From Isoetes taiwanensis (lineage: Eukaryota; Streptophyta; Lycopodiopsida; Isoetales; Isoetaceae): DNA of 64,000 nt. Positions 1-64,000 of the stretch are shown one piece after another (within the stretch, counting starts at the first letter, position 1; each line of letters begins with the position of its first letter). The translations under genes were made by a program, and so were the position numbers. The stretch is from contig JAJEKV010000028.1 in assembly GCA_021234155.1 (NCBI GenBank), forward strand, positions 16,310,469 to 16,374,468. The letters are read 5' to 3'. The notes below the pieces were generated by a model. The model saw only the letters and a list, made by a program, of their open reading frames with translations. It was not told the origin of the DNA and searched no databases.

Positions 1-217
1 TTATATAATATAAATATAATTTCTTTTGCACTTTAAATGTTTTTTTGATGTAACATATAATGCAAGAGAACAAATAAAACTGACCGTAAGGCCATGATCG
101 ACTTGTGTATGCAGCTAGAGGCCCAGGCTCAGGGGAGCAACAAGGCGAGACCGTAGGGAAGAACGGACTCCGCCCGGGCCACACCCGGCAAGGAACCTAT
201 ATGAGGCGTTTGGTGCC
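1..217 (+). mobile_element. 5' leader of Gypsy element (partial)
   Basis: This is sequence ahead of the gag start of the Gypsy element. It begins AT-rich and becomes GC-richer after about 100. Any 5' LTR would lie before the window. I could not match this stretch to sequence after the pol end, so no LTR pair is claimed. Confidence 0.4.
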
Positions 218-3052
218 ATGACTCCCGAGGAAGAAATGTCTCAGATGAGAACGGACCTTGAGCAAATAAAGACCTTCTTGGCAGCCCAAGGAGGAGTTGT
301 TCCAGATGGCAGTGTCCAGTTGCCCGAAGCACCACCTCAGAATACGAAGAAGGACAAGAGGAAGAGCAAGAGAAGGAGGTCCCCCAGTACGGAATCCTCC
401 GACTCAAGCTCGGATTCGGACTCCGACTCCGAAGAAGAGGAAGAGCAGGTGCAGAACCAAAGGGACGACAGACACAAGGACACGAGGACCTCAAACTATC
501 AGAAGAAGGTAGACTCAGCATTGGGGAATGTATGGAAGGCCAGGAAGCTCGAGCAATTCTCAGGCGAGAACAGGTCAGGCATGGAAGCAGAGGCTTGGCT
601 CGATGAGATGAGTGAGTATGGTAACGCCTATGGTATGAAGGACAAGGACAAAGGCAGGGTGGCAACAGCCAACCTTAAAGGAGCAGCACGCATTTGGTGG
701 AAGGGTTATGCCAAGGCCCATGGCTTAAGCAGGGATGGTTGCAGGTTCAAAATGTTTGCCAAGGCTTTCAAGCGCCATTACGTCCCAAGGGAACACAAGT
801 CCAACATGATGCAGCAGTTCTACAGGTTGCAGCAAGGAAACAAATCAGTCCAGAAATATACAGAGGAATTCATGAGACTAAGGCTTTATGTGCCGAAGTT
901 GAGTGAAAAGCACGCAGTGGAGAGCTATATTGAAGGATTGAATGAGGAGATCCGCAAGCTTGTAAGGGCAATAAACCCTAAGACGGTATCAGACGCAGAG
1001 TCCAAGGCAATAAGCTTGCAAGGAATGGGGCCTCAGAACAGCGGACAGAGGCAGCAGTATTACCAAGATAAAGGCAAGGCAACAGGGAGTTATAGCCCTA
1101 GAGCAGCAAGTCCAGGTCCAGCTAAAGCCCCATATAGTGGCAACCATGGGAAGCAGCAGGAGAGGAAGCAGATGTCCTTCAAGGACAAGCAGGAGGGGTC
1201 AAATTACTCCAAAGCAGTGCGGTCCTTCTTGCAAGCAATGCCCAAGAAGAAGAGACAGGAGTGCATAGAGAGACAGCTTTGCTTCAGGTGCTTCCAGCCA
1301 GGCCACAGGACAGCGAACTGCCCCTTCGTCATGAGCGCAGCGCTAGCGGAGTTAGGTGGATGGGACACTCCGTCTGACGACGACGTCGAGGCAGCACGCG
1401 ACTATATTCAGGGTGAGTGTCACATTTTTGCTGCCATAGATACAGAACAAGCAGATAATCAGTATAAGGTAATTTCCACAGTAGGGAAGGCCAAGGCCAA
1501 GTCTTTCATAGTCCTGATAGACTCGGGAAGTAGCCACAACTTTGCATCCCCAAGAATGGTTGAGATGTTGAAGTTGAAACCATTGAAGTCAAAGCCGAGG
1601 CCCGTAGTCTTAGCAAGTGGAGCAGTAAGGCAAACGGGAGGCAAGAGAATAAACTTCGACATCGACTTGCCAGGAATTAATATCCAGATGGGGGCAAAAG
1701 TAATGGGTATCGGCAAGTACGACTTGATCATAGGAATGGAGTATCTTGGACTAGCAGGGGCCATCATTGATTGTGGAAAGCGGAAGGTGACCCTCACAAC
1801 GCCCGACGGCAAGATCATTGAGATCATAGGTAAAGAAGTTGTTCCCATCATGCAGTGTATGTCTAGTAAACGGCTGCTCAAGTGCATCAAGAGCGAGCAG
1901 ATAGCATATATCTTCAAGCTTGAGATCGAGGAGGCCGAATCAGAAGAAAGCAAGGAAGATAAGGTGCTCAGCAAGTTGCCCAAGCAAATAGCTAAGTTGA
2001 TCACGGAGTTCCACGATCTCTTTCCAGACGAGATCGAGCACCTCCCTCCTTACAGGGGAGTCGAGTGTGAGATAGCACTCGAACCGGGAATGAAGCCGAT
2101 GAGCAAGGCTCCATACAGAATGACAACGCAGGAGCTGACGGAGCTAAAGAAGCAATTGCAGGAGTTGCTCGACCTAGGCTTCATTAGACCTAGCGTCTCA
2201 CCATTTGGGGCACCCATTCTCTTTGTCAAGAAGAAGGATGGCAGCTTGAGGATGTGCATAGATTATAGGCAATTGAATAAGCACACCATCAAGAAGAAGT
2301 ATGCGCTCCCCAGATCAGATGACTTGATGGATCAGCTCCAAGGGGCAAAAGTCTTCTCCAAAATTGACTTAAGGTCAGGCTATCATCAAATCCGGATAAA
2401 GGAAGAAGACATCCATAAAACTGCCTTCAGAACGCGGTATGGGCACTATGAATTCACGGTAATGCCTTTCGGCTTATCGAATGCCCCGGCAACGTTCATG
2501 AGGCTCATGAACGACATCTTCAGGGAGTTCTTGGACACCTTCGTGATAGTTTTCTTTGACGACATTTTGGTGTATAGCAGATCTCTTGAAGAGCACGTAC
2601 AACACCTAAGGAGAGTGCTGGAGAAGTGGAAGAGGCACCAGTTGTACGCCAAGTGCCACTTCGCAACGGAGAAGGTGGAATACCTGGGGCATGTGATCTC
2701 AACAGAAGGAATCTCGACGGACCCTGCCAAGATTGAAGCAGTGATTCAGTGGCCGGCACCAAAGAATGTCCATGAGGTCATATGTTTTCTTGGCCTAGCA
2801 GGGTACTACAGGAAGTTTGTGAAGAACTTCGCAAAGATAGCAGCCCCGCTAACGGACTTGACGAGGGCGGAAAAGGTGAAAGATTGGACAGATCATTGGC
2901 ACAAGAAAGCCCAAGCAGGGTTTGAATTGTTGAAGGAAGCTTTGACAACCGCCCCCGTCTTAACCCTGCCAGACTCAGAGAAAGACAAGTTGGTGGCGAC
3001 GGACGCAAGTAAGATAGCCACAGGTGCAGTGCTCATGCAGGAAGAGCGATAG
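218..3052 (+). CDS. Ty3/Gypsy gag-protease-RT polyprotein (5' part)
   Basis: The frame has 944 codons from ATG 218. Residues 45-95 are a basic, then serine- and acid-rich linker. About 105-280 is a retrotransposon Gag domain, followed by a CCHC zinc knuckle starting at Cys355 (CFRCFQPGH...C). The aspartic protease has its catalytic triplet at D435 (DSGSS). The reverse transcriptase carries FFDD at 779-782, where most relatives have Y(V/I)DD or YFDD. The frame stops in early RNase H ([12 protein letters not shown]) at a double TAG, and homology continues in another frame a few bases on. Gene order and the downstream chromodomain make this a Gypsy chromovirus. It encodes the capsid and replication enzymes of the element. 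The copy looks young because gag through RT has no stop. Confidence 0.9.
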
Positions 3053-4890
3053 TAGCGTATGATTCCAGGAAGATGAACGACGCCGAAACGCGCTACCCGA
3101 CGCACGATCAAGAATTGCTTGCAGTTGTCAGAGCACTAAGAATTTGGAGGCACTACCTCTTGGGAAGGAAGTTCCAGTTGGACACAGATCATCAGAGCCT
3201 CCAATATGTATTCACGCAACCACACCTTAACCTGAGGCAGCGAAGGTGGATGGAGTTCCTCGAAGAGTATGCCTTTGATATAGTCTATAAGCCGGGGAAG
3301 CTCAATGTGGTAGCAGATACGCTTTCAAGGCATCCTCTGACAACTAGAGTGCATTGCAATGCAATTTCGACGCTCTCCAACGACTTCGGGAAGAAGATTG
3401 AAGAAACCTTGCCAACAGATGTGGACTTCAAGGAAGTATGGGCAAGCTTGTGCAAGGAGGCAAGAACAGATAAGGAGAGGGAAACCTTCAAAAATTTTAA
3501 GAAGGAAGGTAATCTCTTGTACCATAAGAACAAGTTGTGCGTGCCTGAATCATCAGAGGTGAGGAAGTTGATTCTCCACGACACCCACAACAGTCCAATA
3601 GCTGGCCACGCAGGATTTATGAAGACATATTTCAAAGTGCGCAGCAGCTATTATTGGCCAGGAATGAAGAAGCAGGTAGCTTGCTACATCAAGGAATGTT
3701 AGCTATGTCAGCAGACGAAGGCGGAGCAGCTTCGAATTCCAGGGGCATTGGAACCATTAGCGGTGCCGAACGCTAAGTGGGAGGTCATCAGCATGGACTT
3801 CATAACAGGGCTTCCAAGGACAGTAAGAGGGAAGGATGCCTTGATGGTCGTGGTCGACAAGTTGTCGAAGATGACACATTATGTGCCTTGCAGGACCACG
3901 GACACAGCTATGGATACAGCGAAGCTCTTCACCAAAAAAATCTTCAGGCTCCATGGCATGCCAAGGGAGATCATCTCCGACAGGGATCCGAAGTTCATCA
4001 GCGCCTTTTAGCAGGACCTATTTGCAACAATTCAGACGAAGCCATCCATGAGCACGGCGTATCATCCTCAGACGGATGGGCAAACGGAGCGGACCAACAT
4101 AATTTTGGAGGACATGCTACGAAACTATGTCTAGAACAAGCAAGGTATGTGGGAAGAATTTATTCACTTGGTGGAGTTTGCGTATAATAGCACCAAGCAG
4201 GAATCATCCCAAATGTCGCCGTTTATGATCAACTACGGCTACCAATGCCTAACTCCAGACACTTGGCACAATCTCGTGTCAAAGGTAGAGGTTTCGCAGC
4301 AAATGTTGGCCGACATGCAGCAGCTGGTGGAAGAGGTTCGAGGATATCTTCTTCCAGCAAGGAGTCGACAAAAGAGCATCGCCGACAAGCATCGGACAAT
4401 CAGAGAGTTCCAAGTTGGCGACAACGTGTGGCTCAAGATCAAAGTGAAGCAGGCGAAGCTCCGCATCGAAAATTGTAAGAAGCTTGCTCCAAGGTGGGCT
4501 GGACCCTTCAGAATAGTCAAGAGAGTAGGTAATCAATCCTACAAATTGGATCTACCAGCACACCTAAAGATTCATAAAGTCTTCCACGTGAGTTTGTTGA
4601 AGAAGCATACTCCAAATCCAGATGAAGTCTTGGACACTCCAACGTTGTTGGAAATGACAGAAGAGCAGCTGGAAATAGTTCCAGAATTGATTCTTGATAA
4701 AGCCTTCAAGAAAACAAGGAGATTAGAGTTTCTCCAATATTTGGTCAAGTGGAAACACTTGCCGGTGGAAGACGCGACATGGGTACTTAAGAAGGATCTA
4801 ATAAAGCAGTACCCACAGTTTATGGAGCAATGGGACGGCAAGGTCATCTCCGAAGAAATCGGCTCAAGCATGTCGATTTGTGTAGATTAA
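3053..4890 (+). pseudogene. Ty3/Gypsy RNase H, integrase and chromodomain (3' part of pol)
   Basis: One frame (phase 1) carries the rest of pol. It holds the RNase H end (YDSRKMNDAE, DALSRHP-like DTLSRHP), the integrase zinc-binding region, the integrase core (DFITGLP, DRDPKF, an [12 protein letters not shown] block) and a C-terminal chromodomain near 4700-4840 (FLQYLVKWK, DATWV, YPQFMEQW). Against the upstream frame there is one shift near 3050. Inside this frame the only stops are TAG at 3700-3702 (in the zinc finger, before LCQQ), TAG at 4009-4011 (where W is expected before QDLF) and TAG at 4132-4134. The natural end is TAA at 4888-4890. The chromodomain suggests chromatin-directed integration, as known for chromoviruses. 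With these breaks the copy should not be autonomous. Confidence 0.88.
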
Positions 4891-5674
4891 TGTCTTGTGT
4901 AGTTAAGATTGATCTACGCATGCAACCTATGCTTGGTATGGGTTGCATGCGTTGTTACCGATGATAAGACTACTACGGTGATCTCTAGGACGTGGTGTAA
5001 TGTCAATGTGGGCATGACCGCGGTTCCGCTTGGATGAGTGGGAAGGTAGATTAGAAAGTCTACTTCTGTCCCACGGAAGTAGACGACCTCGAGAGACAAG
5101 AGGTCATTCAGGAATGCATGATAGGAAAAGCACCTCTAGTCAATGCTTACGGGGAGGACCCTATCCTTCACGCCCCATATACGGGAAGGACTCTATCCTC
5201 CACGCTGGGCAACTAAAGGTGTAGGCATGAGCGCCATATAGGCATTATAGGGCGCTGTCTCCATGGCCACGATGGAAGAAGCATCCTCTTCCTACGCCGG
5301 GAGATTAGCCATGCATCCATGTAGATAGATGGGGTGGTTCCCTTATAACCAAAATTTTATTAATAATTAAAATGGTACTAACGTAGTCTCGACCTGCAGG
5401 CCAATAGAGCGCTCCGGAGGGCAAGGAGGTCGAGCTATGAAGACTTGCAACACAAATTTTGTTGGAACGTGTTGCAAGGAATGAAGAGTACCTCGAAGGA
5501 TAATTGTATATGAAACGTTAAAATTTTGATAAACTAAAATGTTGTGATAAGTGAAACTAATGAGTAACTTGTTTTAATGACGTTACGAATTGATAAGTTA
5601 TTTGATAAGGTAATGGCGTAATAATGTTCTAAAAATATTACCTTAAGGTAATCCTAATAATTGTATAAGTATAA
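4891..5674 (+). mobile_element. Region after Gypsy pol, possibly containing 3' LTR
   Basis: This stretch has no gene. It holds GC-rich short repeats (for example two related CCCTATCC/CTCTATCC...CACGC segments at 5158-5212) and then AT-rich DNA after 5340. A 3' LTR is expected here, but its ends could not be defined because the 5' LTR is outside the window. Confidence 0.3.
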
Positions 5675-5704
5675 CTAGTAAACGTGTGCCCGGCGTTGCC
5701 GGGC
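5675..5704 (-). mobile_element. Helitron 3' terminus (hairpin plus CTAG)
   Basis: On the minus strand a perfect 7-bp stem hairpin, GCCCGGC-AAC-GCCGGGC (5704 to 5688), is followed by nine bases and CTAG ending at 5675; the next base is T. This is the classic Helitron 3' end: a short GC hairpin about 10 nt before CTRR, inserted before T. The element body lies at higher coordinates. Its 5' TC end was not located. Confidence 0.7.
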
Positions 5705-6295
5705 TAATGTCCTGCCATGTTTTTTTTACTCGGCCTTTAACGTCCATATGTGCCAATTTCAACAACACCGCATCTTATTATTCGCAAAAATGAACATTAT
5801 TTGCTTTTGTAATTATTTTTGTTATTGAAATTGTCTAATGACAGTATCATCAATGTATTAACTTTGCGTTTATGGATTTCAGTAGAGAAAACAATGCTTT
5901 ATAAGGAATGTGGGGGACAACTAAATCTAGCTCTAAAGATAAAAATTGGAAAGACAGATCCAAAACTTATGCTCAAAATGTCGCCCTTAGAAGTTATCAA
6001 GTACATCAACAAAAAATAGGTACAGAAATGCAAAACACAAAATTTTGTCCTGATTCATTGGCGTACTTTAGTCTTGGTTTATTAAGGGTATCCGACAACC
6101 AAACGGCTTATTAATATAAGCCACCAAGGAGAGAAATTCCACTTTGTCTAAGTGATGACACCAATCATTTGAAGCCTAAAAATTAGACAAAATAAACTTT
6201 ACATAAGAAAAAAAGATAAGAATTTGAACGTCTCTACCCACTTAAAGGTTGAGCTCACGCATGAGCCGCATTGTTGTTGTGGCCTATTTATTGCT
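5705..6295. other. AT-rich DNA, probable Helitron interior
   Basis: I see no gene. Bases 5905-6045 are a diverged copy of 45885-46020 in the same orientation, including the shared segments ACATCAACAAAAAATAGGT and CACAAAATTTTGT. The stretch lies just inside the Helitron end at 5675, so it is probably element sequence. Confidence 0.4.
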
Positions 6296-6484
6296 GGCTT
6301 CACATGCACAGATTGTTGCAGAACGGCTGAGTCCTTGCTGAACTTGGGTTGAGCCAAAAGAAATTCAGCCCCGTTATAGGAGTTCAGCTATCGTAGGATG
6401 CTACCCGCGTGGTTGATTTAGCTGGACGCATTTGGAGCAGCACGCTTATATCTGCTGGCCCAAGAGATTATCATGTGAATGGCC
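6296..6484. mobile_element. Possible MITE with short inverted ends
   Basis: The left end GGCTTCACATG and right end CATGTGAATGGCC are imperfect inverted repeats about 190 bp apart. A related arrangement with the same CATGTGAATG right end is at 25296-25543. No target-site duplication was recognised, so the call is tentative. Confidence 0.35.
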
Positions 6485-6670
6485 CATGTCAACACTATAA
6501 TCTACCTTATTGATGAGTGAGTAACAATACCATGCGTGTCAACTTTTAAGTTGCTAATGTTGTTAGATTATCATGTGAACGGCCCATATGTCAACACTAT
6601 AATCTACCTTATTGATGCATGAGTAACAATAATAGTCTGCGTGTCAACTTATAAGTTGATAATGTTGTTA
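6466..6670. repeat. Tandem duplication, unit about 100 bp
   Basis: Two diverged copies start with GATTATCATGTGAA at 6466 and 6566. Both contain CAACACTATAATCTACC and end near AATGTTGTTAGAT. The first copy overlaps the right end of the putative MITE. Confidence 0.8.
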
Positions 6671-6675
6671 GATAA

Positions 6676-7001
6676 TAGGCATAAAACGTTTTGCGAAAAG
6701 TGCGCATAATTAATATAAATGTAATTACATTAAAAGTTCTAACTGTTTAATTAATGCAAGTATATTTGAAGCACCAAAGAGCTTTCCTAGGATTCATTGT
6801 TCATTTACGTTTTATTTCCTTACCAAAAAAAAAAGGCATTTAATTTTATCATCTATTTCAGCATATTTAAGTTTGATAAAACATTTAGCCTTTGAGACTT
6901 CGGTAATGGTTTGCAGCACATTGGTGTTAATCAATAAAATTCATTTGAACGGTCACTTCAATAGACTACTCCAAATATGCCTATCCATATGTCTATAAAA
7001 A
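6676..7001. other. AT-rich intergenic DNA
   Basis: No gene, repeat or RNA signal was recognised here. Confidence 0.5.
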
Positions 7002-8320
7002 TCATTGTATTCCATTTGCATGAAGGCATGAAATGCCACTGCAATATGGCATAAGTAATGAACAAAAAATAATGTTCGGTGCAGATTTATAACTTGGAAA
7101 TATAGACGCAAGCCTTGCAAAGCTCTTCGATGTCTCAGCAATATTGCTACTGGAAAGAATTAGTAGACACTCAAAGAGACACTTAGATTCAACAATCTGC
7201 ACCTGAAGACAGAATAATAAGAGTTTAGTAGCAGGTTCAGAAATAATAGAAAGATCTGTACATATAAACATCAGGGCCAAATGGCATAAGTTCAAAATTT
7301 TAAGACATCAACAATGTTTTCCCTCAAATCGCAGTTTTTGTGCATTGATTAACTTGATGGCATTGATTATAGAAATTTGATTAGCAATATATCTTCTTGT
7401 GGTAACTAATAAATATTTGAGCTTACCTCAACAGAAATGTAGATGACTTGGTGACCATAACTGGATATAGGTATATCTAGTTCCAAAACTGTAAAATTTA
7501 TTTTGGATGATGTCCCTATAAATGTATGGACCTCATAATGGAGCAATATATCTTCTTGTGATAACTAATAAATTATTTGAGCTTATCTCAACAGAAATGT
7601 AGATGACTTGGTGACCATTGTGAAAATAATTTGGAGCTATCATAGCACCCTGCATCATCAAAATAGCCATAAGTCCTACTAAAAATTAAAAACAACAAAA
7701 TACTAAAACCTAAATGTTACCTTCTCAAGCTTCAGACAATAATCTCCAAGTCCAACATAACAGAGCAAATAAAATAACAGAGCTGAACATGGCAAACAAA
7801 GCCTACATGATACTAAGTTCAATCTAAACTATTATAAGCGCCATTTCTTCTGTACAAAGTAAACTCTTAGCTGCATCAACCATAGATATAACTAACCGAG
7901 GTAAAGAGCTCATAGAAACAACCATGCAACAACGTTCTTGATTTCGTTAGTTCCTCAAATATTTGCAAAAGAGTTTGTGAAAAAGGGAAGAAAAGAAGCA
8001 CCTCTAGATGATTCCCCAGGTTTGGATCAGTTTCTGATTTGCTACAATGAACACAGAGCAAAATCGAGGCAACAAAATCAAAGTTTGTTGCTGACAACAA
8101 AGATGCATACCTTAACTGGTAAATCCAAAAGAAGAAAATATGCCTAGATAAAAAAGTCGAAAAGAAGAAAATGATTTGCAGCAAAATCAAAGAATAACAG
8201 AATAGCAAGAGATTTGAAAGCATCGTTCATGTAATTTTACCTGCAAAAATGCTTCAGAGGCTGGACTTGAAGGATATCACGAAAAGAATCGGACTCCTCT
8301 TTTGTAAAAAACCGTGGCAT
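7002..8320 (-). pseudogene. Candidate short spliced gene of unknown function
   Basis: I do not recognise the product. A chain of exon-like pieces shares phase and splice signals on the minus strand. Exon 1 is 8320-8241 (ATG, MPRFFTKEESDSF..., donor CAG/GTAAAA). Exon 2 is 8041-8002 (40 nt, acceptor TTGTAG, donor GAG/GTGCTT). Exon 3 is 7649-7587 (acceptor ATGCAG, ending in GHQVIYISVE). Exon 4 is 7202-7002 (acceptor CTTCAG, starting VQIVESKCLFECL, stop at 7002). Together they would give about 127 residues. Exon 3 ends in GAG/AT instead of GAG/GT, while a duplicated exon at 7488-7427 has the good donor GAG/GTAAGC but a different phase at its start. The gene may be broken, or this may be a captured fragment. 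Confidence 0.35.
7383..7618. repeat. 159-bp-period duplication containing an exon-like segment
   Basis: Segments starting at 7383 and 7542 share about 77 bp, from AGCAATATATCTTCTTGTG through GATGACTTGGTGACCAT. The minus strand of the shared part encodes GHQVIYISVE plus a splice-donor region. One copy keeps GT at the donor and the other has AT. Confidence 0.8.
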
Positions 8321-9060
8321 TCTTGAGCTTCTTGTGTGCCTGAAGCTGCCAGCCTGCTTCCGCATTCTGAAGCACTGGAAGAATGCTGAGGAGGAGAGTC
8401 AAGGAAGAAATGCAAGCCCGGATTTTCAGGCATACAGTAACGCTTAGAACATAACGTCTCTTTTGGAAACGGCCAGGTTTTGTGGAAGAAGCCATAACGG
8501 CTCAGAAATGGCCGCTCAATGGAGCGGCATGCATTATGTAAATTGCAAAGAGTATGATACTTCTGAAAGAAGTATGATCTTCGGTTCCTGTACCTGTACA
8601 GGCCAAAGATAAGAAACAAAAAAATGGTTGCAAAATATTCTGAAAGAGCTTTGTCTCAATAAACCTCTTTCAAAGAATTCTTCGCTGCCGCCTCTACGAA
8701 GCTCTGAAAATCATGCCATGATCAACAAAACCTGAGCATTTTCACAGCTCACTAAGGAAAGGTCTTCAAGCAACAGAGAGGTCTTCTAGATTTCCTCAGC
8801 GACCATGGCTAAGAACCCTAAGTCTAACAAATTGGCCCCAACAATCTCCCATTTTCGAATCATAGAAGGCAAAGGCGCCATCTGTAACAGGCCACAGTAA
8901 TGCCCACCATAGGGAAAAAAAAGTAACGGGCAGGAGGCCTGAACGAAATGAGTAACGGGGTAAAATTTTCCCAAAAATTCATTTTCCAGTACCAAAATCA
9001 CGCTTTTGGCCGGAAAATGGAGTGTTACCGGCGGCCGGAAAAAGGGAGACACCCCACCCC
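8321..9060. other. Intergenic DNA upstream of candidate gene
   Basis: No homology was recognised. The minus strand of 8277-8495 has an ATG frame with a hydrophobic stretch (SSLTLLLSILPVL), but it overlaps exon 1 of the candidate gene in another frame and lacks further support. Confidence 0.3.
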
Positions 9061-9074
9061 AAAAAAGTTTTAAG

Positions 9075-9183
9075 TAAGTAGATAGTAGTATATTGTATGC
9101 ATCAAGTTGATTGCAGGTCAGGAAGATCCCAAGGTGGGGAGACCCACGATGCTGCGGACAACATCAATTCAAGGTGGGGAGAA
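9075..9183 (+). mobile_element. 3' internal remnant and polypurine tract of LTR retrotransposon
   Basis: The short internal piece contains AAGGTGGGGAGA twice. The second copy, AAGGTGGGGAGAA, ends at 9183, directly before the LTR start TGTGACG. A purine run in this position is the plus-strand primer site of LTR retrotransposons. Confidence 0.6.
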
Positions 9184-10751
9184 TGTGACGTTCCAGCACA
9201 GTATACGGTCCCAGGACGTATACTGTACTGCCTCGTCACGCGTACACGCCAACCCGACTGACGTGTACGCCGACGTGTAGCCAAGCGGGTAGCCCCTAGG
9301 GGGGCAACTTGCAAGGTGTGTGCATCTATTAATGTGCACATTTACCAAGGTGCACATTTATCTAGGTGCACATTTTCCCATGTGGACCCTTATGCCACTT
9401 CATAAAGGCAAGTGGGCCACACCAATTATCCCACATGCTAAAAGGGGTAATTGGAAACCCTAGCCCTAAACCCTTGTCTATTTAGGTAAGAGAAACCCTA
9501 ACTTGCCATTTTAGGGCTCTGTTTTGCTTGCTCCAGGAGTCAAAACTGCCTCCCAGACTCTGTCTGAGCGAATTAGCTCGTTAGTTTCCCCCTCTAGCTT
9601 CATCTTCTAGCAGTTCAGCAGGATGGTCGAGTTCAGGGCAGGAGGAGCGAGCCAAGGATCAGGTATTTAGTCAATTTAATAGCCTAAACCGTCTTTCAGT
9701 CATTGAATCAGTAGGTTTAGCCTATTAAATTGCCCATAGCAGCCATCTAGATCCCTAGTTACTAAGCTCTAACTAAAGAACCTAACTCTATGATATAGAT
9801 TAGATCTAGTTCTTTAGTTCTTCTGTGATGTATATGGATGATGTATCTCTGTGAACTCATTGTATTGGGAAGGGGGGTAGAGACCCTAAGGCCTAGTAGT
9901 TGATGCTCCTAGCTAGCCTCTTTAGCACACTGTAAATTCGGCCTGTGTACAAGAACCACACCTGGTTGTGGGTGAAGGGGCCAGACTGGCTCATAAGGAG
10001 GTTCGTGTTCTGACTCTTGAACGTTCCCCCTGGTGTGTAAAGTCTATCGGGGATCACTGTGGACTAGGTCTAATGGCTTGCCACTGAGTGAGGGCAAGGC
10101 AGACTCGACACCCGTGGAGTGATGCGTCACTCTCCAGTGGGTTCAAGTCGAATAAGGGCAGTGGCCCTCTAGTCACCTCGAGTCAGCATGTAGATCTCTG
10201 GAGGGAGTGATCCCTACCTGCCCCATCGGAACTGGGGAGATGCAACCCAGGAATAGCCCCTTTGGCTATGCATCCGGCGGGCTACAGTCAGGTCCCAACA
10301 CTTTTCAACCTACTTTGCAAAGTGTGCACAGGAGGGGCGGATGAGTGGACTACCCTAAGCCATGTTCTCATGCCAGCCAAATCCATTGCCATGAATTCTG
10401 TATGCAATGAACTCTGGAGACCCAGACCGTCAGTCATCCCCCTTGAGTCTGAGCCTTGGGTAGGACTCCCACATGTGATGTGCTGATTTTGTCTATGCAG
10501 ATATGTAGTGAGCCATCCTTCGAGATGGTCGTGTGATGTTGTTGTTGTATACTGACATGTATGTTTACGCTTCCGCAGCTAGGTAGGCCCTGAAGGGAGA
10601 CAGGGTAAAATGACCCCTTCATTCTTCCCACTGGAACTTATCAAGGTTGCAGTGACACGTGGAGGGCCCTGTACCAGTATGGAGCTGGTATGGGGGATGA
10701 ACTCCTGTTCGTATACGGTGAGTGCACCGTATATGAGTAGGGGACGTCACA
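9184..10751 (+). mobile_element. Long terminal repeat (1,568 bp)
   Basis: The LTR starts TGTGACGTTCC and ends GACGTCACA, giving the perfect terminal inverted repeat TGTGACG/CGTCACA. A polypurine tract precedes it and no primer-binding site follows, so it is a 3' LTR of a truncated element. Bases 10214-10290 (CCATCGGAACTGGGGAGATG and following) match the minus strand of 54063-54145 at the same distance from the LTR end, so this family is also present at 53.6-57.5 kb. Three short GGTGCACATTT repeats lie at 9328-9375. The five bases on either side (GAGAA and GCTCA) do not form a clean target duplication. Confidence 0.7.
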
Positions 10752-10886
10752 GCTCAACCCTTCCATGCATGGCTTCTAAAGAATGCGATGCCAAGACAAA
10801 TCTATTTCACATAGCCTTCTTTAAATTGACTTTCAGCCACTCTTCATTCATCATTTCATGCCTTTCTTGCTTCTCTTGAATAGTTT

Positions 10887-11560
10887 CTAATCTACGGCGT
10901 GACTCATCATCAAATCACTAAGGTTGGGCAGGAAGAGAAGGGACTGCGTGCGTAGGAGTGGAGGACAATACTGGAGGACATGGAGATACAGGAGCAACAA
11001 GAGAATATGTGACCACCATAGAAGTGAGAGAGGCAGGTGCACTGGTAGTAGAAAGAGAGGCATAGAGGGTGATACACGACAGTAATCGGCAAAAGTATCA
11101 ACATTAGGGAACATCTTACCTAACTCATGACCATTGAGCAAAGACTGATGGTATCTGAAGAACAAAGGGCTATTCCTAATCATGACAAACTTCGGTAGTG
11201 AAGCAAAAATAGGCAGAAAGGCACAAATGCGAGGACCATTGATAAGAGTGGGCAAGATGCAATTCCAAGCCATTTGCAATAGCCACCATGAACTCAGGAA
11301 CTTGCAGTTCAATTGGAAAGTCTCCTAAGGCAAACCAACACGGCATGCGAAGAGCAGTAGACTTATTAGGTGCAAAGCCGGGTGTAATAGTGCCCCCACA
11401 AGGTTTCAACTCCATGCTCCACAAGCTTATCTACGGCAACTGAGGAGTCAAACATGACCAAGGAAAAACAAAATATTCTTTTTATCAAGAACTTTCATGG
11501 GGTCAAAATAGGTAGTCCTAGACTTTGAAGATGCTGCTTAAACCAAAAATCCATCCTACG
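10887..11560 (-). pseudogene. Degraded retroelement ORF1/gag-like relic
   Basis: Several minus-strand frames add up to a broken coding relic. The most telling part is near 11370-11290 (STALRMPCWFALGDFPIEL... followed by FMVAIANGLEL), which has the pattern of the nucleic-acid-binding ORF1/gag-like proteins of plant retroelements (W-x-L-x-x-x-P-x-x-L ... A-x-x-x-G). A proline- and serine-rich tail follows. Several stops and frame changes show it is dead. The family assignment is inference from this pattern. Confidence 0.35.
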
Positions 11561-12258
11561 GAGATCAAGGAATTGGCCCGTGAATTGACATACAACTGCA
11601 CGAGACACAAATTCTGGACACACTGCAAATTGCAAATGTGAGTTGTGATTAATAGCAATCATTGGTTCACCAGCTTCAGCAAATGCACTAGCGCATTGTT
11701 GTGGCTCATAAAAAATATCCTCGGAAGATAGCTGGACAGCTCCACATGGTATTGCATCTCTATTATTTAATTCACACCGTGAAAGTCATGACCTTTTATG
11801 TTTTGCCTTCATAGTTTATGTTTAACGATTATGAAGTAGTTCTATTTAGTTTCAGATTGAAGAGATCTATTACTGCATGGTTCAAGGCTCCCTATCTTGG
11901 TATGAGCCTAGGATTAACTGCTTTCATGATAAAACTCCTCTTTGAAGATGGAGATGGCTCACTTTCTTTCAAATGTCTCCTTTTCAATCTTGAGAACCTC
12001 ATTCTTATACAAGTTATAAGTAGTTACAAATTTAGTGGCCCAGATTACGTTGATCCAAAAATCATATCTGCCACCATTCTTATTCTGCCAGGAAGACTGC
12101 TTTCAGTTTTCCGTTAACATAAGAACCTTCTTCTCTGTTACAAGGCAGTGCGCTTGATTGACACATTTTATACCAGACATTAATAAAGTAGTAACCAAAA
12201 AATTCAGGTTTGCGAGAAAATATATTCAACATATTACATTGGCAGCACATGGACACAC
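11561..12258. other. Intergenic DNA downstream of AtpC
   Basis: No gene was recognised. It includes the 3' flank of the AtpC gene. A plus-strand frame at 11818-12117 has no known domain and overlaps no splice signals. Confidence 0.4.
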
Positions 12259-13443
12259 TTACATAGAACCTCCTCCTGCATTAGCTCCAGCAACAATCTC
12301 AAGAATCTCTCCTGTGATCTTAGCCTGTCTCTGCCTGTTGTAAGTAATAGATAACCTCTTCTTAAGGTCTGATGCATTATCACTTGCACTATTCATTGCA
12401 TTCATCCGAGAAGCAAGCTCACTGGCTATAGATTCTTGCAAGGCACGCAGAATCTGGCTGTTTAAGTAAAGCGGCAGCAGGGCATCCAAAATCTGAACAG
12501 GTTCTTGCTCAAACAATAGCACAGGTGATAATTCAGGTGTTGCAGTTGTCATGGCCTCTCTTTCGACAGTAAATTTTCCTTCCTTTGTGGTAAGTCTGAA
12601 CATCTCATCTTCAGAAGCGTCAACACAATTACCATTTATGTCACAGACTTCACCTTGAGGGGAAAGAGGAAGCAGGGTGTGGATAATTGGATCAGACTTG
12701 ATAAGAGAGACAAACTTTGTATACAAAAGCTCCACCTTGTCAACTTCCTCACTCACAAATAGTGCAAATAACTCATCTGCAATCGCCTGTGCCTCTTTAC
12801 TTGTAGGAGCAGTCCCCGAATCTATAAATTTGTCTACAGGGATTTGGGGCCTCCTCTTAAAATAGCTATTACCCTTCTTGCCAACACTCACAACAGTGTA
12901 AGTAACTCCAAGGGACCTCAATTCTTTCATGCGCTCTTCAGCCTTCCTAAGAACAAAGTTGTTGAAACCTCCACACAACCCTCGATCGCCAGTAATCACA
13001 ACCAGGCCAATCTTCTTCACAGGTCTAACCTGAGTAAGTGGAATATCGATATCCTCTGTTTGCAGCTGTTTATTCACATTAAACAACACCTTGACAAGAT
13101 TTTCTGAAAAGGGTCTTCCGTTAACAACTGCTTCCTGAGCTCTTCTGACCTTTGCTGCAGCCACAAGCTTCATGGCATCTGTAATCTTCTTTGTGTTCTT
13201 AACACTACTAATCCGATCACGAAGATCTTTCAAGCCACAGACAGTAACAATTCTACCTCTAACAATTCTGCCATTGAGCTCAGAACTCAAAAGGGCATTG
13301 TCATTATCCTTGAAACCAAGGCTTCTGCAAGACAATCCTTCAAAATGTGGATAGGTAATAAGCTTATTTCTTACCTCACGGCGTTGCAAGAGGCCGGAAG
13401 GGACTGTGGCAGCTGAGGTACACGCCATAGATGCTGCTGCCAT
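12259..13443 (-). CDS. ATPC: Chloroplast ATP synthase gamma chain
   Basis: This is the central rotor shaft of the thylakoid F1 motor, coupling proton flow to ATP synthesis. The frame is intronless with 394 residues. ATG at 13443 is chosen because the frame upstream opens only with TTG; it gives an MAAASMACTSAATV start typical of a stroma-targeting transit peptide. The N-terminal helix follows (ISSVKNTKKITDAMKLVAAA, then KVRRAQEAV), then the conserved GDRGLCGGFNN and the C-terminal helix (LNSQILRALQESIASELASR, then MNAM). The redox loop has Cys267 and Cys273 (CDINGNC). This is the thioredoxin-controlled dithiol of plant and green-algal gamma, so light activation should be intact. The C-terminus ends GAGANAGGGSM-like (AGANAGGGSM). 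No stops or frameshifts are seen. Confidence 0.97.
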   Translation of the reverse strand: MAAASMACTSAATVPSGLLQRREVRNKLITYPHFEGLSCRSLGFKDNDNALLSSELNGRIVRGRIVTVCGLKDLRDRISSVKNTKKITDAMKLVAAAKVRRAQEAVVNGRPFSENLVKVLFNVNKQLQTEDIDIPLTQVRPVKKIGLVVITGDRGLCGGFNNFVLRKAEERMKELRSLGVTYTVVSVGKKGNSYFKRRPQIPVDKFIDSGTAPTSKEAQAIADELFALFVSEEVDKVELLYTKFVSLIKSDPIIHTLLPLSPQGEVCDINGNCVDASEDEMFRLTTKEGKFTVEREAMTTATPELSPVLLFEQEPVQILDALLPLYLNSQILRALQESIASELASRMNAMNSASDNASDLKKRLSITYNRQRQAKITGEILEIVAGANAGGGSM

Positions 13444-13706
13444 CACCGGAGAACTGATCCTTTGTTTGTGGTGCAGTTGCCCTAACTGGCCCTGTGGCCA
13501 CAACCTTGATACAGCTTATCTCCAATCGGACGGCTGCTCCTTCATCCAACGGCTTAAATTTTAAGTAGCTTTATCTTCTTTCTTTTCAGCCAATCAATTT
13601 CCATCAGTTCTAAAGGGAAGCAAAGGAGGGGATCGTATTTTTGAAAACGAAGGAAAAAAAAAAAATGGTGGAAAACCTCTTGTCACAGTGGCATCATTAA
13701 TTTGGT

Positions 13707-13844
13707 CATATCATATTGACATCATTAATTTAGGTATACGAGGCACATATCACACCAAAATTGTTTTGTTGAGTCCATATCATATTGACATCATTAATTT
13801 AGGTATACGAGGCACATATCACACCAAAATTGTTTTGTTGAGTC
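13707..13844. repeat. Perfect 69-bp tandem duplication upstream of AtpC
   Basis: The unit starting CATATCATATTGACATC occurs at 13707-13775 and again at 13776-13844, with no differences seen over about 69 bp. It begins 264 bp upstream of the AtpC ATG, in the likely promoter or 5' UTR region. Near identity implies a recent duplication. Confidence 0.9.
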
Positions 13845-14180
13845 CTGCTTGCAACCACCGTTGATAATTCTACCCTAGATGTTGGGATTTTAATGGTGTG
13901 ACAACACTAGACAGTATTACAGTTCACATGCAGAATAGCCACATAGTTAAAATCTCGAGGTAAATTAGAATGGGATGCCTCAAAAGAACATCTAGGGGCA
14001 AAGGAGAAAATGATCTGAAGCACTTTTGAGTTTGAATCAAACCCAAAAAATGGTGAAAATTGTGCAGTAAGCATGTAACTGTGTAGTTTTGCCACATAAG
14101 AGAAACGCAGGCAAAGTCTCGTGCAACAATCATAGCTCGTCAGGCATATGACAGATACTCTAGCCTAGCAGCAAGCTGCC
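13845..14180. other. Intergenic DNA
   Basis: No gene or element boundary was recognised between the AtpC upstream repeat and the LINE copy. Confidence 0.4.
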
Positions 14181-17100
14181 ATGTTCAAACAATGGCGGAA
14201 GGCAACACAACTCGAATTGCTTGCTTGGCTGCAAGCCTCTGCACCCAAATTACTTAAGAGGCAGCTGGCTACTGAAAAATAGTGTGTTTCCAGCATGGAG
14301 ACCCGCCTATAACGACTTGAGGATGGCCTTCATCTAGTGCACTCTGAAAGGCAGAAAGACAAATAGAGTCTCATTGGCTTGCATGCTCGTATGGATTCCT
14401 TGTCCACCGCCATCGAAGCCATGATACAGGACATGCAATGTGCTGAGCAGGAGACAATGGTAACCATCTCCCGCCTTCGATCAGAAGCTGAGGAGGCTGC
14501 TACCGTCATGCAAGAGTGTAGGTCATCTTTGAAGAGAGCTAGTCACAATTGAGAGCCCTTCAAAGTAAGGTCGAGACACAAGAAGTGGCCTCATCCGCAG
14601 TGAACCCTATGCTGGACTCGCCTATAGAAATGGGAGCACGATTATGCAGCTCGAGATCGGAAGGTGCAGGCGCTATGGGCAGTCATCGCTCAATAAGGCA
14701 AGGGCCTCCATGCAGAGGCTTATGAGCAACTGCAGTAGTGCATGCGTGAATTGACAAGGCAGCAATAATTCTAGCAGGAGCTAAACTTATGGCTTCAGGA
14801 AGGAGAGACTAATACACCCGCCACGACAGTCCCACATGCCCAAAAGTCTGTATGATGTCAGCCAGGACCGCCCACTACTGCACCATCAAGCCGCCTTATG
14901 CCACCACCGACGCCCCACTGACAGCAAATAACACCCTCGTGTCAGGCAACATTGGCTCGATGATCAGAGAGCTCCATAAGCTGAGAGGAGAAGCCACAAT
15001 GTGGTGGTGCATGGCCTGATAGAAGAGATAAGGGAGGACCTCATTAACCAGCTCCAGGCGCTAGTCCTTGCTCGCATGACATTCCACATGCTGGTACAGA
15101 TTGTTAAGGTGAGCCCCATGGTATCCAGGGTTCAAACTGCCCCCATCCCCCCCGCAATCATATTCACAGTTCGGGACGCGCAAGTGAGAGCAACCATCCT
15201 GCATTAGGGCAGACGATTGAAGGGGACTGCCCTGTATATCGACCGAGATTTGACGCAGCACAACAAGAAGACCGCAGGCACGAGTTGGCCAAAGTTAAGA
15301 GCGTCTGCAGACAAGGAGGAGCTGCATGACTGATTTGGCCACAAGATGCAAATATTCAGGCCGCCAAATGTTACTGTGAATGCTGCAAACCCTCCAACAG
15401 CTCCTAACCATGCCCCTTCTACAGTCCCCCTTCTGCTGCTACCACCAAATCTGTAGCTATAGCCCCTGTCAATAAATAGAAATTGTGCCTCCGCAATGGT
15501 TTCCTAGAATTGTCGGGGCTTCCCATGGTAGAAGGAATATAGTCTCAACTCGATTGCCAGAGACATGGATCTCATCTTCCTCATGGAAACATAGGAGCAC
15601 ATAGGACACAGGCTACCTGACTTGCCAAGATAACAGTGCTACTCAGTCTTCAATGACTAAGCACATGAAAACGGGCGCATGGGAGGGTTGTCTGCTACTA
15701 CCGGACAGCCTTGGCACAGTCAATTTGTTCAAGATGGACAGGCACAACCGATACCTGTGGGTGCGCATGCAAAACTGCAGTAGCATACCTCTCTTTGTGG
15801 TAGCCTGCTACTTCCCACATGCAGAGAGCAACTTCTATCATACCCACTCAGATATGGGTAGGCTGGACTTCTATGTCGATCTATACGATGACATAGCAGC
15901 ACAAGCAGTTGGGCAATGTCATGCTCCTTGGAGACTTCACTACACGCGCTGGGGTAGAACATCCCATGAAATTTGATCCCTTGACTGATGATGTGTTTCA
16001 GCTGCATCCTGCAGAAGGAGCTTAGCCATGGGCATCATATAACAATCAGGTCACGCGTTATGGTATACAGTTGCTTTTCGCTGTAGTATCTTTAACCTGG
16101 TAATTTGTAATGGACTGACACAGTGGCCATCCTCTAGCAAGAGCACTTTCAGGCAGGAAAACTAGGGGGCGGATATAGTGTGATAGACTATGTGCTAGTG
16201 CCCTGAGCAGGATATGCATATCATCAAGTACTTTTAGGTGGAAACATATAATAGGGATGAAGAGGTCGACTTAGACCACCTATCACTTTAATTGCAGTTG
16301 GTTTGGCAAGTTGTGCGAACCCCCTGTGCGACAACTCCTGGTATGCCTCAACTGCAATTGAATTATGAACATGCAAGGGCTTATGCCCAGATGCTCATAG
16401 ATGACCTGGCATGAATATAGCAATAGACAAGCCAGCTTATTGACATGCCTATGACTGCTGCGGAAAGGCGCTTTGGGAGAAGCCACCCTCGCAGGGCCTC
16501 CGGGACCACAACCTTTCCACGTAATCAGTGGTTTGATGCGTAGTGCAAGGAACACAAATGCTGGCTCTACTAGGTCATAGACCCTGCTCTATGCCCAACA
16601 CGCGGTCAAACAGTACCGCATCTTCCTTAAAGGTAAGAAAGCCAGGTACAACGCAGCGCATCAAATAGAAATATTCTATCTCCTAGACAGTCACCCCAGG
16701 ACCTTCTGGTAAAGGCTTCTCAAAAAGCCAGTATAACCCACAGGGAATATCACTCTCGAGCAGTAGAGGCAATATTTGCAATATCTATACGACCCTTAGG
16801 GTGCACAAACAACATTACCCCTGCAAGAAGGTCCAGTGATGGAAATCACAAAGTCAGACGTGGACCAAGGCTCACAACATCTTGTCAATGGGAAAGCGCC
16901 AGACCTTGATGGTATGCAGGCAGAATTGCTCAAGTGGACAAGGCCATCCATAATACTGGTGATGACTTCCTCGTTCAACAAGGCATTATAGGAAGGCTTC
17001 CCACTGCAGTGGACCAATAGCAGAGTTGTTCCCATCTATAAGGCAGGTGACCCGCACTACCCAACAAATTACCGAACAATCATGGTCAGTTTGATGTTTA

Positions 17101-17830
17101 TAAAACTGCTAGTCGGGATTCTTGAGCAGCAGTTGACGTGTTAGGCAGAGGTAATAGAGGTGCGGACCCTCACCCAGGCAAGATTCAAGCCCCTGTACTC
17201 AACCATTGACCACATCTTCACATTGCGGACTCTGTTTGAAGATAGCAGGAACTGCCGATGGGACCTATATTGTTGCTTTGTGGACTTTGTGAAGGCCTTT
17301 GACACTGTGCCTCGGAAAAAGCTATGGGCAAGATTGCGATAATTGGGCTGTGTAGAATGCAATTTACAGGTTATATGAGACATGATCAGGCCAGTTGCAG
17401 TCGATGAGCCAACTATTCGATAATAATATTGGGGTCCCCCAGGGATGCCCTCTCGCTCCAACATTGTTTGGGCGTTATATTGATAAGTTGGAGAGCTGGC
17501 TTGCTGACAATATGGGCGACGGAGCTCACCTTCTGCACCAGATCATCAGGCGACTAATATATGCTGATGATGTGGACCTTCTAGCTTATACTCCAGCAGA
17601 CATGCAGTGCCATCTCGATGCCTTGGACACATTCTGCCAGGCAACTGATATGTGCGTCAACCTTGCCAAGATTAAGGTGGTCCTTATATCATCCTCGCGT
17701 CAGTCAAGGGGCCCTTTCTTCAGTTACCGGAGGCAAAAATGTAGAAGTGGCAACCACCTACAAATATTTGGGAGTGGAATTTCCGTCTAATAACATACAG
17801 TGGTTCTTCTACCTGTGCCAATAGAAGATG
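14180..17830 (+). mobile_element. LINE-A copy 1 (decayed non-LTR retrotransposon)
   Basis: The order ORF1-like, endonuclease, reverse transcriptase is visible in broken frames. About 14200-15450 is a decayed ORF1-like region. An APE-type endonuclease lies near 15500-16100 (an NCRGFPW start, then DMDLIFLMET, SIPLFVVACYFPHAESNFY, DLYDD). The reverse transcriptase spans about 17040-17790, with STIDHIFTLRTL, CCFVDFVKAFDTVPRKKLW, GVPQGCPLAPTLFG and the catalytic YADD (YADDVDLLA). Many stops and shifts make it inactive. The copy ends near 17830 without the family's 3' end, so it is also 3'-truncated or fused to other DNA. The family also occurs at 20.6, 48.9 and 63.76 kb. Confidence 0.85.
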
Positions 17831-18830
17831 CAATTCTTGCAAAAACACCATTATGTACACATCCAATGAAGCTTTTGTAGTCCTCTAGATGTTTCTGACC
17901 ATCCATTGCAGTTGAATCAAAGCTTAATTCAAATCATTTGAAATGGAAAAATATACTGCTTTCAAGCATTTTTAGAAAGTGTTAGTGTTATAACAAAGCT
18001 TAACTCATTTTGCCCTCTGAAGATAATTTACCAGTGAGCCCAGACTGCTTGGAAAATGCCGATACCATGACAATAGCATCATTCATCTCGACGATAAAAG
18101 GGCCAAGATTTATATAGTACAAACAGAATAAAGAAATCTAGGAACTCGGGGCCAGTGGTTGGATATTGCAGGAGACAATAGTCATCTTCTGCCTAGCAAC
18201 AAATTAAATCATGCTCGAAACATAGGCAATTTGAATTATGCATCATTGGGCTACACATTGCAAAGGAGTATCCTATAAATTGATGCTCTAAATATAATTA
18301 TGCTAAAATACCATCTTAAACTTATAACATATAATCCAGCTATTTAGAAGCTAAACAAAGAGCCTAACTATATAACATGCATATCTCAAAGTAGGCTAGG
18401 TCATCTTCAAGCCAAGGAGCTCCTACATACATTGTCTCACTCCCTCCTTTTTTGATTGCATCCTTAGTGTAGACAAAGTTTGTTGCTTGCTAGATAGTTG
18501 AACATGCCAATGTTTTCCCAATGAGAACAAACTTAAGAAATGTTCCAATAAAAGATTGACATAATGGACTAACCTCAGCAAGTTGAAGTGAGTGGCCAAA
18601 TAAATAAGCGAGTGGACAAACCTGAATTCACACAACTGTCAAATAATCAAGTTGATGCAAAGTTCTAGATCAACTATCTCAAAATTAATGCATTTGTAAG
18701 TTTAGACAATATCATTCTATTATCTACCCCTACATTTATGCAACTCATGTAAAAGTGATAGAAATCCATATAGGACACTTACAAGGAGAAAATAACTATA
18801 AGCTCAATTCCTAAAATATAACCTATTTAT
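17831..18830. other. AT-rich DNA, probable Helitron interior
   Basis: No gene was recognised. It lies directly upstream of the plus-strand Helitron terminus at 18859 and may be the body of that element. Confidence 0.3.
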
Positions 18831-18859
18831 GCCCGGCGACGCCGGGCACCCATTACTAA
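18831..18859 (+). mobile_element. Helitron 3' terminus (hairpin plus CTAA)
   Basis: A perfect 7-bp stem hairpin, GCCCGGC-GAC-GCCGGGC (18831-18847), is followed by eight bases and CTAA (18856-18859), then T. It is the same hairpin family as the minus-strand end at 5675 and marks a second, oppositely oriented Helitron of that family. Confidence 0.68.
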
Positions 18860-19176
18860 TTACTTGACTAAAATTGAATGTGGCTGAAGCTTGTATTTTC
18901 TAGCAATAGTTGTGAAATCAAATTGATTAGAATAAGAACCTTGGAATATTTACTAGTCATGGGTTGATAAAAAAATGGTCCAACAAGCTTTACTATTTTA
19001 CATTGTTTGGAGATCTTTATTGCATAACAAATGCATTTTATTTAACAGATGGTTGTTAAAAGCTTTATAATTCAAGCAATGTCTATCAGTGAATAAATAG
19101 TGGGTTGAGAAAATAACTTCAAGCATGCTTTACCATTTCACATAGTTTGGGGATATTGTTTATCTTAACAAATGCA
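18860..19176. other. AT-rich intergenic DNA
   Basis: No gene was recognised. It contains two related segments (CAAGCTTTACTATTTTACAT at 18984 and CATGCTTTACCATTTCACAT at 19124), which suggests an old local duplication. Confidence 0.4.
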
Positions 19177-20136
19177 TTTTTATAAGGAAAAATTTTAAAA
19201 ATGCCCTTGTATTTTCTAATGTTTGTCAAAATGCTCCTATATTTCTAATATTCATCAAAATGCCCTTAATTCAAAAACTTTCATAATCTTCTGTTTTCGG
19301 CCATAGCAAGCTCGTCTTCCTGCCCAATTTCCCTGCTATATCATCCTTGTAAAAGCATTTATGGCCTAATGCTTGCCCTACATTTTAGGGTGCACTGATT
19401 CACGACTGATTCTTCTCTCTGGTTTGAAAGATTTTTTGTTTGTAGATCTTTTGTTTATGGCTATCTGTAGTTGATTAGTTGTCTTGTACAGATCCGCTAA
19501 AGATAGAACTATTATAATCGTTGGAACTAAGTTTTATTCTGGGAATCGACATCACCTTATCTGCTGCCATGCGCACCATAGAAGGATATATATCTTTGAC
19601 ATAGAGGCGTGGTATTCTATGCATAAATAATACACAATCCAGAGCTTCCAGAATGAGAGAACAGATATAATTTGGGTGCAGAAGATAAGCGCTTATGACA
19701 TTCTTGATCCAGAAAAAATCACCCGGAATGTGGCTCACTTTAGTATTTTATTTCCACAGAAACAAGCAACAGAATTTTTTGTCTCAAATCCGGAACTTCT
19801 GTATAATAATCTGACTGCATCAAGATCCCTAAATTTCGACAGCGTGTCTCTAAATTGCTGCCAGGAGACTTCTAGATGAAGAAATAAGGCCTCCAAATAG
19901 GTCCGGCGAGAGAGACATCTATAGAATTATGGAGTTCCTCTCGTTCAAGACCTCATCATAAACTCTTTGTCACAGGAGACTGAGACAAAAATCCATCTAC
20001 CGGATCTGTGTAGGTCTTCAAGAATCATGAAGCGTATGAAAAAATAGGGCATTTTGATAAATATAAAAAATACAAAGGGCATTTTGGCAAATACACGAAA
20101 ATATAAGGGCATTTTTAAAATTTTCTCTTTTTATAA
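19177..20136. mobile_element. Mutator-type element 1 (942 bp, 9-bp TSD)
   Basis: A perfect 9-bp direct repeat, TTTTTATAA, lies at 19177-19185 and 20128-20136. Between them the element starts GGAAAAATTTTAAAAATGCCC and ends in the inverse of GAGAAAATTTTAAAAATGCCC. The inverted ends are about 80-90 bp long and contain three AAAATGCCC-type sub-repeats each. Long terminal inverted repeats with 9-bp duplications define Mutator-like elements. The interior (19475-19738 minus, 19676-19879 plus) has open frames without recognisable transposase, so the element is non-autonomous. Confidence 0.85.
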
Positions 20137-20560
20137 TATATTGATGTATTCAAATCCTTCACTCAAGTTCACAAGCAAATTACACCAGATATATGAAAAG
20201 ACTACAAATTTCAAAGTCTAGACTATTACAATATGTAGGCACCCAAGCTCTTATAAGTTCTCTATGCATGAAAGATCACATGACACCATTATATATATCA
20301 AGATAACCATGCCGTATATGCTCTTATACGTTCTATGCACTTCAAAGATCACACACCTATTACAATATCTTGGCAAACCTTGACCACTCCATGCTACCCA
20401 CATCCAATCTTCTCTAACCTTTTGCCCAAGCCTGCACTACTGCTAGTTTTTTTTTCTTTGGGCTTGCATATGACACAAACTAATATTGAAATTGAGTTGC
20501 TTAGTGCAGCAAAGTAACGATCGGTCTGAACATTTCAAAACTTCACAAGTTGTATTCCGA
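20137..20560. other. Intergenic DNA
   Basis: No gene was recognised between the Mutator-type element and LINE-A copy 2. It contains two similar GCTCTTATA(A/C)GTTCTCTATGCA-like stretches at about 20250 and 20320. Confidence 0.4.
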
Positions 20561-23398
20561 TGGCAGAATGGAGATAGTCTCAACTCAGTTGCTGCCGATA
20601 TGGACTTTATTGTCCTCATGGAAATGTGGGAGCTGTAGGACATAGGCTACCCGACTTGCCAGGATACCAGTGCTACTCCCTCTTCAATGAGTGCACTAGA
20701 AAGAGGGGATATGGGGGGGTCGCCTACTACTACTGGACAGACTTGGCATGGTCAGTCTCCTTGTGCAAGACAGACAAGTATAATCGGTACATGTGAGTGC
20801 GTGTTCAGCACTGTAGTAGTAGCCCTCTCTTTGTGGCGGTCTGCTACTCCCACATGTAGAGAACTACTTCTATTACACCCACTCGGATATGGATAGGCTG
20901 GTATGTTGTTCTATATGATGACATCTAGCAACACAGGCAGTTGGGTAGAGTCATGCTTGTCGAAGACTTCAATGTACGCACTGGCACGGAACATCCCATA
21001 AGACTAGATCTCTTGGTTGACGATGTGTTGCAACTGCACCTTTTAGAAGGAGCTTGGCGTATCAGATGACAATCAAGTTATGCGATATAGTAGGCAGTTG
21101 TTATTGTTGTGCAGTATCTTTGACCTAGTAATTTGTAATGGACTGGTGCAGTGGCCGTCCTCTCGCAAGCACACTTGCAGGCAAGAGAACCGAGGGGTAG
21201 ATCTAGTGGGGTGGACTATGTGTTGATGATAGAACAGGACATGCATGTTGTCAAGCACTTCCGAGTGGGAACAGATAGTAGGGATGAAGAGGTGGACCAC
21301 CTACCACTCTACTTGTAACGGGCTTGGTAGGTTGTTCCAACCTCTTGTGCGGCACCTCCTCGCATGCCTCAGCTGTGACTGGACTATGAACACGTGAGGC
21401 GGACAGGCTGATTGACATCCTCGGGACTGCTGCAAAAAGGTGTTCTGGGAGAAGCTGCCTCGACGGACTATGAGAGCCATGACCTTTCCGCATAACCATT
21501 GGTTTGATGTTGAGTGCAAAGAACACAAATGCTGGCTCTGCCAGGTCAGAGACCCTAATCTATGTCTGCACGTGATCAGACAATATTGCCTTTTGCCTTA
21601 AGGCTAAAAAGGCCAAATACATCGTGGCCCATCAACAAAAAATCTTCTTCCTCCTGGACCGTCATCCCAGGATCTTCTGGGGAAGGGTATTTAGAAAACC
21701 AGTACATCCTATGGGAAACATCACTCTCGAACAGTGGGGACAATATCTGTAGCGACTTTATGACCCTTAGGGAGTACAAGCAGCACTACCCCTACAATAG
21801 GGCCCCATGTTGGAAATCACAGAGGCAGACACTGTCTAGCCAATGGATGGTATGCATGCGGAGTTGCTCAAGTGGGCATGACCATTTCTATAGTACCGGT
21901 GCTGACTGCCATGTTCAACAAGGCGCTACAGGATGGTTTTCTTCCATAGTGGAAAACTAGCCGAGTTGTCCCTATACAAGGCAGGTGACTCAGACTGCCC
22001 GGCTAATTATCGAACAATCATAGCCAGTTTGGTGTTTGTAAAACTGCTTGTCGGCATTCTCGAGCAGCAGTTAACATCTTAGGCATAGGCAACAGACATG
22101 CAGGCCCTCATGCAGACGAGGTTTAGGCTGCGGCACTCGACCATTGATCATATCCTCACATTGCAAACCCTGGTTGAGGACAGTACGAACCGATGCTGGG
22201 ACCTATGTTGCTGCTTTGTGGACTTTGCCAAAGCTTTTGACAATTGGGAGTGGTGTTCCCCTCTAGTATACAGTGGGACACTTCCATCTGTCTATGAGCG
22301 ATAACGGGCTGAAGGTGCTATATGGAATGCAGAACAACAATCATAGGCAGTTATATGGCTGGGCCCATGAGTCGCACATGTTCAAGGACTTGGTGGAGCC
22401 TGTCCTTTTATATAGGGTCGAGGTCTGGGGGCCCGTGGTGTCCCTCATACCTAGAATGACTCGGAGCATATACAGAAAGCCTTCTTGTCTCGGGCACTGG
22501 GGGTGATGTTTGTTTCTTACCCCTTCAGAGGGCAGGCCTGGATATCTTTCAGAAGGTGGTCACTATGGACGATGCTCATCTCCCTAGGCTGGCTTATACC
22601 GTGGCAATGTAGCCACAGTGTCTCAAGGCCTGTTGGAAGGAAAAGCGAGCTCAGTGGCTCGCCAGATGGAATGTGCAGGAGCGCAGGTGCATAGAGGTGC
22701 AAAGAGAGGCAGATTGCTACAGCTTGAGGCAGTAGCTTGATGCTTGCTTCCTCAACAAGCTCTGGGATGCCAGTGCTTTTAAACAGGTCAAGTCAGCACA
22801 TTACCAGCATCATGTAAATCTCTCATTGGAATGGGACCCGCAACGCTATCTACATACTCATTTGCTTATGAAAATGGACAAACTCATTACCTCTATTTGC
22901 ATGGGTGCACACCGTCTCCAAACTGAGACAGAGAGATGGATTGGAAAGTCATGGCAGGATAGGCTCTGTCGATGCTGTCAAATGAGAGCCGTTGAAGATG
23001 AATGCCATACCCTATAAGGCTATCCGGCGTATAACCAAATCTGGGCTTGCTATGTGGAGTTGGATAGACCTGGTCAACCGCTCACGTGATACTGAACACA
23101 GCTTCAGTTCAGATGCTAGGATGATACCTTCAGGAGGTCATGGATCTATGGGACTAACTATGTCCCTGGACACTCGTCTGCCTTGTATGGGTGTTATTGG
23201 ATATGCATATTTGTACAATTTGATAGCACGCTTATTATTACCATGGTTTTCGCCTCGAAAACCTTTCAGGAGGGGGGAAGGGGGTTAACCCGGACAATAA
23301 TAAGTCTTTTGCGCTCTCTTTTGGATTCCATAGGGCGATTGGTCTCCGTGGACGGTAAAGTCTCCATTTATTCTATTCTATTCTATTCTATTCTATTC
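20560..23398 (+). mobile_element. LINE-A copy 2 with intact 3' end
   Basis: This is a decayed copy running from the start of the endonuclease to the 3' end. Endonuclease pieces are at about 20580-21080 (CTRKRGYGGVAYYYW, DKYNRYM). RT pieces are at about 21980-22240 (STIDHILTLQTLVEDSTN, CCFVDFAKAFD); the segment holding GVPQGCPL and YADD has been lost. C-terminal remains run to 23200. The 3' end contains GGTCTCCGTGGACGGTAAAG at 23340-23359 and finishes in a (TTCTA)n tail. Numerous stops and shifts are present. Confidence 0.85.
23369..23398. repeat. (TTCTA)n microsatellite tail of LINE-A copy 2
   Basis: About six TTCTA units directly follow the LINE-A 3' end. The same tail motif is found at the tiny LINE-A insertion near 42650. 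Confidence 0.9.
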
Positions 23399-23684
23399 AT
23401 GTAACAATCTTGAAGACGAAGTGCTTTAAGATTGTTTATAGAAGCAGAATCAGCCCATGGGATCACATCCTTCAGGTTTCTACCAGATTGATTTAGATTC
23501 TTGGACAATCTATGGGCTTTTTTTTTCCAGGTTTCTTTATTGAAAATGTTGTTAATCCAACGTGGTGGATTGAAATTTACATTGTGCCCATCTGATTGAT
23601 ATTACTACATTAGAGCCTAACAATGATGATCAAGAAGATGATTGATGATATTTTGACTTCTCGAATAACCTTTTGTCAGTTTAT
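23399..23684. other. Intergenic DNA
   Basis: Nothing was recognised in this stretch. Confidence 0.4.
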
Positions 23685-24380
23685 CATGTTAACGTCAGTT
23701 TAATGTCATTTTTTGTCATCGTATTGTCACAATAAAGTTATCTTATTGTCATTTTATTGTCTATCATATTATCACTTCGAAGTCATCTTATTGTCACATT
23801 TTTGTCACCTTATTCTTGCCTTTTTGTCACATTTGAGGCATTTTATTAGTACACTGTTAATGCATTTGCATCATTTTTCTCTTCAAATTCTTTTTCACAG
23901 TTATTACATTTTATTGGCACACTATGGTCAAATTTATATCACTTCTTTGTCACTATTTTTCTCTCCAAATTCTTTCTCACAGTTGTTATATTTTATTCGC
24001 ACACTATGGTCAAATTTCTATCACTTCTATGTCACTATTTTTGTCATGATAAAGCCAATCTATTGTCATATTTTTAATGCATGGTTTTGTCAAAACTATG
24101 TCAGTCTATTGTCACATTTGTATCATTCAATGGCACATTATAGTCCGATTTATAACATTTGTTTGTCATTGCTTTTAAGTCAATCTATTGTCACATTCTT
24201 GGCAAATGATTTTGTCAAAACCATATCAATCTATTGACACATTATAATCATGTCTACATCATCTTTTTGTCATTTTCTTTTCTCACTATTATGTCATTCT
24301 ATTGTCATATTTATTGACATTTGGCTTTCACTAATTTTGTCACTGCTATTGTCATTTTTGTATCAGTTTTTTACACATTA
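23685..24380. repeat. GTCA-rich degenerate repeat tract
   Basis: About 700 bp of T-rich DNA has GTCA, mostly as TTGTCA or TGTCAC, recurring every 8-25 bases on the plus strand. Within it a longer unit (TTTATT(G/C)(G/C)CACACTATGGTCAAATTT) is repeated near 23910-23936 and 23990-24016. The open frames across it (23713-24237, 24250-24438) are compositional artefacts rich in S, H, F and L. Confidence 0.8.
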
Positions 24381-24683
24381 TTCTAGTGATAAACAAAGTT
24401 TCAATATATCATTCTTCTCTTGTAGTCCTTCCACTTGAAATGGGTCCCAGCAACCAATACGATTAGAGGATTTCTTTTTGGAGCAATAAGGGTACATTTT
24501 GAACCACATATCCTAACTGTAAGAACCAGTACCGTTTTGCAATGAGGCTATAAAACTCTACGATTATTGAGAATATTTCACTCTCTCTATAAGTTTTGGT
24601 AATTTTTGCAAAATATAAAGGCATTTTGGCAATTTCCCCGTAATTTTATTTGCCATTCAATTTCATGGGGCCATTTTCATAGT
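24381..24683. other. Intergenic DNA with one Mutator-like terminal motif
   Basis: No gene was recognised. Bases 24595-24640 read GGTAATTTTTGCAAAATATAAAGGCATTTTGGCAATTTCCCC in two parts, resembling one end of the Mutator-type elements at 19.2, 36.4 and 40.1 kb, but no partner end was found. Confidence 0.35.
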
Positions 24684-24950
24684 AATAAAGATAAAGATAA
24701 AGATAAGTTTTTATCGTCCACGAGAACCCTATCGGGTTATGGGACCCAAACAAAGAAAAGAGGGCATGAGCCCCCTACAGAAAAAAAGGCATAAGCCTAA
24801 ACAAAGCACAACATGGAGACAAAGCCCCGTAACAAAACGTGAAAGAAATAACAAAAAGAACTAACTAATAAGGCACTATACGTATCCCAGCCAAGGGTTC
24901 TCAGGCCAATGGTCGCGAATGATAGCCGTGCCCCCTCTGTACACTAGCTG
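24684..24950 (-). mobile_element. LINE-A 3' fragment with (ATCTTT)n tail
   Basis: On the minus strand the family signature GGGTCCCATAACCCGATAGG is followed by TCTCGTGGACGATAAAAAC and a (TTATCT)n tail at 24684-24706. It is a strongly 5'-truncated copy. The 5' extent (to about 24950) is approximate. Confidence 0.65.
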
Positions 24951-25295
24951 AAGTGATAAAGACAACTATCATGAGTTTTGTTTTGTATAAAATTAGCTAT
25001 TGTATATCACTTGATTTTCACGTTTGTGCATTTCTACGGAATTGCGATAGTGGTACGTTCTCCAACATGATATTTCTTGGAGTAAGGAGCTTGGCGAGCC
25101 CATTTCGCTGCCCACGCCCCAAGAAATGTCCTGCAAGGGAACATTCACCCTACATAATGAGATTGCTAAATTTGGATGGTTGTGATACATCATGTGACAA
25201 TTTCTTAACAATCTTATGTGGAGGTCACATGCAGAGTTTTTTCCGTCGCTTATTTCAGCTGCTTGGGTCAGCGCTAACTCAAGCACATCAGCGAC

Positions 25296-25543
25296 GTATT
25301 CACATGGCATGCAAAGGGTTTCAGCTGATTTAGGTTAATTTTGAATGTGATTTGGGTTAATTTTGAATGTGAATAGGCTTCTTTGAATCAGCGCTGATAA
25401 AAAACTAGATCAGCCAGGGGAAGTTTTATAGCTCAGCTCACGCAGGATAGCCGATGCGTGGATGAATCAGCCAGAGGTTTTCACCTAAGCATGGAATCAG
25501 CCACTTACATCTGCTGACTCAAAAAACAATCATGTGAATGACC
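25296..25543. mobile_element. Possible MITE related to 6296-6484
   Basis: The left GTATTCACATGGC and right CATGTGAATGACC form imperfect inverted ends. Upstream of the right end, ATCTGCTGACTCAA resembles ATCTGCTGGCCCAA at 6450. A GTGATTTGGGTTAATTTTGAAT repeat lies inside near 25330-25370. No target duplication was found. Confidence 0.3.
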
Positions 25544-25550
25544 TTTAGAA

Positions 25551-26425
25551 AGAGAAAAAGAGGAGGCCATTATCATTCATATATACCTTTTCTGTTTTTT
25601 TTCTATTTTGTTTGATGCAAAAAAAGGTCTACGCTTGACACCTGGAAAAAAAAAGCCGATGTTAGCATGTGACATCATGGTTCCCCCTTCCTTGCTTTGC
25701 AAGCAATTCTTGGTTTTATATGTTTTCTTTCTCTACAAGCAATTCCTCGGTAATCTGCACAAATTGCTTCATTTGCAAGAAACCGATAGTGTCTTCGAGT
25801 TCTTCCTCTGCAAGCAAGCCAGATCTGCCAGTACAACATTCAAACTATTTACATTCAAGCAAACCGAATCCTCAAGTGGCAGTCAGATGGAAGCTCAAAG
25901 TAACCTATGGCTATGGCAGAGTTATCGGCAATTTTTGGGTTTCCAATGAAGTCTCGCTCTGCCTTTCGAGCTTTGGCTATGGAAATATTGCTGGTCCAGG
26001 TCCTTCCCTCTTTAAATCGCACCTTAAAGAAAAGGAAAGAAAATAAGGAAAAGCAGGATTGAGACAACTGTATTATGGGCTGCAATGGCCTCGCCCACTC
26101 AGCCATGTATACTATCCTGATTTAGGGCTTCGTGGTTTGCGTCTGAAGACCTACTGTTAAGAGTTAAACTTATATCCAAAGCTGTTTGCTACAGAAAGGC
26201 ATGGAATCCGACCACCGTTTATGGCAATTTTTTTCATGAATTCAAAGCTTGATAGAGGCATGGGTTCTGCAGTTAAAAGCATGAAGGATTGCGTTGCCTA
26301 GAATTTTCCATCTCTCCCATCGCTGAACTTTCTTGAGCTATTGCCTTAGATTTCTTAAGCTTTTTTTCTCAGCTTCCCAAATCTCAACCATGAATACTTC
26401 TTCCCCAGTTTCCTTCTTACCTTAA
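25551..26425. other. Intergenic DNA
   Basis: No recognisable gene. Frames at 25608-26046 contain repeated (C)KQFL peptides (ASNSWFYMFSF / CKQFLVLYVFFLYKQFLGN), reflecting a local CAAGCAATTC repeat, not a known domain. Confidence 0.35.
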
Positions 26426-26429
26426 TTGC

Positions 26430-27145
26430 TTACTGGATAATCTAGATTCTAGAATTCCTTGATCTCGAGCTTCGAGAATGTTCAACTTGGATTATTTGCT
26501 TGCAATCTGTTGTCGAAACAGTCTGGCCAAATGCATTGCCTTGATTTTGTCAAAGGTACTAGTGTGCTAGTTGAAAAGCCAAACAAGAACTTTCCGTTTG
26601 TGGTTCTGTCAGAAACACTAGTTCTTGATTCTGTAAATGGGTGTTGGAGGGATGGTTCTAATCATTTGCCTCTCGGGATTTCATTAGATAAACTCATGAA
26701 GAATGTTGTAATCTGTGGAGGTCGCTTGTATGTTGCATCTTAAAACTTGCTAACAGGTTCGCTCAGATGCACTATGGACCTATTCCAAGATGATGGATGG
26801 AAAGAGTTAAGCCTGCCACATGAAGATATGGAAAGTTCATATTGGATTCTGGAACTCTATGGCTACATTTTTCTAGTGCAATTGGAATTTACTGAGTCAT
26901 TGCAGATATGGATGTTAGATCAGACATCTGATAAGTGGATGTCTACAGGGCATTTGCCTCAGAATACTTGAAGGAATTTTAGGGTCTTAGAAGTCCTCTT
27001 TAGATTCCTACGTTGGTCTTGGCGACCTCCTTATATTACGTCGATTGTCCAAGATTCTTGCCTTATGCTTGAAAAAATCCTGGGTTTGGTTACTGTATCA
27101 TCCTGATTTTGAGAGGTCTTATTTTGCATAAACAGTGCTCGACTT
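26430..27145 (+). pseudogene. F-box/kelch-type protein relic
   Basis: A broken plus-strand reading runs in two or three frames. Visible pieces are NPFVVLSETLV-like (NFPFVVLSETLVLDSVNGCW), VVICGGRLYVAS, DDGWKELSLP, WMLDQTSDKW and a final KKSWVWLLYHPDFERS. The order and motifs (W-x-x-L-P, GGRLYV) follow the C-terminal kelch part of plant F-box/kelch proteins, which act as substrate receptors of SCF ubiquitin ligases. Stops follow VAS at 26741-26743 and the QNT at 26971, and a frame change precedes the last piece. No F-box itself is seen. It is either a pseudogene or a captured fragment. Confidence 0.45.
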
Positions 27146-27499
27146 CGTCCCTACGTTTAGAACTATTGTCTGATATTGAAAGGCCAAACAATACTACTGC
27201 TGCAGAAATAGTAACTAGCACTATCTATGCTGGTTTGAAATATTTCAAAGAGTGATCAAGCAGGGAATCTGTATACATGATCTAGTGTGCACTTTTTGTG
27301 TCTCACAGTATGAATCGGGTTGGTTTTGGCATATGTCAACTGCCCAATATCCTTGGTTTAATATGCTTGAAAAATGTGATATCATATCTTTCAAGTGAAG
27401 TTCTCAACTTTGCCACCAAACTTTGATTACATTGTCACCAGACTTTGATTACATAGGAAATAGTTTCATTTAATATGGGATTAAACAAAGAACCGGATA

Positions 27500-27640
27500 T
27501 CCACTCTTTGGTTTTCCAGTAAGAAAAAGTGCTTGGATACCTATTGAAAGCTCATCCCGTACAGGGGCCTCACAACTGGTGGGGCGTACCTTTTCCATGA
27601 CATGGAATAAATAAAATCAATCAATCAATTTATTTAGATC
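27500..27640 (+). mobile_element. Retroelement 3' end with (AATC)n tail
   Basis: The segment ends TTCCATGACATGGAATAAATAAAATCAATC in two parts and then CAATCAATTTATTTA, a short AATC-type tail. The ATAAATAAA plus simple-repeat end resembles the 3' end of a LINE or SINE. The 5' limit is a guess. Confidence 0.35.
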
Positions 27641-27776
27641 GAGGAATCAAAAGCTATGGGATGATCATTCTACCAAATGAATCCATGCAGAAATATGGTA
27701 TCTCAATAAAAAAATATCCATGCAAGCAATCAACATATGAATATAGGTCAATATGAAAAGCTCTAATTTATCTATA

Positions 27777-27816
27777 CAAGAAATTTATCGCGGCGGCCGT
27801 GAACATTTCTCTTCCC
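27777..27816 (-). mobile_element. Helitron-like 3' end, GC-hairpin family, copy 1
   Basis: On the minus strand AAGAGAAATGTTC is followed by a decayed GCGGCGG hairpin, GATAAATTT and CTTG, with T next. The layout (palindrome, about 9 bases, CTTG/T) matches copies at 30592 and 36268. Sequence similarity between copies stops after CTTGTA. Confidence 0.5.
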
Positions 27817-28856
27817 TGACTTATTTTGCAAGGTCGGATTTGGATATCTTTTGAATGATGCAAAAGATATTCTTGGACTTAAATAAGGAGAATTTCTGTG
27901 GGAGGGTTGAAGACATGGGTTTTATTCGAGAATCATCTCCTCACGCATGCCATCATAGCTGATGAAAAACAAACTTATAGTCCAAACTTTCCTTATAACT
28001 AGGCTTGCCCAGCATTTGCGTTGTTAGCAAGTCATAATACCTGCACGTTATGTTGGGTTGATAAGTAGTATTTAAAAAATTAAAAAAGCAAATACTTGCC
28101 TTGAGAAGGTGTCTTTCTTGCACGTTGTTTTGCATACGTCGCAAAAAGAAATCCATGTTGCATTTCGAAGTAGGCCATCCAATTGTCAACAACACAACAT
28201 GGGAACATTTAGATTTATATGAACCTATAGCATATAAAATTGGTTTTGATTCTATCTTGCTTTAGTTATGAAACTACTAACTGCTAACTGTATGCTGATC
28301 GTAGCACCACAATCTTCTCGTAATTCAAAATAAGTACAAATTCAGTGAAGAATAAATAAATGCAGCCAATCTTGGCAAACTAGAAAACGGCATCACATAA
28401 AGCTCAATATATTCAGTGAGAATTTTCTATAGATACTCGAATACCAATGAAATTGATGTGAACACCCATAAACATGTATAGCATCCAGTTTAACAACCAG
28501 AGGCTCCAAAATATAAGCACATGTCCTTCGTCGCACAACCTGCAAATAGATGATGTTGCAAATAAATAGAAGCTGCATAGACACAATAAGAGACTGTCTT
28601 TTCATGTTTGCACAACCTCAAGGCCAGTGTAATAGATAAGTTATATGGCCCATTCAATTCTTACGGGCGCATGTGGCAATGATCCTTCACATGTTCATAC
28701 AGACTGATAATGTATAGGAAGATTTAGAGTAAAATTTAGGCTTGCAATCAGTTTCTTGATGCCTCCAAGCCTTCATAAGAATGATATGAATGTTTGGCAA
28801 ATGCCCGCATCCAATTTCTCATATACATAGAACACAATGCAATAAGATAAGTTGTT

Positions 28857-29126
28857 CTACGTGTGGCATAGAAAATCCAGCACAATCCATTTTATCGTTT
28901 CTGTCCAAGTGGAAAAGATATTCAAGTTCCTGACAGAGTTAAACCTCTCTGGAATAACAGCCCAGGCAAACAGATTAAGTTCAAAATTAGAATTCATATT
29001 CAATCCGTTATCCCCATTGAATGACGGATTGTCAATTGAAAATATTGAGTCACCTGGCTGGAACAAAGGCACTGCACGCTGACCATCAGCCATGTCACTA
29101 GCTGAATCATCAACTATATGCATCAT
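28857..29126 (-). pseudogene. Unidentified exon-like ORF fragment
   Basis: I do not recognise this. The minus frame has a balanced composition (MMHIVDDSASDMADGQ..., PLFQPGDSIFSIDNPS) and a final hydrophobic WIVLDFLCHT. Splice-like AG sites lie near 29155. It sits between two minus-strand Helitron-like ends and could be a captured gene piece. Confidence 0.25.
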
Positions 29127-29463
29127 ATTATTAATGATCTTCCACTACTCCCTTATCTGCATGCAAACAATTACGTTAAAGCCAAATAAAGCCAAATATG
29201 CAGATAACTTGCATAAGCCTTGCCTGGTATTCTGCAAGACCAGTGGTAAAAGAAAATTAGGAATATAAACTTGCTGCGTGCAAGCAAAAACTTGAAACCA
29301 TATTATTGTTCTCAAACAATAATACACCTTGATGGAAGCTGCATGACATTGACACAAGGAAAAACCATTCTCTATTTGTCACTTCATCCCCAGACGAAGT
29401 TATAGACCATCTATAATGCTTTGACGTGGTAAACAGAAGCAAAATGTTATGTGAAGTAGATGC

Positions 29464-29673
29464 TCACATGCATCTCATCACCAAGCTCCAACTTAACATG
29501 CACAGGCTATTATTGAATATTTTTAGTCCATCCTCCATGCTACCACATCTGAAGTACATATTCAAAAGAATATTTGAAATAAACAACTTTTCAATCCCCA
29601 ATCTGATAATTTTCACATGCAGCTGCTTGCCTCTCTTTAGATCTCTTCTTGACAATCGCTGCCCCATTTTCAT
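29464..29673 (-). pseudogene. PPR protein fragment
   Basis: The peptide GKQLHVKIIRLGIEKLFISN followed by LLNMYFRCGSMEDGLKIFN has the signature of plant PLS-class pentatricopeptide repeats (GKQLH, N-LL-MY-x-CG, A/G-x-x-x-F). These proteins bind organellar RNA, often for editing. Only about 1.5 repeats are present. It is open upstream (29670-29876) without further repeats and ends at 29464, so it is a fragment, possibly transported by the flanking Helitron-like element. Confidence 0.6.
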
Positions 29674-30591
29674 TCATTTTCGTTTTCCTTCTCATGTATT
29701 TTCGTGCTGCTTAGAGAAGACATAGGCTTGGCAACGAAAAGGCAGAATGACGAGAGGGCATATGCTTGGAGCAGAATAGAAAGACCGGGGTGCGCTGTGA
29801 ATGGCGACATTCTTGATTGATCGCTTCGCTCCATGGCACTATTGCAATATATCGTTTTTTGCAATGGAAGTCTCATCAGGTAGTCTTTTTAACTAAGATT
29901 ATTAGATCTAAGAATAGAAAGCAACAGTGTGCCTTCAACCTAAAAAACAGAATCGAAGTCTTCTGTATGAATAACTTAGCAGAAAGAGAAACCACAATAG
30001 ACAGACATACCTTCTTCGCCCTTGAATCCAACCCGGTAGTTAAAGGAAGCTATTTATGCATGTCACAACCCATTCCGAAGCTGCCAACTATTGCACAGAT
30101 GTCTCCGCAGCAGACGCAGATATCTGCTTCAACCTTATCCGTTATCCGGTTTGCCTGTCGATAATTCCGTGGTCGCGGTTTACCTGTCGCTAATTCCGTG
30201 GTCGTGACGAAGAAGCAGGCCCCTAGCTTTTGCGGGACCAAAGATTCCTCCCGCTAATAATTATATATGTTAAGATATGATTAGGGGGCATGTTGTTTAG
30301 TCCAAATATGAAGGATCATCTAACCATGTCAAGCAGTCCACATATGAATATGGATCTAGAGAAGAAGCTCTATATGCTTAAGGGTCGTTGTTTAGTGATA
30401 TATAGCCTAAAACTTCAATCTTCTAGCATGCATTTCTTGCAAACAATCTTCTGGATATTGTTAGAAGTTCTAAAATTGTATTGCACATAGGGGCTTGAGG
30501 ATCAATGTAAAATTTGTTTGTTTCAACGAAATAATTATGGACTTTAAAGTTAGACATCCCTTTTTTTTGTTATGCATTTCATCTACATATA

Positions 30592-30640
30592 CAAGAAACT
30601 TATCGCGGCGGCCAAGGCCGCCGCGAACATTTCTCTTCTT
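30592..30640 (-). mobile_element. Helitron-like 3' end, GC-hairpin family, copy 2
   Basis: A perfect 22-base palindrome (GCGGCGGCC/GGCCGCCGC core, 30604-30625) is followed on the minus strand by ATAAGTTT and CTTG ending at 30592, with T next. It shares AGAGAAATGTTC before the palindrome with copy 1. Confidence 0.55.
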
Positions 30641-30966
30641 CAACCCCCTGCTAAAGGTTCACTTGGCCAGACGGGAAGAAGTAATGGTTCACTTGGCTAT
30701 GCCCACTCTTCTATAAGTTAAGCCATGAATTGTTGCTGAGAAATAAAGAAATAAGTTATCCTAAATAGCCACAAACATACTAAAGAAAACACCACCATTG
30801 CCAAATGAATTTCCAAAGAAAGGGCTTCATATCAAGGAATGGCACATAAAGTATGCTACGAATGAAAAGCCCACAACGATGTGTGAATTTGTTCACTCTA
30901 TAGTTACATGGCCTGATTTGGTTCTCCAAGAGATGAGCACCCATACTAAGGTTAGTTGTCATGAGC

Positions 30967-31076
30967 ACCACCTCTTTTTGCGACCAGTAAGCTTGGCCTT
31001 TCATAGAGGACCTTATTGCATACCACCTTTTTTTGCAGCCATTAAACTTGGCCTTTCATAGAGGACCTTATCACGT
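30967..31076. repeat. 55-bp tandem duplication
   Basis: Units starting ACCACC at 30967 and 31022 share AAGCTTGGCCTTTCATAGAG-type sequence (CTTGGCCTTTCATAGAGGAC) with a few differences. Confidence 0.8.
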
Positions 31077-32780
31077 ACAATGTTCTCAGGAAGAAATTAT
31101 CGATAAGTCTACATGAAGATGCAAATGAAAACTGAAACTTTTGAACAAAATACCGTGTAACTATTTTAGGAACATCACTAGAAAGCAACACGTTGACAGT
31201 TCATCGAGTATGAAACTTTCAACGACATGAAGATAAACTAAAAATGCATAAAGAGAAAACAAAGCAAAAATCCTGTTTCCCAATAGGTTTTGCATGGCAG
31301 TAGTGCATGATGCTTTTTCAACTACTTGAGAAACAATATCTCAAAGTGCTTATGAAGAATGTTATGCTTTTTTCTAACAAAGGCTATTCTATTCTACAAA
31401 GTTTCAATTAAAAAATAACTGGATTGCATTGTTGCAAGGTGCACCTAGTTTCTATGTGCTGCCAATTGCAGGCCTTTAATGGCCATTTTAATAGAATAAA
31501 GATAAATCAATGCTGTAATGTTAATCTTAGGAAAGGAATATTCATGGCAAATTTAGAACGTTAAATAGGTGGTAGGTTGGTAGAAAACTTATTCAGCCTG
31601 CATTTTGTTGCCTCAAAATCATGATGAACATATGCAACCTTGAACTAGCTGCTTGCTCTCTGCCTGCAAACCATGACTTAAAGGGATCCTATTCTATGCA
31701 TAACCAAACTCTCTCTCAAATCGATAGCTAGAAAATCAATATATAGTTCGTGTTTAAATCCTCTGGCAAGGACAAACCAGAATGATTGATGTCACCTGCA
31801 TCCATTGTGAGCAAAACATTCTGGAGTTACAGGACAACATAGGAATGCAAAACTGCCAATAAAATGTTAAAGTTGATACTTGCAAGCGAGGAGATTGGTG
31901 CTTACAACTCCATCACCTCCATTCGTATACTCAATGCATACAACAAATTGTTGCAACTCCCTCCGAATTGTTGCAACTGCCTCTGTATCAGTTGCAAATG
32001 CATAAGAAAAAGTATTTTAAATGTGCTTCACAAAATCTAGCTCTCACAAGGTGGATATTTTTTCATTTATAAGCACGATCCAAGGGTCTTCCAGCAACCA
32101 CCTCAGGGCCACCACCATGCATCTTCAGGCTCTTACTGTGCCAACAATAACTGAACACTGCAGATTCAACCCATTATCAATTCCCCAATCTCTTGAGGTG
32201 ACCAAGCATTATTTTTGCAAAGGTATATTCTCCATCCTTATCAGTTGTGCAAAGACGGTTGAAAAAGCCTCTATCCAACTGTGTTCAATGACAAAAAATG
32301 CATGCATCTATGGCAGCTACAGAAGGTCATTACCTGCATACCAATAATATCCCAAGTAGGATCCAAGTATTGTTGAAGGAAGCATAGACAACAAAATCTC
32401 AAGGCAACTTCAGAAAGGGAAATCTAACAAAATCAACTTCTCTATGGCAAAAGCTAACCTATAAAATTGGCCAGATGCTACCAAGTTATAGATTTCTCTT
32501 TCATAATAATCTGCTCATCCGTATTAATTCGGCATGGGACACTACATCAGGGCTTCGTATAAAGAGCAGCATACTCTGGATATTCGTGGCTTCTTTTCTT
32601 TTATGGGCAAAAGATGGATTCATACAAATGAACAGCACACCTAATATTTTGTTGTTTGCCAATTTGTCACCAAATTGCACCTTCCCTTTGTTGACACATG
32701 TTAAAAGACGAAAGTCAACATTCAGATGTGAGCCTTACCGCTTAGTTTTAACATTGTGAACACAAAGCCCGCCATGAAGA
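31077..32780. other. AT-rich intergenic DNA
   Basis: I read both strands and see no recognisable gene, element end or RNA gene. Confidence 0.4.
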
Positions 32781-32839
32781 AGACCATTGAGACAGGCTAT
32801 CCGTAAGTCTTTGCCAGACATGAAAAGAGTAGCAAATAA

Positions 32840-33803
32840 TTGGTACATCCTCCTAATGTTATACCAAATGATACGAGAGTTCATGAGGGAACTAGCTTAT
32901 ATGGGCATTCAAGCACCTCTCATGCCCCGAGAGAGAGTTCTTCTAGGGTCCCCGATCATGCTCCTCACCGGACATTTCTCATTGCCTTCTTCGGAAAACT
33001 AAGATCTGAAAACACTCCCATATCTCAATCTAAAGAAGATTTAGATAGCGATAATGTGGTTAAAGAAGCTCATCGGTTATCATATGAGCATGACGAGCTT
33101 CATCTCGTGCACCAAAGATTCCAACATGTCCGTTGAAAAGATCTCGTCATGAGGACCGTCCGAGAAAAGGAAAATCGAAATCGAAATCTGCTTATTAATC
33201 TCAAACATAGGGTACAACAAGTTGCTGATTCGTGACATTTGGATACAAAAAGTACCAAGGCCCCACTACGATACCATCTAAAGCCACGTCCTTGGATTCC
33301 AGAAAAGTGGAACCTTTGCCTGGAGGGACAACATGTAGTAACCAGGATGCTACCAGCAATTCACGGGGTTCTCATAATCTATGGTATCTGAATCTTTGGC
33401 TTCATTGTCCCTTTATGACTTTGAGAATAATACCGTCTGCCATGAAACATCTATTGAAGTACCTGATGACATGGGCTGCAACTACTCTTGCATTACAGAA
33501 GAGGTTAGAACTAAGGGGCGACATGGCTACACCGATGGGCCAGAGAAGAGATTATCCTGCAATAAAAAGATGTATGCACACCAGGCCAACCGTGGTCAGC
33601 ATGGACAACTTAGAGCCAGTACAGGAAAGCTTGATAGAACTCATGAGTTAATAAATGACACTTGCAGGATATTGGATGAAACGAACTGGGATCCTGGAGG
33701 CCCTTGCAAGTTTGCAAACTATTCTGCAAAAATAAAAAATGGCAAAGTAGCTCTTTCATTAATCTTTGAAGTTACTACTGTACCGGTAATGTCTCCCAGA
33801 TGA
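32840..33803 (+). pseudogene. Unidentified degraded coding relic
   Basis: Three overlapping plus-strand frames (32840-33136, 33232-33651, 33381-33803) have protein-like composition, e.g. KEAHRLSYEHDELHLVHQRF and VCHETSIEVPDDMGCNYSC. Stops separate them. I do not recognise the family; it may be transposon-derived. Confidence 0.3.
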
Positions 33804-34834
33804 TTTCATCAGTCAAGCTCTCTTCATCAGCAGGCATAAGGCCCTGCACATCCTGCATCGGACAACAAAAGGAGAAAGCAAAGTAAGCGAAGGTCAAGAA
33901 TGCAAGAAACATCTAAATGCAACTTGCCCCGTTGCCAAGAAAGCTGCAATAAATTGATTATGCTGGAACCTGCTCTAAATAAACATGCCGCCAAAAATGC
34001 TGAAACCCTCTAAAGCCCTGTTTCTTCGAGGCCTTCAACTCCTGGCAGAGCAATAGCTGTTGCCACCAAGAATGACATAGAAAAGAAAGCCGATTTTACA
34101 GCTTAGACCCATTTCGCTGCCTTGTTGTTATGGCAGAAAAATGATGAACTTTTATACCCCAATATGCCCTGCTCTCTCTGAGCTACACAAAACCCAAAAA
34201 GGGCCAAATGCATTACAAATGAAGAATAAGAAGCACGAAGAAGCTATGGCCGGAATTGGGGCGGAAGCAGAAAGAAGCCCGATTGCCCTATTGCCGAAAC
34301 TGGGCCGGAAGCAATGGCCGGATTGGTTGCAGAGGAAGAAAGGTACGTCACTCTCCCCCCGCCCCCTCCTTTTTTTTTCAAAGATACGTGTCTCTCCCAG
34401 GTTTTTCTCAGATACGTGTCGCCCTCAAATTATTTGCTGGGGAAAAAATATTAGCATCCACGTGTCGCCCCCAAAATTTTTGCTGGCGAAAAAATATTAG
34501 AATCAAACAGAAATTGCATTTGCTTTATATATGTAGTGATAGTGATAATAGAATGAATATGGGTTCAATAGATTGTCAAATCGAATTACCATGACTATAC
34601 GTTAAACATCCTGCTTTTTCTAATGCGTTGCACCTACATATAAATTATGCCTGAGTAGGTTTCCCAACTCAAATTCAGGACGGCCTAATGGCATTTTTTT
34701 TGGGGGAAAAAACTCCCATCCGTCGGATTCGCATTCTTGCGACGTGTTGTTGGGAGGCCTGTGAGGATTTCTATTTTAAGTTCTGGTTCCAGTGATTTCC
34801 TCACTTATTTTTAAGAGCTTGGTCGGGAAGGTGT

Positions 34835-35093
34835 AGATAACGCCCTAGCCTGAGGGTGTTACGGGAAAAAAAAAATTGAGGGCCATCAAAATGACGAGGG
34901 TGTGTGCGCAGCGCACGCCCGAGCCATTTTGATGGCTCGAAATTTTTTTTTGAAGTAACACCCGAGGGCCAGGGCGTCATCGCCCTTAACACACTGCCCC
35001 TGCGCGCACGCCCGAGCCATTTTGATGGCTCAAAATTTTTTTTTGAAGTAACACCCGAGGGCCAGGACGTCATCGCCCTTAACACACTGCCCC
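34835..35093. repeat. Fold-back element with tandemly duplicated right arm
   Basis: The left arm reads ATAACGCCCTAGCCTGAGGG then TGTTACGGG, poly-A and GGCCATCAAAATGACGAGGG. The right arm is its inverse: CCATTTTGATGGCTC, poly-T, GTAACACCCGAGGGCCAGGG, CGTCATCG. The right arm is present twice with a 93-bp period (34911-35003 and 35004-35093), differing at only a few sites. Confidence 0.75.
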
Positions 35094-35179
35094 GAGAGTT
35101 TTGGGCCATCCGATCACCATCAAAATCGATCAAAAACGATCAAAATCGTCCATTCGATGACATCCGAGTAACATCCTAG

Positions 35180-35454
35180 GATGTTATGAAGTAGCACACT
35201 TGTAGCGAATCTTCCTGCTAATCATGCACAGGGCGTTCTACCCTGCTTGCCACGTGTACGCCCTGACTTTTTGTTGGGAATCAATGGCTTTGCTAGACGG
35301 CCCTTGTTTTTTTTACTGTGTTAACAAAATAGTGAGTATGTGAGAGCAGAGAAGCGAGTAGGCGAGATCATTTCAAGTTACTATGCGAAGTAAAGAAACT
35401 TAATGCTTTAAATTGATGTCACTTTAAATTGATGGCACCTAGCTGTGAAGAGGT
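35180..35454. other. Intergenic DNA
   Basis: Nothing was recognised in this stretch. Confidence 0.35.
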
Positions 35455-35712
35455 TACGGTTCGGGGGCGTTTGTTGAAGTTCTGTTTGTTGGAGGTATGC
35501 TTGTTGCTTTTTGCAGCAGCATAGCTTTTTGGATCTGTGGTCATCATGGCAACGGTTTTTCCCCAGTGGGGTTTTTTAATCCGGGCCATGGTGCTCACGG
35601 GCTTCGGCCCATGCAATGTATTTTTGTTTTCTTTGTACTTGTGGTCGCATGTCCTTCGTGACGCTGCCTTTGTGGTGTGACGTAAAAATATACTTCCTTC
35701 CTTCCTTCCTTC
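35455..35712 (+). mobile_element. LINE-A-like 3' fragment with (TTCC)n tail
   Basis: CGGTTTTTCCCCAGTGGGG followed by TTTTTTAATCCGGG matches the LINE-A 3' untranslated region at 49020-49085 (minus). It ends GACGTAAAAATATACTTCC and a (TTCC)n run at 35693-35711. It is a short 5'-truncated copy. Confidence 0.6.
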
Positions 35713-36217
35713 TATAACTATCAAATATGAAATTTGGGCTTATCACCTACAGCATTTCTCTAAACCTTGGGTATTCCTCCTTAACTATCACCTTGAAATT
35801 TAGGCTTTATCACTTTGGATGTTTTTTATAAACTATTTGGCAGTGTTGAGACAATCCCTTTGGAACTAGTCAACGAATAAATCCATGATATATCTTAGTC
35901 ATGACAACTAAGTCCACAATAGTTTTGAGGCCCCAACGACTAAGTCCGTGATAGATTTAGGTAGCGTTCCTCGTGTTTTGAGTCGATTGTGGGAACTAAC
36001 ATGGTAATGGTCAGTCTCAATGTAGCACTTATGGTCATTGGCCACGACACTGTGCGCATGAGGCAATAGCGAGACTTTAAAAACATGCGTATTCTCAAAT
36101 TGATCCATGTCCAATCAGACAAAAAAAATTAGCCAGTAAGTGCTAGTCGGTTGAGGAAAATGTTGGCAATGCCACAAACATTTTTTCTTGCCGACTCACG
36201 TCTATACACACAGGGGT
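35713..36217. other. AT-rich intergenic DNA
   Basis: No gene was recognised. Two CCACAATAG/CCGTGATAG-type ACTAAGTCC repeats lie near 35909 and 35940. Confidence 0.35.
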
Positions 36218-36268
36218 CGGGAAAGAGATTTGTTCCCGGCGGCCTTGGCCGCCGCGATAAATTTCTTG
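36218..36268 (+). mobile_element. Helitron-like 3' end, GC-hairpin family, copy 3
   Basis: GAAAGAGATTTGTTC is followed by the GGCGGCCTTGGCCGCC palindrome, GCGATAAATTT and CTTG ending at 36268, with T next. It is in opposite orientation to copies 1 and 2. Confidence 0.55.
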
Positions 36269-36350
36269 TAGCATTTAATCTACATAGGGTTAAATATCCT
36301 CCCCCCTCCCATTACATATACATAAAAACAAGAAAAGCTTTATCCTGGGA

Positions 36351-36892
36351 AAATTTTAAGGGAAAATTGACTAAACGCCCCTTTAGTTTGAATATATTAC
36401 GATAATGCCTTGGTATTTCAATTATTTCCCTCGTATGCCCTTGGTCAACACAATACAACCACATTCTAACGTATTTACAAAAACGCCTTTGCTTCACATG
36501 CAATGCTTGCAGCTCCAGCAAACAAGCAAACAACCAAACCCAACACTCGTAGTAAAAGTCCAATTTTTCGTAAATTCATCCTCTAACGAGTTAAATTGAA
36601 GGCTGACTTTCCTTCCAGTAGTGCCTAGGTAAATTATGATTTTTTTGCCTAAAGCTTTGCCACGTTTCATAGGAAAATTCTCACATTGGTGCTTGGAAAC
36701 CATGACATCCAAATTTTGGGAAAGGGTATTTTATGTAAATATCCTAAAATTTGAAGGGCATTTAGGTAAATATACTAAAATACGATTGCATTGTGTTCAC
36801 CAGGGGCATTTGGAAAAATAATCCAAATACCAGGGGATTTGGATAACATACACAGATTATAGGGGCATTTGGGTAATTTTCCCAAATTTTAA
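36351..36892. mobile_element. Mutator-type element 2 (524 bp, 9-bp TSD)
   Basis: The perfect direct repeat AAATTTTAA lies at 36351-36359 and 36884-36892. The element starts GGGAAAATTGACTAAACGCC and ends as the inverse of GGGAAAATTACCCAAATGCC. The inverted repeats extend about 130 bp per side with several AATGCCC sub-repeats. There is no coding content, so it is a non-autonomous Mutator-like element of the same style as 19186-20127. Confidence 0.87.
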
Positions 36893-37093
36893 TTCTACAA
36901 ATAATCCGGCATGGTTTCATCAGGCAATTACATATAGGTAGGAGAAAGAGGAGATTTCCTCACAGATATCTGTGAATAAGACTCACGAAGCAACTTCCAG
37001 TATCGAAATGCTTCACAGGAGAAGAGAAACAAAGAAAATTACAAAATAAAGTCTTCATATAAGGCCACGAAAATGCAAAAGAGATGGATATTG

Positions 37094-39067
37094 CTATATA
37101 AGGATTCTGCAACGAGAAGACAAGCCCCAATTACCCGACCTCAAACACTCAAGCTGCAGGACTTGAGAATGATCCACATACAGGTTAACCTGCGTAAACA
37201 TAAAACATCAGATATAACAAACTCAGCCTTAACAGTAGTAAAACAAGTCTATGCAGATATAAACATTATATATGACAGACCAAATGTTGTAACTCACCTT
37301 TGAACCATAATTCTTCACATACCACTCATAAACATTAGGGGTTGCAGCTTCAAACATTGTTTTATCTATACCAAGTCTTCCAACAATTTTTGCAACTATA
37401 TCTGTCCGCCAGTCTCCGTGTCTCTCAAACAGCCCTTCAGATTCAATCATAATCATATCAGCTCCAGCTTCCAAACATCTTTCTGCACGTTTTATTATCC
37501 AATCAGCATCTGCAAGAAGGGCGGAATAATAAGTCAATAATGTAATACTTCATACAAAAAGACAGAATAAAGTCTTGGTACCTTTTTCCCCCATGAGGTC
37601 TTTGCCGCCAGAACCAAAGCAAATACCCAATTCAGGCCTTGCCTTCAGCCCAAACTTCTTAACCATCCGAATTAGACATAAGAGATCATTGTCTGATAAA
37701 TTGTTCAAGCCTGCGCTCATGTCAATTGCATCAAATCCAATGTTCTTACAGTCCTGTCAAAGAAATGTCATAATGTTAGTACTTACTGCTAAGTTCCAAA
37801 GTGCAAAATATATTTCAAGGATTGATAGTAAAATAAAATAGGAACAGGACCAAACTGTATCATCAAAGACCATAACACATAAGTAAATTAAAAACCACGT
37901 GAGGGATGGCAATTTCTCACAGCCGGTATCAGCCAAGAGACTCAAGGACAGATTCTGCATTATATACATAATCAAGAACATGATCGTTGTAATGACAGGC
38001 GCAAGTATGATGCATCTGATGTCCATCATTTCCTCATTACTCAAGTTTGCATATTGGCACTGGCAATTGCACAGGTGTTTCTGCCCTTGCTTAACAGGCT
38101 AAGCAACTTTCTTCTTAATGGGACATTACATCTTTCAACTGTCAAAAGAGAACGTATACTAGTTTGCCAGTTAGGCTTTTAGCACGCTCGATTTTGTGCA
38201 TCAGAGATGCATACAACAGGAAGTATGCATGTGGCATATAACAAATAGGATAATTATTTAAGTAGATAGGCTGAAATGGCATAATGAATGCATAACTAGG
38301 TAGTCTGTTTCTGGCAGAATAAGCACTCAACCGGATAGGCTGATGACCTTTGGCTTTTTTAAGATGTGTCCATATGCAGTTGGGACTTACAAGCTTTTGT
38401 GCAGTCTACCTGTAGCCTAGAACAAGGACAGGAATATCCACACTAAATGATATATATAGAAATCCTGACCTCGGGGAAAGGTATATGTGCCCACAAGACT
38501 GCAGAAAACTACATTAATAGAAGCGGGCATGCCAAATTAACTATAAGATACACGTAATAACACAGAAGCAACCATATCGAACTGGGATAAGTTTCATGAT
38601 ATGAATGTAAACTTCATAAGGCTAACTACTTATATAAATCTTATTTATAGCATACCTCTATATATTGTTTGAAGGATCCTCGCCCTTTCAGAAGGCGATG
38701 TTCTGCCCAACCTCCAGAAGTGACATAAACACCATGTTCATGAGCAAGTTGAGTGATCTCTTTCACGGCCTCCATAGCCATCAAGCTGAAAGTACCGCCA
38801 GCTAGATTTATTCCATCAACATATATTCCAGTTGTCTCTAACATATCCTGATAAAATTACACGTTGTACAAAATGGGACACAAGAAGCGATTGTCGACAA
38901 ACACAAGAATTTCTAGCAAGAACTTATCATATCACAAGAATGTGATATAATGAGCTTACCTGCACGCAACGGGGACCCATAACAGAGTAATAGGGGCTTC
39001 GAATTTCTGTTACACCAAAAGAGCGAGGCTTCTCCGGCCTATCGAGAGCGCCCCACCGGCCATCCAT
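37094..39067 (-). CDS. HSA32: HSA32-type heat-stress protein (phosphosulfolactate synthase-like)
   Basis: There are five exons: 39067-38960, 38847-38656, 37753-37582, 37509-37298 and 37189-37094. All introns are GT-AG and phases match; one codon is split between exons 3 and 4 (G/AT). This gives 259 residues from ATG 39067. Signature pieces in order are RPEKPRSFGVTEIRSPYYSV, ELAHEHGVYV-like LAHEHGVYVTSGGWAEH, GFDAIDMSAGLNNL, ERCLEAGADMIMIESEG, RLGIDKTMFEAA and VNLYVDHSQVLQLECLRSG. This is the TIM-barrel ComA family. Plant HSA32 acts with HSP101 to keep acquired thermotolerance. An alternative in-frame ATG lies upstream at 39178. The last residues (NWGLSSRCRILI) diverge from the usual GxxxG-like end and shorten the protein slightly. 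It looks functional. Confidence 0.9.
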
Positions 39068-39275
39068 GTTCCTGGTAATCTGGATGCTTCTCTGAATGCG
39101 AAAAAAACGAGTTTTGTGTGCCACGTTTAAAGCCACGGCATGACGCCAAGTAAGCCACATTAAACAGCGGTATGCCATGTTTGCAAATGCTATATTCCAA
39201 TAAGGCCACGTTCTACGACCGGCGTCAACCAGGAGCCGCCCACTTTATTGGCTCCCTAAACTTGACTAAAGCACC

Positions 39276-39565
39276 CAAGGAGGATTCACTCAAGCAAATC
39301 CTCAGGATTCACACACGTGAATCCTCCTTGGATTGGAGGATTCACTCAAGCGAATCCTCCTAGTGGCATGTGAAGGAGGATTCACTCAAGCGAATCCTCC
39401 TAGTGGCATGTGTCAGTTTATAGGCTTGCTGCATGCTTTCATTGCACTTTATAGGCCTGCTGCAGAGCTTTTTAGGGTGATTTGATTGGAGGATAGCGAA
39501 TCCTCAAGATTCACTCAAGCGAATCCTCCTATGCCTTGGAGGATTCACCAAGTGAATCCTCCTGA
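39276..39565. repeat. Cluster of palindromic GGAGGATTCACT...GAATCCTCC repeats
   Basis: At least five imperfect palindromes share GGAGGATTCACTCAAGCGAA / TCCTCC. They lie near 39281, 39337, 39376, 39493 and 39535, and two carry the same tail CTAGTGGCATGTG. The cluster begins 209 bp upstream of the HSA32 ATG. The arms can pair within and between units. Confidence 0.8.
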
Positions 39566-40074
39566 TTGCTCTAGTCAATTTGGGGAGCTGATAGCAGCGC
39601 TGGCCGAGAGCTGCTACTAACAATATCATAATCGGGGAAAGATTTTACTGAGTCTGCCGCACAGGATCACCAAATATGACCGCTTCAAGTTGTAATCCAA
39701 AATTCTTGCACCCGATTACAATTTCTTGATATTGGAGCATCAGACGTGGCAGCACAAGTATACACCACTGGAAAAAATCCTGACCCGATTATGATATTGT
39801 TATGTGCCACATTGATAGGATTAACTTAACTTGTATATGGCGTGTCTTTATGCATGGGCCTATGGTCCTCAAAGATGGATCGATGTGCGCCCATAGCCAT
39901 TACGAATTTTGTGCTAGGGAACCTACTGGTCGGAGCCGGTTTTCAACGCCAAACTGACAGGCGACGCCGCAGTGAAGGGGTTAGCCCTCGAGCGGCGGGG
40001 AGTGTCTTCTGGTTTTCTGCACGAAACCAGCGACGGCCAGTGGGTTCCCATACGTGATCCATCGGTACGTGGAA
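39566..40074. other. Intergenic DNA
   Basis: No gene or element end was recognised between the palindrome cluster and the Mutator-type element. Confidence 0.4.
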
Positions 40075-40723
40075 TTTCGTAAAGGGAAAGTTAACGAAAT
40101 ACCCTGGCATTTTGGTAAAAATTGTAGTAACTTTTTTTATGAAAATCCGAATCCAAATGTGTCCTCCAAATAAATTGGAGATAACGATGAGAGCTTTCCA
40201 TTAAGTATAAGTTTATCTAAATTGAAGTTGCTGATGTAAAGTTATGTTGTCTAGAGGCCAAAATTCCAAAAAATGTTGCTAACATGCAATCTCTAGTATA
40301 TGTCGATGTCTCGTTCAATGAACTATCAAGATATGTTACAGAGTCACAAAAAAAGTTCTTGAGCTCTTCTGCTAAATCATTTGAAGGCAATAAAAAATTG
40401 TGCACTTCCAACACATCTTGCCCTACAGAGAATACATCTCCTAGTAAAGATAACAAGAACGGTGAGGGTGCAATTGTAGGAATTGTCCTTGTACTATCAT
40501 TTGCTTGCCTAATTCTTGTTTGTATCATGCTCATGTATGGCGAACAACTAGCTTATAAGTTGGAAAGCTTTCATTATTGTCTACAATTCATTTAAAGGCA
40601 CATTTGTATTAGGATTATCATAAGAAAAATATTACCATTTTTACTGGAATGCCCCTGATTAGGGGGCGTTTTGGTAATTTTAGCAAGCAGTCAGGGTGTT
40701 TCGATAATCTTCCTTTTCGTAAA
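40075..40723. mobile_element. Pack-MULE (631 bp, 9-bp TSD) carrying an LRR-kinase piece
   Basis: The perfect 9-bp repeat TTTCGTAAA lies at 40075-40083 and 40715-40723. The element starts GGGAAAGTTAACGAAATACC and ends as the inverse of AGGAAGATTATCGAAACACC, with further inverted GGCATTTTGGTAA-type sub-repeats. Its interior contains a receptor-kinase fragment, so it is a gene-capturing Mutator-like element. Confidence 0.85.
40186..40595 (+). pseudogene. LRR receptor kinase fragment (last LRR to membrane segment)
   Basis: The main frame gives IPKNVANMQSLVYVDVSFNE (last leucine-rich repeat), SFEGNKKLCTSNTSCP (the cysteine pair after the LRRs), a charged linker, then a membrane helix GIVLVLSFACLILVCIMLMY. 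It stops before any kinase domain at 40593. A preceding LRR-like piece (SFPLSISLSKLKLL) sits in another frame near 40190. This matches the juxtamembrane region of plant LRR receptor-like kinases such as those with an N-L-x-G-x-(V/I)P last repeat. It lies wholly inside the Pack-MULE. Confidence 0.75.
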
Positions 40724-42000
40724 TTCGATGCTTGCCAGAGCAATGGCCGATTCCTTGCAGCAGGCAAAAAAGCATACAATTGATTCTTGCTATTCCTGCA
40801 GTGCCAACGTTTGCATATAATCCTCGCTATTCTTGCAGACCGGTTTTTATTATTTTTGCAGGGCTGATGCTTGCAGAGAGGAAGGGGTCCCTTTGTCTGA
40901 TTTCTTGCAATAAGACCTCAAAATCATCCCTATTGGTTGCCATTTCTAACAAAATTAATCTAAAGTTGTAAACTTCACAGAGATATTCTTGGAGTCTCTT
41001 ACTTCCAGTGCCATGTAGCTTAAATCCCTTTTCTAAATCGCTTTCTTGCCTTTGCCCTCTCTCCAACAAACTGTTTCATGGGTATCTTCTTGAATGCCAC
41101 AACTATGAGTATAACCCGAATGCCACAACTATGAGTATAACCCACTGATATTGCAGAGAAATATGGCTTTCCAATGATTTTTGCAAGAGACAATTATAGT
41201 TGTGGTGTAAGGCTTGACGAATCGATGGTAAGTTTGTGTTGGGGAATTTCGACAGATTTGATAGCACGAGCTAGAGTGAGCCAAACACTGTGCCAACATG
41301 AATGCTGCGAATATCAATATGAACTAAACTCCGAGATATGCATCTTCGGGGATATTGTGGCAGTCTGGTAAGCTGAGGAAGTTTTCAGGATTTTGTACTT
41401 CGAGTGAGATGATTGATTCATCTATTGCTTCCTTCGTTGGCAATTATCCTCTTTCATTTGCTCCCTCTTGCTTTTGTAATTCATGTTTGTTGCCCTACTG
41501 GAGATTCCATGGTGGTAGACACCATCGCTGCCAAATCTCTCATCATCTCTACTTAATGCATCAGTCCACCCCCTTACATAGAGACGAATGGGTCCTTGCA
41601 GGTGTCGTCCCCATTCAAGCATGGTATGACGATGGCCCCCTATTGTCTTAGCCTGGGTTTCAGACAAAATTTTTACTCTACATTTGGGATATGTCTGTAT
41701 GGTAGGAGGTCATAGAGAATTCGCCTTTTTTAAAAGAGGTTGGTGTTATAGAAAGGATGCATTGTAATTATCACCAAAATTTTCACAAAGGCAAGCACTT
41801 TACCAGCTCCATATATAGTCTCTTCTTAGCTCTACAGCCCATCCCACTGCCAAATGGGCGACACTTGTAGGTTCCACAAACCAATTGGGTTCGTACATAG
41901 GCCTCCAAAGATTTCAGCAAATATGCTACCCACTAGAAGTGTTCTGTAACTCAGCGCATCTTGTCGATCTCCTGCCTTATAAATAGGGGCTACTCTGCAT
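40724..42000. other. Intergenic DNA
   Basis: No recognisable gene. It contains a perfect 26-bp tandem repeat (GAATGCCACAACTATGAGTA TAACCC) at 41092-41143. Frames at 41174-41651 are broken and unassigned. Confidence 0.4.
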
Positions 42001-42005
42001 GTTTG

Positions 42006-43960
42006 CTATTGTTTAGGGAGCCCCTCCTTTGCTACATTGTTATGAACCCTTGTGAGATTCGTAACCAAACCATCTCCTCCCCATTTGATTAGTTCAACCG
42101 AGAGGCCTTCTAAATCTTTTGCCTTCCCATTTGCCAATGTCCTAATGTACTCTTTCACCTCTGCCTTAGTGAAAATATCTTCTTCCATCGTGCAGCCTTT
42201 CATCCTAGAGGCATGTAGGGCATAGTACAATTCCTTAACAATTCCAGAAGCTTTGACGTCTCCAAACTATGTTCTGTGGTGTGCACGGCAAGCTTAGACC
42301 ATAAGCTTTTTGGCTTTTCTTCAAAGAGTGCACTAAGACCAGCTTGTTTTGTCTTGTAAAACGCCTTCTTCTTTTTCTTTAAAGCTTTTTTATACCACTG
42401 TGGTTTAACTTTCAGATCTATTGGCAAAGATTTTCTCATTTTTGAGCATTCTTGGTCCCATCAAGATCTGAATTTGCGTCCGAGTGGGCAAGCTCTAGTT
42501 TCTCCAAAGCTCTTTCTAGCTGCATTCAAGATTGCCTGCGAAAAAGATGCAGCATCAATATCCCCCTTTTTGTCCTCGAGCAGTTCTGACAAAGAGTGCT
42601 GATAGATATCTCATGACCTATTGGTCTCCGTGGACGTTAAAAAAACTATTCTATTCTATTCTATTCTATTCTATTCTTTTGACATAATCCAGCTTAAATT
42701 TCGGGACAAATTTCCTTTCAACTTTGTATTTGTGCAATCTCATATCCAAAGCAAAAAGGATAGGCACATGGTCCGATTCTGGTTGCTTATCCATCAGCTC
42801 AAAGTATGGGATGCGTTCTGTTGAATATACGAGCATATAATCAACAGTACAGGTTGGCTTGTTTGAGCCTGGGTACTTTGATATGCCATTGAGTATTTTC
42901 AAATTACATATGGAACCGAATTCCAGCAAAAGAGCACGCATCTGGTTCTTAATTTGGTATGACAAGCTTCTACCCAACTGAGGTTCATAAACCTCTTATA
43001 GACTTTGATCATCCTCAAAATTGTATTTGATGCATTGCACATTTTGTGTCCTAGCATTAAAATCTCCCACTAACATGACCTGCCCTTTGTCTTGAAATTC
43101 CTGAATCTGCAATGTAAGAGCATGATATGGATGGTCTGGGTCCATTCCTTCCTGTTTATACACCTTCATATTTAGCCGCGCGTAGTAACATGTTACTAAG
43201 AAGATTGAATGAGATGTTCCAATTCTCATCAACATGAATTGGTTGTGTACATCTTCTCTTACCACTGCAATGCTTGATGTCAATTGGTTTCGATATATAC
43301 AATGCTATGCCTCCAAAACCACAGCCCATGCATGAATCTTTCACGTTCCATACTGCGTCTACAAAGACAAAACTTGTCAAATCTATAAGAGAGCTTGATT
43401 GGTCCTGCTACGTTTCCAAGAAAATTATTATATCTGTATTTTTCCATAAATCTATTATGGCATCTGTCTTAGCCTGTTGCAATCCATGAAATTCCAGCAC
43501 ATGAACTTTAGGATCTTACTTCCCTATTCTGATCTCCTCATTTTTGTTACGATTGCTTTTCTAAAGCGGTCCAGGTAAGCAACGAAACCTTCAGTCTGGC
43601 TTCTTTTATTTTCGCTAGTTCTTGCTTCCTCCGTTCCAGTTGAGATGGGGTAAGATTAAAATCCAGCCAGATCTTATGTCCTTTCAGAGCTGCGCAATGT
43701 TGTAGAATTCTGTCTCTCGCTTCTTTATTCTTGAATCTCACCATAATTGCCCTTGAAAAATTACCTGGTTTGGATTATGTAAATGCATTTTATCTTTAAA
43801 GAAAAGACTCACCGTTTGATTTATTTCTTTGCCATCTTCTTCTTTCAGACCTGATATCTTGAGATTTTGTGTTCTATTCTCTTGGTCCCGAGATTCACCA
43901 GATGCCTCTTCATCATGTTTTCTCTAAGTGTTGCTTTGTTGTTGCAGCCACCACATTCGT
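42006..43960 (-). mobile_element. LINE-B (L1-like) relic: ORF1, endonuclease, RT start
   Basis: Reading down the minus strand, an ORF1p-like RNA-binding part lies at about 43900-43550 (NLKISGLKEEDGKEINQTV; MVRFKNKEARDRILQHCAAL then KGHKIWLDFNLTPSQLERRK). An APE endonuclease lies at 43380-42680 (GCGFGGIALYISKPI, VMLVGDFNART, ESDHVPILFALD), and the RT N-terminus at about 42560-42010 (WDQECSKMRKSLP; LANGKAKDLEGLSVELIKWG). The RT core is missing. Stops and shifts break it. The sequence differs clearly from LINE-A. A tiny LINE-A 3' end is inserted at 42619-42677. Confidence 0.8.
42619..42677 (+). mobile_element. Minimal LINE-A 3' end insertion with (TTCTA)n tail
   Basis: ATTGGTCTCCGTGGACGTTA plus an A run, then a (CTATT)n/(TTCTA)n tail of about 30 bp, interrupts LINE-B between its endonuclease (KLDYVKRI) and linker (HSLSELLEDKKGDID) reading. 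Only about 28 bp of the LINE-A end precede the tail. Confidence 0.7.
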
Positions 43961-44277
43961 AATTGCAGCCAAATCTGAGCCTCTCTCAATTTTGTATTTT
44001 AATTGCTCAGAATTTTATTTTGAGCAATGACTTCTCCCATTAATCATTTTAATTCAGCCATCTCCGATTTCATTTTCAGCATCAGATTTAGCAAATTGTC
44101 CCTGTCATACTCTTCGGCCTTGCCTGGCGAGCCGTTTGGCTTTCTGCTTTTCCCTATCGGGTAGGTCTACGAAAAACCGTTGTCATCCAACTGTCACCCA
44201 AACCACTCACAACAAGCCGCTCACCCTATTTTCATCATAATAGTTACTTCCTTTGCACCACTCTGTCCATGAGGTAT

Positions 44278-45789
44278 TTAAAGATGCCATCCATCTGTAC
44301 CATAGGGAAGAAGTAACACAAAGTATAATGGATCATATGTTGAGTGATATGCATCTATAAACTTTAAACCACCATCCTTAGAATGTATAATAATACCCCC
44401 CTGACCATCTTCAGGCGTATCATTATTACGCATTAAGACAGCCACCTCATTTGCAGTTGGAGCATTATATTGCCTCCTCACATGGTTTTGCACGTTGCAA
44501 GAAGGTATACGCAAATGGATATCCGTGGTTGGATGAATATGCATAATTTGTGCCGCACTAAGAAATATGCTAACAAAATGGATTGAGCTCTGTCATAAGG
44601 GCCTGCAACTGCACCACAATCTCTTGCCTCAATCCATCAAAAAGGGACATCCTATGTTCAACTTACATGTCATCACTATGCATGATGTATATCTGTGCAA
44701 ATTTTGCATGCTCTTCATGCCTTTGCAATGGCAATAACATCATCTTATGGCATATACGACCATTGACCCTAAAAGTATAAGTCATATCAATAGCATTTGC
44801 CAGTATCTCATCAATTTTCATGCCAACCGAGGCAAATGAGATAATATTACTGTACTTTCTAAATGTTCGTCCAAAAGTGATCATCCAACCTATCGATTCT
44901 TATATACAGCTCAAACAATATATGTGGTGGTTTTGGAATTAACGGCAGTTGAATGTTTCCATCAGCGCATGCTCCGCAAATCCTTTTAACTGGGAGCTCT
45001 GTTCGCAATCTTATTGAAACCGCTTTTATCAATAGGACGTTTTGTATATGTCTCTTTCATATGAACCAATATTTGTTGTCAATTGTTTAGACAATGTCGT
45101 GAGCCCTGTTTGCAGGTCAACATTTTCCACTGTTTCATGGAGTCCTTTTGCCAGAACTTCTTGGTTTTCTCCATGAAATTTGTATTGCAAAGCCATCACA
45201 TTGGCATCAAGCCATCACATTGGCATCAATATTTCGCTGATCAGCTAGAGTTGTTGTTGGAATGGACGATTGACCAACATCATTGTCATATACTAACCTC
45301 AAAGCTGTATGCTTTGCCTTCCTTCTGCGCTGCAAGCATTTCCTCTTTTGAGAATCATTCTCGATTTGAGGCACCTGATAAGAGGGATTACATGCCACCA
45401 TATCTGGAATTTTGTTGAGGGGACATTCTAATGAGTTCTATAGGAGGTTGTAAAGTAATCCCTTCATCGTTCACACATGTTGCTTGCAAAGATATGACTT
45501 TATTAGTTGTTTGTTCATCAACATTCTGACATCCTATTGCGCTTGGTACACCCCTTCCTAATTGCTCGCAGTTTATCGAACCTGTTTCATCATGAACATT
45601 ACTATATTGTAACCTCAAGACTCTGTTCCTTGCCATGCATTTGTGTCTCAAACATTTCCTTCTCTGACTGTGAGTTGCATTTTCAGGTGTCTTGAAGGAG
45701 GGATTACTCGCCACTATAGGGAATGTTTTTTGACGGGATCTTCCAGTGGGCCTCTTTTGAGGTGTTGTGCTAAACCCATGCACGTTCAT
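44278..45789 (-). pseudogene. Helitron Rep-helicase N-terminal relic
   Basis: Minus-strand frames in order: 45789-45388 and 45401-45207 each hold a basic repeat (HSQRRKCLRHKCMARNRVLR and SQKRKCLQRRRKAKHTALRL), 44884-44663 has the start of the Helitron_like_N region (FASVGMKIDEILANAIDMTY TFRV..., FAQIYIMHSD), and 44544-44278 has RRQYNAPTANEVAVLM, GGLKFIDAYHSTYDPLYFVL and LLPYGTDGWHL. This pattern is specific to Helitron rolling-circle transposases. The Rep catalytic motifs and helicase are absent and several stops intervene, so the copy is a fragment. Confidence 0.75.
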
Positions 45790-45884
45790 GTGACTGCCAC
45801 AACATCATCTGATTACTTAGTTGCTCTATTCCTGCTCCCTCTATTCTGAAAAATAATTGGATTCTACTGCCATCAATTCTGCTC

Positions 45885-46020
45885 AGAATTTGGGAAGACA
45901 GAGCCAAAACTTACACTCAAAACATCACCCTTAGAAATAGTTAAGTACATCAACAAAAAATAGGTGCAGAAATGTAAAACACAAAATTTTGTTCTGGTTC
46001 ATTGGCGTAGTTTTGTTCAT
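45885..46020. repeat. Dispersed repeat, partner of 5905-6045
   Basis: Same orientation and roughly 85-90 percent similar by eye to 5905-6045. It lies just upstream of the Helitron coding relic, while the partner lies near a Helitron 3' end, so both are probably Helitron-derived. Confidence 0.65.
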
Positions 46021-46084
46021 GATAAAACTTTAAATATGCATCTCCATATGTCGCACATCACCAACCTAGTGGTGTATGTAGATT

Positions 46085-46115
46085 GGATGCTTCTATGTAT
46101 GCCCGGCGTTGCCAT
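46085..46115 (-). mobile_element. Decayed Helitron hairpin end
   Basis: GTATGCCCGGCGTTGCC is followed by ATCGGC where GGGC is expected, and the minus strand continues ATACATAG instead of ...CTAG. It looks like a mutated relative of the terminus at 5675. Confidence 0.4.
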
Positions 46116-46714
46116 CGGCAAAAATATGTAATAAATGAGTCGGTGATGCAAAATATTATCTATAATGACATATGTTGATATTTGTGTTTTGGACTTGGAC
46201 ATTGTTTTCGTTGTTCGTCCTTGCTTTCGTTTATTGGTTGGCAAGATAGATAGGATGGAGCTAGTGTATAATAATAACAAAACATTCATCAATGTTTTGA
46301 GAAATGGTCGAGCAATCAATGTGGTTGTCACAAATATCACTAACACAGAAGTGTGTAGAAACTCATTTTTATACTTCATGATATCTTCTTAAAACCATTG
46401 AACAGGAACGTGATGTTTTTAGAACTACACCCTTACAGCTCTATGTCAAGCGGCGGGCTTCTACACTGCTCACTTTATTATAACAGTAACAACAATTAGC
46501 TCATAAATTCCAAATGCAGTAGGTTTGCAAGATATGATAAAATAGTAATGTAGAGTACTTTGCTACAAGAATGAGGGCCTCTTGATGACCTTTTAAAGGA
46601 GCCTATGGAGTTATGCCACGTGTCTTCATCAAGATCGTCCATCGTGGACCTTGCTAACGGCTCAACACTGCCGCCTCTCTTATAATACGCCTTACCTCCG
46701 CCATCGCCACGGCT
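46116..46714. promoter_or_regulatory. Upstream region of the 46.7 kb gene
   Basis: No gene was recognised. TATAATAC at 46681, 34 bp before the ATG, could be a TATA element, though a transcription start that close would leave almost no 5' leader. The rest is AT-rich. Confidence 0.3.
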
Positions 46715-47632
46715 ATGGCGAATCCGGCAACAAATGACCTAGGTTTTTTCAAATCTCCGCAATCTAAAGGAAGAAACTATGGATTCCGGCATCGGCCTTC
46801 AAAGCCAACCTGGAAATCATCCCTCGAAGTTCAGAAGAAAAATCTCAAAAGAAAGCCAAATCATCCCCTCAAACAGCACGCAGCGGCCGGGGCTTCTGGT
46901 ACTACCTATAATCCGCTAGGCGCTGGAAGTGTTTTCAATGATCCAGTTCGCCTTATGAGCGGTTCAAGGTATAATCGAAGGTTAGCATCTGGCAAATCCT
47001 TTAGAAGAAAGCAAAAATTCGTTCCCCCTTCTACCCCTACCACTCCGTTTGCTCCCTCTGCTCCAAGAAATACTTCTTCTTTCCTTATGCGTGCTAGAGC
47101 TGGTAAAATTGATTCTTTTGTATCTCCGGATCCGACCACTCCGGCAGTTCTTTCTACTCCAGATATGGCCGCGGCTCCATCATACAGAGAAGGATTAGTA
47201 GAAGAAGTCAATAAAAAATGGGGCGTAAATGGTTATGGTTCCATGAAAGGTTTGATTTGTCTTCGAAGGTCTGATAATATGGAAACGGAGGAGGAAGAAG
47301 GGGCAGAATATGGAGAAGGTGAATGCGATAGAGAAGAAGGGAGGTTGTTGCAGCCCTTAGATCACTGCTTGGATCAGGATTTAGCAAGGTTTGAAATGGT
47401 TTATCCTGGGTGCAAAACACTGGAAAATAATGAAGATTTGGCTGAGACAAAAATACAAGATGAGAAGAGCCACATTGAGCATCTGGAACGGGAGAATTTA
47501 CTGCTGAAAGAGAAATTAAGGCACATGCGTATGGAAGCAGAGCATTTACGCCAGCAGTTGGAAACCTTTCGTCAGGGAGAAAACAAAGATGAAGAAGTAG
47601 ATGGCTGCTCTGCAGATAGCACAGAAGAATGA
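46715..47632 (+). CDS. Unknown basic, proline-rich protein with C-terminal coiled coil
   Basis: This is an intact 305-codon frame from ATG 46715 (context CGGCTATGGCG). I do not recognise a named family. Residues 1-130 are basic, with SRYNRRLASGKSFRRKQKF and several S/T-P sites (STPTTPFAPSAP). Residues 131-160 hold SPDPTTPAVLSTPD, which looks like a phosphorylation-rich stretch. An EEVNKKWGVNGYGSMKGLI block follows. Residues 190-215 are very acidic (TEEEEGAEYGEGE). Residues 240-285 form a clear coiled coil (HIEHLERENLLLKEKLRHMR). Codon use and length suggest a real gene. A second frame stays open across the stop and into 47670 (IAQKNEEREVILNLYAKAK), so the true 3' end could differ by splicing. 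Confidence 0.75.
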   Translation: MANPATNDLGFFKSPQSKGRNYGFRHRPSKPTWKSSLEVQKKNLKRKPNHPLKQHAAAGASGTTYNPLGAGSVFNDPVRLMSGSRYNRRLASGKSFRRKQKFVPPSTPTTPFAPSAPRNTSSFLMRARAGKIDSFVSPDPTTPAVLSTPDMAAAPSYREGLVEEVNKKWGVNGYGSMKGLICLRRSDNMETEEEEGAEYGEGECDREEGRLLQPLDHCLDQDLARFEMVYPGCKTLENNEDLAETKIQDEKSHIEHLERENLLLKEKLRHMRMEAEHLRQQLETFRQGENKDEEVDGCSADSTEE

Positions 47633-48928
47633 AGAACGTGAGGTTATATTAAACCTTTATGCAAAAGCTAAGGTTAGAACTCCATTCGTTTCTTCTGATC
47701 TAAAGTTGTTAATTTCGTTTCTTTTGATCATAAGTAGTTGTTTGTAACATATATTTTGTGGAAAAGCATACTCGTTCCCTCATTCCTTTGCTTGAGGAAC
47801 ATGATGTATCAAACAATCTCAGAAAATGTGAGAAGTTTGAGGCACATATGAATAAAGCATCATTTTTATCTGGGAAAGGGCCAGGAAAGGTTATTTAAGT
47901 AGTTTGCTTATATTTCAGGAGTGTGGTCAACTCTTTGCATTTGTCCTGCAGAATGTGATGGAACTGGTTCAAGTAATGTTTAATTTCTGCTATTGGATTA
48001 CTGATCTTGATGCCTGGCTTATAAACAGGCAAAGCATTTTAACCAGTGAAGTGAATTGGACAAGTCTGGATTTGCTCTGTACATCAAATTTCGTTGCTGA
48101 TTTGTTTAATTTTTGTACAGAGATATACTATCCTGAACAAGGTATGCATATAAGCAAGCTTTGAGAGTTCCATTTTTCTCTTTAACATACTATGCTACAT
48201 ACTTTGAAGGGAAGATGCTTCCTAACCACTTAACGCCATCCAGTTCCATGCACTTGGGTTGCGTTTTAGTTGTGCAAGGAGCTAGCATATCACTGCTGAA
48301 TCTAATCTCTCTATGTAAAGAGCTTCATTGTACTTCTGATAATGTTCTTGTAAGTATTAGACCACATGTTTTGTTTAGGTTTCATATCTCCTAGATACAA
48401 CCAAAACACACACGCACTATTACATAATATAACTAAGACGTTTGGTTTATAATGAAGAAAATTTCGTTAAACTTGCTACGACAACTTTGATATAAAAAAA
48501 TTTCGACATTTGAACAAACTCTTATGGATGCAATTACGTTTTCTTATTTCTTTCAAAATATCAACAGCAATTGTCCATCTAAAATGGAATTCTAGTACCT
48601 CTAGGAAAGACTGTACTAAGCAAAGAAATATTTGGCCATTATGACAAAGCATTTCACCATGTGCAAAATAGTGGAGACTTCTTTTTATGGTGTAGTCTAG
48701 TAAAGAAACCTTTGTCCGTTATGACAAAGCATTTTACCATGTGCAAAGAAGTAAAGATTTTCCTCCCTAGAGGATGGCAACATGCTTAGTGAAGAAGAAA
48801 CAACTTTTACATCATGCCACATCGCAACATCCAATTAAACATATGAACACCAACACAACACACAACACGCAACACCAACATTGCTTTGTTAGAACCAGTG
48901 AAGGAATTGGATCAACAAGCATTTTATA
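47633..48928. other. Downstream flank and AT-rich intergenic DNA
   Basis: No recognisable gene. It should include the 3' UTR of the 46.7 kb gene. Two related segments (GAAACCTTTGTCCGTTATGA and GAAATATTTGGCCATTATGA, each followed by CAAAGCATTT(C/T)ACCATGTGC) at 48627 and 48706 show a local duplication. Confidence 0.4.
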
Positions 48929-50690
48929 GGAAGGAAGGAAGGAAGGAAGGAAGGAAGGTATTTTTATCGTCCACGAAGACCAATCGGTCTATGGGACCTA
49001 ATACAAAAGCGCAGCAAGCGGATTACTACCCGGATTAAAAAACCCCCGCCCCGAAGGGTTTTCGAGGGAAAAACCGTGGTAGCAATCAGTCTGCTGACAA
49101 ACTGTTCTAATATACGAAATACAAAGACACACAAATATATACACTCATGTACCGTACCCATAGTGCCCGATCGTGGCGGCCGGCGAGGCAAAGGTGGGCT
49201 CGCAGATCCAAGACCTCTCCCGAATGTACGCGACCCTAGGGGCACGTCTTGACGGTGTGTTCATCGGCAAATGTAGGGGCAAGTCCTACCGTACTAAGGG
49301 AACGACATCGGCCCCTGATCCGACCGAATCCTAGGCAACTCTGGAAAGTGTGAGACTCATCCTCAATGGCACCCTTTTGACAAAGACCGACAGAGCTCTG
49401 TCTGGCCCGGGCTCCCCACCACCCGCCCGTCTCGATGCGGAGATGGTGGGCATCTGTGCGAATGGAGGCAATGAGTCTGCGCTTTTTCGAGGGGCACCGG
49501 GAACCCGTGTAGAGTCAAGGGCCCCGCCAACGCTGGGTTGATGTGCTCCTTTGTAATGGGCCGTTTTGACCTCCTCGCTCTAGAGCAATTAGGGTCCCGA
49601 GCTTGCCAAGGAAGCAAGCGCCCAGAATTCCCACAAGCCGCCACGATCGGCCTCAGTGTCCACCGCGACGATCTCAGGCTTCCCGCGACGCCCATCCGGG
49701 CGAACCACCGATCTCTTATCCCTCCAACAAAGGCCCCGAGCCGCCAGCCCCATTGCCACAAATAGAAGCCGTGGGGAGCCGAGCATCACCCATATTAACC
49801 ACTTTCTCGAAAGTAGACGATGTGTCTATCAAGGGGGCTGCCCACGCCCGCAAGAATCCAGCTTCTGCAGCCGAATCCGATAGGGGGCCGAAGGTTTCAC
49901 CCCAAGTGCCCGTGCCCAAAATGCCTTACGCACTGCCTCCAAGTCATTCCAGTCCGCCAAAGAGACGACCGGGCCCCAAACCTCGACCCTCTGCATTTAA
50001 GGACAAAGCTCGACTAGTGCTTTCAAAAGCGGATGTGACCGATGGCCCCAATCATAGAGCTCACGCACGGTATTTGTTGTTCGCATGGCATAAAGCGCCA
50101 CCGTGTTGTCACCCGCAAGCGGATGGACGTCTCCCAACAGAGCGAGGAGGGGAACTCCACCCCGAGGTACTTGTAGGTGGGCGTGACCTCCACAGGCTGT
50201 CCTCGATATGTGAGTGCAGGAGGCGTGGGGTGGCGTGAAGAGGATATGAGAACCACCCTGATCTTGGCCAGATTCACGCGCATGTCTCAGAGCTGGCGCG
50301 TAATGTGTGTCTAGGGCATCCAGACGAGACTGCATAGCTTCTGGGGTGTGGGCCAGAAGGTCAACATTGTTCGCATAAATGAGCTGGCGGATGACCTGGT
50401 GCAAAAGCTGTATGCCATCCCCCCCATGCTCAGTAAGCCAGGGCTCTAACTGGTCAATGTAGAGGCCAAAAAGTGTTGGTGAGAGGGGGCAGCCCTGCCA
50501 GACCCCGATACTACTAGTGAATGCCTGGCCCGTCGGCTGCATCCTGCCAAAACAACTCTCATACAGCCTGTATATGGCATTCTGCACAGGCAGCGGCAGC
50601 CCCAGTTGACGCAGTCTAGCCCACAGCTTTTCCCGGGGGGTCGTATCGAAATAGGGCAAGGCACATGGTATTGACCATTGTAGCATCTAG
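48929..50690 (-). mobile_element. LINE-A copy 3 (5'-truncated) with (TTCC)n tail
   Basis: On the minus strand the copy starts inside RT and runs to the 3' end. RT pieces lie at 50686-50000: FDTTPREKLWARLRQLG, GVWQGCPLSPTLFGLYIDQL, and YANNVDLLA in place of YADD, so both catalytic aspartates are changed to Asn. The 3' region has the shared FPSKTLRGGGFLIRV-type translation and the signature GGTCTTCGTGGACGATAAAA, then (TTCC)n at 48929-48958. It is GC-richer than its surroundings and less decayed than copies 1 and 2. The plus-strand frame 49603-50238 is its antisense shadow. Confidence 0.88.
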
Positions 50691-51580
50691 GAGATAATTG
50701 TGTGTACTCAAACTTTTGGAACTAAAGCTGCAAAATATATTTCCCATGCACAAATTGTAGTGCATAGGAGGTATCTCCACATTTATCATGTAGCTCTCTT
50801 TGGAGAAGAGAAGAAAATGAAATAAATGTATCTTTAGAGAATAGATGAAAATGAAAGAGATGACTTACAAACAAGGTTATAAGAAAAATTGCGAATAGCA
50901 TTTCTTAAATTTTGGTAATGTGGCTTTATGAATAGACCCATAATAATACACATGAGCCAAACTATAACTAAGATATCTGTTAACTAGAAGTGATGCAAAG
51001 TATCTAAAATCACTTTGACTGTGTGGAGTTGTGAAAAAATAAAGAATCTAAAATCTCGAAGTTGCAAATTTGTAGTGGTGCAAGCAATATATAATCAAGG
51101 ATTGCAAAATTTTAGATATCACACTTGGAACATATGTGTGACATTTGCTCAGTGTGCTCAACCATTGCACACGTCCTTCCTTCTCTTCATCTTCTCACCA
51201 TCCATCTTCGTCACATCACATGGAGAAATTTTATAACTCTCTACAATGAGATACTACAAAAAAGCCATGAATTCACATCATAAAGTTTAACAATAAGAAT
51301 ATGAATGTGTATAAAAAGAAGGAGAGGGAGAGGGAGAAGGAGAAGGACAACGAAATGTAATTATTTTATATAGCTTTGGAAGACTTATTGGGAGATTTAT
51401 GGATTATTAGGTTTTCCAATATGATATGCTAGAAATTTTGTTCTAATCTCAAGATACTGCCATTATTCCACATTGCTTTAGATGACCAACACATTATGTT
51501 GGCATCCACCATAATTGTGGTGGCATCGTGGAGGAGGAGGAAAGAAACAAGGAGCAAGAGAAGGAATGAAACCCTAACAC
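50691..51580. other. AT-rich intergenic DNA
   Basis: No gene was recognised. A purine run (GGAGAGGGAGAGGGAGAAGG) lies near 51321. Confidence 0.4.
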
Positions 51581-51612
51581 ACTTTATTTATTTATTTTTT
51601 TTTCAAGAAAGA
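51581..51612 (-). other. A-rich stretch downstream of the H3 chimera
   Basis: On the minus strand, about 75 bp after the H3 stop, comes CTTGAAAAAAAAATAAATAA ATAAAG. It could be a poly(A)-derived tail of a retroposed copy or a simple repeat. Confidence 0.4.
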
Positions 51613-51684
51613 GTTTAGAGAGACAAAATTTTCTTATATTATATATACAAAATTGGTACAAAAAAAAGATGCTTGACGAGCAAG

Positions 51685-53041
51685 CTAGTTGTGGTCTTCC
51701 CGAATCCTTCGGGCAAGAGCCAGATCCTTTGTTATAATGTGACCCTTTTGGCATGGATGGCACAAAGATTGGCATCCCCAAAAAGGATTATCAGGTAGGC
51801 CTCAGCATCCTCCTACAATGCCATTATGGCAAAGGTCTGGAACCGCAGATCGGTTTTGAACTCTTGGGCTATTTCTCAGACCAGACGCTGGAAGGGAAGC
51901 TTCCTTAGCAGCAGCTTGGTCGTCTTCTGGTACTTCCGAACTCTCAAGGCCACAGTGGTAGGCCTATATTGATGCGGCTTCTTTGGTGGCGCCGATCTCT
52001 GAGTCTGCGTCGGCTTCTTGGGCAAGGTCTTGCCCCCTGTTACCGGGCGAGGCCGGACTGCATCTACTCGGTCTTGCCGGTGGGCAGAGCTTGTTGCCTT
52101 TCCAATACTCCCAACGGCTTTCAGCTTCTCCTTATATGCACTCCCCGACTTATGGGCGATGGACTTCCGCCATCGCTTAACTGTAGGGGTCTCTGTCCAG
52201 TCGGGAGTGCGCTGGGTATCCTGCTCTGGATTTCGATGGGTTTGTTGCTGTTGATCTTGATTCTGTTTGGCAAGCTCCTCTGCTTGTCGTTGCTGCTCAG
52301 CCTTGTCGGCCTCTTGTTGCGCTGCATGAGCTGCTGCCATGCGCTCCTCTACCTCAGCGAGGCATCGGGCAGTAACCCTCCGTAGCAGCTCCGCATAATA
52401 GCGGTCTGGCCTGGCTTGCATGTCTAGTTGGATAGCTATCAAGTGGTCCACCGTTAGGTAGGAACCTCACCCCAAGCAAAACTTTGCGTGGCCTCATCAT
52501 ACTAGTAAGGAGGGAGGTCGAATGGGTTCCCTGCTATGATGGCTCTCCCATCCCCCAGATAAACATTTTTAAATCCCCGAATCTTTGAGTCTCCCCTCTC
52601 CATCTCCCGGGTGTCATCCTTGTGGGCAAGCTCTCGGATTCTGGCAGCTTCTATCCGAATGGCTTCTTCCTCGGCTACACACGAGGGCGGGTAGAACTTA
52701 ACTAGCATCAGAACTTGGCCGGGTTGTTCGGCCAAGGTGTAGGGTTGCTAGAGAAGATTAAGTTTTATCAGAAAGCACTCAGACAAGTGGAAGATGGGGT
52801 AAGGGATTCTATGCCCGGCGACAAAGCGTTGCACAAGCTCAGTCAAAAGTAGCTCTACTTTGGCAGGGTCGGTTGCGAGTTGCTCCCCAAGCTCGGCAAA
52901 GATTTGGGGCATGCTAAGACTGCCGTAGCTTTGGGTAGTGCGGGTATGAGCCATATTCATGGGAATGGAAAAAGGAAGGTGAGAGAGGAGGCGCTGGTAG
53001 TCAGGGGCATAGATCAAAGGCGGGGCAGGGCGCTCAAGCTT
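51685..53041 (-). pseudogene. Retroelement gag-position protein fused to a histone H3 fold
   Basis: The minus-strand frame opens at 53041, just after a stop; the first ATG is at 52960. The N-terminal part is unassigned (SYGSLSMPQIFAELGEQLAT; TELVQRFVAGHRIPYPIFHL). A TAG lies near 52746, another near 52502, and a frameshift near 52460. Then come [16 protein letters not shown], an A/E/Q-rich coiled coil ([20 protein letters not shown]) and a Q-rich linker. Still in the same open frame, an H3 tail-like segment follows ([17 protein letters not shown]) and the H3 fold: KLPFQRLV, stop TGA 51876-51878, EIAQEFKTDLRFQ, stop TAG 51813-51815, DAEAYLI, FGDANLCAIHAKRVTL, a frameshift, KDLALARRIREDHN and TAG at 51685. 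Canonical H3 starts with a short ARTKQ tail; here about 300 residues precede the fold. The fusion is in frame for 191 codons, so it arose before the breaks. Confidence 0.8.
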
Positions 53042-53601
53042 CTACTCCGGCGGCTATAGCAGACGGGCAAGGCAGGGCGCTAAGCAGAAGAGAAAAGCAA
53101 AAAAATAACCGTCACATTTTGTTTTAAATTCAATTTTTTTTTGTCAAAACTTAAAAAAAAAAAAAAAAGTATACGGAGGCGGAATACACGTTTTTTTATA
53201 TGCCAGGTGCCGCTGGATTTATACGTGTTTCTCTCTGGATTCTAAGTATAGCGGCGCCTGAGTAGGATTTTGGGCCCGTTTGCTGTCACTTCGATGCTGG
53301 GTGTCGACGTCCCTAGGGTAACTGGACCATGCCCGACAATTTAATTTGGTGCAAAAATCTCGTCCATCCGAGCTATCTTGAGAAAGTTATGACGCTTGGA
53401 ACATGCAAACCTCTTGTTTCACCATCTGAACCTACTTACCCTACTGGGAAAGACTCTCCTACTCAACTAATTTAATCCTCCCATAACTGGGTCAACCCAC
53501 ATGCCAACTACAGAATTGGGATACTTTAACCTAAGACAAAGTCCTGCCAACTAACGAGTTAGACTATGACCAGTGCAATGATTTGGTCTACCCAAAGTCA
53601 T
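53042..53601 (-). mobile_element. LTR-retrotransposon leader between PBS and H3 chimera
   Basis: This 560-bp non-coding stretch lies between the primer-binding site and the open frame of the chimera. It includes an A/T homopolymer near 53138-53168. It is consistent with an untranslated leader. Confidence 0.5.
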
Positions 53602-53613
53602 GCTCTGATACCA
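53602..53613 (-). mobile_element. Primer-binding site (initiator tRNA-Met type)
   Basis: The minus strand reads TGGTATCAGAGC one base after the LTR end CGTCACA. This 12-mer is the common plant LTR-retrotransposon primer site complementary to the 3' end of initiator tRNA-Met. Confidence 0.8.
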
Positions 53614-54451
53614 CTGTGACGCTCCCCGAATCTATACGATGCTCCCATCATATAAATACGGGAATTCCCCTCTCATGGCGACTACATCACTAGGGTCCGG
53701 CCCTCTGTCATACTCGAATCACTTGGGATGGCCAAGTGTCCGGGCGAGGAATACGGAGGTGGCATTCGTCCCACGTCCTCTATGGGAATCCTATATAGCG
53801 GAAGTAAACATACATGTTAGCATACATCAACCATGCTCAGAATAATATACCACCACGAAGGTGGCCCATCCATCATCATCATCAACGACTAACAATACAA
53901 TACCAACGTACATCATAAAGAACCTACCATAACAAGGGCGCTACCCTGGGCTCAGACTCCATGGGGTCAACTGACGGTCAGGTCTCAAGATATCAGTAGA
54001 CGGAAGTATAACATGAAGTTCGCTGGCATAGGGCAATGGCTAGATAGGCTGAATTATGCTATGATGTGGTTGTAACCTTCCGGACGCAATCCCATGGATT
54101 CACCCTATGAGACTACTCAGGTTACATCTCCCCGGGTCCGATGAGGCAGGAAAGGGATGAATCCCCTCCAGAATCACAATGGTTCCATGGGTGTGCTAGA
54201 AGATATGTACCACGAGGTGCATACGCATCCGTACCCGACTTACCCCCCTAAATCTACGCAAAGTCCAGGACGTCCATATAGGCACATTTCCTGTGACCCA
54301 GGCGGTGTCAGACCCATACCCGGCCCACACGTAGTGATCGACTATAAGCCTAGCACACGGTAGGAGCCCCAGTAGCCACGCTCAGCAAGGCATCCACCCC
54401 CACTTCACCAATTGTGTCCGTTATTTGGTGTTGAACCACATCATAGCGTTT

Positions 54452-54515
54452 GGTGGTCTCTTGTGCACAGGCCACAATTATTGGGTGGTCTCTTGTGCAC
54501 AGGCCACAATTATTG
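54452..54515. repeat. 32-bp tandem duplication
   Basis: GGTGGTCTCTTGTGCACAGG CCACAATTATTG occurs twice in a row without differences (54452-54483 and 54484-54515). Confidence 0.9.
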
Positions 54516-55066
54516 GGTTTTAAGGGTTTTAGCTAGAAACATCTCTAGTTCTAGGAACTTTTAGGTCTCTATCCTTTCCTTAACCCCCAATACATGGAAG
54601 GAGCAGAAAGAAAGAATATAAACACCATCAAAGTATCCATCATCATCATAATAATATATAAAGAGAGAATTTAACCATTCCATCTACTCAAAGAAGTGTT
54701 AGCGGAAATACAAGCTATCTAAGGACTAACCAGTCTCTTGGCTGGACCCATTATCTCGAAAGGCCTCCATTCTTCAGGTCTGTTTACAAGAACTGGTAGC
54801 TGTTCTTCCTCTCCTCTTCCCCAAATTGATTTTGGGGCGGAAATGGGGTAGGGCCCCAATTTCTCCTCAATTTGGCAAGTCCCAATTGGCCAATCGATTT
54901 GGGCCTGGTAGCGCTTTCCTAATAGCTTCCTTTAACTAATTATAATATAATTAGTCTAATTAGGTTATTTATCCACTAATATTTTTAGCATAGCTAATAA
55001 ACCCTTTCAGGTGGAACCCAAGTTATCTCTTATTGACCCTTAGGTATCTGGTTAGATATTGGTGAC

Positions 55067-55910
55067 GTGTCGTATAATGCCGATATCGATGCATTGTTTG
55101 GTAACTTTTCAATGTTAATGAGTTCATCAGATGCTCTAACTTTGCCTGAGTTGCTTTATTTGTTTAGCAAATGCAACGGAAAGTCTCCTGTTCCATATTT
55201 TATGGACGAAGTTCCAGATTGGAAAGGCTTTGTCAAGGGATATATCTCCGACAAGGGGTACTAATAGGCCATACCGACCCATTACTATTCCAATTTAAAA
55301 TTGATGGAAAATGGCCCATTATGCAATATAAGATGCGACCAACCCATAAAGAGTGGATTCCAAAAAAGGAATAAGAATGTGGAAGGAGAATGAAAGTGGT
55401 GAGCTAATGTTACCAATAGGGGTGCCTAAAAATATCCCTCCAAGGAAGACATTAAAAGATCTCCCTGTCCTAGTGGATAGCATCAGCAAGTACATAGCAT
55501 TATAGAACTCCTTCTGCAAAAATCAAGAAGGTAATGTGTTTGCATGACAGTACAAAGCAACTATGGATTACTGGACCGAGATTCTTTTATGTTTGAAAGA
55601 TGTCTCTCCAGGACGATCTCAAAATGATAACTTTCGATTGCATACTTCTACCAGCTGCCTTTATTCCAGAGGTTGATAAAGCCATCGTGGTTGTAAGAAC
55701 TTTGCCTTCTTATTGTGGGCTAGCAGATGGGCGTTCAATGTTGCCTATGGATGAGTTCGATCCTCATGTACATGTCACGAAAGGTATGTTTGTTTTAGTC
55801 TGACCTAAAGACGATGAAACTCCAACGTGGTTGGGCTATACAGAAGAAGATGCCCTCTTGGATCCAGAATCTACCAATATTGCAAAACAACCATATCAGA
55901 AAAAATGACT
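55067..55910 (+). pseudogene. Degraded coding relic of unknown (likely transposon) protein
   Basis: Plus-strand frames line up as one protein with stops and two frame changes. Pieces are ALTLPELLYLFSKCNGK, FQFKIDGKWPIMQYKMRP then THKEWIPKK, GVPKNIPPRKTLKDLPVLVD, NDNFRLHTSTSCLYSR, VRTLPSYCGLADGRSM, HVTKGMFVLV and DETPTWLGYTEEDAL. The composition is clearly protein-like but I cannot name the family. It sits inside the enlarged LTR region and may be a nested element. Confidence 0.45.
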
Positions 55911-56590
55911 TTTCCATATCCTGCTGAAAGTTGATTGAGAAAGAGCGCCCCCCTCCCCCCCTCCCCCTCTGCCACTTCTAGAATTGCATTTACACATTCC
56001 TTCAAGATATAATGATATGGCAGTACTTTTTGGACTATTCTAACACTATGCTCGTTCACTTTGGACTTATGGGGCATAGACTCAAACATGTATCTCATAA
56101 AGCTTTCGAAAACTGCAATGCCTCTCAAAGAGTTTGCTCTAGGTTTCAAAGTCCATTACCATGAATGAATACCTTAGCTTCTCCTCTAACATGTTTTCAA
56201 GACTGTAAAATGATGTCCTGGATATGCCAATAATCCATCTTAATGCCCTCATACATAGCCTTGAGCCTTCCAACTGATAGAGCAATATCTCTGCTACATC
56301 ATCATAATAGAAATTTCCAAACAAGCAGTAGATGAAATTAATCATCTCCTTCTGAAGTTGCCCAAGAGACTTATTTCAACAAGGTCATGCACATTATACT
56401 TAGTAGTGCAATCGAGATTGCAATAGTTCCATCCTCTAACTGCTTCCACGTTTTCTTTGGTTGTTGTCCTTCTTCTATCCCCCAGCACACACCTCTCATT
56501 TCTATTCCTTTTATAGGGGTGCCTTTTATGAAACACGTACCACCTCTTCTTTCTCATTATTGGGTGCTCATCAACCACCAAATCTTCCAC
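55871..56590 (-). pseudogene. Second degraded coding relic, unknown
   Basis: Minus-strand frames at 56590-56342, 56345-56139 and 56149-55871 read as consecutive protein-like pieces (GWNYCNLDCTTKYNVHDLVE; YDDVAEILLYQLEGSRLCMR; MLEEKLRYSFMVMDFE; RIVQKVLPYHYILKECVNAI), broken by shifts. No family is recognised with confidence. Confidence 0.3.
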
Positions 56591-57012
56591 GACCTCTGTG
56601 AGGCTTTTCTATATTCTCTTGAGTTGGAGCTTCTAGTATTTTTCCTTATTTGTCTACAGTGTATCTAATTGGCCGTCTTAGTTGGGCTTGAGACTCTAGT
56701 AGCTCAGAGCATACAACACAATCACAAGATGTCCCTTGAGACAACAAGTTATCAACCTCAATAAGCAGCCTCCAACACCTAGATGGCATCTCCAAGCCTT
56801 TGATAACACACACAATCAGATGGACTCACTGCAGTTATGATGCCCTCTGCAAAGACTGTCTCAGTGCAGGGGGTGCACCAGCAAGCATTCTAACTTCCTC
56901 CATTAGAGCCTAGGGCATTGTAGCACTCTTGCCTTGCAGTTCGTATTTCAACTGTAGTTGTTTGCTGAATACAAAGGAATCCAAAATATATCTTAGATAT
57001 GTTATCTTAATA

Positions 57013-57102
57013 ATTGCCACTTAAAGAAAAAAAAGAGGGGCCCTGGGGAGGGGGGGGGGGGGGGGGGGGGGAGGGGGGCATTGCCACATCAAAGAAAAAA
57101 AA
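57013..57102. repeat. 22-G homopolymer flanked by a direct repeat
   Basis: A run of 22 G (57050-57071), then A and six more G, lies between ATTGCCACTTAAAGAAAAAA at 57013 and ATTGCCACATCAAAGAAAAA at 57080. Confidence 0.85.
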
Positions 57103-57498
57103 CATAACAAGTAGGAACACGAGACAAATGCCTAGAAGGTTCAAGACTGGCATTGAACTGGAATGGTTCAACAGGAAGGAGGTGCCTCCTTATATATCTA
57201 GGCCAACGGTCAGGATCGCGCGACTCCAATAGATGAGATCACACCAAAAGTCGTGCATGCAGTAGGTTCTAGAAGATTCTAGAACTTCCTGGAAAAATCC
57301 CTGCATATGAGAAGACGCGAGGAAATAACTTTAATAAGTATTGGTAGTGCATTTGGCAAAGGTAAGTGACTTGCAACTAGAAGGTTACAAATTCAAACTT
57401 TGTCTTGTGCAACTACCCTTTTACATGTGTGTGACAACCACCTTTTGTACATATGAGTATAATATTCGTATAATATGAATATCCGTATGGTCGTCACA

Positions 57499-58484
57499 CC
57501 ATCCCCCTCCTACGACGACGACGAGTCCTTGGGGCTGGGACCAGAGTACTCAAACTTGGCTTATCTAGGTAACGTTGGTGAGACTCCACAATTTTATCAG
57601 GGGCAATAGTCAGATTCTCAGCAGCTCCCAAGCAATGTTGTATTAATACCTGTATCTATCTATATCTAATACTAAAGGAGTTTTAGGATAGTTTGGAGTG
57701 TTGATTTAGCAGTTTGTTTCGAGCTATTTGTTTTGGTTGCTAATAGGATGCCATTGTCGATAATTAGAGCTGATCGTGCCACTGGGAAAACTCGAATGCG
57801 GGGAGCAGCCTAATCCAAGACCTTCTTCTTTTGTAAATTTTTCGTCCTCTTGCCTTTTATGGTCAAGGTTATTTTTCGGTGGGACTTCTTATAAAACAGA
57901 AGCAATCAGTTCGAATTATGCACAATTAGATTTTTCTAGAGTTAGTCCACGATCCCAATATGGAAAGCATTTGAGAAGACATCAATTTTTCTTAAATTAT
58001 TTTAGTGCGTTGATTTGTTTGGCATTGTTTGTTTTGGTTGCTAATAGGAATGACATCACCAGACTTTCATGCCAAATTTGTTTAAGGGCAGGGATGTTGT
58101 TGGTTCAATTCAAATGAGATGGGTTGCCAAAGATTTGCCCATAGAATTTTGTGAAGCTCATTGGTGAGTAGTATGTCTTTCGGAATGCCCATAGTTGTCA
58201 CCTCTAAATGAATGTCTGAGATTAGCTTTTGAAAGGGCGCAAATTTTGGTCGTTCATTTTCTTAGTTTAACGCATTGGATTTCCAGTTTTGCTTGATGCA
58301 GAATGGAATGCAAAGCATTTTACCTGGAGTTTCTTCCTAATTGATTTTCTTCCATTAAGCAGCAGTCTCGCTACTATTCCTAATGCTTTGGCAAGTTTTT
58401 CTGCTCCAAGCTTCAGGTATGGCATCAATGGTTGCATTGTTGTTTTGTTCAGGGCAGTTGCACCATTTCTTGCAAAGCGTTTCC
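57499..58484. other. Internal LTR-element remnant and AT-rich DNA
   Basis: Bases just above 57498 end in the polypurine tract and should be the 3' internal end of an LTR element (minus). No pol sequence was recognised farther up. Two GTTTTGGTTGCTAATAGGA copies at 57730 and 58030 show a diverged duplication of about 300 bp, each preceded by TAGTTTGGAGTG/TTTAGTGCGTTG-like DNA. Confidence 0.35.
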
Positions 58485-60373
58485 TTTCCATCGATTTAGA
58501 TAAAGCTTCTTTCAACATATGGCCGTTGCTCCGGCAATTCATTTAATATGCCACGATTTCTCTTCAATACCTCATTGCTTTGTCATGTCTGGCGGTAGAT
58601 CTAAGGCCAAGAAAAAGATGTGTTCAAGGCTACCAGAAGCAAGCTTCAGTTCCCTATGGGTTGATTGGCAATGTAATTAAAGCAAGACAAATATGTCAAA
58701 CGCGTTGGCTCTTGTGCCATTATATTGGGTAAATGAGGTTAGAATTCTTTTCAGTTTGTTTCTTGATCTTTGAATTCTTTTCAATTTGTTTCTTGATCTT
58801 TGTTTTTAGAAACCTTTTAGATTTAGAATCATTTGTCTTCATAGTGACATGTGTTCATAGGTATGCAAAGGCCTGCTGTATAGATCAATTAGAGATCGTA
58901 GTAATTGGTGTCGCCTAATTTTCCATTCACTCTCCATATATATAGTGCTTCAATGTATGGTTCTGCCTGAGTTCCAAACGTTTTCTTTTTCATATTCCAC
59001 TCAAATTTATCTAGCTTTTCATGTGGCATTTGTGAGGGGAAATGTAAAGTTGCTCCTGTTGCAGAGATCCAGCACATGCGTTAAAGATCTTCAACCTTCA
59101 AAGGATGGAGGGAATTACAAATTTTCAACTAAAATACCAATGGAAAGGGATCAAACATGATATGTGGCATGAGATCCACTGGCTTCCATGGAAGACCTCA
59201 ACCCTTATTAGCAGTTTGTTTCTGTCAGCAAACATTTTATTGCTTTATTTTTCGAAATTGGAATCACATCAAAAGTCACACTTGCAAGCAACTTAGATTC
59301 AAGAAATATGAATTCTGGGCGGAATAATACTATTGCTTTTACAGATGTCATGGGCGCATTCAATAGATAGGATGATGTTCTGAGTTGCAAGGAATTCTAG
59401 CAAAAACATGCAACCTTGTTAAAAGATGTTTCAAGATCTCCCAACTTGCAGGATCCTGATCTGCTCTCTTGCGATAAACTGAAGCTAAAGCATGTCTCAA
59501 TTTCGGTGAAGTCATGGACATTCATGTCGTTGTGGACTGACTTGCATGTGGACAAAATCAACTATGCTTGCAGATAACCCTGAGGCTCTTCTTTACAAAT
59601 TGCACAACCCTCCATTTCTTTTATTTTATTATGTGCTTTCATCGATTTGGATGAATCTTTTTTTCATCACAAAGCCATTGCTCTGGCAGTTCGTTTAACG
59701 TGCCAAAGTTTCCCTTCAATATCTCAATTCTTCGTCATGTCTGACAGGAAATTTAAGGCCAAGAAAAAGATGTGTTCAAGACTACCAGAAACAGGCTTCA
59801 GTTCCCTGTGGGTTGATTGGAAAGGTACTTCAAGCATGGCAAATATGTCAAACGCGTTGGCTTTTGTGACAATATATTTGGCAAATGAGGTTCGAATTCT
59901 TTTCAATTTGTTTCTTGACCTTTATTTTTGGGAACCTTTTAGATTCAAGATGTAGAAAGAATGGGTTTTCATAGTGACGTGATGTATTCATAGGCATGCA
60001 AGGTCCTGCTGTATAGATCAATTACAGATCGTAATAATTGGTGCCACCTAATTTGCCATTCATTGTTTATATATACAGTGCTTCAATGTATGGTCTTGCG
60101 TGAGCTCAGACTGCTTTTTTGCCATATGCCACTCAAATTTATCTAGCTTTTCATGTGGTATGTGTGAGGGGAAATGTAAAGTTGTTCCTACTGTTTGCGG
60201 AGATCCAGCACATGCTTTAAAGATCTTCAACCTTCAAAGGATGGAGGGAATTACAAATATTCGACAAAAATACCAATGGTAAAGAATCAAGCATGATACG
60301 TGGCATGAGATTTACTGGCTTCCACGGAAGACCTCAACCCATATTTGCAATTCAATAGATAGGATGGTGTTCT
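58485..60373. repeat. Diverged tandem duplication (58485-59378 and 59630-60373)
   Basis: Two plus-oriented copies about 1.15 kb apart share several blocks: CATCGATTTAGATAAAGCTT / CATCGATTTGGATGAATCTT, GGCCAAGAAAAAGATGTGTT, CAAACGCGTTGGCT and ATAGATAGGATG(A/G)TGTTCT. The second copy lacks about 110 bp present in the first near 59215-59345. A short frame is kept in copy 2 (59647-59955, ...KFKAKKKMCSRLPETGFSSL) but broken in copy 1, so an old coding origin is possible. Confidence 0.75.
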
Positions 60374-60760
60374 ATTAACATGGCGCTGACTTTTATTTTG
60401 AAAATTTGACTCAGTTTTGACAAAAAGAAAAAGGAAAAAGTACTAAGTTCTGAACTACCTAGTATGGGTACTTTGGCAAGTTTCATAAGTGGTACACCCT
60501 AACATAATACAAGAAAAGAATCACAACCAATGCTTACCCCTATAACACCTCTTCAAAACCAAATGGAGTCAAATGCTTACTAAAGAGAAGTAGAAGAATA
60601 AAAGACAAAGACTTCATTAACTTGAGCAAAATTAACTCTGAGCAAAACTTTTAAATTGGGCCATGCGAGAAGTCCACATTAAACTACAAAAATTGCCATA
60701 TGAAGCCAATGATACATAACACATGCAAATAAGGAAAAGAATTGAACGAATTGAATTGGT
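60374..60760. other. AT-rich intergenic DNA
   Basis: No gene was recognised. Confidence 0.4.
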
Positions 60761-60812
60761 TTTTAATGTCCTTGGAGACCAATTTGTCTATGGGACACAA
60801 TACAATGTGTAG
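60761..60812 (-). mobile_element. LINE-A-like 3' end fragment
   Basis: The minus strand reads GTGTCCCATAGACAAATTGG then TCTCCAAGGACATTAAAAA, a mutated form of the LINE-A 3' signature. It is the most diverged copy. Confidence 0.55.
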
Positions 60813-60931
60813 CAATAAATGCCAAATAGTAAGAGGCTTCTAGAGATCGTTAACCTTTGGGTTAAATTGGATGTCAACCTGTGGAGGCATCATATGTAAC
60901 TATTGGATAAATAGCTTTGAGGGTTTAGGTC

Positions 60932-61053
60932 TAATTCGATGCAACACGAAGAACCTTACCAGGGCTTGACATGCCTTCCCTTGAGAGAGAGGAGTGCCTT
61001 CGGGAACGCGGACACAGGTGGTGCATGGCTGTCGTCAACTCGTGTCGTAAGGT

Positions 61054-61085
<32 letters not shown>

Positions 61086-61091
61086 GTGCTT
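60932..61091 (+). pseudogene. Plastid-type 16S rRNA fragment (nuclear insertion)
   Basis: About 160 bp match bacterial/plastid small-subunit rRNA around the helix 34-37 region: TAATTCGATGCAACACGAAG, AACCTTACCAGGGCTTGACA, GGTGCATGGCTGTCGTCAAC, AAGTCCCGCAACGAGCGCAA. Differences at normally invariant positions (e.g. GTCAACTCGTGTCG for GTCAGCTCGTGCCG, and a lost T in GGTTTGGGTTAAG) show it is not a working gene. The flanks are unrelated, so this is a small fragment of organelle DNA in the nucleus. Confidence 0.85.
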
Positions 61092-61174
61092 AAGCTGAGA
61101 CCGTACCGATTCGTATAGAACCAGCACAACCTGGCCATCAGATGCCTAGTCAAAATCACTAACTTCATAATGTT

Positions 61175-61690
61175 CCAGTAATAGCTCACGCTTTTTCAAT
61201 GATCCCCTTTATGGTTATGCTGTGCGGGGCTCAGCCCCACTGTCCAATGGGACGTGCCCGAGTAGGAGCGCTCCAAATCCAGTACCACTATGTATGGTTG
61301 ATGGATGACCAAGAGGTGATGACAGGTGTCAGGACAGGAAGAACGGGGTTAGCTAAAGGAAGAACGTTGTAGGCACCACCACTGGCTGCGCTGGGAAGGT
61401 GGAATAGGACAAGGCTCTCTCTTCCGGTTCGGGGCTAATAACGTTCTTAGTTTGGACAATGGGGGATGGCCAGAACAATACAGGCAGAGCAACCTTCATA
61501 TTCATTGGAGCCAGAGGCGCTAAATTTGGTATGGTAAGCCTGAGAAGACAGACCTTGAGGCAGAGAGGCGCATGACGAAAATCTGCCATGCACGGTTCGG
61601 AGGGGGGATCTCTTGACCCCTACGGCGATGATAGGTGGATTTGGTAATCAGTCCGTCTCGATGTGCGAGGTGCGATCCATCCCCACATTC
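61175..61690 (+). pseudogene. Group II intron-like organellar fragment
   Basis: Near 61560-61615 the stem-loop GGCGCATGACGAAAATCTGCC followed by ATGCACGGTTCGGAGGGGGG resembles the domain I/II junction typical of organellar and bacterial group II introns (GAAA loop, then A(C)GGTTC). It lies 3' of the 16S piece, but the two are not neighbours in any plastid rRNA operon I know, so this may be mitochondrial or rearranged. The boundaries are approximate. Confidence 0.45.
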
Positions 61691-61764
61691 TGCTGGTGCT
61701 AGAAAGCATTGTGTCGATGACACTGATTCCAATATGGCTCTAATATTCAATTTTAAGTCTTAAT

Positions 61765-63756
61765 GTGAAACAACCTCTGCTAATCTTGTTGTGTTTATGT
61801 TATGCTGATAATGCACCAGCCTATCGACTATTTGATTTCATTTCTCAGAATGTTGTGTTATGCCGCTATAGAGATACTGTTGTTAATGAAAATGTTATGA
61901 TCCAATCTCCGTCACAATCTAATAATCATGACGTTCTATTAAGCTTCCATAAGTATAGTGATGCAGATATTTTTAGTGATAGTGATGTTGAGAAAGTACC
62001 CTCAGATCCATCTTCACATCCTATTATTTTGATTTTATCTGATATTTCGAATTTGCCTGAGTGTTGGAGGAGAATATGTGGATTTATCTGATCAATTACA
62101 TGAGAATATTATTGCCCTAGATGATCATGACACTATATCACATGAACCGTACAAACCGCTGGAGTTATATCTTAGCAAGAGTTTCATGATACATGTATTA
62201 CTAGACGGCGTCCCCCAGTTACTTTGCATGACTATTATACTTTTGTGCATGTTACTGAGCCTGTTACTATTCATGATGCTCTAAGTTCTGATTAACGTGA
62301 ACATTGGCAACAAGCTATGGATGATGAATATCATTCTTTAATAAGCAAATGCACATAGGATTTAGTATCTCTTCCTTCTAGTCGCAAAGCTATAAAAAGT
62401 AAGTGGGTTTTTTGAGTTAAAACTAAAGCAGATGGTACTTTTGACAGATTCAAAGCAAGGTTGGTTGCGAAAGGTTTTTCCCAAATAGTTGGAGTTGATT
62501 ATCATGAAACATAGTGCGTCCTGCAATTGTGCGTGCTTTGTTAGTATTTGCAATCACTCATAATCTACATATTCATCAATTGGATGTTAAAATGACATTT
62601 CTAAATGGAGATCTCACAGAAGACATTTATATGGCACAACCTGATTGTTATAAGGTTACAGTTTAAGCGAATTTGGTTTGCAAATTAAAAAAGGTTTATA
62701 CGGTTTAAAACAAGCATCATGTGCTTGGCGTAAGAAGTCGCATGCATTTCTTATTTCTGATGGTTACTTATTGCCGATTCAAATCTTTATTATAATATGA
62801 TGCCTTCACTTTTATTGCACTTTATGTTGATGACACTATTTTAGTCTCGAACAATCTTCCTTATCTCAATAAATGTAGGGCCAATCTTGGAGCTACATTT
62901 GACATGGTTGATGTTGGCTCTATCAAATCTTGTCTTGGACTTCAAATAGAGCATCAAGAAGGTTGCATAAAATTGAGTCAACCAAAATACATTTTTAAGT
63001 TACTTGATAAATATGACATGACTAATGCTAAACCACAGGTTGCATAAAATTGAGTCAACCAAAATACATTTTTAAGTTACTCAATAAATATGACATGACT
63101 AATGCTAAACCACAGTTAACACCTTTGGGACTTAATGTCGAGTTGACTAAGAAAATGTGTCCTCAAACAGAAGCTGAGCGTCTTGATATGGCAAACTCAT
63201 ATGCAAGTCTTACTAGTGCTCTACTGTATTTAGCACATGCTACAAGACCGGATATCAGTTATGTTGTTAACACATTGGGACAATTTATGTCTAATCCAGG
63301 GGGTTAGCATTGGAATGCAGCTAAACGAGTTCTTCGCTATCTTAAAGGCACTATAAATTATGCTTTGATATATGCTCGTCAAGATATTGGTTCTAATATT
63401 TCTGGTTATACTGATGCTGATTGGCGAGCTTGTTTCAACACTTTTCGTTCTACAAGTGGTGCATGTTTCTTTGATATCTTGGTCTGGTAAGGAATAACAT
63501 TGTGTTATTGATTCTAGTATTGAGAATATGTTGCAGCTAGTATGGCAAGCAGAGAGTTGATATGGTTACGACATCTACTTCAATCCTTTCAGCAAATTCT
63601 TATCGGCCCAGCCATTTTATATTGCGATAATCAAAGTGCCATTTCTTTAACTAAGGATGAGGTTTTCCATTATAATTCTAAGCATATTGAAATTCATTAT
63701 CACTACATCAAATTAGAAGTCAAGAAGAAGACAGTTTTGTTACAGTATTGTCCTAC
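61765..63756 (+). pseudogene. Ty1/Copia pol relic (integrase end, RT, RNase H)
   Basis: Broken frames in Copia order: a pre-RT linker (61765-62284, QNVVLCRYRDTVVNENVM), RT start near 62395-62510 (SKWVF, VKTKADGTFDRFKARLVAKG, FSQ, GVDYHET), ALYVDDTILVSNNLPYLNK (catalytic YVDD) near 62818, the post-RT block (LSQPKYIFKLL, LLYLAHATRPDISYVVNTLG), RNase H (YTDADWRACF, SRELIWLRHLLQSF, ILYCDNQSAISL, KHIEIHYHYI). Stops are frequent. A 77-bp tandem duplication lies at 62961-63114. The relic ends where LINE-A copy 4 begins. Confidence 0.88.
62961..63114. repeat. 77-bp tandem duplication in the Copia relic
   Basis: GGTTGCATAAAATTGAGTCA and the following 57 bases occur at 62961-63037 and again at 63038-63114 with one or two differences (CTTGAT / CTCAAT). 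A duplication of 77 shifts the reading frame. Confidence 0.92.
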
Positions 63757-64000
63757 CCGGAGGTGGACAGGATGGACCCATATGTCAATCTATATGATGA
63801 CATACAGCAGCACAAGCGGATGGGCAGAGTCATGCTACTTGGAGACTTCAATGCGGGGACAGGGGTGGAACAGGCCATGCGGCTGGATCCCCTCGCGGAT
63901 GACGTGCTGCAGTTGCGTCCCGCTGAGGCAGCTTACACACGACACTCAGATGACAGTCAGATCACCCACTTCGACAGACAATTGCTCCTGATGTGCGGTA
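63757..64000 (+). mobile_element. LINE-A copy 4 (5'-truncated, continues past the window)
   Basis: From about 63757 the reading changes from Copia RNase H to the LINE-A endonuclease: MDPYVNLYDDIQQHKRMGRV, MLLGDFNAGTG (catalytic GDFN), then HSDDSQITHFDRQLLLMCG, open to the last base. It matches the segments at 15850 and 20900 but without their stops, so it is the best preserved copy of this region. Confidence 0.85.

Follow-up and report, generated by a model that had tools for sequence, protein, structure and literature searches.

The minus strand of a 64,000-nucleotide stretch of the Isoetes taiwanensis genome (the window, G000:C1032:16310469-16374468) carries, at 51685-53615, a decayed copy of a family of chromodomain Ty3/gypsy LTR retrotransposons whose first open reading frame (ORF1) ends at its C-terminus in a histone H3 core. 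Copies of this family are numerous, share an architecture and the junction in front of the H3 core, occur between paired LTRs and have evolved under purifying selection. A second H3-bearing lineage, which a preliminary description of this DNA did not include, shares the window; the two are termed type A (the relic and its relatives) and type B. It is considered rather probable that a chromodomain Ty3/gypsy lineage captured a host H3 long ago and that ORF1 is a tail-inserted H3 that docks on host chromatin. Core histones normally belong to the host, and hundreds of copies keeping an H3 under strong selection would represent a parasite acting on the nucleosome itself.

The window relic and its relatives

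The preliminary description reported a minus-strand relic ending in an H3 fold, and database searches agree: with stops read as X, the residues encoded from about 52040 to 51740 (-) match the Pfam Histone family at E=2e-25 and H3.3 in the PDB at E=3e-38. The LTR end and tRNA-Met-type primer site that it placed upstream were also located (Table 1). The junction lies, as described, within one open stretch, which measures 196 codons from stop to stop (52466-51876) and runs from the linker through the H3-tail remnant into the beginning of the H3 core; the upstream frame at 53041-52502 is open except for a single internal TAG. Stops and frame changes interrupt the window ORF1, the stops lying at the positions previously claimed. 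The H3 part contains an in-frame TGA, TAG and TAA, and the final residues, ARRIREDHN, lie in another frame with a stop at 51687-51685. The LTR relic aligns at 69% with positions 87-1547 of the LTR of copy L013, which has a matching 3' LTR, and the same primer site lies behind the LTR in L009, L013, L017, L023, L025 and L022. The nearest relative of the window relic is L025; the alignment between the two stops at 51596, and the window copy therefore lacks ORF2, gag and pol.

Table 1. Coordinates of H3-element features within the window
Feature	Position	Strand	Remarks
5' LTR relic, type A	53615..55015	-	3' end GCGTCACA at 53615; 5' end not found
iMet-type primer binding site TGGTATCAGAGC	53602..53613	-	one base past the LTR end at 53615
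ORF1 start MAHTRTT, counterpart of H3 tail tip MARTKQT	52934..52954	-	by sequence comparison
ORF1 N-domain relic (insert, no known family)	52370..52954	-	homologous to L013 N-domain; stops and one frame change; lower end approximate
ORF1 coiled-coil/Q-rich linker, remainder of insert	52041..52369	-	limits approximate
H3 tail remnant and H3 core relic	51685..52040	-	TGA, TAG, TAA, late frame change
Post-ORF1 stretch still alignable to L025	51596..51684	-	element homology ends at 51596
Type B gag-protease-RT-RNaseH-integrase-chromodomain	119..4890	+	several frames; Pfam matches
Type B 3' LTR, TGTGACG...CGTCACA	9184..10751	+	10013-10752 94.9% identical to L052:1-717

Further copies were sought in the Isoetes taiwanensis assembly (1,658,258,908 bases in 1,110 contigs), of which Gypsy elements make up 10.7% according to the available part of PMC8566536. 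With the 196-residue open stretch as the query, the best 150 of 4,588 loose candidates were scored, which makes the resulting counts lower bounds; all 150, the window included, are relatives matching at E<=2e-47, and the other 149 are 48-86% identical to the query. The junction between linker and H3 core, first described in the window, is common to 131 of these 150 loci (window included; matches reaching at least query residue 187), and the matches of the other 19 end at residues 129-184, short of this cut-off. A second search used plant H3 as the query and scored the best 150 of 9,064 candidates, again giving lower bounds. Fifteen of these, at 96-98% identity, were treated as host H3 genes, and three of them were read. 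The remaining 135 show 71-86% identity, 51 of them in open frames of at least 400 codons; not all are confirmed elements, and they may hold other H3 genes, as a few cover the H3 tail. The type A core motif FAILALQEA, which most of the type A cores read contain and the three host H3s read lack, is encoded 685 times genome-wide (reversed-pattern control, 0). Two queries against viral contigs gave no confirmed relative.

Structure of the two H3-bearing lineages

Thirty of the 150 loci, picked mainly for long open frames, were fetched, ten with about 10 kb on each side and twenty with about 3 kb in total. LTR-paired type A copies have the order LTR, iMet-type primer site, ORF1 (H3), ORF2, gag-pol with chromodomain, and LTR. 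Pfam domains 3' of ORF2 run Ty3_capsid/Retrotrans_gag, aspartic protease, RT, RNaseH, integrase, SH3_Tf2-1 and Chromo, an order assembled from L010, L016 and L018. The preliminary description had placed the H3 protein in gag position; in LTR-paired copies, ORF1 instead precedes a separate ordinary gag. ORF1 itself matches no gag family in Pfam, Ty3_capsid and Retrotrans_gag lying in the downstream ORF.

The LTR pairs looked for around complete copies are present, with both boundaries and 5-bp target duplications readable in two of the ten long-flank copies, L013/L014 (CTAGC) and L017/L018 (GTTAT). In both, the LTRs read TGTGACG...GCGTCACA, the primer site lies one base behind the 5' LTR and a purine tract precedes the 3' LTR, so that the chromovirus combination of TG...CA pair, tRNA primer site and 5-bp duplication is complete. 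The LTRs of the two full pairs have diverged by 0.038 and 0.057, and a part of the L009/L010 pair by 0.027. Partial pairs occur in L009/L010 and L027/L028, a nested inverted copy in L015/L016 and shorter repeats in L021/L022 and L023/L024; no LTR pair was detected in the long-flank copies L011/L012, L019/L020 and L025/L026. Both types have the ordered gag, protease, RT, RNaseH and integrase and the C-terminal chromodomain of chromoviruses (Ty3/gypsy). Judged by sequence, two of the three aromatic cage residues appear to be missing from these chromodomains, at the positions presumed for the cage. The Tcn1 clade is disfavoured since type A has an iMet-type primer site, which Tcn1 elements mostly lack according to the available part of PMC6317226.

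ORF2, located between ORF1 and gag, has no Pfam match. A second conserved ORF ahead of gag and without a Pfam match is seen in both types (L016:1-1425 in type A, L052:3323-4279 in type B); kinship between the two was rejected, as their match is only weak (E=0.006). The region of L015 and L016 (G000:C1033:2791491-2811490) contains a long inverted repeat of H3-element sequence (about 4.9 kb, 94%) next to another copy, and L039 is located about 20 kb away on the same contig.

Type A ORF1 was compared across 37 distinct copies (the 30 fetched, the window copy and six more from the junction search), eight of which retain it uninterrupted from MA... through RIRG. These intact ORF1s have 413-430 residues, with L015 extending to 462, and consist of an N-domain of about 195 residues, a linker of about 110, the tail remnant and the H3 core. 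Readable starts number 29, namely 35 N-domain matches near the start minus two duplicates and four without a readable start. Their consensus, MAxTKxT, corresponds to MARTKQT of H3, with M in 29, A in 29, T in 20, K in 25 and T in 27 of the 29 at positions 1, 2, 4, 5 and 7, respectively; R at position 3 and Q at position 6 are mostly substituted, R being kept in L006, L007 and L030. These counts indicate that the tail tip has been kept and is followed by the insert. By its appearance, ORF1 is an H3 into whose tail about 300 residues of an origin other than H3 have been inserted. A large insertion inside the H3 tail is a better description than the earlier account's H3 fused to a retroelement protein. 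The N-domain of L013 gave nothing above the Pfam cut-off (best E=0.04) and a single PDB match at E=0.75.

The H3 fold of type A is recognized by Pfam at 2.8e-41 in L013, and alignment of the 21 copies with a complete core gives a majority residue identical to host H3 at 84 of 97 positions. The substitutions S57T, S86T, S87F, V89I, G102A and I124L occur in all 21 cores, T107A and Q125A in 20 and Y41F in 19, and S, G or V takes the place of E105. Type A has lost the K9 and K27 contexts, only the tail tip and remnant being left, and neither type has the complete canonical tail ARTKQTARKS...ARKS. In an H3-core tree of 20 rows, which is rough because human CENP-A also falls within the canonical-side group, type A lies on the canonical H3 side with moderate support (91/88) and type B on its own branch, not grouped with CENH3.

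For type B, the window begins at L052:5001. The 5' LTR end (L052:1-717) lies upstream of it, and ORF1, with one frame change, is located just upstream at L052:1412-2712. ORF1 starts with MARTKQTARVRRP (MARTKQTAR) in L052, MARTKQTARKARPG (MARTKQTAR) in L055 and MARTKETARKPRPG (MARTKETAR) in L053, and the open frame of L054 has no MARTK-type start, so the MARTK(Q/E)TARK start is found in two of three further copies. The ARTKQTARK-like tip, in which L053 and L055 retain K9, is followed by an insert of about 340 residues, and ORF1 ends in a diverged H3 core (Pfam, 8.8e-24; PDB H3, about 1e-23). When the larger L052 ORF1 open frame was used as the query and the best 115 of 18,631 candidates were scored, 110 of the 115 reached at least residue 346. 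Some 4.3 kb (4890-9184, +) separates the end of the type B chromodomain ORF from the 3' LTR; in this interval, the L026 alignment breaks between 5681 and 9075.

The type B core has the CENH3-type alpha-1 start LIPxAPF (as LIPRAPF) and a VTLMRKD-like motif, matching the two plant CENH3 sequences used for comparison. The MARTK start, LIPxAPF-like motif and VTLMRKD motif of type B are all presumed to be shared with plant CENH3. Unlike plant CENH3, type B has no two-residue insertion lengthening loop 1, shares slightly more residues with host H3 (51/97 identical) than with the two plant CENH3s (47/99 and 48/99) and carries the large insert. Loop 1, the identity counts and the separate tree branch argue against a CENH3 origin, and type B as a plain CENH3 was rejected. 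Canonical residues around RKLPF are lost from the type B core, which makes its nucleosome-forming ability less sure.

The genome has 1,888 exact MARTKQTAR starts, compared with 0 for the reversed control and 0.006 expected by chance; host H3 genes are included in this count, and few of the starts are tied to elements. Seventy of them, when listed, show 42 spellings. Seven type B loci lie on contigs covered by the listed starts, and four of these have MARTKQTAR 0.2-0.5 kb upstream. One identical spelling is common to seven of the 70 (e.g. G000:C84:28041), perhaps marking a further recent family.

Selection and age

Purifying selection acts across copies, most strongly on the H3 core; together with the shared junction and the LTR pairs, and with the corrections given above, this supports the preliminary reading. 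Nei-Gojobori comparison of the eight intact type A ORF1s (28 pairs) gave a dN/dS of 0.05 for the core, 0.13-0.17 for the N-domain, 0.15-0.17 for the linker and 0.26-0.30 for the tail remnant (ratio of means, median); intact copies are favoured in these values, pairs are non-independent and distances are near saturation. A second set was calculated against single references, with stop-free matches (unsaturated, dS >0.1) kept apart from matches with stops and the remainder dropped (16 of 36 for the core). Stop-free matches gave 0.043 for the core (18 matches), 0.136 for the N-domain (9), 0.10 for type A ORF2 (9) and 0.19 for gag-protease (4), with none for RT-RNaseH. Matches with stops gave 0.047 for the core (2), 0.326 for the N-domain (4), 0.137 for ORF2 (6), 0.305 for gag-protease (2) and 0.179 for RT-RNaseH (5). 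In type B, dN/dS is 0.044-0.097 for the core and 0.19-0.26 for the insert (6 pairs). Synonymous sites between type A and host H3 are saturated (pS 0.85-1.10), so the H3 capture is probably old, a conclusion weakened by host H3 genes being nearly as distant from one another (pS 0.67-0.84).

Possible roles of the ORF1 protein

The ORF1 protein most likely serves as a chromatin-docking H3 variant. Delivery to chromatin, the function put forward in the preliminary description, is likewise putative. The kept fold and strong constraint suggest that the H3 core would pair with host H4 and either become part of host nucleosomes or dock on them or on histone chaperones. Through the insert, which would sit where the histone tail projects from the nucleosome and thus form a natural handle, the particle, integration complex or DNA of the element could then be tied to chromatin. 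In type A, the absence of the K9 and K27 contexts might make chromatin harder to silence by sparing it transposon-silencing marks; because K9 is kept in type B copies L053 and L055, the two lineages do not share the loss of these lysines. It is possible, if somewhat doubtful, that the elements' own H3 variants enter host nucleosomes and there steer integration or make chromatin immune to H3K9/K27 silencing, type A without the silencing lysines and type B with a full tail tip and a CENH3-like core. Docking is tempered by the weaker N-domain constraint in copies with stops (0.326, 4 pairs) and by the core constraint, which would also fit packaging of the element's own DNA. Such packaging, in which the ORF1 protein would condense cDNA or RNA of the element inside the particle or the preintegration complex and, like a viral histone, stay out of host nucleosomes, agrees with ORF1 being the first ORF behind the 5' LTR, next to gag, with the established DNA binding of the H3 fold and with the precedent of giant-virus histones. 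It is nevertheless unlikely, as the near-canonical type A core, which keeps what are taken to be the H4- and DNA-contact residues, seems more than this role would need.

The abundance and varied spelling of MARTKQTAR starts, together with the K that 25 of the 29 type A starts have at position 5, could also reflect selection on the ARTK/ARTKQTARK tip as a mimic that occupies host H3K4/K9 readers or writers and disturbs silencing, with the core as an anchor; this is improbable given that constraint is strongest in the core rather than in the tail remnant and that most of the 1,888 starts are not tied to an element. That the H3 is an unselected passenger, acquired by gene transduction or as a retropseudogene beside an unrelated frame, has very little credibility. 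The window copy is decayed and transduction by LTR elements is known (available part of PMC7264820), but the junction recurs in 131 of the 150 scored loci, and diverged copies keep an uninterrupted ORF1 with a core dN/dS of 0.05. The shared junction and the selection test refute the retropseudogene reading. A LINE-type retrocopy with a flanking duplication was likewise rejected; a comparison of 53300-53000 with 51690-51350 for repeats of 9-20 bases revealed only two imperfect A-rich 12-mers.

Giant viruses and bracoviruses are genetic parasites that use a histone or histone-like protein. The hepatitis delta antigen is reported to mimic histones (PMC6972770). Unlike these viral histones and mimics, the present H3 is carried by an LTR retrotransposon and is interrupted in its tail by a large insert. 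The plant chromoviruses in the available parts of PMC6317226 and PMC2864245 likewise have TG...CA LTRs, an iMet-type primer site and the gag-protease-RT-RNaseH-integrase-chromodomain order, to which the H3 elements add two ORFs before gag, the first ending in the H3 core. Other plant LTR retrotransposons also carry a conserved extra ORF, which more frequently lies between pol and the 3' LTR (PMC7264820), and orchid Gypsy elements have one with a captured host-type domain, a 2-ODD demethylase (PMC9289625); in the available parts of both papers, histone is not among the domains named. No retroelement with a core histone was found among the matches listed from open-access journal literature or in the available parts of PMC7264820, PMC6317226, PMC9289625, PMC5408684, PMC10541799 and PMC2864245. 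The ORF1 proteins would be natural H3 variants with a whole domain in the tail that may show which H3 residues a selfish agent must keep, and they suggest a targeting or silencing-escape route besides the chromodomain.

The window contains several other features. A fragment at 60929-61140 (+) resembles bacterial-type small-subunit rRNA (Rfam, 87 bits) and is perhaps an organelle insert. The open frame at 49997-50686 (-), adjoining the broken end of the relic, is presumably LINE-type reverse-transcriptase-like, and those at 12259-13515 (-) and 46658-47632 (+) resemble what are taken to be a chloroplast ATP synthase gamma subunit and a POLYCHOME-like protein, respectively. Direct repeats pair 15520-17304 with 20555-22242 (about 1.8 kb, 72%) and 58486-59216 with 59637-60352 (about 0.7 kb, 82%).
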